NCBI GenBank assembly: GCA_019828545.1
Contig: JACVRA010000171.1
Span: 124,001-188,000, forward strand
DNA from: Paracamarosporium sp. OC-R06-R3
Taxonomy: Eukaryota; Ascomycota; Dothideomycetes; Pleosporales; Didymosphaeriaceae
Direction of reading: 5' to 3'
Length of the DNA: 64,000 bases
Below the pieces are notes generated by a model. That model saw nothing but the letters and a program-made list of their open reading frames with translations, was not told the DNA's origin and did not search any database. Below are positions 1 to 64,000 of this stretch, piece by piece. The stretch's first letter is position 1, and each line of letters starts with the position of its first letter. Made by a program: the position numbers and the translations under genes.

Positions 1-4
1 CGTA

Positions 5-1914
5 ATGGAAAAGGGCTCGGAGCCACCCTCGTCGCCCAAGACCCCATCGTCTCATTCGAAATCCGTGTACAACGTAGAGCTTCAAACAATTGCTGAGCAG
101 CATCCTATAGCAGAGATAAAAGCAGCCGAAGAAGGCTCGGACTCCAGGGCCTATCCCACAGTATGGCGCCGTCGCCTGCTCGTCGGTGCCCTCATGCTCG
201 GCATGTTTCTCGTCGGCGTGGATAGCAGCATCATCGGCGTGGTGACACCTAAAATAACAACCGCGTTCCACGCCATGGACGACATCGCCTGGTACGGTTC
301 AGGATACATGCTTCCACACACGGTGTTGCAGCCGACATTTGGAAGCTTCTACAAGGCATTCAACATGAAGGGCGTGTATTTGGCGAGCATTGCGATTTTC
401 GAAAGTACGTGTATTGAAGCCACAAGCTCCATGGGCTCGTTGAGAGGGATGCGGGAGATACCTTTCGGCTTAGACTGACGGTGTACTTAGTTGGGTCGTG
501 TCTCTGCGCTGCAGCTCCAAACTCGTCGACTTTTATCATCGGCCGCGTGATTGCTGGATGTGGAGCTGCCGGTATTTTACAAGGCACGTTGAGCATCATA
601 GGCGTATCTGTACCGCGGCAACAAGTGCCACTGTACTATGGCATCGTGCTCAGTGTACAAGGTGTTAGTGCATGTTCGGCACCCATATTCGGGGGCGTGT
701 TTTCAGATGCGGTCAGTTGGAGATGGTGCTTTTGGATGTGCGTATTCTCAGCCCCGACATCCTGCAGCTCGAACTAACGAGTGAGAATAGCAACCTGCCT
801 TTGGGAGGTATAACGCTCGCTTTAGTACCATGGCTCGTTCGTGGACAACAACACACTGATACCTTACGAGATCTACCATTCCTGACGCGTTTACGGCGTG
901 TGGACTGGCTTGGGACGCTGTTCTTCATGAGCAGCTTCATTTGTCTCTTTCTTGCTTTACAATGGGCCGGACAAACCAAGCCTTGGGCATCATCCGAGGT
1001 TATTGGGCTCTTCGTTGGATTTGGACTTCTGCTGTGTGGTTTCGCGGCCACGCAAAAGTTCATGGGTGAAAAGTCGTTGATTCCGCTTCGGATCCTCAAA
1101 CAGCGGACCATCCTGTTTGGTTCCATCTATCTCATCTTTATAGGACTAGAAACTGCCGTTGTAAGTGCGCCTTTGATTTGCGCCCTAGGGAGCGTATCCA
1201 AATTGACGCTCACTATAGTATCTTTACTACATCCCCATATACTTCCAAGCCGTCCGCGGCACCTCAGCCACCAATTCCGGGATCCGCATGATTGCAATGG
1301 ACGCAGCACGCATTCTTTTCATTATAATCTCCGGCGCCCTCGTCACCAAGTACGGGAACTATATGCCCTACATGGTCTTAGGAACAATCATCAACACCGT
1401 CGGTGCAGGCCTCCTTATCCGTCTCGACACTTCCACCTCGACCGCCCTCTCAACTACGTTTCTATTCATAGTCGGCATGGGAGCCGGTATTGGCGGAAAT
1501 CAGCCCTTCACAGCCGTCCAAGCAGTGCTACACCAAGACGATATGCCCATCGGGAATGGCTTGAGCGTATTTGGGTTGCAATTGGGAACAAGTCTGGCCT
1601 TTGCTATCGGACAGACGGCATTTTTGACAAGGATCTTTCATTTGCTGGGGCGCAATTCGCTTACCGCTAACATACCTCGAGCTGAGATCATTGCGGCTGG
1701 GGCTTCCCATCTGGACCAGTTGGCCGAGGGACCAGAGGTGCTCAAGGTGCTCAGAACAGCATATGCAGGCGGCATACGGGATACCATGATTGTAGCACTA
1801 GTGGCGATATGCCTGGGAATTGCGTGTTGTACGGGCATGGAGTGGGTGACGCTGGGGGCTAAAAATGGTAAGAATGAAAAAGAGGCGGAGAGGGCAACGG
1901 GGGCGAATATGTAG
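5..1914 (+). CDS. MFS multidrug transporter, DHA2 (14-TM) family
   Basis: Plasma-membrane proton antiporter of the 14-helix drug:H+ family, expected to export toxic compounds or metabolites. Four exons fit: 5-404, 491-737, 791-1160 and 1219-1914, with introns of 86, 53 and 58 nt that all have GT-AG ends; the product is about 570 aa. Seen directly: a polar N-tail, then the first helix with the DHA2-like stretch LVGVDSSIIGVVTPKI, the GRVIAGCGAAG segment (motif C-like region), and FWINLPLGGITLAL, which is recreated exactly across the second intron and is diagnostic of this family. The ATG lies only 4 bases from the window edge, so its promoter is not visible. Neighbouring P450s make a role in secondary metabolism or detoxification possible, but substrate cannot be told from sequence. 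Confidence 0.88.
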
Positions 1915-2513
1915 GCTGTGTGCCTGCGGAATAGAGTGCTGCATTTGTGAAAGTGTGTGCTCTCGATGCGTCCATGGAACGCCGTGCAACCTATGTAGAT
2001 ATGGTTGAGCTTAGCATCGGCTTCTCCTGTCCAATCTCTGAGAAGTCACGTTCTTGGAACCGCTTATATCGTGCCATATTGGTAGCGAGAATTAAGCTGT
2101 GGAACTACACAAATCTCACCTGCATAGATATAGGGCTTGGCAGTTTCGCGTGTGCATATGCATGTCAGTAACTCGCGTATGCATTGCCTGTAGCGATGCA
2201 AAAAAGATGGTGGCATACTAACTAATCGGACACCGACGCGCATGAAAGATTTGATACGTCATTGAAGGGCTGTATAATGCCTTGCGCTGGTTTGGGGTCC
2301 ATTGGTACATAGAACGCCACAAAGATGCACATGTGGAGAAGATTCAGAACCAGAAACGTTGTACTAATAGGCTCAGATCTACCTCGTTTGATTTGTTTCT
2401 TCAACTGCAGCTTTGCGAGTTGTTGATCTTCGAATACAACCCAAACAAAACCCAAGGTTCCTATTTTCTAGCCTATTCCTCGCTCCATTAGTCTTTGCCG
2501 CCTTGACGGAATC
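1915..2513. other. intergenic, no gene seen
   Basis: About 600 bases between two + strand genes. It holds the 3' flank of the transporter and the promoter of the next gene. Short open frames here show no family similarity or splice structure. Confidence 0.6.
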
Positions 2514-3837
2514 ATGACCTCTCCCTACAATGGCCAGCCGCACGTTGCTGCACCCATTGTTAAACAGCCCGTATTTACCGTGAGTTCCTCCATGCGCACT
2601 CTGGGAATCTCACTAAATTTCACAGGCTGTGATATGGACGGGTACATCTGTTGCCTCAGTTGCCCTCGCCTTCCGGTTTTTTGTGCGTTTCAAGGCTTTC
2701 CAACGACCCCTGGCAGATGATTATCTTGTTGGCTTTGCCTGGACCATCCTCCTTGCTACAGCAATTCTATGGCAAGTCATCACGCCTGATCTATACGAGC
2801 TGATGGAGGTCACGGCTGCGATACGTGTTCCGAGCGTGAACTTCGTCGAGAATGCTGAGCGCTACATGAAAGGTTCGCTCGCCGTATTGTTCTTGTTCTA
2901 CGTCGGCTTGTGGATGATCAAGATGAGCTTTCTGGTGTTCTTCTACCGCTTAGGAGATCAGGTCACGTATTATCGCATCAGCTGGTGGGCTGTTACAATC
3001 TTTACTGTGGCAGCGGGGTTTGTGTGCCTCGGTGATATTCAGTACCATTGCCTGGCGGACCCGCTAGCCGAAGTGTCGGTGAAGTGTTTGAGCGGGGCTA
3101 CTATTGATTTCCAAAACATCACGCTGAAAGTTAATTGCGCCCTGGATGTCGTGACGGATGCGTTAAGTATGTGCGTACTGGCTTGTTGTGATTGAACTGG
3201 GCTGACCCACGCTCTTAGTTATGATGTTGCCCATCTCCATTCTTTGGAATGTGCGCATTAGCATGACTCGTCGATTCGCGCTGGGCGGTGTTTTCTCGCT
3301 CGTAGTTGTCACCATGGCTATTGCGATCGTGCGCGTTACTGTCACCACGGACGATAAAAACATCGGGAGGAACAACAACCAAGTCGAATCGACGTGGCTG
3401 TATACGTGGCATTTTGTCGAATCATGCGTTGGTATGTCTCCGACCATATCATTGTGCTTCAAGTCGCGCACACATGAGCTAACTTGGCAGCCATTATTGT
3501 CGCATGCGTGGCCTCTTTCCGTGCCCTTTTCGTTAGCAAAGAACGTTCGCGAGAAGCTGAGGAGGCACTGAAACGTGAGCGCGAGAGAAGCAGCGGGAAA
3601 GGCCTCAATATGCGTGTCATCAAAGCTCGCGCGAGGCATTTCCAGGAATCTCTCTTCGATACGATGAAGAGCTCCGACCCCACAAGGATAACAAGCATCA
3701 GCGAGAACCCGCTACGCACCGACAGTTGCGAGGGCCAAGCTGTGTCTAAGACAGATAGCTGTCGTACAGACGAGGTGCCAGCACTGAACCTACATGGGCT
3801 AGTCGTGGCTACTGAACCAAACAATCCCAGAGCTTGA
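2514..3837 (+). CDS. Fungal rhodopsin-domain (PTH11-like) integral membrane protein
   Basis: Seven-helix membrane protein of the large fungal rhodopsin-domain group, which includes PTH11-type putative receptors; ligand unknown. Exons 2514-2579, 2626-3166, 3219-3431 and 3491-3837 join in frame to 388 aa. Family signs: an early helix ending AFRFFVRFKAF followed by DDYLVGFAW (the common R-x(n)-DDY/DD-W pattern), a long loop with conserved Cys before NCALDVVTDALIMMLPISI, and WNVRISMTRRFALGGVFSL. The NCALDVVTD-LIMMLP helix is only complete when the 52-nt intron at 3167-3218 is removed, which supports that join. The C-tail is charged, rich in Arg, Glu and Ser, and cytosolic by prediction. Confidence 0.85.
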
Positions 3838-4592
3838 GGGCGAGAAGTCGAAATTCATGGAATTGTTCGTGCAGGAAATGGATGGAGATGTGAATTTCAT
3901 AGTATTGATTGGATGTTATCATATTGTTTAGAATTCGACGCATTAACGGCAGATGTTTTTTTAAGTCGTGATAGACACATGTGCGCGGTTCATGGTGATT
4001 TTGTTTCCATGGTGTTGTATCACATACACTATCCTCAGGCCCAATAGCTTGAAATGAACTCGCTAGGCCTCCAAAACTTGAGAGCTCGGTTTTGGGTGAG
4101 GGGCAACCAAAACTGCGGATAGCCGATGGTGGTCTAGACATCCCACTTTCGTGACACTGCATAAACAGCACTTGAGGGAATAACCGAACTCCAGCCTTAA
4201 TACTTGCACCATGTCTGTGGGGGCAGCATACCCATACCTACCAGGGTCGCATTTAAAAGGCAACTGGTATAGGGCGACGGGAGGCTGGGGGTCTGCAGAC
4301 CAGACCCGCCTCAGCTCGATATAAGGTGCGGGGGCCATTTCTCAGTCGTGGCAACCATCTTTCTCAACATCTCGGTCACCGTAATATAGTGTTGCGGCTA
4401 CTTATTTGAGGCTCGGTGGAATGGGGCATGGAAGAGACAGTTTATTAAGCGGGCTGTCTTCTCGTCAGAGTCTATACGTATGGGAGTGGGCTCAACCGGG
4501 CGCATCACACCATTTGCCTACTCTTTCGGCACAACTTCAGCCATTGTTCCGCCAGTCACTTGTCACAATAGAGGTTTTCCGATATTCGTAAA
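3838..4592. other. intergenic, nothing clear
   Basis: 3' flank of the rhodopsin-domain gene. It contains an AT-rich part (3880-3970) and TATA-like patches near 4250 and 4320, which could serve the possible small gene that follows. Confidence 0.5.
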
Positions 4593-4854
4593 ATGACGCG
4601 CGCCGGCAGCAGCGTTCCACTCATGCTGAGCGACTCTCCGTTGACGACTGGTTTCGAAAGGGCCGTCCTAGGTGTCTCTGCTCTGTGGCTTGTGGCAAGC
4701 ACACTATTAGGAATAGGATCCGACAAGGTCCATGGTGAGCTCTATGATATTTCCGGTGCTTGACGTTGCAATGCTGACACGGTAAGCCATCTGCGTGGTT
4801 TTTCTGGCTGGCCTATGGTTGAGACGGCGTATGGTGAAAGTGGTGGAGCTATGA
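4593..4854 (+). CDS. Possible small two-helix membrane protein
   Basis: A 69-aa candidate from two exons, 4593-4734 and 4787-4854, joined over a 52-nt intron with a GTGAGC donor and TAAG acceptor. The product would have a polar 24-residue N-part and two hydrophobic stretches, around VLGVSALWLVASTLLGIG (residues 26-43) and ICVVFLAGLWL (48-58). A basic LRRRMVK tail follows. The intron falls exactly between the two hydrophobic parts, and both sides keep the same hydrophobic character. I recognise no family. It could be a chance open frame. Confidence 0.32.
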
Positions 4855-5301
4855 AACTGCGTCGCAATCATTGCATCGTAGTGGCGCTAGCGGCGGGAAG
4901 CAACGAGGCTGCATGAAGGACGCAGCCTGTTTGGGTAGCTTCCGAGTGTAACGTTGTAAGAGGGCGTTGTTACGATATCCGGTACAATGAAAGTTCCTAC
5001 GTGAATTCAGCCTGCCTCCACCCCCACACTAGTACCAGTGCACATCATTTGATCCTTTCCGCCCTCCTGCCGCATTCCTGCCGCGAATTCTTCATCCCGA
5101 CGCAATGGTTCGTTCCAATAACTTGGCGCATGGCTGCTCACCGCTGCTGCATGGGTAATTAAGCGCTTGCATAAAGTAAATCACGGTTGCCTTTTTCTAA
5201 AAGGCTGTGCCACATTCGTCTTACAGCCTGACCTTCCACCACCCGACACCCGCCCTCTCTCAACTTCACCTGCCGCTCTTTTGCTATACACCACCTGCGT
5301 C
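4855..5301. other. intergenic, promoter of P450
   Basis: Upstream region of the first P450. Pyrimidine-rich blocks (5010-5060, 5220-5290) close to the start codon are typical of fungal promoters and 5' leaders. Confidence 0.45.
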
Positions 5302-7052
5302 ATGATTGCCGCTGTGTTATTGACGTTGCTGGCCCTTCCCGGCCTGCTCATTGTTTGGTCAATACGCTCCTTCCAAGTAAACAAAGCCAAGGCAGAGACG
5401 ACGGGTCTGCCATTGCTGATACGATGGGTTGCGCCTACGAATCCTTTCTGGATGATGTTTGGGAGTTCTATTGTGCTGAAAAGCCGAGCCCTCAATATCG
5501 CGACCCGGAACTTCCGCCGCTTCTACACTTTTGGATGGGAAGCCAACGAGCGTCACCGTGTCCATCAAGAGCTGGGTCCTGCGTTTATGCTTGTGACCCC
5601 TGGAGGAAATTGGCTTTGTGTGAGCGATGCATCCGTCTTCACCGAGGTGTTACATCGCCGCACCGATTTCCGCCGCAATATGGACCAATTTGCTGTCCTT
5701 AACGTGTACGGCAAGAACTTGTCTACGACCGATGATGAAGAGTGGCAGAAGCACCGAAAGGTCACTTCCATTACCTTCACCGAGAAGAACAATGTCTTGG
5801 TATGGCAACAGTCTCTGTCACAGGCGCGAGGCATGTTAAGCTACTGGCTCAAGTGCCAGCCGGTCACCACCACTATCCAAGATGCCAAAGTATTCACTCT
5901 CAATGTCTTGGCTGCTGCCATCTTCAACAAGGCGTATCCCTTTAAGGGTGCGGTTGAGCCAAAACCCTCCATCAACACCCAGGACGACTCTTACCAGTAC
6001 AGAGATTCGCTCGGAAAAATATTGGCGAACATAATCCCCATCTTCATCTGCGGTGAACAAGGCCTGAAAGCGTGGTGGACTCCGAAGTCGTGGAAATCGG
6101 CCGGAGATGCCATTGCCACCTTCCGTTCCTATGTTACTAGATTGATTAACGAGGAGCGCGACTACCTCAATCGTGGAGTCGATAAAAACCAACATTTGGT
6201 CGCAGCTCTTGTTCGAGCATGTGCAAGCGAAGAAACCGAGTCAACCAACCTCAAGAGAAACATGACTCTCACCGAAGAGGAAATCATAAGCAACCTATTC
6301 GTCTACGCATTTGCTGGCAATGATACCACTGCGATTGCTCTGACCCACTTGATCGTTGATCTGGCTGCCCACCCCGAGGCGCAGGATTGGATTGCTCAGG
6401 AAATCCGCCATTACCTTCCTGAAGAGGACACCTCGCTATGGGCCTATAAGACGTTTCCCAAATTGAAACGTTGTCAAGCGATTATAGTGAGTTTTCTAAT
6501 AGCGCTCTACTTTAGAGCACGCTGACAATCATCCAGATGGAGTCTCTCCGTATTAATCACCCCTTGGGACAACTCGTAAAGCAGACTGGCCAATTTTCGC
6601 AGCCACTAAAGATTGGATCACGCACCATCACAGTTCCTCCGGGTACCGCGATACACCTAAGTCTAGCAGCAATGCACACACATCCTCAATACTGGGGTGA
6701 TGATTCTCTGAAGTGGAATCCTTACCGCTTCATATCGACCCGGACCGGCGTAGAGGAGTCTTTTGAGAACGAAGCCCTTTCAGCGGATACACAAGAGCAT
6801 TTCCTCCCCTGGGCAACCGGTCAGAGGGTATGCCCTGGCAAGAAGTTCTCTCAGGTGGAGTTGGTAGCTACGTTAGCGTACATCTTCCGGGACTACACGG
6901 TGCACCCGCAGCCCCGGGCTGGCGAGAGCATAGATGATGCTCGAAAGCGGATCTACCAGACTGGCATGGAGATTGAGCATGAGGGTACGATTCTACATGA
7001 GATCAGATGCCCTGAGTCTATTGCACTGGTATGGACCAAGCGGGAGAAGTAG
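5302..7052 (+). CDS. Cytochrome P450 monooxygenase (1)
   Basis: ER-anchored haem-thiolate monooxygenase. Exons 5302-6486 and 6537-7052 give 566 aa. I chose the ATG at 5302 rather than the in-frame 5167 because it starts directly with an N-terminal anchor (IAAVLLTLLALPGLLIVWSI), as P450s do; the extra 45 residues upstream look like leader. Motifs in order: I-helix oxygen-binding AFAGNDTTAI, the K-helix ExxR as E397-S-L-R400 (created at the exon junction), NPYRF (PERF-like), and the haem loop PWATGQRVCPG with Cys near residue 494. The substrate cannot be deduced. The next gene is also a P450 but shares little sequence with this one, so the pair is not a recent tandem copy. Confidence 0.9.
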
Positions 7053-8445
7053 TCGAACTCTGCGAATAGCAAATCAGAGCACCTGAAAGGCTCAATTGAT
7101 GAAGCCTGTTTCATCTTAGGAAAGTATACTTAGAACTTCGATATGCGCAAAAATTGTAATCAGCTCTGCTGCTACGTACGTTATCTGGATCGTAGCACTA
7201 GTTCTGTCGGAATACTTGGAAGTTGACCATTATGTTCGTGCCGCAGTGTGGAGCGCTCCTAATCCCGGTGGCTCTCAGCAACGGAATTCATTGTCTCCTC
7301 TAGTATTTTCGTCTCAATTCGGCGCGGAACGTCAATCTGTCCCTCCTGAGAGCTGACCCTACCCACGACTTTGCATGCATTGCTACCCATTGATTACATC
7401 CGGTGAAATGCCTACACAGCCCCCAAGTGCCACACCATCATGTGGTTAGATCGATAACCTGCCTAATATGCAATACTACCAGGTTTACGCTGTTTGCCTT
7501 GAAACAGGCATTAAATAGAGGCGCACTACAGCAATATGTGTGGTATTCACCACTAAACTAAAGTGTAACTGATTGGAAGCTCCTTTTCGGGGATGCCAAA
7601 ATAGGACAGTACCTATGGTATGGTTATGGTGTGTATGTACGTGTATGCAGAGGCGGAGTAGGGCTGTGTAAATTCATGCCTGCGAATGCAGATGCAATGT
7701 ATGTAAGATTCAGGGATGGGCACTCGTATGGGACTCTGCATGTGATGTGGCGCCACAATCTTAGTGGTACGTATGTAGTGTGTTTAAGCGATGGACTCTC
7801 GTGAAGCTAGGTGACTACACCAACCTGTATTGGCTCGTTATCAATTCTAAAATATCCTTGCTTATCTTGAAACCGCTAGCATAGCTCAATAACTTGTATC
7901 TATAACCTAGCAAGTGGGGTCGAACTGCTGCATAAGGCTGACTACCAGCAACCACACATGTGCACCACAGATTGATCGAGAGCTTCTAGTACCATAATCG
8001 TAATCACCTCACTTTGCATGCATATACTGTGGTCACTTGGGTTTGTGCTTGGTGCGTCTAGAATAGGTCTAGAATGCTTCCTCGTCCCGCACTCTTCACA
8101 CATGACCTGCTAACTACAATGATAATCGTCTGTGACGCACAGGTCAATGAGTATGAATGTCGTTCGGTATCCGAAAGAGCAATAAGCGTCGATTTCCAAG
8201 ATACCGATGAGCTGAACGGCTAGAACCTGGCCATACGATAGTGCATCACTGAGACGACAGGGGCAGGGCGCTGACCGGGGGACGCTGAAGTGCTACAGAC
8301 TGAGGCAACGATGTAATGATATTTCATGGAATAAAGCCTAGTTTATTCTGACACAGTAGATTTGTTCATACATCACAATCTTTGAAACAACTCAGAAACT
8401 GTGGTTCATTGCCTTGAAAGTTTGCAACCTAAAGTGATAATCACC
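7053..8445. other. intergenic, no gene seen
   Basis: About 1.4 kb between two co-oriented P450 genes. No credible coding frame on either strand. It contains a short direct repeat, GTCTAGAAT at 8056-8064 and 8067-8075, and many scattered TG/TA steps. Confidence 0.55.
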
Positions 8446-10353
8446 ATGCTCCTTGAGTTCCTGGGCACAATTTGTTCGGTTGCATCCGTACGCGGGGATA
8501 TAGCCTTGTTCCTATGCCTTGTTCTGTTTGTGCTTTGGAGACTCTCTAAAGCTCTGTTGCAATACCTGAGTCGTCCGGTACAGTGTTAGATGTACTCACG
8601 AATCGAATCAAGTTTGCTGACGATGAGCAGAAAAACATGATGATATCTGGATATACTCTCGCTTTTGGATCGTGGCTTAGTGCTTTTGACTTTGTCTATC
8701 AAGGAGCCAACCGCGTTGCACGCGCCTACGAACAAGCCGCAAAACGACCCTTTGCCATCCCTGCAATAGCAAACTATCAGGTCCTTGTGTCTTCTGAAGA
8801 GCACATTAAAGAACTCTCTCAGGCTCCAGATGAGATGCTTTCGTTTTACAAAGCGATGAATGAGCGTCTATTCTTTAAACACACTATGGGCGGGTTCGTT
8901 CCTGACAATGGCGTGGACACGAACAACGGAATTCCAAACCGTGTTTTCAAGATTCTCGCGAGAGAAAACCTTTCGCTGATGAGTGAAAAGCTTCAGGAAG
9001 GGATCAAGGATGTGTTCACTGGGTTCTTTGAAGAAGGTAGGACGGGAGATGGGTCGAGCAGCCTAGCGTTGCACACGCTTTCTGCTACGCTCATTGCAAG
9101 AATGAACAATACGCTCCTGTTCGGGCCGGAGCTAGGTGCGTAGCTTGGTTTTATCTGCCGCGAAAGATGGCAAGAACACTTTGTTTACAGAATATAGCCA
9201 ACAATCCTAAATTCGAGAGAGATTCGATCGCATATGGGTGGCATAGTGGTATCGCCATGGAAATCTTCCGACAGATTCCTAAATGTCTGGTTCCGTATGT
9301 AGCTTTTGATCACTGCCCTTAGTCATTTGGCTAACAAGAGAAGAATTGTTGGTAAGATTTTCATGACATGGAGTGGCGCCATGTATAGGGTCAGCACTGC
9401 GGTACAAGCCTTGGTAGATGAGCGTGTAAGGGAGAAGATGCTAGCCATGCAGTCAGAGAAGATCGAAGAACACGTAGGAATCGAGTTTGTCTCGCAAAAT
9501 TCAGGACACACTAACCAAGCTATAGCCCGACTGCACTGAGTGGGTAATATCATGCTCGCACACGCCCGAACAAGCGCACCCAGTCCGTTTGAAGCAACAG
9601 ATGATGGCACTACTTTTCGCGTCGACACATCAAATGCAGATGGTAAGCAGTTAACGCTCCTTATTTGCACGTAGCTATCACTACTTAATACTCATAATCA
9701 AATACTTAGGCACTCACGTGGGCAATTGTCGACCTCTGTCTCCACCCCTCATACATTCCACTCCTCCGCGCAGAAATCGCCCAATCGTTCACCTCCAACA
9801 GAAAAGATCCATACGATCGACTCCCTCTCATGGAATGCTTTCTTCGCGAGTCCTCTCGGTTGAACCCCATCGACGCCCGTAAGTCCTACCACACACAGCT
9901 GCATCCGATTGTTATCCACTCTAATACCATTTATTTTCTCTAGTAAATGTGCAGCGTAAAGCGATGCAGCCCTGGACATTCTCAGGCAATTTCCATGTCC
10001 CAGCAGGAACCCTCGTCGCAATTCCTCAGCGTGAGATTATGCGCGATCCAGAGCGATACAGTAATCCTACAGTGTTCGATCCCTACCGTTTTATGGGACA
10101 CGCTGACAACGAAGCGCACTCAAAATATACTGATGTAAATTGGGAGTATACGTTCTGGGGGAGCCCTCGGTTGTCGTGCCCCGGACGGTGGTACGCGTCG
10201 TATGCGCTGAAACATGCGCTGGTGCATTTATTGACGACGTACGACTTCATGTTAGAAGAGCGGGGAGTGGGTGCGAGGAGATATTTTGTGTGGACCACGG
10301 CGATGGTACCGAAAAGGATGTGGATTAATGCGAGGAGAAAAAATGATGTATAA
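8446..10353 (+). CDS. Cytochrome P450 monooxygenase (2), heavily intron-split
   Basis: ER monooxygenase of about 520 aa from seven exons: 8446-8577, 8631-9135, 9198-9294, 9341-9473, 9526-9642, 9710-9878 and 9944-10353. The N-terminal anchor is LFLCLVLFVLWRLSKALL. Family signs: FGSWLSAFDFVYQGANRV, the I-helix ALLFASTHQ followed across an intron by ALTWAIVDL, ExxR as RESSR preceded by FL, FDPYRFM, and a Cys-ligand loop WGSPRLSCPGRWYA. The loop departs from F-x-x-G-x-R-x-C-x-G: Pro replaces Gly and Leu stands at the Arg position. The join at 9295-9340 is uncertain. A 46-nt intron keeps the frame, but the skipped bases encode family-like residues in another frame, so a single-base frameshift is the alternative. 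Confidence 0.78.
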
Positions 10354-11000
10354 ACTGTAGGAAGCGAGGGAAAATATGTCGGAAGGTGTTCAGATTTCGT
10401 AGTTTACTATATATGGTTCTACCGAAGTAGAGCAAGTTTACTTAAAAGTCGTACTACGCAGGTGCGGTTTCCTAAGATCGCATGTTCAGCTCAACATCGT
10501 GTTACAAGCATATTGCAATTTTACGATAGATTACAACATAATGTTATAACCATGTGGAGCAGAGCAGCAACGATCAGGGAGCTCGTAAACAAGTCTATTA
10601 AAAAAAGAGTAGAAGCTCTACTTACGAGTTCAGCTACTTTATTTACTAAGAGGTCACATGTTTAGTTACTTAGCTGCTCAGCCTAAGGTTCGGATTTTTA
10701 TATTAGTCTAGGACGTGTTTTGAATCTAAGCTATGCTACGTAGCATTGCATAGGGTCATTGGCTGATAGAATTTCAAGCCTTCTTGACCTCATTTTTGGG
10801 GTTCTCTTTTCCGCCACAGTTACTGCGGATTTTCCTTCCTATCGTACATTGACCGCCACATGTTTTTCGAAAGAATCCACACATTAACCCAACTCGTCTC
10901 ATCCGTTGCTCCTCTTTACATTGCCCTTCCCATCAAAGAGCAGCATCTCCCATAACTTCCACACTCATCACGTACACCACCTGTTTGTCTTTTCTCCTTT
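10354..11000. other. intergenic between convergent genes
   Basis: 3' flanks of the second P450 and of the large - strand gene. AT-rich at 10360-10760, then strongly pyrimidine-rich on + at 10900-11030. No gene seen. Confidence 0.55.
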
Positions 11001-14000
11001 TCAACAACCGCTAATGAAAAACCTGCACCCCACCATAACAGTCTCCTCCTTGAACACGCCCTTCCGCTCACTCTTCACCTGCCTCAGCGCACCACCCTTA
11101 CGCTCACTAACTGCATACTGGATTATGCAGTCCTTGCTCAGCGGCGGGTTATTCCTTGCACTTAAGCGATCGGGGCTCCGTCGTTGTTTGATGTATGTAC
11201 CACTTTCCCTTCGCTTTGGAGTGTCATCGGGAGTGCGCTTTCGCTTCAGCGGAGTGGAACCGAGTACTGGAGTAGGGAGTGGCTGGGGAGTCATTGAAGA
11301 TACCGGAGCTGCTGAAGGTGTGCTTGCGTATGTTGAGGAATGGGCGGAGCTACGCGGTGCGACGGTGGACTCGACAGCAGCGGATTCTGCTGGGATTGTT
11401 GTAGGCAGGAAAGCTGGTGGATCGGCCATTGCATTTGCGTCAATCTCAACGGGGGGTTCCATTGTGAAAGACAGTTGAGGCGAGTGAGATAGCTCAGACA
11501 ATGGAGAGCTGGAATTCGTCCCCGCATCCTTGGACTCCAAGGGCTGGTCCACATCATGGAACTCTGTAGATTGTAAAGGTTTAGTAGACGCCTCGTTAGT
11601 TTGCGTAGTCACTTTCGGTGAGACAGGGCGTATCTGGGCCTGAGCTTTCGACTCCTTTTTTCTCAGGAGTTCCTCTAGGTTATCGAAGACCACGTTCGCT
11701 TTGGGTCCTTGTACGCCTAGAATGCCAGTCTCGACCGTTCGATGCATTGCAGCATATGTGCATGGACCCGAAGAAGCGCTGGTCGGGGCCGGCATCTTGA
11801 TGAGAGTGGAAGTATAGTCAGACTCTCTCACGATTGAAGCTGCATTGTCTCCCACAGATCCCGGAACCTCAGTACTCATCATACTGTCGTGAATGGAATC
11901 CCTCTTGGTCTTATTCATGGCGACCGTCATCGTAGGATTGATGGGTTCGGTTGGTGAAGTATCTGGCGGAGTTGCTATTGCACTAGCTGTTTCGTTCGAA
12001 CGGCGCTGCACAGCAGCTTGCTCGGCCTGTTTTGTCAAACCTAGAGACCCATTACTTATCTTAGTAGCATAATCTCTTTTAAGCAAGGCGTTATTATCAA
12101 GTCCTGTCTTTGCAACAAGTCGTCGTGGAGTCAGGAAATAATGAGAGAGAACGACTCTTCCACCCATACGGATCACTAGACGGCGCACAGCAACCACGGG
12201 AGCGATTGGCTTTTGAGCTGCTAGATGAGTTTCAGATAAGGATTCTGTCTTTGGTCTCTCGGTCACCTTAAAGAAGCCCATTGGAGGTGGGGGACCGTTC
12301 GAAGGCCTCCTAGGCGGTGGTATATACGGAACGGATGCATATGGGTTGAAATGGAGAGGTGCAGCACGTGATGGCAGAAAAGGCGAGCCAACGGGCCTTT
12401 GCAAAGCGTATCCTGGGGGGAAATTTGAATGAAGGAATCCGCTTGTGTTCGAGATGCCGAGACCTGTCGGAGGCACACCTGGATTGTACGGAGTTGGATT
12501 GGTCGGAAAGGCGGAGAATCCGGATCCCCGGCTAGGCGGCGCGCTTAGCTGTGAAGATGGGCTAGAAAACACATCGGTGGCAGCTGCGCTGGGCATGTGT
12601 TCCTCTGACGCTGGTGCAAATGAAGGTAACGTGAGTTGACCTCCAGGATAGTTCCGAAGCGGAGAAGACGTGGGATCTTCAGAGGACGCAAAACTCAGGC
12701 CAGCCATCATGCCAGTGTAGGGAAGTTGGTATGGGTTCGCATGCTCGAAGCTATCATATTGATTGACGTTGAATCCCGTGTGCGGCATTGATGGCGCATA
12801 AGAACTGGCCTTAGGCAAGGATGGGCCATGAGCAGACGGATATGACTCTCGTGGAGGTATCATCTGTCGGCCTGCTTCTAGATTAGGATCAATACAGTTG
12901 TTCGAATCCTCGTCGACAAATCGACCTCGTTTTTGTGGTGGCTCTCGCGCTGTTACTTGAGATGATGGTTGACCAACAATAGAAGTTGGAGGTCTTAGTG
13001 ACGGCATGGGCGGTATTTGAGAGCCAGTAAAAGGCTTGTTCCGGGGCATGATCGGACGTAGTGGCGGAAGCGGAGACGCTTGGCTAGACAGAGCTGGTCG
13101 GTCATCGTGAAGAAGACCTTGAGTGGACAGGCTTAGTCCCGAACTTGAGACTATCCCAGCATCTTGGCCAGTGGTCGGCGTGGACGCACCAGCCTGGATC
13201 AGCTCAAAGTCACTGCCTTCATTCACCTCGTAACAGTACCGCTCATCAGGAAACCGACCTGGTGCCTTCAGATATGATACACCATTAGTAACCTTCTTTC
13301 CATCCCCAATAGTGATTACCACATCAATCACACCAAATTTACTTCCACCGGGCTTCTGCAGATTGGTGACAATGTCTGGCATCTGCATACTTGCGAGGTC
13401 CTGAAGGTACGCCGCGGTCGGTGGCCTCTCGCCATTCTCGTCAACTCCTCGTTCGTTGGCTTCGCCCATTAACGCCTTACAAATCTCTACCCAGCGGTCT
13501 TGCGCACAGGTTCCAAGCGGCCCTTGTACAGGGTATCCCAAGGTGGTACCGGGTTGAGGTACGTGGATAACCCATGGTCGCTCTGCCATATAGTCATTGC
13601 GTGTACCAGCAAAGGTCTGATTGAACGGCTTGGCGCCAGATCGAACGTCACCCGCGTTTACGAGCGCGCAGTTAGCGAATTGGCCGTTGAAGAACACATC
13701 GATCTTTAAATTTTGCGGGTTATTGCTGAAGGGTTCGTAGAAAAAAGATTTGTTGGAAAGCATGACATGAAGAACGAGGGCCATAGGTTCTGGACGGCTG
13801 TTTGACAAAGAACCATATGACGAAGGCCAACTTGGCAAGCCATGCACTCGATATGAGTTGCTCTCCTCTCCCTCAGCATCGTCAGAAGACATTATGTGAC
13901 CTCTCCTCGTAACCATGCCCAGTGGACGGCGACCACTGCTTTCCGGTACTGAATATGCGCTGCTCGAGGCGACCTTTTTCTTCAAGTCTGCAAACTGCTG

Positions 14001-14267
14001 AGCCCTCTCGGAAGGCTGTCCTGCGACGGTCTGCAGGAACGGCACTTCGCTGAGCCAGTTGACCGCGAAGTTGCCTTGCTCACCAGGGAGTGACACGCGT
14101 TCCTCAGGTAGCAGCGCGTGCACGCTTTCTCGTAGCGCCTTCTCCGCTTCATCTGATTTGGAAGCCGCGTTACTGCTCCTTCTGAGGACAACCTCATTGG
14201 TGAGGGAGAGCGCGAGCGGCTGTGAGGCAAGGTGGATACGGATACCCGCGCTGTAGAGAGACGGCAT
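11001..14267 (-). CDS. Large conserved-type protein of unknown function, Ser/Pro-rich
   Basis: A single-exon frame of 1,088 aa on the - strand. The first true ATG is at 14267; the open frame extends a little further but without ATG. The N-terminal 370 residues look folded, with regular hydrophobic patterning (for example LKIDVFFNGQFANCALV and KFGVIDVVITIGDG). The rest is low complexity: Pro/Ser/Gln/Tyr-rich stretches, then a short ordered patch (VRRLVIRMGGRVVLSHYFL) and a basic C-part with KRKR that could be a nuclear localisation signal. This layout resembles a nuclear regulator or adaptor, but I do not recognise the family and name no function. No membrane segment or signal peptide is seen. 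Confidence 0.72.
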   Translation of the reverse strand: MPSLYSAGIRIHLASQPLALSLTNEVVLRRSSNAASKSDEAEKALRESVHALLPEERVSLPGEQGNFAVNWLSEVPFLQTVAGQPSERAQQFADLKKKVASSSAYSVPESSGRRPLGMVTRRGHIMSSDDAEGEESNSYRVHGLPSWPSSYGSLSNSRPEPMALVLHVMLSNKSFFYEPFSNNPQNLKIDVFFNGQFANCALVNAGDVRSGAKPFNQTFAGTRNDYMAERPWVIHVPQPGTTLGYPVQGPLGTCAQDRWVEICKALMGEANERGVDENGERPPTAAYLQDLASMQMPDIVTNLQKPGGSKFGVIDVVITIGDGKKVTNGVSYLKAPGRFPDERYCYEVNEGSDFELIQAGASTPTTGQDAGIVSSSGLSLSTQGLLHDDRPALSSQASPLPPLRPIMPRNKPFTGSQIPPMPSLRPPTSIVGQPSSQVTAREPPQKRGRFVDEDSNNCIDPNLEAGRQMIPPRESYPSAHGPSLPKASSYAPSMPHTGFNVNQYDSFEHANPYQLPYTGMMAGLSFASSEDPTSSPLRNYPGGQLTLPSFAPASEEHMPSAAATDVFSSPSSQLSAPPSRGSGFSAFPTNPTPYNPGVPPTGLGISNTSGFLHSNFPPGYALQRPVGSPFLPSRAAPLHFNPYASVPYIPPPRRPSNGPPPPMGFFKVTERPKTESLSETHLAAQKPIAPVVAVRRLVIRMGGRVVLSHYFLTPRRLVAKTGLDNNALLKRDYATKISNGSLGLTKQAEQAAVQRRSNETASAIATPPDTSPTEPINPTMTVAMNKTKRDSIHDSMMSTEVPGSVGDNAASIVRESDYTSTLIKMPAPTSASSGPCTYAAMHRTVETGILGVQGPKANVVFDNLEELLRKKESKAQAQIRPVSPKVTTQTNEASTKPLQSTEFHDVDQPLESKDAGTNSSSPLSELSHSPQLSFTMEPPVEIDANAMADPPAFLPTTIPAESAAVESTVAPRSSAHSSTYASTPSAAPVSSMTPQPLPTPVLGSTPLKRKRTPDDTPKRRESGTYIKQRRSPDRLSARNNPPLSKDCIIQYAVSERKGGALRQVKSERKGVFKEETVMVGCRFFISGC

Positions 14268-14833
14268 GGCGAAAGATGGTTTGCTCAGGCGTTTGAGCAA
14301 TTGCAGTGGGGGTGTAGTTCACGATGTTGGTACGAACGATCGAGTGCCGTATTACCCGCGATGGGCGAGCTGACGGACCGTGGAATCCGGAAGGTGCAAC
14401 GCGTGACTGTTATGGCGTTTGCGCCGGGTCGAAGCGCGTGGAAAATGACGTCAAACATCGTGCTTTTCCTTTTGGAAGGAGCGGTCGGCGCCGGCAAACG
14501 GCGGCTGAGCACTTACCCAATCTGTGCTGCGAGCTCCCTCACGATATATGCTATAGAGCAGACTATACGGATCGATTATGGAGCGCTCCATCTACAATAC
14601 GGAAGCTTTGTATATGGAGTATTGAGTTAGTTCGGGGTGTGTCACCTCCCATGGCATTTTTTGCACCAGTTGGTGATCCGGACCTTAAGCAGGCTAGAAG
14701 TCCTTATTCTAGCTCTTACTTGGAATCGGGAATTGTTGGACAGAAACATGTGGGATAAGACGATAGATTAGGATGTATAAGGAATTTCAAACCCACATAA
14801 TCATAGTATCCTCTTTGCTTTCCCACTCCGACC
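14268..14833. other. intergenic, promoter of unknown gene
   Basis: Between two - strand genes: promoter and 5' leader of the 11001-14267 gene, and 3' flank of the next. It contains a TGACGTCA element at 14447-14454 (CRE/ATF-type palindrome). No gene seen. Confidence 0.5.
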
Positions 14834-16039
14834 CTACGCACCATGAGCCCGAAACCCATGTGCCTCTCCTGACCACTTCGCCTCATCCTCAAACTCTTTC
14901 CGCCCATCCTCCATATACTGCCGCTGCTCAGCCATAGCGTCTTCCTCATCTTCAAACTCCCTCACCCCCTGATCCTCAAATTCAGCCCTCTCTCTCATAG
15001 CTGCAGCATCCTCCTCAAACTGTCTCCTCATATCCTGCTCTTCATCCGTCACGAGCCCAATCATCTCGCCTCCCAGTAAATCCCCGAGTTCCATCACTGT
15101 CTTCTCGAACACATGTGCAACGTCCCTTTCGTCCCGCCGATGGGCTTCTTCCTCATCGTCGCTGTCATCAGAGTTATCGAAGCCTTCAAACTTGACGAAG
15201 CCTTCGTCCATTTTGTTCGCATTATCTGCTTTCCTGTTGATCTCGGGTGCCTCTTCGCCTTCTTCCCCCACGAGATGTTTTGTGACGGTGTTTCTAGCGC
15301 GCTCGACAACACCTTTTACGCGTACCTTGTCGGTTGTGGAGATACCACGGTTATTCGCGAACCCAGGCAGTGGCTCGTTGGTGTCGGGGTCAAGGCCCCT
15401 GAGGAGAGCAGCGAACGCAGTGTCGACCTTGGCAAGGAAATTGAGTGTGGTGCGAGGCAGGGGTGGGAACATGGGGACGCAGTTGATTGTTGCAACGGTA
15501 ATGCTGATGAGATATGGGAGCTGAAGAGTCGGTGTTCCGCTGACCCAGACCACATCAACAAGCGGGTCTAAATCCTTTACTACTTCCGCAAAGCTTTTAT
15601 AACCCACCAGCTCCCCCGGCAACAGCTCCTTTACATGCCTATTCGTGGCTCTCTTCCCCACATTGTCTAACGCTCTATCAAGATAGAATATTAGCGCCGC
15701 CTCTTTCTGGCCGCCCGGTTGAAGCTGGTGTTTACGCGGTCGTGGTAGCGGCGTTGCTTTGTGTACCGAAGGCGCGGTCTGTATCGAAGGTGCAATGGAT
15801 GACTCCGGCGGGGTAGGGAGGTCATCAGCATAGCTAAAGCTCTGGGCTTGAGGGCTGCTCATGTCGACATCGATGGAAACGTCGTGCACGTCGGTAGGTA
15901 TCTCGTTTGCCTCGGAGCGTTGCGGCATGACATCCTCAAAGATTTCGCTATCGCTTTCGTGGTCGCTCATTGGGGTGTCAACTTCGGCATGGTTGTCATT
16001 TTGGTCGGCATCTAGCGGTTTGGGTGCTACGTTATTCAT
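14834..16039 (-). CDS. Conserved-type acidic protein, function unknown
   Basis: A single-exon 401-aa protein. Residues 1-100 are acidic and disordered (SDHESDSEIFEDV). About 105-230 form a compact, probably folded region starting at GGQKEAALIFYLDRALDNVGKR, with several hydrophobic segments. From about 255 on it is very acidic, with DDSDDEEE and runs of Glu/Asp plus Arg that suggest helices or coiled coil. No signal peptide, membrane segment or catalytic motif is visible. It is most likely intracellular, possibly nuclear. I cannot assign a family with confidence. Confidence 0.72.
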   Translation of the reverse strand: MNNVAPKPLDADQNDNHAEVDTPMSDHESDSEIFEDVMPQRSEANEIPTDVHDVSIDVDMSSPQAQSFSYADDLPTPPESSIAPSIQTAPSVHKATPLPRPRKHQLQPGGQKEAALIFYLDRALDNVGKRATNRHVKELLPGELVGYKSFAEVVKDLDPLVDVVWVSGTPTLQLPYLISITVATINCVPMFPPLPRTTLNFLAKVDTAFAALLRGLDPDTNEPLPGFANNRGISTTDKVRVKGVVERARNTVTKHLVGEEGEEAPEINRKADNANKMDEGFVKFEGFDNSDDSDDEEEAHRRDERDVAHVFEKTVMELGDLLGGEMIGLVTDEEQDMRRQFEEDAAAMRERAEFEDQGVREFEDEEDAMAEQRQYMEDGRKEFEDEAKWSGEAHGFRAHGA

Positions 16040-16728
16040 GGTGGAGGTGAGGATGGTGTTACGCGCTCAAGGTGGGACGAAGGGCAGCGGATTTATGAGT
16101 AAGCCAACAAGCGGAAACTGCATTCTACGCTGGGAGAGAAGGGGCTGTAGCACTTCCGAAGAAGTAGTTAGTTCACATCTGCTCTCTGTGTACAAAAAGA
16201 CAGAGGTTTGATGGATGGAGATCGGGATGCAGTGTGGAACCACTGACATTGGTGTGACGTTGTCCCGCACTCGACAGCCGGGTCAAGCCACCTGCGCCAC
16301 AGCGCCGGCTCCCCCTGCGCTCAACGGCATCATCCCTCCTCGTACCCGTCGATCACTATTAAGCATAGAACCTTAATTATGACTTTGTTATGACTTTGAA
16401 ATTTGATATCCCTCTATAGTAGACCCAACCATAACCTTAGTCCAGGCGCGGCGTCAAGCCTGCGCATCAAAGAAAACACCACTACCCTAACCACAAGTCA
16501 CGAGGGTATATCCAAGTATCATGAACGGACGTGAACCAAAATTAAGCAAGGAATTCAGATGCCAACCAACACCTCCGCTATCACTTTCTGCTACAATGAT
16601 GCTTCCCCGCATTATGATGCAGGGTTCTCCCTGGGACCGACACCTTTGCCTTCTCATTGGGATGAATCCATCTCCGCCTCTCCTCTAGCCAAACAGAGTC
16701 GTGTGGCTCTTCGGTACTAGGTTGATAT
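16040..16728. other. intergenic, no gene seen
   Basis: About 690 bases between two - strand genes. A short AT-rich piece lies at 16360-16430. Open frames here are short and lack similarity. Confidence 0.55.
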
Positions 16729-17905
16729 TTATATGCGCGCGTATCGACTCATGCGGGAAGCTTGATGCGATACTTGCCATTCCTGTCTGTGCTGAATGAG
16801 GTCGGCAGCCTCCTTATCTACGCCGGCTTGGTAAGCGGCGAACTCCCTACGACCGGCACGTCGCTGCTTGATGCAGCAGAAGAGGATGATGGCTGCGATA
16901 ATTGCGACGGCACCGGCGATGGAGGCAATAATAGCGATCTTGGCTGTTTGCGAAAGGGCGCCCCAACGGTTCTTGACACCGTGCGGCTTCTCGATCTCCT
17001 GCATGACAGAAGACTTCTCATTCTCCCTGCTCGAGTTAGTCACACTCTATCCGAGAACTGTAAGAATAGACTTACTCCAATTTGACGACCTTGACCTTCT
17101 GCCAATCACCAGAAGAATCCATGTCAGCCCAGGAGTACTCCTTGGCTGTCGTGTAGTCCTGTACGTATACATCTCGCACCCTCATGGTGAATGGACCCTT
17201 TGAGAAGTCCGTGGGACCACCTGCCCAATCTACGGTGTATTTGTTGTTGTTGTCGACGTCACCGCCTGACCAGGCACCCAGGCGAACATTCATCGGCGTC
17301 TGGGGGTAGTTCTTGCCGCCTAATGCCTCCTCATACTTGAGTTCGCGGACCATTTCATCATCGATGAACCACTGGATGCGCTCCTTGGTCCAATCAATAG
17401 TGTAGTTGTGGTAATCGTTCTGAGGTGCACTCTTCATCTTGAAGTCCTTCCCGCGAGTGTAGTCGGTTGTGTTGCCCTTACCGAAGTAGTTGGTGAGGGC
17501 ATGTGTGGTGTTGGTGCCAAGGAACTCCCAGTCGATCTCGTCCAAGCATTCGGACTGCAGGATGGCGCTCGACACAATACCTTGTCCCGGGGCAGCCTTC
17601 ATAACAATTTCGACGCGACCGAAGAAGATATAGAAAGAGGACAAGATGGTGGGCGAGTCACCCTGATACTTCACAGTGAAGGTAGTAGCATTGTCAATGT
17701 GTTCGACGGTTCCCTGGTTCTTCTGGACCCAAACATCTGGGTTCCAGGAATCGCTGAAGTCGAATGTGGAGTTTCCGCCCAGCGCGGGCATGTCAGGGCA
17801 GTTCTTCTCGCTGAGAGGATTGCATTTGGTGCTGGTTTGGGCCAGGGCAGTGGGGAGCAGGCTAGTCGCAAGGAGAGCCGCGGCGGAGAGGGCGGTCGAG
17901 TACAT
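16729..17905 (-). CDS. GH16 cell-wall transglycosidase, CRH family, membrane-anchored
   Basis: Extracellular GH16 enzyme of the CRH (congo red hypersensitive) group, which joins chitin to beta-glucan in the wall. Exons (- strand) 17905-17076 and 17026-16729 are joined across a 49-nt intron (GTAAGT donor, CTAAC branch) to give 375 aa. The ATG at 17905 starts a clear signal peptide (MYSTALSAAALLATSLLPTALA). The catalytic core is DEIDWEFLG, with nucleophile E123, D125 and acid/base E127. The second exon supplies a hydrophobic segment (AKIAIIASIAGAVAIIAAII) followed by a cytosolic CCIKQRR tail. The protein therefore looks anchored by one transmembrane helix rather than a GPI anchor. Without the intron the protein would stop at 17072, just before the helix. 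Confidence 0.9.
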
Positions 17906-19934
17906 GGCGGCGAGCAAAGTGGAAATATGAACGTGAATTGAAGTAAGGAGCGGTCGGGCGTTGCCAGACGCACCGTGTTGTACTGTGTGTAAGGAACGAC
18001 TGGGTTAGTAGTGAGTGAATGAGTGAATGGCGCTACAAAGGGGAGAGGAAGGGTGCCCGAGGAGCGCAAGGCTGCGTTTTGAGATGTGCCGTCCAAGCGG
18101 GAGGCGCGCACGGAGTGCAGATTAAGGAGGCGTTCCCAGCTTGGCTCGTGGCACCGGCGGCGGCCATTGGTCGCGGCGCCCTCACCAGCGCCGATCGCCG
18201 TGCAGGATAAACATTGCCAGTCGCTGTGGGGCTGCAAACGCCGAGTTATCCATGGTGCGAGTGAATTTGCTTGCCTGCGCGCGCGTTTGCAGCGCCGTCG
18301 TGGTGGCAGAGGCGCTCTTCGCGGCGGCGGTGGTGGTAGGCGCCTGCACGACAGCCGGGCGACATGCAAGTACGGGCCGGCGGGATGCGATAAGAAAACA
18401 AGCTTTTGAACCTGAAACGCTGGGCAGGCATCTCCGTGCTGACGTCCAATGCTCTCCGACGACCCCAGAATAGCGCCTACGCGAGCGCGACCGACAGGAA
18501 ACCAGGAACCCAGCCTACGGACTGGTCGGACTCGAGGAAATTGAGACTGCACTGCCATTGCCAGGCTCACCATCGCATACGGTTCGAGCTCGCGCGCAAG
18601 CGTCAGCCTTGGCCACGCTCAAACGACACCGCCGTGGCTTCGTTGTTTGAAGTCGCTTGATCAGGCATCTCGCGTTTGCCTCAGCACCACTCCAGGTTTC
18701 GAACCTGCAGCGTGCGAACGCCCATACCCTAACAGCACGCAGCTTTCGACTTTTCATGCATCTCGGGGTTCTGGAGTGTCAGCAAAAATCAACTCCAGCT
18801 CCTTTTCGATCCTGCCCGCGTTGTGCTCCGGAAAAGCCTCTGCTGGGCACCGGGATTTCATCAGTGTGGCCGGCCGCCCAAGCACATTGGCTCGCAGGCT
18901 CGTCGTGCATGGTGTTGTGCGCACCTGCATCAAGTAGGTCACGTGGACAGACGAGACCCTTGCAAGTCGCGTAAAAGCGCGAACCGTGATTTAAAAAGCA
19001 CGTGACATAGCCGTGGCTTCTCTCTTCGCTCAAGCAAGACAATAACGTAGGAAACTAACATCAAAACATCCTTCAAACACTGCACTCGGCTGTTTTTATT
19101 CCAAGTGTTACAATGTAGAGTCCAATATAAGGGCAGCACGGTCCATCCGAATTATCCTAGCTAGCTTACCTAGGACCGCAGGTAGCAATAATGGCTTCTA
19201 GAAACTTGTTACGCACCTTCATCATGAACTCAAGGATTAGTTCGAACCTAACGGGTGCTTTTCCCGTTCTCTTTCGATAAGATTGGTTTTCGGTCCATTG
19301 TCGACAGCGGCCATAATAATCATGATGTCTTAGCGGATATGTCATTTGCGAGAACAACACCTTTGCAAGGTGCAGCGTAATTTGGATTACGAAATCCAAG
19401 GGCTCCATCCGTGGAACCTATACAACACCGGATTTACAGTGGATTTATGGCTTACGTTTTCCAACTTGGCTCACATAAGCCATGATGCGGATGGCTTGCC
19501 TCATCCACGTCCACCTTTAGCAAGGGTTGCCTTAGAAATCGCGGATGAATTCACAATGCCGCTTCGCAATGCTTTACTCAAGAACGCTTGTATTGGCCTA
19601 CGTAGAGACTCAGCTATGGCCCTAATGCAGGATTTTGGCTTGGCAGGTACGGCGTACTGCACAAAACAGCGCTACCAACCGTCTGGATATGCACATCTAG
19701 AAAGTCGTAGAATGTACACTAAATTCGCTCGTCCATACCGCAATTGTCTCTTGGCGAACATTAGTAAAAACACAACAATCGGTAGGCTTAGGAATACGGA
19801 TAGTCTACGATCCGATTCTCATTCACACATGTTCTCTCAGATATAAATCTTCTATTCGTCCTTTGTATGACCCTCATCCATTCGACCACCAACACAGCAA
19901 ATACAATCCTCGTTCTCAAAAACCATTATACAAC
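17906..19934. other. 2-kb divergent intergenic region
   Basis: Divergent promoters of the GH16 gene (-) and the crotonase-like gene (+). It is GC-rich at 17950-18900, then turns AT-richer at 18950-19930. Several long open frames occur in the GC-rich half on both strands, but none has a start context, splice structure or recognisable sequence. A perfect hairpin, CAGGTTTCGAACCTG, lies at 18693-18707. Confidence 0.5.
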
Positions 19935-20834
19935 ATGAAGACCACAAGCCTTCTCTCCCTTTTCGCTGCACCTTTAGCTGCACTCTCTTTCACCACTCGA
20001 AACGAAACTAACACCACAAGCCCCATCACAGTCACCAAAGTGAATCCCTCCTACTGGCGCGCAACCTTTTCAGAACCACCATTCAACATCCAAACCAACG
20101 CCTGGTACTCCGCCTTGGCTACCCTAATCTCTGACCTCGCCGCCGACCCCGCCGTCAAAGTCGTCGTTTTCGACTCCAGTGCCCCAGACTTCTACATCGC
20201 CCACTTCGACCTGCTCAATCCCGTAAGCACAGAACTCATCGACAGCTACTGGCCAAACATGACTCGCCTTGCCCATCTGCCTGTGTTGAGCATCGCCGCC
20301 GTACGAGGCATCGCGCACGGAGGCGGTGCCGAGTTTGCTGCCGCGCTGGACATTCAATTCGCCAGCAAAGAGAAGGCTGTTTTCGGGCAGATGGAAATCG
20401 GCATTGGAGCGCTTCCTGGCGGCGGAGGCATCTCTCTCCTTCCACGTCTCGTTGGGCGAAGCCGCGCGCTCGAGATTATCATTGGGGCGCAGGACTTCGA
20501 TGCCGATACTGCTGCGGCGTATGGTTGGATTAACCGCGCGATCCCTGATGCCGAGTTTGAAGGCTTCGTTGATGCGTTTGCGAGCCGCGTGGCTAGGTTC
20601 GATAAAACTGCGATTGTGGAGGTGAAACGTATCATCAATGAGAGAGCTGGATATCCGACGGTGGAGGAACAGGCTGAGGATTGGACGGCTTCTTTGAGGC
20701 TGTTGAGCGCGCCGAATCCGCAGGCGAGGGTGGCGAAACTGGTAGAGTTGGGATTGCAGAGGGACGCTGACTTGGAGGTGAGCATCGCGGATAGGGTGAT
20801 GGACGTGCAGGGAGATGGACCGTGGGATGTTTGA
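19935..20834 (+). CDS. Crotonase-fold (enoyl-CoA hydratase/isomerase-like) protein with signal peptide
   Basis: A 299-aa single-exon protein of the enoyl-CoA hydratase/isomerase superfamily. The ATG at 19935 was chosen over 19863 because it opens a good secretion signal, MKTTSLLSLFAAPLAALS. The crotonase core follows: AAVRGIAHGGGAEFAAALD (oxyanion-hole loop with E133) and GQMEIGIGALPGGGG (E154), so both glutamates that act in hydratases are kept. Members normally work in mitochondria or peroxisomes on CoA thioesters. An N-terminal secretory leader is unexpected and no peroxisomal C-terminal tripeptide is seen (the end is PWDV). It may be secretory, vacuolar or act on a non-CoA substrate. Confidence 0.85.
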   Translation: MKTTSLLSLFAAPLAALSFTTRNETNTTSPITVTKVNPSYWRATFSEPPFNIQTNAWYSALATLISDLAADPAVKVVVFDSSAPDFYIAHFDLLNPVSTELIDSYWPNMTRLAHLPVLSIAAVRGIAHGGGAEFAAALDIQFASKEKAVFGQMEIGIGALPGGGGISLLPRLVGRSRALEIIIGAQDFDADTAAAYGWINRAIPDAEFEGFVDAFASRVARFDKTAIVEVKRIINERAGYPTVEEQAEDWTASLRLLSAPNPQARVAKLVELGLQRDADLEVSIADRVMDVQGDGPWDV

Positions 20835-22162
20835 TTGGCTCCATACCTTAAGTTAAGGTACATTGTTGTGATTCCCGGTGTTTGAAGAAAGATACATAGC
20901 ACTGCTATATACAATTTTATCTATTGCATCACTAACATAGCTCTGTCTAGGTATTGCTTTAGGTGCAGTACTGTATGAATAAGATCTAGATACGAATGTG
21001 ACTTCAATCTCAACTATCTAACGATAAGCGTTTTTAAAGTTCAGCGCAGATTTCTTGAATGTTCTCCTCTGTGCATTGATGAACAAATTCAAGGCGAAAA
21101 CAGGCTTCTTGAAAATGCCAAAGTGTTGCTATCTATTTTGTAAAGAGAAGATGTATTTCTCTTAGCATATTCGCCATGAGTACCAGTTTTAACGTCGCTT
21201 CCTTGCTAAAGTTTTGGACTCTTGATTCTAAGGACTGAAGAGAAAACTCTAAACTTTGACAAGACGGTCACCTGTTCGTTCGCGCTCAACGGGACATTCC
21301 TTAGAAAAAAGCTACTCAGATCTCGAGACATAATACATATCACCTCTGCGGCTACAGTACCTGCAGAAAGCGGGTAATAAGCTGGCCTGGTCACTAGATT
21401 GGTTGCAAGGAGGTACATGTAGCCGGGAGAAGGGTCTGCTGAACGGAAACCACCCTTTAGTCATCATAAATTCTAGGGTTAGTAAGTTAGATTTATGTAA
21501 TCCATAAGCTTACGCAAAGATGTAACAGTTGAATGCTCTGGTCACGTGGGTTGAAACTGAACACTGCGTGTTTAGTCCTGGTCGATGAACAGCGCTCTCG
21601 AATGATGTATCTATATGGTGCAGCCGCATTCTGGCTACAAACAACCATCGATGCGCTTGAAAGCGGAGCAAAATTCCTAGCAAGCTGCTTCCTCTCGCAT
21701 TGTCCTACTCCAAAGGTGAGCGGTGACGTCACATAATGCCATGTACTACAGTCTACTCTTTCCGCCCCCAACCTAATCCAACGAAACACATCCGATCACC
21801 AGAAAGCTACAGTTTGAACCGCAGCAAGATCGACATGGCGCCTTCCTTCTCCTGTCGAGGTATGCACGATGCTGCAATCAGGGCGTCGTCTGCGAAGGAT
21901 GATTTGACATGCTATTTGACCGACCATGAAAGCCAACAAGGGCGGAAGTGCGATGACGGCACTTGCCAATTTGAACAGAAGTGCGGCAATTTTTGGCTAT
22001 CGTGCCTGCTTAAGAGCTCAAACGCGACCTGCCCAGGCGCATTCACCTAAGACTTAGTAACGCTTGTCCGCCGCCAACGCTATATCCTATACCAGACGCC
22101 TACCATCTTTTGAAAATCCTACCTTTGTGTCCTTTGCCCTATATAAAACAAAGTGTAACGCA
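20835..22162. other. AT-rich intergenic region
   Basis: About 1.3 kb, clearly AT-rich from 20860 to 21550. A 71-residue Cys-containing open frame (21835-22050) is present but has no signal peptide or recognisable family. A TATATAAA box lies at 22139-22146, immediately before the small Cys-rich gene. Confidence 0.45.
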
Positions 22163-22450
22163 ATGGGCCTCTACTCCCAATCCCAGTCTTACGACCCGAA
22201 CGCTTACCGGCCGAACCCTCCGCCACAAGCATACTTTCAACCCGAGACCAAGAAGGCGGCAGTATTGCCATACCCTTCACAGACTGTAACTCAACAGCCA
22301 AGACTAGTCGATTCACCAGCATATAAACCACAAGCCATGGGTACTAGGCCCAATAAGAAGCCCAAAAAGAATGAGGGACAAAAGAGGTTGACATGCTGCG
22401 AGGGCTGCTGTGAATGTTGCTTGGGGATAAGTTCATGTTGCAGCTCGTGA
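22163..22450 (+). CDS. Small protein with Cys-Cys-rich C-terminus
   Basis: A 95-aa candidate. It starts MGLYSQSQ, is rich in Pro, Gln, Tyr and Ser through residue 70, has a basic hinge (NKKPKKNEGQKR), and ends in CCEGCCECCLGISSCC, eight cysteines within 16 residues. This layout (polar Pro/Gln/Tyr-rich N-part, Cys-pair-rich C-end) recalls small stress-related CYSTM-type proteins, in which cysteine pairs sit in or at a membrane and may be palmitoylated. A metal-binding role is another option. The Gly at position 2 might be acylated, but the myristoylation consensus is not met. The start could be the in-frame codon upstream. Confidence 0.55.
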   Translation: MGLYSQSQSYDPNAYRPNPPPQAYFQPETKKAAVLPYPSQTVTQQPRLVDSPAYKPQAMGTRPNKKPKKNEGQKRLTCCEGCCECCLGISSCCSS

Positions 22451-22867
22451 AAAGTTAGTGGAATGCAAGGTCGTTACTTAGTATAGTGCAAGAATATATA
22501 CTGATAGTAAACAGGCAAGCATCGGGATCATTCTTGAGGACATCACGACTCGCAACGACCTCATGATCTTCATATACCTATTTGTGGGATTATTTGTACT
22601 CTATCGGTATTTTCTATCTACTTTAGCGTAGCATTCCGACTGATTGGGATGGTTTTTCTTAGCTTTCCAAAGTGGGTAGCGATGTCCCGTCCTTTAATTG
22701 GTGGACGGCGAAATTAGCACTAGCAACCCCTCTAATGATATGTTCCTATACTTAAGACCGACCGGCTGATCGACGTATTTGTCCGAAACAACGATGATAA
22801 TAAAAATAGGCAGCATGTCCTTCAATGCCTACATTGCAAGCCTTGCATGCAATCGTGCCCTCTCAGC
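22451..22867. other. intergenic, promoter of GH43 gene
   Basis: Promoter region with AT-rich stretches; no CGGA-Nx-TCCG repeat of the kind found at 25.8-34 kb was seen. Confidence 0.45.
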
Positions 22868-24452
22868 ATGCTTTCCACATTTTTGTCTGTTTTACTCTAT
22901 GCTGCGGCCAACGTCGGCGTTCTGGCAGCAACAAACTTCCAGTCCACAGGAAACCCAATCCTCGCTGATGGCTCCTACTACTCGGCAGATCCAGCACCAC
23001 TTGTCGTGAACGATACATTGTATATACTAGCAGGACGAGATCAGGCCGCCGCAAATCAGAATAACTTTGTTATTAACGAATGGGAACTCCTTAGCACTAC
23101 TTCAGCAACACCAGCAGGCGGCGCGTGGACACTTTATCCGACTATCGCAACGCCTCAAAGCATTTTCAAGTGGGCTGCTGCTGGCACGGCATATGCGGCA
23201 CAAATCGTCAAAGGTGCTAACGGGAAGTTCTATCTCTATGCTCCGGTTACGGAGGCGAAATCCAGCAACGCAGATAAATTCGCAATCGGGGTATGCACCG
23301 ACATTTGATCCAATAGGTCGACGTTCACTAACTCTTATGGTTTGCTGTACGTAGGTCGCAGTGGCAAGCAGCCCTTTAGGACCTTTCACGGATGCGCACC
23401 CTGCAGGACCCATCCTCTCACAGTCAATCCCTTCACCTGGGAATAACATTCAGAACATCGATCCAACCGTACTGGTTGATGATGATGGCAAGGTGTACAT
23501 ATACTACGGTACTTTTGGTGCACTACGTGGCTACCAACTATCGAGCGATATGGCCACTACAGTTGGTTCTGTCACCACCGTGACCAGCTTAACAGGTTTT
23601 TTTGAGGCACCCTGGATAATGAAACGTTCTGGCACATACTACATGCTATACGCTGCCAACAATGCTGGCGCAAACTCGCCCTGCACTCCTACATCATATC
23701 ATGCGTGCATCGCATATGGCACGGCTTCCTCTCCTCTCGGACCCTGGACGTTCCGCGGCGTAATCCTGGACATCGTCTCTTCAACCACATCTCATCCTGG
23801 TGCAGTTGAATACAAGGGGAAATGGTATCTCGTATATCATACAGCCGACGCGGCCAACGGTGGCCACTTCCGCCGAAGCGTCGCTTGGGATGAGCTCACC
23901 TTCGATACGCAATCTCCTCCGCGTATCAACAAGGTTGCCCAAACCCATCGAGCCCAATCAAACCCTGCACCGACGCGCAACATTGCCCCGAAAGCAAAAG
24001 CAAGCTCCGTGAATGCGACACCCATCCAATATTGGGTTGAGTCTTTGCACGATGGCAAGATCCCTTCAAACCCGCTGCCACCAGACTATTGGTGCTCGTA
24101 TAACGGTAATGCGTCCCCCAAAACGAGTACTCTTGTTTACACGTGGAGCTCTTCGGTCGCATTGAATGGCGTACGTATGGCTTTCTTCGCTGACCAACCG
24201 GCGGGGTCGAATATTGGAGTGCCTCCACCCGCGAGCTGGAAGGTCGAATATCTGAACTCTGCGGGACAATGGACTGCGGTGGCGAACTCCAATGCGTATC
24301 CAGTGGCGGTTACAGATAACCCTGCGGAGGTCAAGTTTACACAGATCACCACTACCTCGATCCGCGCGGTATTAACTGCATCTGGAAGTGGCAATCAGTT
24401 TGGGGGCGTGGGCGTGAAGGAATGGGAGGCGCTTGCTCCGACTGCTTCTTAG
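22868..24452 (+). CDS. Secreted GH43-type arabinan/xylan hydrolase with C-terminal beta-sandwich
   Basis: Extracellular glycosidase acting on plant hemicellulose or arabinan side chains. Exons 22868-23290 and 23355-24452 (64-nt intron) give 506 aa. The signal peptide is MLSTFLSVLLYAAANVGVLA. The five-bladed GH43 core is shown by YYSADPAPLVV (general base D41), NIDPTVLVDDDGKVYIYYG (pKa-tuning D177) and GFFEAPWIMKR (general acid E225), with HPGAVEYKGKWYLVYH later. After about residue 370 a separate domain (NIAPKAKASSVNAT to the end) looks like a galactose-binding or F5/8-type beta-sandwich, possibly sugar binding. Alternative ATG at 22847 would only lengthen the leader. Exact specificity (arabinofuranosidase or xylosidase) is not visible. 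Confidence 0.87.
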
Positions 24453-26176
24453 ATCGTGAAAAGTCATTCGTCAGCGGATTACATGATTGTCTTTCGCAAG
24501 CCATGTGTTGATGTGCACAACTATGACCTTTTCCCACATGAATGCCTGCATAACCTCAAAATTCATAATTTCAGAGGAGATCTTTTCGTGTGCAAGGCTC
24601 ACTCACTCAATCTTATCATTTTCAAAAAGATTTCACTAAGGGTAACACACTATGAATCTTACTTTTATGTGAGACAGCGAGACATCGTGCTCAGAGGAAC
24701 AGTTCATGTAAGGAATCGGGTTATGATGCATGCTTGCGCTCAAATCAGCTTTGAGCATGTCCAAGAATTCGCGCATCAATCAACTCTCCTAGGTCCCAAT
24801 GCTTCCAGGGTCTAAATGCGCACCATGTGGGAAAGATAACCTGCTTTTGTTTGGTTTCTGCTTGTTTAACGGCAATTTCTTCAAGTAGATTGTCCGATAT
24901 CTAGTTTGACGTGTTCATAGTCTGAACTCTTAGTATCATCACCTAAGGATGCTAGCTTCGCGGAATTGCGGTCAAAGGTTGCCACCCGAGCCATACATCA
25001 AGCTACAGGAGTCCAGACCTTGATAGAAGCATGCACCTACGCAGTGTGACCATCGGAATCGTAAGGCTTTCAATGCCACCAAGTGGGTATTCGGAAAGCT
25101 CCGGATTCTCCGTTGACTATGCACGTTTAAAATTCACGTTACGCAAACTTCTTTCATCGGGATGATGCACGACTGCGTGCGGCCTAGGAACTACCGGTAA
25201 GTGACAACCTACGGTAGTTTCGGATGTATTGAAAAGATACATGCACAACTAATTTGATGTACGCAGTAACATCGAAATATTTAAACATTTGTGAAAACAA
25301 GTGGTTTATATTGCAAAGAGCCCAGCAAGACTCCGTCGGAAGCTCGTGCCCACTCGCTGGTTCATGGAATGGCTGAGTTATCCAAGGGCCATCCACAGGT
25401 AGCAAGACCGAAGACTTAGAAAGAGGCAGTTACCGACTCCCTAACAGAATGCTATGTTCCGTAAAATCAATTTAGTAAGCCATTCTGACACATATCCATG
25501 CGCAGTTCGACGTGGCCTTGCATATTGGGGGATTCGTCATTTAGGAACTCGCCTCGTATGTGGCCATTAATTTGGGATGAGGTCAAGTCCAACCTAATCG
25601 AATCCCTCAACAAATTTCAACCGTTAGCATATTCCACTCACATTACGATATATATATTCATGATATCCACTACTGTCTTGATCTCCTGTCGTTATGGATT
25701 GACTTCTTCACTTGGATGTGGGGCCGGATAAAAAGGACCGGGTAGCAAGAAGCTCTAAAAAAGGTGGACCGCAAATTTAAGCCCATTCATAGGGGTAATT
25801 CTCATCGACCCGTGCAATATCAGACACGGGCGTTAGAACAATTCCTGGTTCTGACTTGGCCTTCGACCTCGGTTACGGAATGCAATCCGAATGCCTTCGG
25901 AAAACACCCGAAGCCAGTCATCCTCATGCGCTCCACACTTGCACGCGCCAACCCCAGGAATATTCTCCACAACCAGAACAGTGGAAAGCTGGGGACCCAC
26001 GTGAACATGCAAGAGGGCCTAGTGCGTTTGTGCAGACCTGGGGCTTTTCCCAGCATCTAGAACTGCACGCCACCTATTCGACCAAAAGCATAAGAAGACG
26101 CGACACCGTCAAGTCGTCCATCACCCCTGTTCTCTTCGTTCAACTTTTATACCCTTGACTTCATCTGTTAACAACA
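24453..26176. other. 1.7-kb intergenic region upstream of transporter
   Basis: No credible gene. The part 24880-25750 is AT-rich. The last 330 bases form the transporter promoter and contain the CGGA-N6-TCCG repeat listed separately, and a pyrimidine-rich leader just before the ATG. Confidence 0.5.
25876..25889. promoter_or_regulatory. CGGA-N6-TCCG inverted repeat, transporter promoter
   Basis: CGGAATGCAATCCG, about 290 bases upstream of the transporter ATG. Paired CGG triplets in inverted orientation are the usual binding form of Zn2Cys6 dimers. A further CGGA half-site follows at 25898. Confidence 0.5.
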
Positions 26177-27957
26177 ATGGGTCTATTCTCGAGAAAGAAG
26201 GCTGGCGCTGAGCAGGCTGTTGGGCCTGAACTACTTGCGGTTCGTCTCTTATTCTTTTGCTGCCCTTCTCCAGTGCTGACTTTGCAAAGGTACTTCCACA
26301 AAACCCAGCGCCATGGTACCGGACCAAGCATCTTGTCCTACTGTATGCCACGTTATTGGTTCCTGTATTGTCTTCAGCCTCAGTCGGATTTGATGGTTAG
26401 TCGCTTTCAAGCATCATTCACAAGCACCATCTAACTCACTCTGCACAGGCGCGATGATGAACGGTCTACAAACCGTCAAACAATGGCGAGGATATTTTGG
26501 TCATCCAAACGCCTCTATGTTGGGGTTGATGAACGCGATATACCCCGTCGGGAAGGTCCTTGGTCTCTTACCTTGCACATTCCTGGCGGATCGTTTTGGC
26601 AGGAAGGTCCCTTTAACAATTGGACTCGTTGTCTGCATCGTCGGAGCAGCACTTCAAGGGGCTAGCCAAAATGTCGGCATGTTCATCGCTTCTAGGTGCA
26701 TACTGGGTTTCGGCACGTCGTTCTTGGTGCAACCTTCGCCTATTTTGATCACAGAGTTGGCATTCCCGACACATCGAGGAAAGGCTACGGCAACTTATAA
26801 CACCTTCTTCGTACGCATTCCTCCCACTTCTGTATCTTTTTGCTGCTAACATTGGCCAGTATTTCGGTGCAATCCTCGCTGCGTGGTTCACATACGGTAC
26901 GTTTCCAATTAAATCGACGTGGAGTTGGAGGATACCATCGCTGCTACAAGGAGCGTTGCCTGTCGTGCAGCTGGCATTTGTCTGGTTCGTTCCAGAATCA
27001 CCGAGGTGCGTCATTTGAGAAGAAGGATCCTTAAGGCATGTCGCTAAAAAATATTTCAGATGGCTCGTCGCTCATGGCAAGCAGATGGAAGCGCGAAAAA
27101 TCCTCGCCAAATATCACGCCGCCGGTGATGAGAGCTCCCCCCTCGTAGCATACGAACTGCAAGAGATTGAAGAGAATATTCGTCTCGAAACCGAGATCCA
27201 AGGAGAAACTTCATGGCTTGATCTCGTACGGAGTGCGCCAAATCGGAAACGGACCCTCATCGCTGTCATCGTTGGATTCTTTGCGCAATGGAACGGTGCA
27301 GGTGTCGTCTCTTATTACCTTACACTTGTCCTTAACACCATCGGTATCACTGAGACGTCCGATCAAGCTCTCATCAACGGATTGTTACAAATTTTCAATT
27401 GGATAACTGCCGTCGGGGCTGGTGCTATGATGGTAGACCGGGCTGGCCGACGACCTCTGTTTCTTACATCGGTCGCAGGCATGGCAGCTTCGTATGCTAT
27501 TTGGACCGCTCTCACAAGTACCTTCATCAAGTCTCACGATGCGGACGCCGGACGGGCTGTAGTGGCCTTTATATTCATCTATTACTTCTTCTACAACATC
27601 GCATGGTCGCCTCTGCTTCTGGCGTATCCCGTCGAGATCTTCCCATACTCGCTACGAGGCAAAGGTGTCTCGGTGTCTCTCTCATGTACCTTTATTGGAC
27701 TTATTATCGGACAGTTCGTCAACCCCATCGCCATGACTGCCATCGGATGGAGATACTACATCGTCTTCTGTGGTATTCTAGGTGCTCTCTTCTGGGTCAT
27801 CTACTTCCTATTCCCAGAAACTAAGGGCAGGACACTGGAACAGATTGCCGAGGTTTTCGATGGACAGAATCATAAAGCGGGAATGACAGAGGTGGGATTG
27901 GAGGAGATCAACGAGAGCGAGAAGATGGAGCATGTGCGGGTGGAACAGAAGGTATAG
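26177..27957 (+). CDS. MFS sugar/glycoside transporter (sugar porter family)
   Basis: Plasma-membrane proton-linked importer of sugars or glycosides. Five exons, 26177-26239, 26290-26395, 26449-26810, 26860-27005 and 27060-27957, give 524 aa with introns of 49-54 nt. Sugar-porter signatures: GFDGAMMNGL (helix 1, made by joining exons 2 and 3), LADRFGRKVPL, PESPRWL (again made by a join), MVDRAGRRPLFL, and the C-terminal FPETKGRTLEQIAEVFDG. The ending is typical of the lactose-permease-like clade, which takes disaccharides and glycosides as well as hexoses. Its promoter carries the repeat shared with the following five genes, and an intracellular GH3 glucosidase lies 6 kb downstream. Import of an aryl or oligo glycoside is therefore likely. 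Confidence 0.9.
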
Positions 27958-28318
27958 AACTTGGACCAACCGCCTGGTTGCCACCTATCATTCGCAATGG
28001 CACACTAAGTTCTATGTTGCACGTAAGAATACGGTTAAAGCTATCCGTGCGTCTCTTAATATATACACATATATATGATGTTTCTTCACTATCCTACATA
28101 GCAGATGATATGGAGCGTAAATGAGAGCTAATTTTTGTTGCGTTTCAGACCAATGACTTTCTTAACGCTAATGACTCATGCGAGAGTAACTCTCTGTTCT
28201 CGTCGAGTCATGTGTCAACTAGCGTGTATTTCCCCACGCAATCTTCTTCGGATCCCTTCCGACTCCTGCTCCAACTTCCCCGAACTCATCATGCGCCCCG
28301 GATGATTCCTTGCTACCC
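27958..28318. other. intergenic, promoter of Zn2Cys6 gene
   Basis: Promoter between transporter and regulator, both on +. It carries a CGGA-N5-TCCG element 58 bases before the regulator's ATG. Confidence 0.5.
28249..28261. promoter_or_regulatory. CGGA-N5-TCCG inverted repeat, regulator's own promoter
   Basis: CGGATCCCTTCCG lies close to the ATG at 28319. This position fits autoregulation by the Zn2Cys6 protein it precedes. Confidence 0.45.
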
Positions 28319-30776
28319 ATGCCGAACGACCATCACCCGGGCGAGCGGCCTGCTAAGCGGCCTAAGACGCGACTTGCATGCAAAGAGTGCCGTGAGCGAA
28401 AAATCCGCTGTGACGGAGCCAGACCCGTTTGCGATTCCTGCACCAAGAAGAAGCTCGATCCAGGACAGTGCACTTATGCGGATAGTGCGGAGTCAAATGC
28501 TCAATACGTCCAGGAGCTGGAGAGGAGAATAAGAGATCTAGAAGCGTCTCGCTTTCAAAATGGACGATCCAATAGTTTTGATGCATTCCCACCTCATCGT
28601 GGAGAAGTAATGACTGCATCGGGCGTCTCGCCCTCTGCTCCGTTCTACAACCCAAATGTTATGACAGATGAAAATGACATCAGAGGCCGGAGAAATCCTT
28701 CTACTGATATTCGTCGAATTGATCCGCAATTGGTTCAGCTCGACAACCAGTCAACGATGCATCTGGACCAATCCCTCCCGTTTGACCAGTCCGGCGAATA
28801 TCCTTCAACCTCAAGACACCATTTTGAGTCAAGCGCCGCTCAAAACCCGATAGTCATGAACCCGGTTCAACCTGGCGAAGAGTCCAACGATGCAAACCTT
28901 CCAACAGCATCAACTATGGGAGCGACTGAGGAGACTCCATCCGACGGCGGAAGAGTAATTTTTCTTGGAAGGTCGAGTGCCGCTGCGTTTATGAAAGAAG
29001 TCAGTCAAGCAAACTCCAAAAGGCGCGCAGTCTCGGAAACGGGCGCACCACTAAGCCCTACCATGTCTAGAGCATCGCAAAGTCGTTCGAAGAAGGAAAA
29101 GGAACAACTTCAGATACTCATGGAAAACATTGTTCTTCCTCCGAGAAGAGTAGCAGATATGTTTCTTGGGCACTATTGGGAGCATGTGCATCCTCTAATG
29201 CCAATATTTCACAAACCAAGCTTTATGCTGAAGTATGAGCGCGTATGGCACGGCGAAATGACCGGATCTCGTATAGGCGATACCGAAGAGTCTATTCACA
29301 CGATACGTGCATTCTACGCAACTTTCAATGCTGTTTTGGCATTGGGTTGTACCTTCTCGCCTGATACTGGACAGAAGGCTAGAAACAAAGCAGAAACTTT
29401 CTTTCAACGTTCGCAGGAGCTCCTCGTCGCCGATAGCTATAATCACGGCTGTATGGGCTTAGTCCAAGCTCTCATACTCGGAGCTCAATACCTCCAAAGT
29501 TCTGATTATATCAATCGTTGTTGGGTGACGATTGGCTCCTCGATCCGTGTCGCGCAGGGAATTGGCATTCAGTTAGATTTACCAACAGAAAGCCAAGCAG
29601 AACGAGAAGAGCGTAGGCGGACGTGGTGGTGCTGTGTGCTGATGGATCGAGTTCACAGCATGACGTTTGGCCGGCCTCCAATGGTTGTCTGGCCTTCTGT
29701 AGTACCGTATCCTTCGATCGCCAATGACGAGGATCTAAGTATGGAGTCTGGAAGCTCATCGCAACAAGTATTACCGCAGGATAAAGCCATCTCTGCTGCG
29801 TTTGTGAATACCCTCAAGCTCTCCGAGATCTTGATGGAAGTTTTGAAGATTTTCTATGGTCCTCCTATGGCAGATCAGATGCCCCTTCTCGAACAATTTA
29901 CCAATGTACAAATGATAGACCATCGCCTAGGACGATGGCGAGACGAACTTCCCAACTTTCTTCAATGGAAAACAGGCTATGTCAGCGAGGAGCAGCTGGT
30001 ATATATACGTCAGGCCATTACACTACGATGTAGATTTTTGCACCTGCAAATTCTATCATTCCGTCCTACGACTGTATCACTTGCACGCTCGCGTGCTTTG
30101 CAGACAACTACAAGCAATGAGAGAACAGTGTTTCAACAAAGCATGTCTCAGGGATGTGTTAACTCCTGCATAAGCGCAGCACAAGAACTTATCAATATCA
30201 TCAATTTAGAAAAGGATAAGGGAACCCTGCCACCCTGGTGGTATAGCGTTTTCTGTAAGTACCTTGAGTGTACATTTCCAGATATTTGGTTGACTTTTAC
30301 TACAGACCTTTATTCCGCGGGCACAGTGATACTGGCTACCATACTTACACCAACACTCCGAACATCCAGCGACAAAGAACCCGACTCACTTGAGAACTCA
30401 TGGCAAATGTGCCTGCAATGTCTATGTGACATGCGAAAGAGCGACTGCACATTTGCAAACCGTTGTTTGTTGATGCTAAGGTCCGCAAGAGACCAATTCG
30501 TTCGTGATGCAACAGGTAATCTTTCCCTTGACAAATAACAATCATATACTATAGGCAGTGCAAAGCTAACTCAAAATAGAGGGCCATAGTATTCCAGATG
30601 CTCTTCCACGGAATACCACCCTATCTGCTGACATTGACACGCGTCAGTCATCACTTGCTGACATTTCTCATGTATACGAAGGCATGTTCAACGAGGATGT
30701 CTTTGTAGATCATTGGTGGCCGATGAATGGCCTAGATTGGTTAAATAGTCTCCCAATCGATGCAGCTGCCCTATAA
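28319..30776 (+). CDS. Zn2Cys6 transcription factor, probable regulator of the gentisate/glycoside cluster
   Basis: Nuclear binuclear-cluster regulator with a fungal_trans middle domain. I read three exons, 28319-30254, 30306-30515 and 30580-30776, 780 aa. The DNA-binding part is RLACKECRERKIRCDG...CDSCTKKKLDPGQC near residues 20-52, followed by a short coiled coil (YVQELERRIRDLE). The fungal_trans domain runs from about 260 to 560 (HYWEHVHPLMPIFHKPSF, RRRTWWCCVLMDR, FGRPPMV). The 51-nt intron at 30255-30305 has no stop and keeps frame, so it is easily missed. Removing it restores SVFYLYSAGTVIL, the form usual in this family. The upstream ATG-less extension begins with TTG and is not used. 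It sits between the transporter and the catabolic genes. Confidence 0.85.
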
Positions 30777-30804
30777 ATGCATCCACCACCATCTTCATAA
30801 CCCA

Positions 30805-31860
30805 TTATTCTTTACGATACATTCCCAAATTTCTCAAAAGCGGCGAATCGTTTACTGCAAAGAGGTAGCTAAGCTCTGATGCCATGTGTACTCTTTCTGT
30901 CCATGCTGGTACCGCGAAAGTATCACCTTTGCTCCATTCCACCGTTCTGGTCTCGCCATTTGCCAATTTCAATTCGCTCTTACCTAAACCTTCAAAACAA
31001 TGGTAAACAAAGGAACAACTTTCGCGTATCGGAGGAGACTGGGTCGTGGCATCGATTCGCTCGGCTTGACCGCCCATCGTGAGGGACAGTGCACCCCCAG
31101 AAGGTGATCGGTAGTTGTAAATTGCGTGTGATCCTGAGTGAGCGTCGAGTTCCTTTTGTACCTCTTCCCATCCAATCTGAAGGTCTTTAGCAGATTCTAC
31201 TTCCCTGTACTAGAGTCAGTCATCAATAAATCACAGTTTTAGTGTGTACCCACTCGCTTGGATATCTGTCTTCGTTGTACAATTCGGCGAAGTTCGTTGG
31301 GAAAGCTTGGTATAGAGGTAAATCTAGTCCATCGAGCCATATCATGGGTCCATTTCCTGTTTCGATCAGCAATTGGACACTTAGGTTGGAATTACCTTCT
31401 ACACACCTTCGTGGCCGTGGTCGTGCCACTGCCAACTGGGTGTCAAAATCACGTCTCCACGTCGCATTATGACCTTTCTGCCACCCACAGCTGTGAACCC
31501 TCTCTCGCCTTCCACGATAAATCTCAGCGCAAATGCCGTGTGTCGATGCGCAGGCGCGGTCTCTCCAGGCAAAATCAGCTGCAAACCAGCATAGATTGTA
31601 TCAGTGGTGTACGGTGCACGCATGTTGGGGTTGACAAGCATAAGCACTCGGCGTTCCGCTTCATCAGCGGCCACTAATCGACCAGCTTCTAGGAGCAATG
31701 GCCGGATCTCGTTGTATTTCCATGCCGCGACGGTGGCTTTAGGATTTGGTGCAGGCGGCACCATTGCGGACATGACTGTCCATAACGGCGCAACATCTTT
31801 GGAAGGGAGTGTGGAGAGGTAGGCGGCGGTTTCTTTGGATTGCGTTTTGTGAGGAGACAT
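30805..31860 (-). CDS. Gentisate 1,2-dioxygenase (bicupin)
   Basis: Iron enzyme that opens the ring of gentisate (2,5-dihydroxybenzoate) with O2 to give maleylpyruvate. Exons on - are 31860-31407, 31356-31254 and 31204-30805; the product has 318 aa, close to the family's usual 340. The N-terminal cupin carries the iron ligands in [15 protein letters not shown] (H105, H107) and [10 protein letters not shown] (H146, H148); the latter is completed by the first intron join. [20 protein letters not shown] is typical of this family. The second cupin ([30 protein letters not shown]) lacks the full His set, as is normal. The second intron may alternatively start at GTACAC, changing two or three residues. 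Its tail ends 28 bases from the regulator's 3' end. Confidence 0.88.
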
Positions 31861-32194
31861 GCTGAAAGCGCTGAATAATTTGAGCAAATATAGAAGTAGA
31901 GGTCTTTACGAATCTTGGTCCTCGTGGATGTAATCCTGCAGTTACAACTTGCGTGTTGAATACAACAACATAACTTAGAGCTCAACGAAACCCCGCATTC
32001 TCCATTCGATCGTCTCTCCACCTGCTCCACACTGTGGTTCCCTGCACTTCGGCATACGGAGCGCTGCCGAACCATCATGCGCCAGTGCTGGGTTGCTAAC
32101 ACCGCCCACCGGAGGACTCCGGAACTCTGTCCTGAATGCACCGCGTCCAAATCTGCATAGCTCCTCGGATGTCTTCCGAGTATTATCATCCAGT
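31861..32194. other. intergenic, promoter of gentisate dioxygenase
   Basis: Promoter of the dioxygenase and 3' flank of the GFA gene. It contains the CGGA-N4-TCCG element listed separately. Confidence 0.5.
32110..32121. promoter_or_regulatory. CGGA-N4-TCCG inverted repeat, dioxygenase promoter
   Basis: The arms extend to CCGGAG-GA-CTCCGG at 32109-32122, a near-perfect 14-base palindrome, 250 bases upstream of the dioxygenase ATG. Confidence 0.5.
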
Positions 32195-32696
32195 TTAGGT
32201 CGCACACATTGGCTTGAAAAGCTCAACCGTGGGCTTGAATTTATTGAGCCTAGCAATGCTACTACTTAGCGTGTCACCTTGAATGGGATGTTTTGCGGAT
32301 AAGATTGTCACTCACCCGTTTTCGACTAAAGCGATCCGTACCATTCGGATCTTGCCTTTGTACTTCAAAGGCGCGGTCCAGAGCGTGCATCCGCACTGGC
32401 CGCAAAAATGTTTCTCCTTTGGAAAACCACTGGCTGTCCCTTCGCTGATAGTATAGACCTTGAGAAGACTCTTTGAATCTTGCAATTTGACATCTTCGGT
32501 TGGAAAGGATGCCATCTGGAAGAGAATCAGCTTAAAACGATCATACAAGCGTAGAGTAGCGTACGACTTGATACGGTGCCCCGGAATTCTTGACGCAATC
32601 GGTGCAATAACATGAAAGGATCTTGGTCGGTTCAACATGCAGTGAGAAGGAAATACCACCGCAAAGACAGCTTCCGTGAGCCACCCTAAACACCAT
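32195..32696 (-). CDS. GFA-domain (CENP-V/GFA) zinc protein
   Basis: A 128-aa protein of the glutathione-dependent formaldehyde-activating (GFA) fold. Exons on - are 32696-32565, 32515-32316 and 32249-32195, introns 49 and 66 nt. No single open frame shows the gene whole. Zinc ligands are all present: GSCLCGGISF (C10, C12), SCYCTDCVKNSGAP (C29, C31, C34) and HFCGQCGCTLW (C82, C85, C87). The family binds zinc and, in some members, glutathione. The gene lies between the gentisate dioxygenase and an FAH hydrolase and shares their promoter motif. The pathway needs a maleylpyruvate isomerase, which is glutathione-dependent in many organisms, and none of the usual GST-type is here. That role for GFA is my inference. 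Confidence 0.82.
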
Positions 32697-32813
32697 GGTG
32701 TGGGAGAAGGTAAAAGAAATGGGTTCTGCGCAAGGCGTTGGTCACAGCCCGTAAACTGCTGAGTGTAGACAGCAAGGACCGGCTTATATGTTGAATAGCG
32801 TACATCTACTAGG

Positions 32814-32826
32814 CGGATGCGGTCCG
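32814..32826. promoter_or_regulatory. CGGA-N5-TCCG inverted repeat, GFA gene promoter
   Basis: CGGATGCGGTCCG lies 118 bases upstream of the GFA start. It begins CGGATG and ends TCCG like the FAH/GH3 element at 33951, with CGG inserted. Confidence 0.5.
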
Positions 32827-32896
32827 AAAGCATCTATCGCACAGTGCTTCTAGAGATATGTAACAGCTCGTTATACATTCTTCATCTATCTATTCT

Positions 32897-33787
32897 TCAG
32901 GGTTGCACCTGATCTTTCGCAAATACCATCTTATTCCGAATCTTCCCTAACCCACCAATTTCAATTTCAACAACATCACCATCCCTGAGATATTTTGGCT
33001 GCGCCATTCCCATCGCCACGCCCGCTGGCGTACCCGTCATAATCACACTCCCAGCCTCTAGGGTGGTTCCTTGACTTGCAAACCGCACAATTTCCTTAAC
33101 ACCAAAGAGCAGATCGCTTGTGTCGCTATCCTGCCGCAGCTCTCCGTTCACCCAGGTTTTCAAACTCTGCTTGTCTGCTAACCCTAATATCTTAGGACTG
33201 ACAATCATCGGACCAACAGGGCACCAGCCGTCGAATCCTTTTGCGAAGCACCACTGCGGTACACCACCGGCGAATGCAGGATCGCGCTGCCACTTGCGTG
33301 CACTGACGTCGTTTCCAGACGTATATCCTAGAATGTAGTCCTCGACTTGATCAGCCGGAATGTTTGACCCAGTCTTGCCAATGATAATGCACATCTCTCC
33401 TTCGTAATCTAATTCGTCGGTTGGATGTACGATCGTAGGGACGACAACATCGGCGTTCCATGATGCGATTGTAGGTGAGCCTTTGATGAAGATTGACGGA
33501 TATGGTGGAGGCTTCCGACCGCCTTCTTGGATATGTTTTTGGTAGTTGAGGCCGATGCATCGTACTATTGGAACATCTGAGGGCGAGAGTGGACCGGTGA
33601 TTTCTTTGACTGAAAGCTCCTGGCCAGTCGGCTTGAGAGAGGTAATGTTTGATCCGGTGAGCTCACGAGCCTTGAGTTGGTCGCTAGCGAGGAGAGTCTC
33701 TAGCTCTGAAGGCGCTGATATGATTGGGTCTCCATAATGGAGATTTCCGTCTTCGCCTTTGAACTGGATGAGTCGATCCCAAGACAT
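32897..33787 (-). CDS. FAH-family hydrolase, probable fumarylpyruvate (acylpyruvate) hydrolase
   Basis: Cytosolic or mitochondrial metal-dependent C-C hydrolase of the fumarylacetoacetase superfamily. I chose the ATG at 33787 (MSWDRLIQFKGEDG), giving 296 aa, which matches family length and the usual MSW-RLIRF-type start; the open frame reaches ATG codons at 33850/33856. Family motifs: RCIGLNYQKHIQE (active-site loop), metal ligands in LDYEGEMCIIIG (two Glu) and GYTSGNDVSARKWQ (Asp), and GSVIMTGTPAGVAMG near the end. In gentisate breakdown this enzyme splits fumarylpyruvate to fumarate and pyruvate (or maleylpyruvate directly to maleate). The neighbouring dioxygenase makes that the best guess. 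It is divergent from the GH3 gene. Confidence 0.88.
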   Translation of the reverse strand: MSWDRLIQFKGEDGNLHYGDPIISAPSELETLLASDQLKARELTGSNITSLKPTGQELSVKEITGPLSPSDVPIVRCIGLNYQKHIQEGGRKPPPYPSIFIKGSPTIASWNADVVVPTIVHPTDELDYEGEMCIIIGKTGSNIPADQVEDYILGYTSGNDVSARKWQRDPAFAGGVPQWCFAKGFDGWCPVGPMIVSPKILGLADKQSLKTWVNGELRQDSDTSDLLFGVKEIVRFASQGTTLEAGSVIMTGTPAGVAMGMAQPKYLRDGDVVEIEIGGLGKIRNKMVFAKDQVQP

Positions 33788-34129
33788 ATTTGTTAGCTCG
33801 GAGGCTGTAAGACGAATACGAGAATTGAGGTAAAGAATATTTCCCGACATTATCACTCCTACTCTTTTGTATACTTTCCGATGAAGGCGCTTTCGGAACC
33901 GGCTTGGAACGATTATCTAGACAAGCCATGATGGTTGAAGGTTGACGAATCGGATGTCCGCTTGAGACAACTGGAACGTTTCCGATTCGTCACTCTGCTC
34001 CCCGAACTCCCCACACACGATCATGTGCACATACAAGCATTCACCCGTCGCGTGGGGATATCGTTGCCATATTAAATCGATTACGCACAAGAAGTCTATC
34101 AATCACAACTTTTCGTGTTCCCGTAAACT
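33788..34129. promoter_or_regulatory. Divergent promoter of FAH hydrolase and GH3 glucosidase
   Basis: 342 bases between two divergent starts. It holds two paired-CGG elements, listed separately, plus another CGGAACCGG at 33894-33902, so joint control of both genes is likely. Confidence 0.6.
33944..33991. promoter_or_regulatory. 11-bp perfect inverted repeat with inner CGGA-N2-TCCG
   Basis: GACGAATCGGA at 33944-33954 and its exact reverse complement TCCGATTCGTC at 33981-33991 are separated by 26 bases. The left arm's CGGA also pairs with TCCG at 33957-33960 to form CGGATGTCCG. It sits mid-way between the two start codons. Confidence 0.6.
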
Positions 34130-36739
34130 ATGGGGGACTATACTACTGCAGCGTTTGATCTCGACAACCTCGTTGCGCAGCTCACTTTAGATGAGAAGAT
34201 CGCGCTCCTCTCTGGTATGCCATCTTTCCTTATTGATATCCAAAAATTGAGGTCTGATAAATGCAGGCAAGAACTTTTGGCATACTCGCGACATTCCTAG
34301 ACTGAACATACCTGCGCTTCGCCTGACGGACGGCCCAAATGGACCACGAGGCACTAAGTTTTTCAATGGCGTGCGAGCAGCATGCCTCCCATGCGGAACA
34401 GCTCTAGGTGCAACATGGGATGAACCACTTCTCCAGCAGGCAGGCGAGTTAATGGGTCGCGAAACGATCGCTAAGGGTGCACATGTTCTGCTAGGCCCAA
34501 CGGTGAACATTCAACGATCTCCTCTGGGCGGCCGAGGCTTTGAAAGCTTTAGCGAGGATCCAGTACTCAGCGGACAAATCGCCGCTGCAGTCATCAAGGG
34601 AATCCAAGGGACGGGGGTTTCGGCGTGCATCAAGCACTTCGTGTGCAATGATATGGAGCACGAACGTCAAGCTGTGAACTGCGTAGTCTCGGAACGTGCG
34701 CTGAGAGAGATCTACCTAGCGCCTTTTGCGATTGCGATACGTGAAGCACGACCTTGGGCGCTTATGTCATCATATAACAAGATAAATGGATTACACGTCA
34801 GTGAGAACAAAAGATTACTTACGGACGTGTTGAGAGATGAATGGGGGTTCGATGGCTTCATCATGAGTGATTGGTAGGTTATTTTAAGGTGACTTTCGGA
34901 GCATTCCTAATTATTTGTAGGTTCGGCGTCTACTCGGCTGCAGAATCAGTACAGGCTGGTTTAGACTGCGAGATGCCAGGTCCGCCGAGATTGCGTGGAC
35001 CCAACATCACAGTCTCGCTCGGGAGCCGTAGAGTGACGGAATACGACGTTGACAATCGGGTTCGGAACTTGCTCAAGCTCATCAAGCGAACAGAACCTCT
35101 GAACATTCCGACAGATGCGGAAGAGAAGGAGCTGAATGCACCGGAAACACCAGATTTTGCTCGCAAACTGGCGTCATCAGGGATTGTGTTGTTGAAGAAC
35201 GAACGTCAGATCCTGCCACTAGATCGCACTAAAACTATTGCTGTCATGGGTCCAAACGCAAAGTTCGCTGCGTACTCTGGAGGAGGCTCCGCTAATCTAA
35301 AGCCATATTATGCAGTCACCCCCTTCGAGGGCATATCGTCGGCTGCTAAAGATGTCCGGTACACATTGGGCGCGCACGCATATAAGCAACTTCCCCTCCT
35401 ATCTAATTTGACAAAAACTCACGATGGAAGAAGAGGTCTGACAGCAAAATTCTATAACGAGCCTCCCGAAGTAGTAGAGCGAACACACAAAGATGAAATC
35501 TTCGTCGACGCTTCTGACATGTTCTTGGCGGACTATGCGCATCCAGATGTTAGCCCTGAGCTCTTCTACATCGATCTCGAAGGTACACTCTCGCCTGACG
35601 TCTCGGGCGAGTATTTATTTGGATGCTCGGTGCGCGGAACTGCACAGATTTTCGTTGATGGAGAGCTCATTGTGGACAATGCCACGATGCAGACCCTTGG
35701 TGGAACGTTCATGGGAGCTGGAACTCGCGAGGAAAGGGCCTCAAAATACTTAGAGCAGGGCAGGACATACAAGGTCCTGCTACAGTTTGGTTCTGGCCTG
35801 ACGCAGACGGTAAGGAAGAAGGGTGCCACAGCTATGCGAGGTGGTGGAGTACGGGTGGGTGCTACATTGAAGACAGACCCACAGCAAGAGATTCAGAAGG
35901 CGGTTGAGTTGGCAAAAGAAGTCAATCAAGTCATCATCTGTGTAGGTTTAAGTGGAGATTGGGAATCTGAGGGTTTTGACCGACCAGACATGGATCTCCC
36001 AGGTCATACTAACGCTCTGGTATCGGCAGTAGCCAAAGCCAACCCCAATACTGTCGTGGTAAACCAATCTGGAACTCCAGTAACCATGCCTTGGATACAT
36101 GAAGTGCCGGCACTGATTCAAGCTTGGTTCGGTGGCATCGAAACCGGCAACGCAATTGCAGATGTTTTGTTTGGCGACATCAATCCCAGCGGCAAGCTAC
36201 CGCTTAGCTTTCCAATTCGCAACGAAGACAACCCTGCCTTTCTGAACCAGAGAAGCGAGAGGGGAAGAATGCTGTACGGGGAAGATATCTACGTAGGATA
36301 CCGGTTCTACGAAAAAACAAAGAAGGAAGTCTTGTTTCCCTTTGGGCACGGCCTGTCGTACACAAACTTTGCAATAGAGAACTTGCAAGTTGATGCGACA
36401 GAAGACACAATAAATGTCACTATCGACTTGGAGAATACTGGAGAAAGAGATGGTGCTGAAGTCGTTCAAGTATACGTCAGTCAGCAAGCAGCAACTGTGA
36501 CCAGACCAGAGAAGGAACTCAAGGGCTTCAAGAAGGTTTTCTTGAAGAACGGAGAGAAATCACAAGTTGGTATAAAGCTAAACAAAAAGCTTGCAACAAG
36601 CCATTGGGATGAGGAAAGGGATAGATGGGTATCAGAGGAAGGAACATACGATGTTTTGGTGGGAACCAATAGCGATCAGGTCGCTTCAAGCAGCTCTTTC
36701 CGTATTAAGAGGACAATATGGTGGAAGGGACTACATTGA
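34130..36739 (+). CDS. GH3 beta-glucosidase with PA14 domain, no secretion signal
   Basis: Retaining glycosidase that removes non-reducing beta-linked glucose (or xylose) from oligo- and aryl glycosides. Exons 34130-34214, 34267-34873 and 34921-36739 give 836 aa. Domain order: GH3 barrel from residue 10 ([33 protein letters not shown]), nucleophile D230 in FIMSDWFGVYS, which spans the second intron; second GH3 domain from about 320 ([25 protein letters not shown]), interrupted by a PA14 insert at about 400-560 ([27 protein letters not shown]); and a C-terminal Fn3-like domain. The N-terminus starts [12 protein letters not shown] with no leader, so the enzyme is cytosolic. That requires its substrate to be imported, as the nearby transporter would allow. 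It shares a divergent promoter with the FAH gene. Confidence 0.92.
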
Positions 36740-37523
36740 AGCCTGACTAATCAATACGTGTATATGGTCAATCGAGTTTCATAATAGCAAATGGCAAGGG
36801 TTAAGTATGGCCTTCAAAAACCAATTCCACGGCCTTTACAAAGGTCAACTACGTATCTAATTTCTTGTGGCGAAGAAAGTAAGCAAGGTCAGGTACAAAC
36901 ACACTTGTTTGCACCAATTAATTATGTAGTCTCGCAACGAAGGCACCGGCCGACTCTACCAAAGGGTTTCGAACGATGATTGCAATTATCGAATAACACT
37001 CTACATATAACACTCTACATGGCGGTCTCATCCCTCGAGTCCCTCCAACTTAGAATCCCATAACTGGAACGTTGCTTCGCTATTCCACGCAAATAGGGAA
37101 ACCGAGGGCCGCCACATATGAAATGGCAGGGTGGAAATGGGAACTCAGCTGAAACGGATATAAGACAAGGGGTGTAAGCGATAGCACGTGATCGGTTAAA
37201 CCTTTCGTCTTTCCTCATAGCGTCGGCACGTGCCTCGGCTTCTTTAGACCACTAATTCCGACCTTCCAACTTTACCACATATCGTGCATAGTGCACCGTG
37301 ATTTCAGCACTCTGTTATTAACGTTGGCTACTACTAGCAAATATTGTGTTCCTAGCAGCCTTAGCTTCAATTGCTGTTCCGATACAAAATCGACAGCCCC
37401 ACGGTGGCTTTTGCGAAATTGAACCCAAGATGGCGCAATCGCAGGATCTACATAGCTCAAATGCCATGTTCATGAATATATTCTCATGATAAAACAATCA
37501 AACCTATACCTGCCTAACAAACT
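36740..37523. other. intergenic, no gene seen
   Basis: Promoter region of the arylsulfotransferase-like gene. It contains a 14-base tandem duplication (36993-37020). A single CGGA at 37155 has no TCCG partner within 10 bases. Confidence 0.5.
36993..37020. repeat. 14-bp tandem duplication
   Basis: ATAACACTCTACAT occurs twice head-to-tail (36993-37006 and 37007-37020). Probably a small local duplication. Confidence 0.8.
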
Positions 37524-39183
37524 ATGAATCTCCTCTCTAGCTTGCTTTGCTTAGCATCTTGGTTGCTAGTTACAACCGTGCATGCGGATGAAACCTTCCG
37601 CAGCCGCCCTGACCTCTCTCCACCTCATCTTAATATCACCATTCTGAGTAAAAGCGAGATCTCTCCTGGCTATCTCTTCGCAGCTCCTTATTCCGGCTCT
37701 TCTGACCTCTCCCACCACTACTCCGTCCAGAAAGCGCCATACATCCTCACCAACACAGGTGACCTCGTCTGGTCTGGATTCGGCTACATCTTTCAATGGG
37801 CTGGTAATTTTCAAGCTACGCGATGGAAAGGCAAGGACGTGCTGTTTGCCTGGGAAGGTGCACTTAATGCCTTGCATGGCCATGGCCATGGCCACCATAC
37901 GTTTTTGGACCAGCATTATCGCAATGTGAAGGAAGTGAGAGGAGGTAATCGCCTGATCCCAGATTTACATGAGTTTGAGGTGGTGAATGAGAGCAGTGCA
38001 TTGCAGGAAATATATCAGCCATTGCAGATAGACTTATCACCGTTTGGTGGTAACAAGCAACAGACGTGGATTGTGGAAGGGCGATTTCAAGGTTGGTTCA
38101 TTTGCTTCCCGTATTTTAACAAGCTAAGACAATACAGAGGTCGATATTGGAACCGGTGAAGTTCTCTTTGAGTGGCGCAGCCTCGACCATGTGTCGCCCA
38201 AGGACGCAATCTTATCTTTAGAATCAGGGACCGCTGGTTCCGGGTATAACAGTGGCTCATCATGGGATTACCTGCATATCAATTCTGTAACAAAAGGAAA
38301 AGACGGGCACTATCTGTTGTCTGCGCGGCATACTTCGACGATCTACAAGATTAACGGTACCGATGGGTCGATCATCTGGCGTTTGGGGGGCAAATCATCC
38401 GACTTCGAACTTGGTCTCAACGTAGAGTTCGGCTTCCAACACCATGCACGCTACCTTAACGAGGATCCATACTTTGTAGAGGTCATCTCCTTGTTCGATA
38501 ATTCTGCTCACAGCTCCGATCTGGCATCTGTTTCGTCAAACACCAACACCCTTTCACGAGGAATATACATTAAAGTGGACCACAGCACTAAGAAAGTGAC
38601 ACTCGAACGTGAATTCTTGCCACCGGACAAACCCATATTGGCAAGATCTCAGGGATCTCTTCAAACCTTACCTAACGGTAACGTGCTCGTCAACTGGGGT
38701 TCGGAAGGCCAGATCACAGAATATACACGAGATGGAACATCTGTTTATCATGCCCATTTCGTGAGTAATAAGGTTGAAGACAGCTTGCAAAACTATCGTG
38801 CGTTCCGCTTCAACTGGACAGGACATTCTCCAGAGCCTATCGCGGTTTTCGCAGAGGAAGTGGAAGGAAGTGAGGTCGATGTGTACGTCAGCTGGAACGG
38901 TGATACCAGAACGAAGTCGTGGAAGTTTACTTGGAGCAAGGGAGACTCCGCCGGTATGACTGAGCATATCAAGGAAGTGCCAAAGACTGGGTTCGAGACA
39001 GCGTTTAGGCTGCCTTCGGGTGGTCCCATACGTGACATACGCGCGGCAGCACTGGATGGTATAGGACAGATGCTATCCGTTTCTGAGAGTATCGATGCTG
39101 TACCTGCATATTGGCTCAAAAATGGAACAACTACATTTCAACATGACGAGAAGAATGGAGACGGTTTCATCCAGGAGCTCTAG
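37524..39183 (+). CDS. Secreted arylsulfotransferase (ASST)-like beta-propeller protein
   Basis: Exons 37524-38091 and 38138-39183 (46-nt intron) give 537 aa. The leader MNLLSSLLCLASWLLVTTVHA is a clear signal peptide. The fold is a beta-propeller of the arylsulfotransferase (ASST) family common in fungi: LTNTGDLVWSGFGY, GEVLFEWRSLDHVSP, DYLHINSVTKGKDGHYLLSARHTSTIYKI, IIWRLGGKSSDF, HHARYL and LPNGNVLVNWGSEGQITEY. Bacterial ASST enzymes move sulfate between phenols, with a catalytic His. Fungal members are uncharacterised and activity is unproven. A His-rich loop (HGHGHGHH, from a GGCCAT repeat) is unusual. The gene follows the GH3 gene, but no cluster-type promoter repeat was found. Confidence 0.85.
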
Positions 39184-40444
39184 GTAAAGAAGTGAGCGAT
39201 ACCGATACATATTCTTTAGCACAACATGTATACAAATGATAAAACCATTAGCAATAAAAATACATGCCATCCCAATGCCACATACGTCTAGTCTCAATAT
39301 CTAGGCGTTCTCTCCATTGTTCCACTCATCTCTTGTCTCACCATCTACAGTAGGTTACTAAAGAACTCCGAGATTGAACTGCTCTTAGAACCGCCAGTTG
39401 GGGCTGTAACTGCGTTCGTAGCTTGGTTCGTAGCTTCTGTCGTTGTGCCAGTGCTGGAAGACTGGTCCTGTCCTGCACCTCCTTAGGCCGCTAATTAACC
39501 TAAGGTCCACTCATTAAATTTCTCAGAAAGACGGTGGGCTTCTCCGAGCTTCAAATACTCCTTGAGAGGAAATGGCATTATAGTGACGTATTGGGTGCCG
39601 AATGCGCTTGCGTGACGGCGGGGATAATATAAATCTAATAGCTGAGTCCAGAGACGTTGCAAAGCCAAAGACGGTCTATTTTGAGAGTTCTGACGGCGAG
39701 CTTAGGTTTTAAAACCGAGTTCAGAGCTTGGATGGGGGGCGAGATTTGTGTTTGAGGATATGAAGCCACTTCTGATGTAGAAGGCACGCTCTTATACTCC
39801 TAACATTCCGTGCTCAGCCATATACTTGTGTGTTGGGCTTTTGCTGTTGCCTACATGGTTTGAAAGAATCTTGATCATGTTACAAACAATCATGGTCATT
39901 TGCGTTTCTGCCACACTATCTACGCGTTGTATTGCGTATGTCGCAAGGCTGATGTGGGGGCGAGTCGATGTTGGGGGCTGTGGGTGTGCTCTGCAGCAGC
40001 TTATTGGCCGACACGAACGAAGTTGAGCGAGGGAACGAATGTGCTTTCAGTCATGAACGAAAGTGAGCAAGCAGGTCAATATTGTCGTAAGCAGTGACGT
40101 ATGCGTGTCAACGGCTCCTCCAGTTTCTATGAAGAATTATTGTGGGCTACATCCGATCTAGATCCATAAAACGCCTATCACGTTTCCAAGACTTTTGCCA
40201 CTCTGCCAATCCGTTCTTCCCAAGCCACTGTGCCGTCGTCATCTGTAACTATCCTTTACGAATGTTTCTATGCTGCATTCCGTCTTGCTTAACTCTATGT
40301 GTCGGCGGGCACAAGGCGCTTGGCCAGCCAAGCAGCTCTATGATGCTCCACCCTGTTCTTTCACTGATCTATCTATATTGGCGCATCATGGCAACACACA
40401 CGCACGGGTTTCTCTCGAACCGAACTCGCCGAAGTGCTATTCGT
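39184..40444. other. intergenic with possible gene relic
   Basis: Convergent 3' flanks of the ASST-like gene and the second Zn2Cys6 gene. Apart from the - strand relic candidate at 39345-39801 nothing is seen. Confidence 0.45.
39345..39801 (-). pseudogene. Possible gene relic or unrecognised multi-exon gene
   Basis: Three consecutive open stretches on - have protein-like composition but lie in different frames. About 39801-39637 reads SVLKPKLAVRTLKIDRLWL. 39701-39495 reads LYYPRRHASAFGTQYVTI and PFPLKEYLKLGEAHRLSEKF. 39482-39345 is a Ser/Thr/Gly-rich tail ending SSSISEFFSNLL-stop. The gaps between them are too short (about 18 nt) to be introns with the visible GT and AG, and stops interrupt the frame. 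I recognise no family. It is either a decayed gene or a gene whose splicing I cannot solve. Confidence 0.3.
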
Positions 40445-42149
40445 TCAACACTGGAACGCGTATGGTTTGCCAAAGCATTCGTCCCAGTCGGTCGCACCGG
40501 ATGCCCAGAAACTACGTAAAGCCGTTTGCGCGATGAACGCAGAGCAAGTCCCCGACTGTCGACTCATACGTGTCAGGTAATCATCTATCAGTGACTGCGT
40601 TCCAGGTCCTCGCCTGGCAGCTTCAACTCCAGCAACTACGACGGGCCAGGTGATGAAGTAATGTACCCTCGGTATCGGTGAGCTCTCGGATAGCGCTCGC
40701 GACAGTAAACGGAGCAATCGATCGCTATAGGAGCTATGGAAGTTTCCTAACGGCATTTTCGATGGAAGGATCCGTTTCAAAGATAGCATGCAGTAAAGCA
40801 CTACTGCGCAGTGGTAAATATTAGCAACGAGATCCAATATCTCGACAAAGCCGGATTGAGAAGCCGTCCAGTCAGCGGTGGAGAAGGATTGAATGCTTAG
40901 AAGTAAAGCCTCGGCTGCATCTTGGCTAGCTGTTCGTGTGGTAATTTCTTGCGCAAGCTGGACGCGGAGCCGATTGATGAATGCGATACTCTCAAAGAGC
41001 GGAAACGGACAGAGGCAGTATGAAAATATTTCCTCATGCATCTCTTCAGGTATGCTGAGCATTTGATTGAATGGTTTTAGTTGCGTCTGCGGCGTCACAG
41101 GACTTGTCGATCCGGCGAAATTCTGAATTCTAGTGTTTGATCAGTATGGGGAAAATGAATTCGTTTCATAGACTTACAAAACGAAGTGTAGGAGGCTTGC
41201 TCGAATCATAGGTGACTCGTGCCAAAGTTTAGTCAGCCCGCCACGCACTGCAATCAACCCTGCCATTGCTTCAATATGATGTCGCCATTCCATTGACGCA
41301 CAGTACTGTATCTGGCACGAGTTCAGTAAACTACAGACACTAAGAGAAGCTTTTCGTACCTCCACGGATACGAATACGATAACAGAGGATATCACTGCAT
41401 CAATCGTGTTGCTTTGTTCGCGTGTCATATGCTTTTTGCTCACTTGCATGCCGCACTGTCCGATGGTCTTGTTTAAGTCTTGTATGGCGCTGCCCCGGTG
41501 AACTAAGATCTTTGGCCAAGCAGTTCCCCCAGCAATTTCTCCCCGGTGAACTCGATACCCTAGTGTCAACGTAACCATGGTGTGGCGCATTGCGGCTGGG
41601 ATATGATGCAGCATCTCTGGAGGAACAGAAACTACGTAAGGCGAAGGACTCATCTCGTAGTAACCATGTAAGTTGGGGTAGAAGGTTTTGTTGTCTGTAG
41701 AGGAATGAACGTCAGTTAGCTCTCCATTCATATGACTATGCTGACAACTCACAGTAAAAGACCGCCTGCACTATATCCGTCGTCTCGTCTTTGATGCCCA
41801 GGCGTGGAACACCTTCTGTGAAGAGACTATCCTCCGGTTCTTCATTCGAGTGGACTTTGGCCTTCGGCCTAAATGAAAGGGGTGAGAAAGCTCGTTCCTT
41901 TCCTTTGTCTGATGCTGCGGTTAATTCAGCCATGCTTCCTACCTCTTCAGTCTCTTTTTCGACTTTTTCAACCTGAGGACGCTTCCTCTTCTCTCTGGAT
42001 TTCACTTTGCCTATCGCGAGCCATTGCAATGGTTTCTGTTTCCCATATCCTGGGCATTCAACCCCTGCTCTTTTGCACTTGGCACACCCGGGCTTACCCA
42101 AATCACACACTACTCTCCGTTTGCGACAACCCCAACAATGTTGGTCCAT
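40445..42149 (-). CDS. Zn2Cys6 transcription factor (short, type with C-terminal fungal-specific domain)
   Basis: Exons on - are 42149-41753, 41694-41360, 41311-41178 and 41129-40445; introns of 58, 48 and 48 nt all have GT-AG ends and the joined frame has 516 aa. The zinc cluster is at the very N-terminus, C5-x2-C8-x6-C15-x6-C22-x2-C25-x6-C32, in MDQHCWGCRKRRVVCDLGKP. A basic linker (REKRKRPQ) and acidic stretch follow. The rest (MSPSPYVVSVPPEMLHHIPAAMR, HHIEAMAGLIAVRGG, FESIAFINRL) matches the fungal-specific TF type with an N-terminal cluster and a helical effector domain. Targets unknown. It lies outside the motif-bearing cluster, 3.7 kb beyond the GH3 gene. Confidence 0.85.
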
Positions 42150-43790
42150 TGTATCTCATTTGCACCTCGAGCGACTTCTACAGCAAACACTTGCATTGCT
42201 TCTCAATATAAATATGTATAATCTCAGCATGTTTTGTGGTAGATGCCCGGTTTGGGATGGACGCCTTGCTTCTGTGGGGCGGCTCACGTTCTAGCGGGTA
42301 GAGTGGGTCGGGCTTAACCCCAATCCCAATCCCAAACCCTTGGCCCCTCCTTGGCCACGAAATGTTCCCAATCGGGCCGGTCGTAGTTCAAAGTACTGAC
42401 CACTGGCGACGTATAGAAATAGCCAATCGACCCTAAAACAAGGGTAACACGGGATGAACTCCAGATAAGCTCGCGCTTTTTCGACAAATCGGTAGGGTTC
42501 TCATGCTTGTTTAACGTTGTGTCCGGGAAGGATAACGTGATTGCGCTGTTCCCATTGGATCTGAAGTATACAATACGCGATCCTGCTTGTAGGTACTATC
42601 CGATGGCTATGCACATAGCCTACATGTTGAGGATAACAAACATTTGGTTTTCTGGTACAATATCCAGACGTCTCGCTAAACGTATTGAAGCTTGCGAACC
42701 GAAAGTATGGACTACAACCTCGTCCAGTTCAAAGATTCATACTACACTCGCAGTGAACACCGACCACAGGTGAAAAGCTTTGACATTGCTCAGCTGCATT
42801 CGCTAAAACTTCAGACCCATCGTCCTACCGCTCCGACCGCAATTCTAGGGGTGATACACTGCGCCATGTGAGGCGACCCACACAAGAACCACGTAAGCGA
42901 GAAGGATTTCTCATTACACTAGACGCTCCATCTCCATCCAATCGGTATTCAGCGCAGACAAAAGTATCGTTGTACGAACGACTACTGGGAAATGCTATAC
43001 TCTGTGCTTCGGGCGCAGTAGCTCTTGGCCAATGCGAGGTGCGAAAGAGGAATCTGGGCTGAGACACGTAGAAGACACTTGGACCTCATAGCAATGCCGG
43101 CTGAGCTACCCTTGTATTATGAACTCAAGCTGAGCTGAGCTGAAGACTAGGGAGTCGGTCTCTCTATGATGGTGTTATGCAAAGTCGAAAAGCACGCATG
43201 TGCTAACCTGATTCAAATGGCTTTGAAAAAATGCAGTTAGTGCGCCATTCATAAGCACACTTTGGTGTTAGTAAACGACCATGTGCCTGCTTCACATTTT
43301 TTACTCACTGGCAGCAACAGCGTCAAGCGATCTACACACACAAGGTTTGCAATACGTTTCGCATGCATAGACTCCTCATATCACTTGCCTTGAAATAGCT
43401 CCTTTTAATGCTAATGAACATGCATTAACTTCACCACTTTCGCTCTACACCGAGCTTCGAAAATTCCAAGAGAAAAAAAAAAAACTCTAATACGCACACT
43501 ACACCCAGACTACGCACTATACCACACACGTACTTCCTTACATTAATTCACCGACCGTAGGACGCCGTCCATGCTCCGTGAACAGTATGAGCATAGTTAG
43601 AAAAGCGACGATACCAATGCCCCAATCAGCACCGTCGCTATGCAATTTCAGGAACGAACAATGTCAACATTCAGAATAGCAAAGAAGGAAAGAACAAAGG
43701 AGCAAAGTAGAGATGACTGCAGTGTGTATGCAAATAGGTGCAACCCAACTCCTCCTCTTCATTGCACGCCGTTCACCGACACGAGTAACC
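42150..43790. other. 1.6-kb intergenic region
   Basis: Upstream of the Zn2Cys6 gene and downstream of the Atg2 gene. It contains an imperfect CCCAAT repeat near 42316-42340 and an A-run near 43471-43484. No credible gene. Confidence 0.5.
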
Positions 43791-46700
43791 TTAGCAAGAC
43801 CATGTTGACGTCTGCAATTTCTAGCTCCCGTTATGGTGCTAGTATGTCTTATATTTCTGCCACACGTCAGTACCTCTTCACCTACGCTCTTCACCACGGA
43901 ACGGGAAGTACTTACATCGTCAATCTTCCGTCTAGCTCCTTTGTCCAACGCATTCCCTACCCCCATTAATGTCCTAGACACCGCCTTGGTCGTCCCCGTC
44001 AGCGGCCTCAATACCACTGTCGGCGCCCTGCGCGCAAGCACCTTTGCCATTCCCGCGCCTGTCCCCTCCTCCATGATTTCACCTGGGATCGCAATTACTG
44101 CGTCCCGCGCAGTCGTCCAATCTCTTTGAAAATGTCGAGCCGCAGAGCGTAGACCAGCGCGCACTGTAATAGGCTGGTCGGCGTAGTTGGACACCGCTCG
44201 AGGCTCTTCTATGTCGGACGAGGAAAGGTCTTCCCAGTCATAAGATTGGGCTCGAGAAGAAGATGGACGACCAGGGGATGTAGTTTCGGGGTTGAGAAAT
44301 CGTTCCGTGGTCTCGAGGATGGTTTGGGCCCCAATAGCAACTTTGGCGCCAAGGCGGGCAGCTTCGGATGTCGTGTTTCGAGCGAAAACGCCCATACCCT
44401 TCCGCACAGCGCGCACAACACGGCCGTCCTTCCTGTACTCCCGCATCGGGACAATGAATAAGTCCGCGACCGCCGAGCCAACATTCACTACGGGGCGAGC
44501 CATGGCGACGCCGGAAAGGACCTTTGCGAGCTGGTTGTCGCGGACATCAGGCATCCACACATTATTCAGAGTATCATGAAGCTCGTCAAACGACTTAATG
44601 CCATAGAGAATGGCGTGGCGGAGGAGGATAGGCGTATCCTCTAGTGTCATAAAGTTCATGAGTTCAGTGGTAGAGCCCGAGCGTAGCCTGCGGTAGTCAA
44701 CTTTGCGCGGCTTGTAGTCGAGCCTGATTTTCACTGTATTGACTGCTAGACGCTGGATGAACGGCTGTTCAGACGATACAGAGCTGCTGACGGCAGATGC
44801 ATCTTTGAACGCAAAGAAACGCTGGATGAATTCTAATGCGAATTGATCGACGTGTAAGCGAAGCGGAAGAACGCTAACCTCAATGACAAGTTCAGTGGCG
44901 GCGAGGTCTGGTGCTGGTTTGACCGTCAAGATTGCCAGATTGACCATCGGCCGGTTCATCTCACGCTTCTCTGGTTCCACATCGCATAGAGCGAACTTGT
45001 TCCATGTCGAACCAGGAACACGATCATAAACGACCAGGTCTTGGATACGAACGTCGACCGAATTGACCGTCTCACCAGAACCAGGCTCAAAGACGACGAA
45101 GTCAACAGCAACATTCTTGAGTTCGAACGAGACCCGCTTGTGCTTTCCACGACCTAGCTTCTGAAGGCGTTTGGTCGATATACTAGAGTTTGGTCGCGCT
45201 GTAGCTGTTGTACTTCGAGTAGCAGTTGATGTAGCATAACTGCCAGTTTCGCTAGCTTGATCAGATCCGTCGCGGCCACGATTAATGTCCTGGATCACCT
45301 GTTTCGCCAAGGCGCCCTTCGCTTCCTTAATAGGCACTCCGATCCACACGGAGTTGAAAAGTTGACCTTCTTCAATAAACTCAAGGTCCTCGTCATCATC
45401 GTCTTGGGCTTTTCTTCGACGTTCTTCCGCGCGTGCTTCAATGTCGTCAATTGCCTGTGCCAGTTCACCCCTAGTTTTCGGCCAGTCATAACCATCGTAT
45501 AGATTCCAGATGATATTCATGTCGTGGATCTGTACTTTGAGTGGAGCATTTGGGGCTTTGAACTCGTTTGACAAATGATATTTGTTGTTTGAAGAATCCC
45601 ACTTGCGAGCTTTCCCTTTATGGTCGGAATCTGAGTCTTTGAAATAGTTGTCGTCGAAGTTCAAATTTTCCTGCCCAGGCGCTACTTCGTATCGCTCCTC
45701 AAAGCTCTCTAGCATGGCTGGTTCACCCAGCTTGCGAGTAATGGGTGAAGTAGTCAGAGCGCCCAGATCATCTTGCTCGAGCATGCTATCGCCCATATCT
45801 TCCTCGGTAGGCAAAGAATCTGGATTGTAAAAGCTGCCCACGAATTCCCTATTCGTTGGGACGTCGTCTAGAATAAGATCGGCGTTTTCCATAGAAAATT
45901 CATCGTCATTTTCTTCAATAGTGATAGCATCATCCTCGTCTAATGGAATAGCGTCAGGATCAGTGGCGAGTGCGTCCATGGTAAAGGATTCCATCATCTC
46001 TTGCAGGGGTACTGTAGGTCGGTAACGTTCCGCCGTGGACGGAGGCATTGGCGGCTGGAGGCCACTCAAGATTGCTATGAGCGTCTGAGTGGAATCCGCG
46101 CAAGACTCGATGACGAACAATTCATTTTTGAACTCCACATCGACTTTTTGGGGTTGAGCCTCTCCATCCCCCACTATAGTAACTATGACCTTGGCAGCCG
46201 CGATAGAGCTCAACGTGACGTAGCCTTGAGCAAGTAGCTCGCGGAGCTGAGGGTTGGCCCCTACGACCTTAGAAGATGGTGTAGAAGCTTCTGACCTCTC
46301 CGTGAGGCGATTAACGTCATCAATGGCCTGTATTGACGCCCTACGCAGATCCAACTCAATCGAGTAGTCGGTACTATTCGTTTGTTTCCCTAGAAAGTGG
46401 GCATCTGTTAAAACAAAAAGCCCCTTTGCTGGAATATTTCGGGGGTTTAATCCAAACGCGCAATTTCGAAACAGCACGTCAAGATGCAGAGGCTTCGTTT
46501 TGGTGGCCATCGGCGAACTAGAGGCAGAATCTTGCCTACTCATAGTTGCCGGCGGTGTTGTACCAGTGATAGTAGCGACTGATGAAGCTAGACCAAGAGC
46601 GATGTCATCCACCGTTCCATCTTCTGAAAGGCCGAGAGCTGCCATGATGGTGGAGACATGATATTCGGCGCAGAGGTTGAATAACTTTGCCTTTATGACA

Positions 46701-49700
46701 GGCTCCATCTCGTCGCCAACGACACGCATCATGACCATCGGTAGCCGGTCTGATTCTGCGAGTTTGACAACATCATGAACCAAGATCTCCTCTTCTCGCC
46801 AAGCGGACATGGATCCAACCTGGAGAGCAAATAATGCGGGAAGACCGATGTGCGCTACTGATGCGTCGTTCAGCTCGACTGAAACATCACCTAGGCGTCT
46901 ATTCACCGCTGCCCTGACTCCAACGTGTCTTACATTGGCAAGAGTAAGAATACCGGGACGATCGTCGTCTGGGAGGTACTTCGTGATCTTAGATAGCTTT
47001 GCCATCTCCGCTCCTAAGGCTCCAAATGCACGTAATTCATCGACATCGGTTATCCAAACATCCACCCTTCTCACATCGAGTCGAAGTACAGAACCTTTTT
47101 TGCGTTGCCGTATCAAAGTCTCAATCAGAATGTCGTCGTCGTTTTCGTACGGATCCTTTGACGGTGTTATCATGAAGATTAACTTATCCAGATCAATCTC
47201 TTCGGGCGAGGAAAGGAAGTTCACCGTAGTGTCTTGAATCTTCACTATTAGCGGAGCGCCGTTCTGAACGGCTTCCAAGTAGGGACCGGTGAATTGGGCA
47301 TCCGCTACCTTCAAGCGGACATTGTTTTCACGGACAGCAAGCTTGACGGAAGTTGTCTGTAATTGTACAGCACAGCTTTGTCCTTTAAGAACAAAATCAA
47401 CTTCGCCAAATTGCACCTGAATTTTTGGCATCATTGAAGGACTTATTGTAGAAGGTGGTGGGGTATCTCCAAAATGAACACGATTCCGAGGTGGAGCTGG
47501 AGACATCACAGGACTATTACCACGGCTGTTAGAGCTTATCGACGCGCTCAGCTCTAGGACACCACTAAATCCTCCGAATGAGCTCAGGGCTTCATCCAGC
47601 TTTTCCAGGTCGAATACAATTTTCACCGGACGTGTGATGAGGGTCACACGGTGATCTTGTTTCTGTTCATAAATAACTTCAACATCATGCTTCAGCTGGT
47701 CGGCAGCGTTGCCGACAGATCTACGAGCCTTTGAACGGGAGGTTTGGAAGGTAACGATGTCGTGGTCCAAGGAGGATAATGCGAATTTACCAATTTGTAG
47801 TTTGGCCTGAGCTTCCGTTGCAGTCGTTTGGCTAGCTCCATAAATGGAGTTCATGGTGATCTTGAGAATTGCGTCGAGCGGGTCTTGCTCAAGTAACGGC
47901 CTAGAAATATCATTTTCTGCAAAAGATTCAGTTAGCAGTCGTTCCATCCAAGCAATGCTAACGGATTTCACGGAAATTTCAGCACCGAAGCGTGGCTCGT
48001 TCTGTGACGGCGCCTCTTCTGGTTTGGTTAGTTCTTGCTTGGGCTTATCAGTGTTCCCCGTTAGGGCAGCCATCGCCTTGGTGAGCATCTGAGCCATGAT
48101 GTTGCCCGTGGCAAAATCTATGTGACAAACGATAGAGCCAGCTTCCATAGATACATTGGCGGAGGGCTGCTTCTTCTTCTCCACTCGAGAGACTCGGGGT
48201 TCTGGACGTGACCGAGTCGCGTCACTGACAACAGGCTTCCGACGCGAATACACCGAGGAGTTATAGTTAGAGAAAGTGCCGGGCATGGTTTCGAATATAG
48301 AATCTTCAACGAGGCCTTCAGGATGGAAGTCCAAGCCTGAATCTTCAACTACAGATTCGCTCACAGCATTGTTCGCGTCCTTTCCATCCAATCTCAAGGG
48401 GAACCATATCGTAAACTCGTCGACGGTCAAGAAGACTTTGGCCAGCAACTTTCGAGATCCATCGTCATGGCTCTGGCTCAGAACGTCTGGAGCTGCAGTG
48501 GATGTATGACGGGTCTGTTGAGGTGAGAAAGGCAGGCTCTGAGGGCTGTTCGGACGTGGCGTTTTGCAGCCATCATCGACTTCAGGTTGCGGGTGTAATA
48601 TACTCCCTGCAATCATCACTTCCGGAATCTCTGCCGATGTATCTGAAGATGTATCGTGGCTGGACGCCGAAGAAGAATCCCAACTTCCGGGAACGTGTCC
48701 ATGGTGAGCAGGTGCAGCACTCACAGCGCTCATATACAAGCTTTCCGCATCTTCGTGACTATACATCCTAGACTCTGTTAAGTCTTCTTGTACAGACGCT
48801 TGACTGACACTAGAGCTAGCCAGATCGTGGCTAGCTACTGGGTATGGAGCGTCATGTTGAACAGATTGCCGGCTATAATCCAACCCGTTTTCCGTGTTGA
48901 TTCGTTCTGGACTCGTCGAATGTGATGGGGATGCACCTTTATGAAGGAATGCGTTTTCTCGAGTTGGCTCTATTGGTTGTCCAAGCATTGAAACTGTCGG
49001 TAGATTTGATGATGAAGATTGACTGTCATAAAACGACTGCGCTTCTTCATGGCTTGAATTCGTGCCGTCTAGATTCCACAAATCGTTTAAGTCACCAGAT
49101 CCGGAAGCATCTTCGTGTTCGTTTACATGTGAGTCGAGAACATTGTTTTGCATGTATTCCAAAAGACCTTCGTCGTCATCGTAAAGATGACTGCTGGCAT
49201 CCAAATCATGTGGGCCCGAGCGATTACTTGAGTGGCTAGCTATGCTGTGCTCTAGTTCGTCATCTGAATTGGCATCCGCAAATCGATCTTCGTCCGTTGT
49301 ATGCACTGATGAGCCCATTGGACGCTGATCTAAACGTGGTGATTCTGGTGTTGGTGTGGACACTTGTACAGGCTCGTCTACGGATATAGTTCGAGATTCA
49401 GAGGCTCTCCCAGAAACCGAAGCAGGCGAAGCTACTTCCTTTGGCTGCAATGATAATTCAGAGGTATGACCACTATCGCTGGCTGTCGGTTCGCTCTGCG
49501 CCTTCAGACTGGAAGACATTTCTAAGCGGGTATCGGCAGGTGACGATGGCATCGACGCTCGTGAAGCCGACACAAAACTACGTGCATCAGATATCAACCG
49601 CCCACAAATATTCTCGATGCGCAGCCGCCGCTTGCCCAGTTTTGACGACGCATCTTGTGGAGGTTTAGACGTGGAAACGTCAACATGGGGCTCCTCAGCG

Positions 49701-50560
49701 GTCACAGAGTCGATAGCAACGCGGTCTACATGAAAATTGAGGGATGCATACGAGCCATCATCCTCACAAACAGGAGAAGATGACGGGATCTGGTCTTGAA
49801 CCTCGATATCAATGTCCTTCACGGCGATACGCAGTCGATCCAAAGCAGTGTTCAGTATGTTTCGAAGGTAGTAGGGAAGAGCGAGAGGAGCCCCCATTCC
49901 CGCAGCGCTCTCCTCATCGTCGTCATCGCTCGATAATACCGACTCTTGGAGATATGCCGACTGAGACTCAAGCTCCTGTTCCAACTCTTTGAGCTCATCT
50001 TCCGGCTCTTCTCTAATGAAGGAATCTGCCAAGTCATCCACTGTAGGTACATAATCATCATCGTCATCGGACGAGACGTCTCTTGAATCATCTACAATTG
50101 GAGATGATGAAGGGCGCACCGAAGGGGATCTAGCCCGAGGTGGTGTTCGCTCGGTGCCGCGTGACTTGGAGACGGTGCTGTCATCTTCTACTAGGCGAGC
50201 CCTAATTCGGATACCATCTATCTCTATTATTATACGTGGGACACCGAGTTCCAACACGAAGGTGATGCGAAAGAGAGAGGCGCGGGCAGTGGAGAGATGA
50301 ATCTCGGGTGGGAGTTTCAGGTGGAGAAGAGCTACAAGTTTCTGAACGGTATTGTGTCAGCGACATCAAGCCACAAGGGTAGCATCAGTTCTCACCTTGA
50401 TGTGCAGACCGACATCTCTGACCTCGAGCGTGGTTCGCTTGCCGATTTCGACATTGACGAACTCGGTGGGATCTTTATCAAGAATGTCGATGTGTCGCAA
50501 GCCGAACAGCAGCAGCTTCTTCCCGAAGGCAGACGAAAGGCCCGAGAAAGTAAAGGCCAT
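43791..50560 (-). CDS. ATG2: Autophagy-related protein 2 (Atg2), lipid-transfer protein
   Basis: Giant rod-shaped lipid-transfer protein that moves phospholipids from ER to the growing autophagosome together with Atg9 and Atg18. The long frame is open from 50341 down to 43664. A short 5' exon, 50560-50396, joined over a 54-nt intron, supplies the chorein_N start (LLLFGLRHIDILDKD, RTTLEVRDVGLHIKKLVALL). The middle is acidic and Ser-rich. The conserved central part has KHKRVSFELKNVAVDFVVFEPG, and the C-terminal ATG_C region has DDLYLKP-like segments ending TVVLRPLTGTTKAVSRTLMGVGNALDKGARRKI. A GTAAGT donor at 43915 follows KIDD at once. Splicing to 43811 gives a short end near 43791 (about 2,203 aa). 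Reading through gives 2,280 aa with an untypical tail. Confidence 0.9.
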
Positions 50561-51153
50561 GGTTGTGGCGCGGTGCCGTGCGTTGAGCGTGAAGTGTGCG
50601 GGCAGGCAAGTGGAGGCCTACCGACGCGCGAGCAGCGACTCCATGGATGCTATACGAGCGTTTGCGGGCTTGAAAGCTTAGCTAAACGAGGCGGATCTTG
50701 TGCGATGTTGCGTGATCGTGCGCGAAGAAGCGGGAGGTTGAAGGTGAAATGGGTGCAGGGTGAATCTCGGGGGGTTGTTGGAGCTGCGTTGGCACGAAGG
50801 AGGCAGCAGGCCCGGGACGTTTGCAGCCCGAGTCGAGCGAGATTAGAGAGATTAGGTACGGTGGTGTGGCAGCGAGAGACTCGTCGTGTGTGCAGTCACA
50901 AGAGGGCGGCAACAGGGGCCCTAGGGGAGGCGTGTGATGATGCGATGTCGTCGTCGACGGTCGTGGTCACCAGCACAGCGGCCGGCGTTAGCGCCCTGCA
51001 GCTCCCCGCGACTCGGCCCACTATCGATAGCAACCACCAAGCTTATCGCGGAGCCGCGGCTAGCTGTCCAGGCATCCACGCGACCCTGGATGGTTGCGCA
51101 CAACAATCTACGCTCCAATTTCCCGGCCAACCGACGCCGATAGACAAACACCC
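50561..51153. other. Divergent promoter of Atg2 and adenosine deaminase genes
   Basis: About 590 GC-rich bases between divergent start codons. A long + strand open frame crosses it but overlaps both flanking genes in wrong frames and is not coding by composition. Confidence 0.5.
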
Positions 51154-52979
51154 ATGGCGACTGCAACGGACGATGCGTGGGAGCAGGCCGAGGGCGTCCC
51201 CAGCCTCCACGACCCCTTCATCCAAAAGTACCTCTCCGGCCGTGATGCCCTGGTGCAGCAAGAGAAAAAGCAGCGCAGCGGTCCGTTGTCATCAACCTCG
51301 CCAACATGAATATGGGTCTGACAGCCTTCAGACTACTCGTTTCGACAAAACCTGTCGCCCACAGCTCAAGAGGCCTGCGCCATCGTCTCCCAGATCCGCT
51401 TCGAGGAGCAGCAAACCCTGTGGACCAAAGAATATGAAGACAGCCTCGCCACTAACCATGTCGACATTTTCCCCGGCATGATGTTTAACCTTGCCAAGGA
51501 CCGCATGGAGAAGAGCAAGCTGTGGAAGATTGTGCACAGAATGCCAAAGGGTGCACTACTGCACTGCCACCTCGAAGCCATGGTCGACCTTGACTGGGCG
51601 CTCGAAGTGGCATTTGCTACCGAAGGTGTTTGCGTGCGGAGCGATGCCCCACTGTCAAGTGAAGAGGCGCGGCTGAAGACAAAATTCTCCTTCACCTATA
51701 GCAAGGCCAGCGCAAAATCCGACGTTTCCATTTGGAGTGATGAGTATACCGCAAACACGCAGGTTCCGCTCATCACCGCGGCAGACAACTTCCCGGATGG
51801 CGGGCGGAAAGGCTTCATCGAGTGGATCCGATTGCGTACCTCCATCACCCCAGAAGAGCATCTCAAGCACCATGAGGGTCCTAACGAGGTATGGCGGAAG
51901 TTCATGTCTTGTTTCCCCATCTTGGGATCCATCATTTACTACGAACCCATCTTCCGGAAGTTCATTCGCAAGATGTGCGAGCAGCTATTAGAAGACGGAA
52001 CTTTTTATGTCGACCTACGGTCCGCTTTCTACACACCGTATCGCAGTCTCGGCAAAGAAGAGTGGGATGCAGACTTCTTTAACCTTCTTGAGCACATGGA
52101 AGATGAGGTCGAGAAGTTCAAGGCATCCGAAGAAGGCAAAGACTTTTGGGGCGTACGGATGATCTGGACGACAGTTCGTGCCTTCGACAACCGCACGATT
52201 GTCAACAGTAAGCGGTTTCCAACCTTCCCAACGTTCGAAACTAATAAAAATAATTAGGCATGAACCAGTGTATCGAAATGAAAATTGAGTTCCCAGAGCT
52301 GATCGCTGGCTATGATCTCGTCGGTCAAGAAGATCTTGGCCGTCCACTCGCCGACCTTTCACCCCTACTCTTCTACTTTCGCAAGAAGTGCGCAGAATCC
52401 GGCGTCGATATTCCCTTCTTCTTTCACGCCGGCGAGACCCTAGGCGATGGCGACTCGGTAGACGAAAATCTTTTCGACGCCATCCTCCTCGGCACTCGCC
52501 GTATCGGCCACGGCTTCTCCCTCTACAAGCACCCGCTTCTCATTGACATGGTCAAAGAGAAAAAGATTTTGATCGAGTCCTGTCCCGTATCCAACGAAGT
52601 CTTGCGTCTCTGCGGTAGCATAATGTCGCACCCACTACCGGCTTTACTGGCCCGTGGTGTACCGTGTAGTCTGTGTAATGATGATCCAACAATCTTGGGG
52701 CAGGGGGTTAGTGGCATGAGCCATGATTTTTGGCAAGCACTGCAAGGTTGGGAAAACTTGGGGCTGGAAGGCCTGGGTTCTCTGGCAGAGAACAGCGTCC
52801 GATGGGCGAGTTTCGAAGACTATTCGCAGAAAGAGTGGGTGCAGAGCATCAAGGACGGTAGTACTGGCAAGGGTACAAGGGCCCAGAGGCTGAAGGAGTG
52901 GGCGACTAGGTGGGAGAGATTTTGTGCTTGGATCGTAGATGAGTATGGAGTTGATGAGAACACAAATCCCGAGGATTGA
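51154..52979 (+). CDS. Adenosine deaminase, ADGF/CECR1 type
   Basis: Zinc hydrolase of the adenosine/AMP deaminase superfamily; it converts adenosine to inosine and feeds purine salvage. Exons 51154-51280, 51332-52207 and 52258-52979 give 574 aa. Metal and catalytic motifs: ALLHCHLEAMVD (H120, H122), FFFHAGET (His, Glu), RIGHGF, SCPVSNEVL and LCNDDPTILG (Asp pair). The N-terminal extension before the barrel, with FNLAKDRMEKSKLWKIVHRMPKG, is the ADGF-type hallmark that separates it from the short classical adenosine deaminases. Secreted animal members have a leader; here none is seen, so the enzyme is probably cytosolic. Fungal activity on other N6-substituted purines cannot be excluded. Confidence 0.88.
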
Positions 52980-53275
52980 GCTCTTTGGTGGCCATGGGTT
53001 TTGGACGATGATTTTCAATACGCTTCATCAGCGTGGAAGTCCATTTCTTTCATTCAATTCAACAGTAAATAAGACTACGAGAGCTTCAACGCTACGAAAA
53101 TAAAATTTGATCTGCACCGAAATGAACATGATAGCGTGCAGGTGTTCCTGGCTTGAAGGTGCACAGGCCACTTTCGACGGCATTGAGCTCCACCAGCTCC
53201 CCCACAGCTCTCACTCTACACCCACAATGTAGCCCGCGCCCAGAGCTGCCTGAACCATCACTACTCACAGGCTCA

Positions 53276-55099
53276 ATGCCTACACGCGCAATCAAAGCAA
53301 TATTCTTTACGCGCTTTCATCATGAAAAAGGTGCGCAATGTCCCTGCACTTTTTCCAACGACCCGTCCCACTTGCCTAATGTTCTCCAGAGCTCTTCCCA
53401 GTCGTTCGCCCACGCTGATTAACTATGACACAGGCTCCCGCGTCCTCCATCAAATCCCCGAGGGCAGCGTAACACCCTCTTCTACGCCCTCCGCTTTGCG
53501 TACCCCGCTCTTCTCCTTCGACTCTGCCACACCCTATCTCATCCCCATCCAGCAATTCTGCGATCGTCTCCTCACTTTCTGTGTTAACCACTACCGGGTC
53601 ATCGGATATCCCGTCTGCATCCGCGAAGGAAAATACTCCAGAAATGAGTTTATCTTCAACTGGGCGGTTGTTGTGGAGGAGGGGTTGGCGGACTGGGTTG
53701 CATATGGGGAGGTGGTAAGAAAGGTTGGGCGGCTGCTAAGAGGTTTAGAAGAGCAGGGAGGATTTGTTAGTGGGGAGGAGGATGGCATGGGGGTTTGGGA
53801 AGACGATAGTGAGGACAAAACGTGGAGGATGGGGAGCGGGAGTAAAGTTTTTGCGCTGTGTGAGATGTTGCTGGAGGATTTGAACAATTATGCTGAGTGC
53901 ATGATCCCAATTGGTAAGCTCCCTATGATGATTCAAACACTTCAAATGGATGCGATGCTGATCAAGACGTAGATGATTCGAATACCATTAACCTAAAGCT
54001 TTTTCCAACACGCCCGCCTCCACCGCCCATCCACGCTCATCAGGTTCCCATTTTGACTATTAGTCTATCTTCTCTCAGCACACCCATCTCGTCTGATCTC
54101 ACTCTCACCCGTATCCTGCCTTATATCAACGGCATCCATAGCGTTGCGCATATTGCGCAGCTCGCAGATACAGACCTTAGTCTTACGCGCAAAGCGATCC
54201 AACACCTGGTTTTCTATGGATGTCTTGTGCTGCTGGACGTTTTCAGTTTTGCGGCGATGTATGCGCCAACTGCCGAGATTGGGGGTTTCATCGTGGATGA
54301 AGCGGTCAAAGAGGAGTGCGTGAGGTATGTTCGGGTGCCGCGTCTGCGTTGGGGAGGTCCCAGTACGACAGCAACCCGAATGGGTAGCGAGGCCTCTGTG
54401 GCTGGATCGGCACGTGATTCTCGCTCATCCATTTCATCTACAGCATCGACGACATCGACACAAAGCGACGCCCTATCCGCTACGGACAGCCTTGCCAATC
54501 CACTAGGCGCCCTTCCACCTTCAGAGGACGAGACCTACGACATATCCCATGAAACCCTCATCTCGCTGTACACCAGTTTACGACAAGGCCTTCCACTCCG
54601 CCAATGGGTGCTAGATAACCTGGACCTACTCCGTGGGATCGACGTTCGGCGGCTGATTACCTTCGGTATCATAAAGGGGTTTTTATATAGGATACACAAA
54701 TACGCCGTTGCGACGAACACGACCAGCGCAATGCCGCCGGCGCCCCCAACAAGTTTGCAAAGCAATCCCACAAGTACGGCACCTTCCATGCATGGCAACG
54801 CCGCCTCAGATACCTCGACCATCCGGAACCACCCGAATCATCGTGAAAGTGTGAATCTACAGCACAAACCGAGCATGGCATCAAGCCTCTTCGCACCCGG
54901 TGGTGAAAGGAGACTAGAAGGCATCACGAGGTTGGATAGCATCATTAGTGGGGAGGAGATGGGCGGGGGAGGTGGGCTGATGAGGTTTCTAGACGGCATG
55001 CATTGCTTTGACGAGATTTGCACGGAGGTTGGGATGAGTGAGAAGAGCGTGGAAGGAAGGGTCAAGGGATGGGGGGAGGTGCAGATCTTCAGCCGGTGA
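53276..55099 (+). CDS. NPR2: Nitrogen permease regulator 2 (Npr2), GATOR1/SEACIT subunit
   Basis: Subunit of the SEACIT/GATOR1 GTPase-activating complex at the vacuole, which shuts down TORC1 when amino acids or nitrogen run short. Exons 53276-53330, 53434-53913 and 53973-55099 give 553 aa. The start is family-typical once the 103-nt first intron is removed: IKAIFFTRFHHEKG joined to SRVLHQIPEGSV. Then FCVNHYRVIGYPVCIREGKYSRNEFIFNW (longin-like domain), LLEDLNNYAECMIPI, TRILPYINGIHSVAHIAQLADTD and VFYGCLVLLDVFSFAAMYAP. C-terminal LLRGIDVRRLITFGIIKGFLYRIHKY and GMHCFDEICTE are also conserved. The middle 360-400 and 480-530 are Ser/Thr-rich and probably disordered. Predicted partner: Npr3 (elsewhere). 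Confidence 0.93.
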
Positions 55100-55444
55100 C
55101 CTAGCTTTCGAAGTAGCTCTAACTAAAAGGAACCGAGTTGGGCCGTATAGAGACAAAGTATCGTTACGCGGGAACGCGGGAGGCTAGAAGGACTTATGTA
55201 AAGGAATATTTGCCGACTCTTCTTGAACACTCAATGTCAATGCCAGTAGCATAACTAGGTGTTTGCCATATAGGAAGGCTTATAATTCTTTCCTACATCC
55301 AATACTGCGTCCGCGGACGTAATATCGGGCGCACAGACCATATTGCACGTGCTGGCGCGTCGCGCGATCGTGTCCTACGCATGCCAGACGTTAGCACCCC
55401 CACGTCTCTTCGCTCGGCTTCACCGTTGCTCAACCATCTGCCAA
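55100..55444. other. intergenic, promoter of F-box gene
   Basis: Promoter of the Pof3/Dia2-like gene. It contains a perfect 12-base palindrome, CGTCCGCGGACG, at 55308-55319, and a CACGTG box at 55346-55351. Confidence 0.5.
55308..55319. repeat. 12-bp palindrome CGTCCGCGGACG
   Basis: Perfect palindrome about 125 bases upstream of the F-box gene start. It contains back-to-back CCG/CGG triplets (everted orientation), so it could bind a zinc-cluster factor. Confidence 0.4.
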
Positions 55445-57363
55445 ATGATGGTGCGGACGCTCTCACCAGAAGAATACCAGGAAATTGGAAGGTCGTACTA
55501 TAAGAGCAAACAATATGAGAAGGCGGTCGAAGCGTTCACGAACGGTATTGAAGCGTCGGTGATACCCTCAGCGACCCTCTACGACTACCGCGCAGCCAGC
55601 TACGAAAAGCTCGCCGACTTCAACTCCGCCGTCAAGGATGGACGCCTCGCTATTCGCACGCACAAGCAAGATGTGAAGGGCTACTTGCGCACAGCAAACG
55701 CGTTGCAGAAATTGAATAAGCTGGACACAGCATTGAATATCTACAAATATGGCATGAAAAACGTGCCAATTGATCATAAAGATTTTCAAGTATGCAAGCA
55801 CATGCGAGGAAGCTGGGTTATGCTGATTCAATTTGCAGCTTCTGCAGCAGCTGCACGACCGTCTTACGCGCAAGCTCTCCCCACCCAAGGCCATTGACCC
55901 CTTCGCAATCCTTCCGGTGGAGCTGGTGGAGATGGTCATTGGATACTTGTCTTTCAAAAACATGGTCAGAACCCATTCTTGGGCTTTATCATTGAACGTG
56001 TTAACGTAAACTCTAGATCAATTGTCTGCGCGTAAGCAGAGGCTGGAAAGTATGTCAGATCCTCTTCTACTACCCTCACGTTCACTCTCTAACATAACTT
56101 GCTAAGAGCTACCTGATTAACCGCCCTAAACTTTGGACCAACATTGATCTGTCTGGGGCTAATAAGCCTGTCTCGCGGACCTTCCTCGGCAATGCTGTTC
56201 GATATAGCCAGAACGCTCTGCATACGTTGACCGCCCATCGCATACAGCATGCTGATATCCTCCGTAACATTGCAACCTCTTGCAAGAACCTACATACGTT
56301 GACGATATTGTCATTCCCTCACATGTTGTCAGATACGCTTATTGAAATGGCGCAGTGTGCACAAAATCTGAAGCATGTTTCCATATACAACGAGATTAGC
56401 ATGGATACCGTGAGTCAAATCCTACGAAGGCGACCAGACCTAGAGTATGTCGACTTCAAAGATGTTTGTGCTGCAGATTCATCGTTACCAGTGGTTTGGA
56501 AAGGCGGCCCATACAGCAAACTACAAACCCTCGCATTACAAGGCAACAGTACTCGTCCATCTAAGACTGATATCATGGCTCTGGTACAACAAGCGCCTGA
56601 ATTGCGCTCATTAACTTTCATCGATGGTTGTGTAAGACCTAGAGGCATGTTAAGGCTCCACGAAACTCGCTTGACAAGTCTTGTTTTGACGCATATTGCA
56701 ATGACTTGCTTCCCTCTAATTCCGTCAACATTAAAGCGCCTCATTTTTCACCCATGGACATCGGAACGGAGTTTTCGGTTTGAGGAAAGAGCGGCCGTCA
56801 CACAATCATGCTCTCGCTCCCTTACCCATTTGAGTCTAGGCGACTCCGTGATGCTCTGTTCCGACCTTTTATCAGAACTTCTAGACTTCTATCAAGACGA
56901 AAATGGCTCTAAGAGTCGTATTGAAAGTGGAGAACCTTTGCAGCACCTCCGTTTGGGTGGAAACATCGAGACAAACAACTGGGACGGATCACTTTCTGCA
57001 TTAGCCTCGACGCCTTCGAGCGTCTTAGTCTCTACCTACCTATCAACATCACCCCGCATCTTAACCCGCTCCCTGGTATCTTTGGAAGTTTCTGGTCTCC
57101 CTGTCACGGACGACGATATCGACACCATTATCGAAACGACCAGCCTTGCCACGATCGATTTATCAAATACGAAGGTGTCCGGATTTGGAATAAAAAAGCT
57201 CGTTGATGGAATACCAACTCTGCGCTGTATTAAAGCCGATCACTGTTGGAACTTAAGTAGTAGAGACGTGATTGAGTACGCAAAGGAGAGGGGTGTGTAT
57301 GTGAGCTATACGATGGCTGAACTGAGTAAGGGGGCAAAGGGACGTAAGGTGCGATACGGATGA
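55445..57363 (+). CDS. TPR/F-box/LRR protein, Pof3/Dia2-like SCF subunit
   Basis: Substrate receptor of an SCF ubiquitin ligase. The layout of N-terminal TPRs, an F-box and C-terminal leucine-rich repeats is that of fission yeast Pof3 and budding yeast Dia2, which act in replication and genome stability. Exons 55445-55789, 55839-55964, 56017-56049 and 56107-57363 give 586 aa. TPRs: YQEIGRSYYKSKQYEKAVEAF and YDYRAASYEKLADFNSAV. The F-box is put together from exons 2-4: DPFAILPVELVEMVIGYLSF, then CLRVSRGWK and LWTNIDL. LRRs follow from about 200 (NLKHVSIYNEISMDTVSQIL, SLATIDLSNTKVSGFGIKKL). The exon at 56017 is only 33 nt. The second intron has a weak donor (GTCAGA). Confidence 0.87.
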
Positions 57364-57583
57364 TTAGGGCGGCATGTTGGACGTTGACTTTATAAAAGAG
57401 GCGTCGTACAGATATCAAGCTAAATGCTATTGTCGGCAGTTCTGGACTGATAATATATAAGGATCATAATTTAACAGTTGCGCGAGGCTATCATATATCA
57501 CAGGGTTATTGTACAGGGCATTTGCATATCACCGATACCGTATTTGTGCATCCGTATCCTGCAAAGACCTACATCCTACCTCC

Positions 57584-60295
57584 TCACCGTCTCTCACCCC
57601 TCTCCAAATCAACATCATGGAGCTGTATCCCCAACCCCTCGGCACTAGGCGGACTCCCCGGGTCTGAATTTGCCCTCGCATATCCCTGTCTACTCTGCAG
57701 CGTCGTACCCATATCCAGGAATGGGCCGTGCTCTGTCCCCCGTCTCGGTGAAACCGGCGACGTGTAGCCATGTTCTTCACCACTACTACGCCGGTCGTCG
57801 TCCATAACTACTACAGATCCGGTACGTTCTCGATGGTGGTGAGCTTCGGAGGGGGGCTGGAGCAGGGGTGATATAGAGGAGTCATGGCTGGTGCGGTCGA
57901 AGATGGAGAATGAGTTGCTGTGGTGACCAAACACTGTTGGGGATGGCTGGACCGCCCAGGAATCATTGTCATGCCTTTGTCGCCGCTGTGGAATCGTCGG
58001 TGGGAATAGCGAATGCGCCATTGCAGGCGTTTCGTACTGCTGGTGAGATTGCTGGGAGTCGTCGCGGATCATGGCCTCAGAAAAATCGGAAAGCTCTATT
58101 GAGGGGTGACCTTGCCTTCTTGAGGCATATGAACCTGCTATGGGGATATCGGGGTCGTGCGTGTGCTCTTTTGTCCAGAAGAGGGTCTTCTGTGGGTGCT
58201 TTATGAGGCCGATGGCTACGGCGAGGTGCTCCATCGGATCGAATGTAAAGCGCGAGAAGAAGCGAGACAGTTTGCGGAAGATGAACGTCCAGTGGCGGTA
58301 TATGCGTGTCATGCGCAAGCCCTGTGTCGCATCTCTATAGTCTTCGGTCGATAGGTAAGATTGTTGACACCACTCGACTGTGATATAGAACATCGACAGA
58401 CCCATTACAGAAGAAGTCAGCAGCGTGCCGGTAAGCCAATACGCTTCGACCCCTGTGCTCGCGATGTCCTGCACGTCAAAATCGAGGTAACCTCCACCAC
58501 CACCCCAAGTGCTAGTGACGCAATCACAAGTCTTATAGAAGCCCCAGGTCTGTGCAACAACGATGTAGACTAACCAGACGGCGTTGAAGCTTTCAAGGGG
58601 CCGAAAGAAGAATATTTCCCATTTTCGTTGAGGGCTCATCGCTTTCAAGCTTTTAGCCTGCTTGTCGAGAAATGCCTCCACCATCTCTCTGGTGGAATCC
58701 TTGTCTTTGAATGGAAATAGCAGGACCAAATTTGTGATTGACTTGATCATGAAGTTTTCTGTGGTGCACAGGATACTAGAGGTCTGTCTTTTGATGTATC
58801 CCCATTGATCATGTCTTCTATCATCCCATCGATGGACGAAAGCATTACTTTGTATCCGTTCGTGAGTTCTTGCTAACCAGGGCGGCTCTTGCATTTCATA
58901 TGGAGACAGTATCAACCTAAGCAAACAACATCAGCTAATCTCCTTCCATATTCTTTGTGAATGGCCTTACCACACAACCATCTCTATGATCATCAACCCA
59001 AGAGCTATGCAAAAGAAGATAGTGTAGCCACCACTTCGACATCCCAAACCAACAGTTGGCGTGAAAAAGCTCAGGATGAAAGCGCCACCGCAGCTGCCTA
59101 GGACAATCGCAACTGCTGCAGCAACTTGCCAGAACTCGCGGATATCGAACCAGACTAGTCCCTCGTCATTGATGGGTCCCAGAACAAGGTTTATGCGAGC
59201 TTCTCTCTCGTTTGCAAGCCAATTTCGCCCCTTCTCTGCAATATAGCAGTTCTCAATGTCAGAGAGGATGGGGTGCGCAGCTCCGTAATGCCATCGTATG
59301 CGGGCTTGACCTGCAAAATTGACGAAGAAGTTGTCCATGTACTCAGATTTCGCTGCGATGTCGTGGATATAATGTGCGAGTGCGGCAGATTTTGGCTGAT
59401 CTCTAAACGAATCAATGAATTCTTGACGATGGCGATTGTCTTGCAATGCATGTCGTACATGGTCTATCAGCGCGTTGAGCTTCTTTCGAATCGCCTCGGC
59501 TGCGATAGGGTTGCGGTCCACGATCGTACTCATGATCAAGATAGGAAACCATGCGAGCATACAACCCAACGCCAGATCGTGAGCCGTTCGGTTCTCACCC
59601 ACCACGCCAAACGCCGCTTGAATGGAGAGCGCGAACGCGAAGAGAAACCACATAGTGGACACGAACACAGGCACCGCCCCTCGTCGTCTCATTTCACGTA
59701 GTTCCCGAGCTAGGATCCGCCGCATTTGTCGCAATGTCTTATCGGTGTCGGTCAACTTTAAATCTTTGCTAAACAGGACTATGCGTAGCAAGCCCTCTGC
59801 CTCCTTCTCTCGGAGCATCGCCGTAGGCTTCATGGTGTATTGGTTCATGGCGAGCAGGAGGTACATCGAATCCCTCATACTGCCAAAGTCGGTCTTCGGG
59901 CCTGGGACCCGATCGTAAGGTACGGCCATGTCGACCATCAGTGCGCCTTTGGCTGATACTTTGATGTTCCAGAATACGTAACTCAGCGATGCAATTGGCG
60001 ATCCGACCCATCGAGCAATGGCCAACAAAGTGCGTCTGAACGCGTTGCTTTCAAATGGCGCTTGAAGCAGGGTGCCCACGACAGGTAAAAGCCATGTAGT
60101 AATTGTGCTCGAAACATCATCCCATGGATACATATCGGCGCCATGGCCGCATACAGCAAGACATCCTTCGCGGGTAATCTGTGTAGATGGACTGGGATCG
60201 AGCCCTAGCAGCGTTCCATTCCATTTGTATAAGTTCTGCAGAGTGCTATTGGCCTTATATATGGCGGCGCATTCTGTGAAGTTCATGCGCGGCAT
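57584..60295 (-). CDS. Large polytopic membrane protein of unknown function
   Basis: Two frames join across a 54-nt intron (58970-58917) to one protein of 885 aa; the join recreates IEMVVWLILSPYEM. At least seven hydrophobic spans are visible, e.g. VFVSTMWFLFAFALSIQAAF, LGCMLAWFPILIMSTIV, VAAAVAIVLGSCGGAFILSF and YTIFFCIALGLMIIEMVV in the first half and LLTSSVMGLSMFYITVEW in the second. The N-terminal part has cysteines and N-glycosylation sites (NFTEC, ANST, WNGT), suggesting it is lumenal. The last 200 residues are charged, Ser/His-rich and probably cytosolic. The start is unsettled: the frame opens at 60388 with GTG, the first in-frame ATG is at 60295, and a small upstream exon near 60449 is possible. 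I know similar fungal hypothetical proteins but no function. Confidence 0.75.
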
Positions 60296-60461
60296 AGGAA
60301 CCACAGTTGGAAGTGCAGGAAGGATAACCGGTACTCGGGCGGATGCTTGCAGCGCGGGGCACGGCTTATCATCAACCGAGAACGCCACCTTGTACAGGTC
60401 ACACTCTTAGGCGGTTGCCTGCGCGAGGCCTCCAGTAGCAGAGCCTCATTGCCTCACTTTG

Positions 60462-63071
60462 TCAGGTGAGCATTTTCGTATACTTCGCGAGGCTGATACC
60501 GAGGTTGTTGACAAATTGCCACTGTGTGTTACCCTGGAAAAACCGACACCAGATATGCAGAACAGCGAGCCCAAGCTGGAAAGGCTCGCCTGGGACAGTC
60601 AACTCGCACTCCTCGTCAAAGTCGACGACCGAGTACGCCTCTTCGATAATGCATCTAACCCAGTGAATAATTCGGTGTTCAGAACCTGATAGCGTAAGTA
60701 CGATGGGGCACCCGAAAACTTCGAATAATACATACGAGATAAACTATCGTCTTGCAGTGGGCTGGGCAGTGAACAGAGCCATTTCCCCAGAAATATGGCG
60801 CATTCAAAACTGGAGATAGCATGCTGAACGCTCCAGAAGAAGGCCTGACTCCGTGCGACTCGGTCGATCCCAAGTCGCACGGGTATACTGAGTGCGTGGG
60901 TCGAATACAACAAAGCCGATAAGAGGTTGTCGTTGCGCTCAATATCAGGGAGCGCAGCTAAGCCTTGAGCAATCAAGGTTGGGTCGCGTGACTCAAGGTG
61001 CCGATGTGAGCCGATGTCAAGAGAGAGGCGGATGTATGCCACAACAAGAAGAGCACTTGAAGTGAAAGGGATAGGACCGCTTTCATTGTTGGGGTCAAGC
61101 ATCGACTCGGGGGCTTGTTGCCATAGCGAGGTCCAGGAGCGAAGCGCACGACTAGAAATCTAGGTCAGATCACATCGTATATAATGCTAGGATTCCTATG
61201 CTTACCCGATAGTGTGGAGCTCAGAACCCGAGATTGTTGCTGGCGAAGCGGCAGGGAAGGAAAGCTCACGAAGAACATGAATACGTTGAAGCAGAGCGTG
61301 AAGCAAGATGTAGTTGCCGATGGGACTGGGTATCGGGTGAACCGAATTGATGCCTGACGTCCCTTGAAGCAGAGCCGATAGGGCTTGTTGGAAAGGCATC
61401 TGGTCTTCTCTACGCTCGCGTTCGAGCGAGGCCCACTGTGCGGCGCTTGATGCTTGCCAGTAGGCAGTGCAGCAAGGCAATCGCAGATGCAATTCACTAC
61501 TCCAGAGCAGAGGGTGTATATTGTATGCAATGCTGTGGACGTTAATGTAGCAGAAGGCAACAAGCTTTACACGACGTGAAGACTCATGTTGAACCCATTC
61601 GTCCCATAGAGCGGACCTCGCTCCGGCTGGAATGCTGGAGGAAGTGTTTTCTTCTTTGAGTCCACTGTCACGGAGACACTGAACAAGCAATCCTCGAAGA
61701 GCAAAAGCCTGTTGCAATAAATCTTTGCGTTCCCAGGTGGCAAATCCTACAAGAATCAATAACGTTTTGGCCATATCAATTGGCGCCCAGGGACCCGCTC
61801 TCCTTGTTGCGGGTGCGATGTCAGGTGAAAGCATGTTGGTCGAGGCAATGAATGCCAATGTTTGTGGACCAAAATGTGACTCTTCCTGGCGAAGACGTTC
61901 GAATAGGATGGCCTTCGCAACACGGAAGAGACGCTCTGCACTTCGTCGTTCGAAGCAGTACTGTGCACCTGCTGCACACATCGCTAGTGTGAGTTCCAAA
62001 GGCGAGCAAGAAGGCTTATAAGTTGGTTCATGAATGAAAGGAAAGTGACTGTGAAATCCAGAAAAGAAAGCAGTGATGTAGCGTGTGAGAGCGTGGCGAG
62101 ACGGTATCACAAATTCTGAAATAGGAGCCGGAAAATTTGAAAGCAACGAAATTAGGAAGCTCCTGTGGTCTTCTGTTACGTGATATGTCCCGTGCCTTGC
62201 TTTGCTCTCGCGGGCATCTGTCACGGTCCTTAGTTGAACGATTCAACAAAAAAAAATAAAGCATCTGATCACAAATTTTTTTCTGAAGTTTAAGTGTGTT
62301 CAATGCAAAAGACACCGCGAAACTTGCAGTTGTATGGGCAAGGGAGGCTGTTAACTCACCTTCCCTCGGATGAGATCTCAAATTAATCTGGTCTTCCGCT
62401 GGTGCCGAAGGTAACCAAGTGCTGAAAGGAGTACCAATGTCCTCGTTTCCTGGTGATTGGGGAGGCTGTAGCTCTCTTGATGGGCGTCGAGAGTCTTGGT
62501 AGTTATCGAGCCGCATCCAGTCGATATTATACTCAGGCGTCCATTGTGCCGATAGCCCTACGCCATCTATGAAGTTTACAAAATCTCGAAAATCTTCAAA
62601 TCCTTCATCCTGATAGGGGTCGCGATGTAACGATGGGTCGATGTTCCCTTGCGCATCGTGGAAGGATGCCACGGGCGTTGGAAGCTCCGGCCGAGGCGTG
62701 TGGCTTGGAGCTTCGAGCATTCCATTTGCGATAGCCACATTGACGGCGCTCAGATTGTTTGAAGAAATACTGTGCCGAGGCGGCGTCTGCGTCCGTTGTG
62801 TTTGCTCGTTGATTTCCGCGCCAGCTTCACAGTGGCCAGTGATTCTCCAATGCCGCGTGAGGAGATCTCGACGCGTGAAAGATGCGCCACATTGACATAA
62901 GAAGGGTTTCTCACGTGTGTCTTTGCATCAAATAATTAGCAATCTGATCTCGAGTAAAAGAGTGGGTCGAAAAGAGTGGAGTAACACACGTGTGCGGAGA
63001 TGGCGCGTCAGGTGCTCAGCACGTTTGAACGACCTCGAGCAATAATGGCATGTATGGCTGTGTCTGTGCAT
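60462..63071 (-). CDS. C2H2 zinc-finger transcription factor with fungal_trans domain
   Basis: Nuclear regulator whose gene is spread over five exons on -: 63071-62990, 62920-62360, 62217-61206, 61151-60736 and 60685-60462, together 764 aa in one frame. Two C2H2 fingers are at the N-terminus. Finger 1 is CHYCSRSFKRAEHLTRHLRT followed by H28, whose codon is completed by the first intron join. Finger 2 is CQCGASFTRRDLLTRH with a single residue between its cysteines. The fungal_trans effector domain runs from about 280 to 600 (FFSGFHSHFPFIHEPTYKPS, SSRRVKLVAFCYINVHSIAYN). Exon 5 gives the true end, IIHWVRCIIEEAYSVVDFD to AKYTKMLT. The fourth exon alone would stop early at 60599. The 142-nt third intron is the longest here. 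Target genes unknown. Confidence 0.87.
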
Positions 63072-63573
63072 GTGGATTCAAACTTCGGAGTTGCGGAGTG
63101 TTGGAGGTGTGGGATTGGAGTTCGCGGGGCGCAGGACACTTGCAGTGCGTGGAGTCAGGGTTTTCTTAGAGCAAGCGCTAGCCTGACTTGTGGCGCGCTG
63201 CTATCATCCAGATGATTATCCTACCCCACAATTGGAGGTTCCGATTGCAGAAATCTACTCCAACTGGACTCCAATCTAGCGGAAACGATTGCAACACAGA
63301 TCAGCTGTTACTACTGGCTACTGCTGGGGACGGTTATGCTCGCCACCTATCAACTTTGACATCACCGATACGCAGGCTTGACTTGCGTTACAGACACCAC
63401 GACCTGGTGCTTATCTCCGCGTGATCGTTCGTGTTGATTTGTAGTTTCAACTTCGAGGGCAACTCCACCCGGTGTTGAATTACGTTTAACTTCATTGTGC
63501 CTCTCGGCATACACGGAAACCTTGTGATATTATTCCTACTTTATCCCTATTATCAAGCGTCATCACCAATCAG
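63072..63573. other. Divergent promoter, C2H2 regulator and SDR
   Basis: About 500 bases between divergent start codons, so shared control or regulation of the SDR by the C2H2 protein is possible. No gene seen. Confidence 0.5.
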
Positions 63574-64000
63574 ATGGCATCAATTACGAGGCAGTTACTT
63601 GGTGTAGCTGTAGTGACTGGCGCGGGCGGTACAGGTAAGAACTGAGGCACAATAGATTCTGTGTCGTGGCTTGTTTGACAATTATCAGGCATTGGTGCGG
63701 CCGTAGCCAAAGGTTTTGCTCGGTCCGGATGCACGAGAATTGCCATAACAGACATTAATCCAACAACACTCTCTCGGACCAAAGAGGCTCTATTATCCAT
63801 CAATTCCTCAGCCACGATCTTTGACAAACCGGGAGATATAGCCGATGAGAATTTCATCGAATCGTTTCATGAGGAAGTGTTTCGCAAATTCTCAAGGCTC
63901 GACTATGCGGTAAACTGTGCAGGAGTACTAGGTAGCAAGACTTTGAAAGCGGTCGAAATGGAAACGGATGCGTTTGATCGATTAAATGGGATCAATTATC
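63574..64000 (+). CDS. Short-chain dehydrogenase/reductase, partial (runs off window)
   Basis: NAD(P)-dependent oxidoreductase of the classical SDR type. Exons 63574-63634 and 63689-64000 and beyond. The cofactor loop TGAGGTGIG is completed by the 54-nt intron join, and VNCAGVLG (NNAG motif) lies near residue 105. An acidic residue at the end of the second strand (AITDINP) favours NAD over NADP. The catalytic Tyr-x3-Lys is beyond the window. Substrate cannot be told. Confidence 0.85.

Follow-up and report, generated by a model that had tools for sequence, protein, structure and literature searches.

Six adjacent genes between positions 26177 and 36739 of the 64-kb stretch of DNA analysed here (the window) appear to form a real unit. 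We suggest this because a second dioxygenase of the same kind in the source genome, on contig C7, also has a gene of the fumarylacetoacetate hydrolase-like FAH family as neighbour, and because the promoters of the cluster share motifs. At the level of sequence, the core of this unit is very probably dedicated to aromatic ring cleavage, while the full proposal, a co-regulated gentisate-type catabolic cluster with a glycoside feed, falls just short of an even chance. The cluster is a plausible variant of the known GC cluster of Ascomycota, to which a GH3 and a GFA gene have been added. The gene models, built by hand from the DNA sequence alone, are the following:

26177..27957, + strand, MFS sugar-porter-family transporter, 524 aa (5 exons: 26177-26239, 26290-26395, 26449-26810, 26860-27005, 27060-27957)
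28319..30776, + strand, Zn2Cys6 fungal-specific transcription factor, 797 aa (2 exons: 28319-30515, 30580-30776)
30805..31860, - strand, cupin protein resembling gentisate 1,2-dioxygenase, 318 aa (3 exons: 31860-31407, 31356-31254, 31204-30805)
32195..32696, - strand, GFA/CENP-V-fold protein, 128 aa (3 exons: 32696-32565, 32515-32316, 32249-32195)
32897..33787, - strand, FAH-family hydrolase, probably a fumarylpyruvate/acylpyruvate hydrolase, 296 aa (1 exon, intronless)
34130..36739, + strand, beta-glucosidase-like GH3 protein that includes PA14 and Fn3-like domains, 836 aa (3 exons: 34130-34214, 34267-34873, 34921-36739)

All introns in these models (10 or 11) are of the GT...AG type and 47-66 bp long, with the last exon of the GFA gene being the least certain part of its model. 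This clean splicing, together with Pfam and NCBIfam matches, bears out the place and the families that the earlier note had given for the six genes. The layout is compact: the regulator and dioxygenase genes end 28 bases apart, the GFA gene lies between the dioxygenase and FAH genes with all three on the same strand, and the FAH and GH3 genes diverge across a gap of 342 bases.

The dioxygenase matches Pfam Cupin_2, and its best PDB chain is 2d40, a 'putative gentisate 1,2-dioxygenase' (E 3.1e-65). Against the NCBIfam family TIGR02272 (gentisate_1_2) it scores 270.7 bits, which is under the cut-off of 442.1 of a model that serves bacterial and archaeal annotation; the C7 dioxygenase (266.9 bits) likewise does not reach this cut-off. 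The second-best family is 5-aminosalicylate dioxygenase with 170.5 bits. In an alignment of four rows, namely the cluster copy, the C7 copy and the partial chains 2d40 and 4fag, the residues H105, H107, H146, R71, R113, H148, Q94 and D160 are invariant; as they are common to all four rows, they do not discriminate the substrate. Going by the roles that we assume for the aligned residues, H105, H107 and H146 are presumably the cupin metal ligands (HxH...H). The FAH protein matches Pfam FAA_hydrolase (PF01557; 211.8 bits, 1.2e-62), and its relatives in the PDB span several reactions. Dioxygenase and FAH protein had been read as consecutive pathway steps, and at family level this reading holds.

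The transporter matches Pfam Sugar_tr (316.7 bits, 3.5e-94) and the TIGR00879 sugar porter family (268.9 bits, over the cut-off of 237.8), with 'Sugar transport protein 10' as best PDB chain, and the regulator carries Zn_clus and Fungal_trans (Pfam). In the GH3 protein, Pfam recognises GH3_N, GH3_C, PA14 and Fn3-like domains, while all 8 NCBIfam matches lie under their cut-offs. Its best PDB chain, 3abz 'Beta-glucosidase I', is matched end to end (E 1.4e-265, residues 8-835); we take this chain to be BglI of K. marxianus. By hydropathy, the N-terminus is not strongly hydrophobic. The enzyme is probably cytosolic, in keeping with the intracellular location claimed for it before. The GH3-PA14-Fn3 architecture is shared with the PA14 GH3 beta-glucosidases K. 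marxianus BglI and BcpE2. The latter, from Streptomyces, is described as cleaving aryl-glucosides including salicin and arbutin in the available part of its report (PMC9426481); it is a bacterial enzyme and is likened to the cluster enzyme by architecture and description and not by sequence comparison.

Shared elements were found in the cluster promoters, which the earlier note had invoked without detail:

25898..25910, no strand, CGG-N7-CCG site upstream of the transporter
28249..28261, no strand, CGG-N7-CCG site upstream of the regulator
32057..32069, no strand, CGG-N7-CCG site upstream of the dioxygenase
32166..32178, no strand, CGG-N7-CCG site upstream of the dioxygenase
32814..32826, no strand, CGG-N7-CCG site upstream of the GFA gene
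25908..25931, + strand, CCGAA...CATGCGC element upstream of the transporter
28280..28296, + strand, CCGAACTCATCATGCGC element (17-mer) just upstream of the regulator ATG
32067..32082, + strand, CCGAACCATCATGCGC element upstream of the dioxygenase
34002..34028, + strand, CCGAAC...CATGTGC element in the intergenic gap where FAH and GH3 diverge

The five CGG-N7-CCG sites fall in four of the five cluster promoters, a count that is equalled by 2 of 1000 dinucleotide shuffles and by 16 of 1000 random sets of window segments when any of 75 combinations of spacing and orientation is allowed; this motif, like CCGAA...CATGYGC, was picked after inspecting these same promoters. The window holds 10 such sites in total, two of them inside the coding parts of FAH and GH3. 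The promoter of the GFA gene is without the CCGAA...CATGYGC element and that of FAH and GH3 without a CGG-N7-CCG site. Three of the 61 genome matches of CCGAACN0-20CATGYGC fall within 5.75 kb at the cluster; genome-wide, the promoter motifs are about as frequent as their reversed controls (61 vs 59 and 226 vs 211). CGG/CCG triplets as such are not enriched in the cluster promoters (52 vs 45 expected, P 0.16), whereas TCGGA/TCCGA half-sites (12 vs 3.06 expected) and TTCGG/CCGAA (10 vs 3.15 expected) are. Five of these 12 half-sites lie in the gap between FAH and GH3. The C7 promoters also show TTCGG/CCGAA (4 vs 1.58 expected) and contain neither CGG-N7-CCG nor CCGAA...CATGYGC. The other genome copy of CCGAACTCATCATGCGC, on contig C60, lies inside an open frame of 336 aa and was taken as chance rather than as a regulatory site. 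Around two of the 57 other CCGAACN0-20CATGYGC matches outside the cluster, those on C11 and C262, no aromatic-catabolism gene was recognised by eye in the ORF lists; the list for C262 shows an MFS protein.

A genome search returned two such dioxygenases in the source genome, each with a FAH gene adjacent or one gene away. The C7 copy stands beside its FAH gene and a hydroxybenzoate-hydroxylase-like gene, and its FAH and that of the cluster are reciprocal best matches among the eight FAH stretches compared. Among bacteria, a FAH gene was found near 37 of 80 dioxygenase loci (the best 80 of at least 507 confirmed relatives; flanks of up to 5 kb, some contigs being shorter).

Published fungal clusters, whose reports were available in part, provide the closest comparison. 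In the GC cluster of A. fumigatus (Greene et al. 2014; PMC3914699), an MFS sugar transporter (mfsG), a C6 regulator (ctfG), a gentisate dioxygenase (gdoG) and a fumarylpyruvate hydrolase (fphG) are clustered. All four are matched here by family, not by orthology. The coupling of sugar release to gentisate ring cleavage in one fungal regulon had been put forward as not known to be described, which is an overstatement as far as transporter, regulator, dioxygenase and hydrolase are concerned, this set being published as the GC cluster; the GH3 gene (of PA14 type) and the GFA gene are what this cluster has in addition. Conversely, the FAD hydroxylase sahG, according to the same partial text one of four genes fully conserved across 23 described GC clusters, was not found in the 64-kb window by tblastn (E<=1) using a fragment of the FAD monooxygenase encoded on C7, a query that recovers itself on that contig. 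The aldehyde dehydrogenase and stilbene dioxygenase of the GC cluster were likewise not found among the 30 scanned proteins or frames of the window. The available account of the Scedosporium gentisic acid cluster (PMC8283699) lists MFS, dioxygenase, FAH and Zn2Cys6 genes, as here, with a P450 and a monooxygenase as differing features; it reports induction by gentisic acid and lignin, except for the MFS gene on gentisic acid. For gentisate-like clusters, the parts of PMC7842363 and PMC13094099 at hand describe a dioxygenase and a hydrolase without an isomerase gene, and genomes that may hold two gentisate clusters, both as here; that of A. terreus includes a FAD monooxygenase (PMC7842363), of which the window search found no counterpart. 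Those same parts leave GH3 and GFA unmentioned for gentisate-like clusters. The word 'glucosidase' has no occurrence in PMC3914699, PMC8283699 and PMC7842363 and one in PMC13094099, on an unrelated tannase, and 'formaldehyde' has none in PMC3914699. In the literature searched, outside of which subscription papers mostly lay, no report of a glucosidase or GFA gene in a gentisate cluster of a fungus was found.

By strong homology, the cupin dioxygenase would cleave the aromatic ring of gentisate or of a closely related 2,5-dihydroxybenzoate, the FAH enzyme would split the resulting acylpyruvate by hydrolysis into pyruvate and fumarate (or maleate), and the Zn2Cys6 protein would control the block through CGG-N7-CCG-like sites. 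On weaker footing, the sugar-porter MFS protein may bring in a phenolic glucoside, from which the GH3 glucosidase may release the aglycone inside the cell; we hold this glycoside feed only tentatively. Gentisate is a salicylate-derived plant defence compound with glycosides as its main plant form, stored mainly as glucosides and xylosides, as stated in the available part of PMC9706870. If a glucoside is imported and its aglycone released intracellularly, a hydroxylase is unneeded in the cluster, and a preformed gentisate glycoside would, on this sequence-based view, explain its absence. A glucosidase where other clusters carry a hydroxylase would point to ready-made gentisate glycosides as candidate substrates and to a role for the gentisate-like clusters. 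The most specific form of this idea, one regulon that imports plant gentisate glucoside or xyloside, removes the sugar intracellularly and opens the ring, thereby dispensing with the GC hydroxylase, we consider unlikely as it stands.

It is possible, though we lean against it, that the locus is simply a four-gene core of the usual gentisate (or gentisate-like) kind, with GH3 and GFA as unrelated neighbours and the hydroxylase elsewhere, for example on C7. The four core genes match part of the GC set as far as its description is available (PMC3914699), and both families are multi-copy in the genome (52 exon-level matches for GH3, 34 for GFA), so that either gene may be a chance neighbour. In 30 kb at the C7 pair no GH3, GFA, MFS or regulator homologue was found, and among the best 80 of at least 507 bacterial relatives GH3 was found at none of the dioxygenase loci and GFA at two, a number that stayed the same after two profile rounds following the single-sequence search, in which the GFA profile stayed at three sequences or fewer. 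Moreover, the GFA gene is backed by the N7 site only and the GH3 side by the looser element only. Against chance speak the 342-base gap that GH3 shares with FAH, with its CCGAAC...CATGTGC element and half-sites, and the same-strand position of GFA between dioxygenase and FAH.

Quite unlikely, in our estimation, is another ring-hydroxylated acid from plant glucosides, such as salicylate or a substituted salicylate, as substrate of a gentisate-like cluster as in Aspergillus terreus. The role of such clusters is called unclear in the available text of PMC13094099, the A. terreus cluster is raised weakly and late on salicylate in that of PMC7842363, relaxed specificity of fungal gdoG is suggested in that of PMC3914699, and the 5-aminosalicylate dioxygenase match would fit; however, gentisate dioxygenases provide both the top family match and the top PDB chain for the cluster enzyme.

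For the preferred reading, a gentisate-type cluster with a glycoside feed, maleylpyruvate isomerisation would be spontaneous or carried out by the one MaiA homologue over cut-off, which is encoded elsewhere. No MaiA homologue was found in the window by tblastn with the MaiA of the genome (E<=1), a search outside whose reach non-homologous isomerases lie. That the GFA protein is itself the missing isomerase, a zinc/thiol enzyme in place of the glutathione-dependent one, is very improbable: its position between dioxygenase and FAH, its own CGG-N7-CCG site, the lack of MaiA in 64 kb and the fungal gentisate-like pathways reported without isomerase (PMC13094099, in the part available) would suit it, but one MaiA homologue over cut-off is present elsewhere in the genome, isomerisation may be spontaneous, as the accessible part of PMC3914699 assumes, GFA was found at only two of the 80 bacterial loci, and the protein is not close to glutathione-dependent Gfa (TIGR02820; 21.8 bits, cut-off 234.55). 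If true, the cluster would name GFA as candidate for the isomerase step absent from gentisate-like clusters. Neighbouring GFA and GST genes on C205 were rejected as a link between GFA and isomerase, the GST being under the MaiA cut-off with general GST domains only. The GFA protein meets only the wide Pfam GFA family (83.5 bits, 1.5e-23, profile positions 2-112 of 115), has Cys at positions 10, 12, 29, 31, 34, 82, 85, 87 and 126, and is most likely an accessory zinc/thiol enzyme.

The span 26177-36739 is filled by six genes (hand-built models). Their introns are of the GT-AG type and 47-66 bp long, and every gene yields a full-length protein. The assembly that contains the window comprises 43.09 Mb and 337 contigs; the introns and the presence of fungal-specific protein families point to a fungus. 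In Pfam or NCBIfam, every gene product matches the family that the earlier note proposed for it. The MFS transporter and Zn2Cys6 regulator genes lie on the forward strand, the dioxygenase, GFA and FAH genes on the reverse strand and the GH3 gene on the forward strand, with a 342-base gap between the diverging FAH and GH3 genes.

A genome search with the cluster dioxygenase returned one other locus only, on contig C7 of the same assembly (G000):

Second gentisate-type locus
C7:28788-33285 (788-5285 of the extracted locus L024), FAD monooxygenase, dioxygenase and FAH genes

The two dioxygenases are 49.3% identical over 306 aligned residues, and intron positions differ between their models. An FAH gene lies immediately downstream of the C7 dioxygenase gene; its product is 47.1% identical to the cluster FAH over 289 residues, the two being reciprocal best matches among the eight FAH stretches compared. 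As the two arrangements show, both dioxygenase copies thus adjoin FAH or stand one gene away. This C7 pair, coming from the same genome, is the strongest evidence that the core pairing exceeds chance. The C7 FAD monooxygenase has 3-hydroxybenzoate 6-monooxygenase as its top NCBIfam match, below the cut-off and in a partial frame. A P450 and an aldo-keto reductase flank the C7 locus, one at each end.

Among the best 80 of at least 507 bacterial dioxygenase relatives, FAH was detected at 37 loci, a hydroxylase resembling that of C7 at 16, a MaiA-type protein at 10, MFS at three, GFA at two and GH3 at none. Two of these loci, from Candidatus Eremiobacterota bog MAGs (L032:5001-5876 and L033:5001-5876), encode dioxygenases 52-53% identical to the window protein, each in a single open frame; at the remaining 78 the identity is 34-40%. 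In an 82-row tree both join the two fungal copies with support of 100/99, although the branches are so long that the join is unsure, and a transfer of the gene between fungi and bacteria is possible.

Greene et al. 2014 (PMC3914699) described 23 gentisate catabolism (GC) clusters; fphG, ctfG, gdoG and sahG are conserved in all of them, and some include an MFS sugar transporter. Later-described 'gentisate-like' clusters are without an isomerase, and their role is called unclear (PMC7842363, PMC13094099). The C7 locus, where the FAD monooxygenase adjoins the dioxygenase-FAH pair, fits the gentisate-like picture. In the 64-kb window, neither a hydroxylase like the C7 enzyme nor a MaiA homologue was found; the cluster has GH3 and GFA genes instead. 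Since a defining gene is missing by the published definition, we do not class it as a GC member; its core is predicted from sequence to work like that of a GC cluster.

A preformed gentisate glycoside would explain the absence of a hydroxylase from the cluster. Plant gentisate is held mainly as glucosides and xylosides (PMC9706870), and BcpE2, a bacterial PA14 GH3 enzyme, cleaves a range of plant glucosides that includes salicin and arbutin (PMC9426481). The cluster GH3 protein likewise carries a PA14 domain and matches Beta-glucosidase I of K. marxianus (3abz) end to end. Because hydropathy reveals no strongly hydrophobic stretch at its N-terminus, the GH3 protein is probably cytosolic. The transporter scores above the NCBIfam model cut-off as a sugar porter, a match from which its substrate is not readable.

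The GFA gene, situated between the dioxygenase and FAH genes, encodes a protein inside the wide Pfam GFA family and outside the glutathione-dependent Gfa equivalog, with its Cys residues kept in three groups. That it supplies the missing isomerase is a doubtful proposal: bacterial synteny lends it no support, and a MaiA homologue is encoded elsewhere in the genome. Elsewhere in the genome (L029:5311-6552, contig C205 of G000) another GFA-family gene stands beside a gene of the GST family, and the two may act together in thiol chemistry.

Zn2Cys6 proteins generally use CGG half-sites. In the five cluster upstream regions (1814 bases) we found five CGG-N7-CCG sites against 0.28 expected from window density, distributed over four promoters (transporter, regulator, dioxygenase twice, GFA); the window holds ten, two more of which sit within FAH and GH3 coding parts. 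This result, for a motif chosen, like the second element, after inspection of these promoters, was equalled by 2 of 1000 dinucleotide shuffles across 75 spacing and orientation combinations. When segments were instead drawn at random from the remaining window sequence, regardless of coding status, 16 of 1000 sets equalled it; this second figure is the weaker and fairer one. The second element, CCGAA then CATGYGC, occurs in all promoters except that of GFA (4/5); the window contains one further copy. Two 5-base word pairs, this element and one other, recur in four of five promoters (shuffle mean 0.015; two reached in 0/200 shuffles). The stricter CCGAACN0-20CATGYGC has 61 genome matches, three inside 5.75 kb at the cluster. 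Genome-wide, neither motif is clearly commoner than its own reversed control, and the C7 promoters contain neither. Taken together, the motifs are in-silico support for co-regulation, short of proof.

Neighbouring genes
22847-23308 (frame without Pfam match) and 23361-24452 (+), GH43, next recognisable gene on the transporter side
37524-38159 and 38191-39183, +, arylsulfotransferase-family (PF14269) gene, the next recognisable one downstream of GH3

Neither gene has the cluster promoter elements upstream. The arylsulfotransferase-family gene (37524-39183, +) is phenol-related by family name. Other carbohydrate-enzyme frames near the cluster, upstream of it within 17072-24452, are GH16 (17072-17917, -) and the above GH43 (23361-24452, +). 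A long open frame on the - strand (43664-50257) matches the ATG2 autophagy protein (PF13329, 1307 bits).
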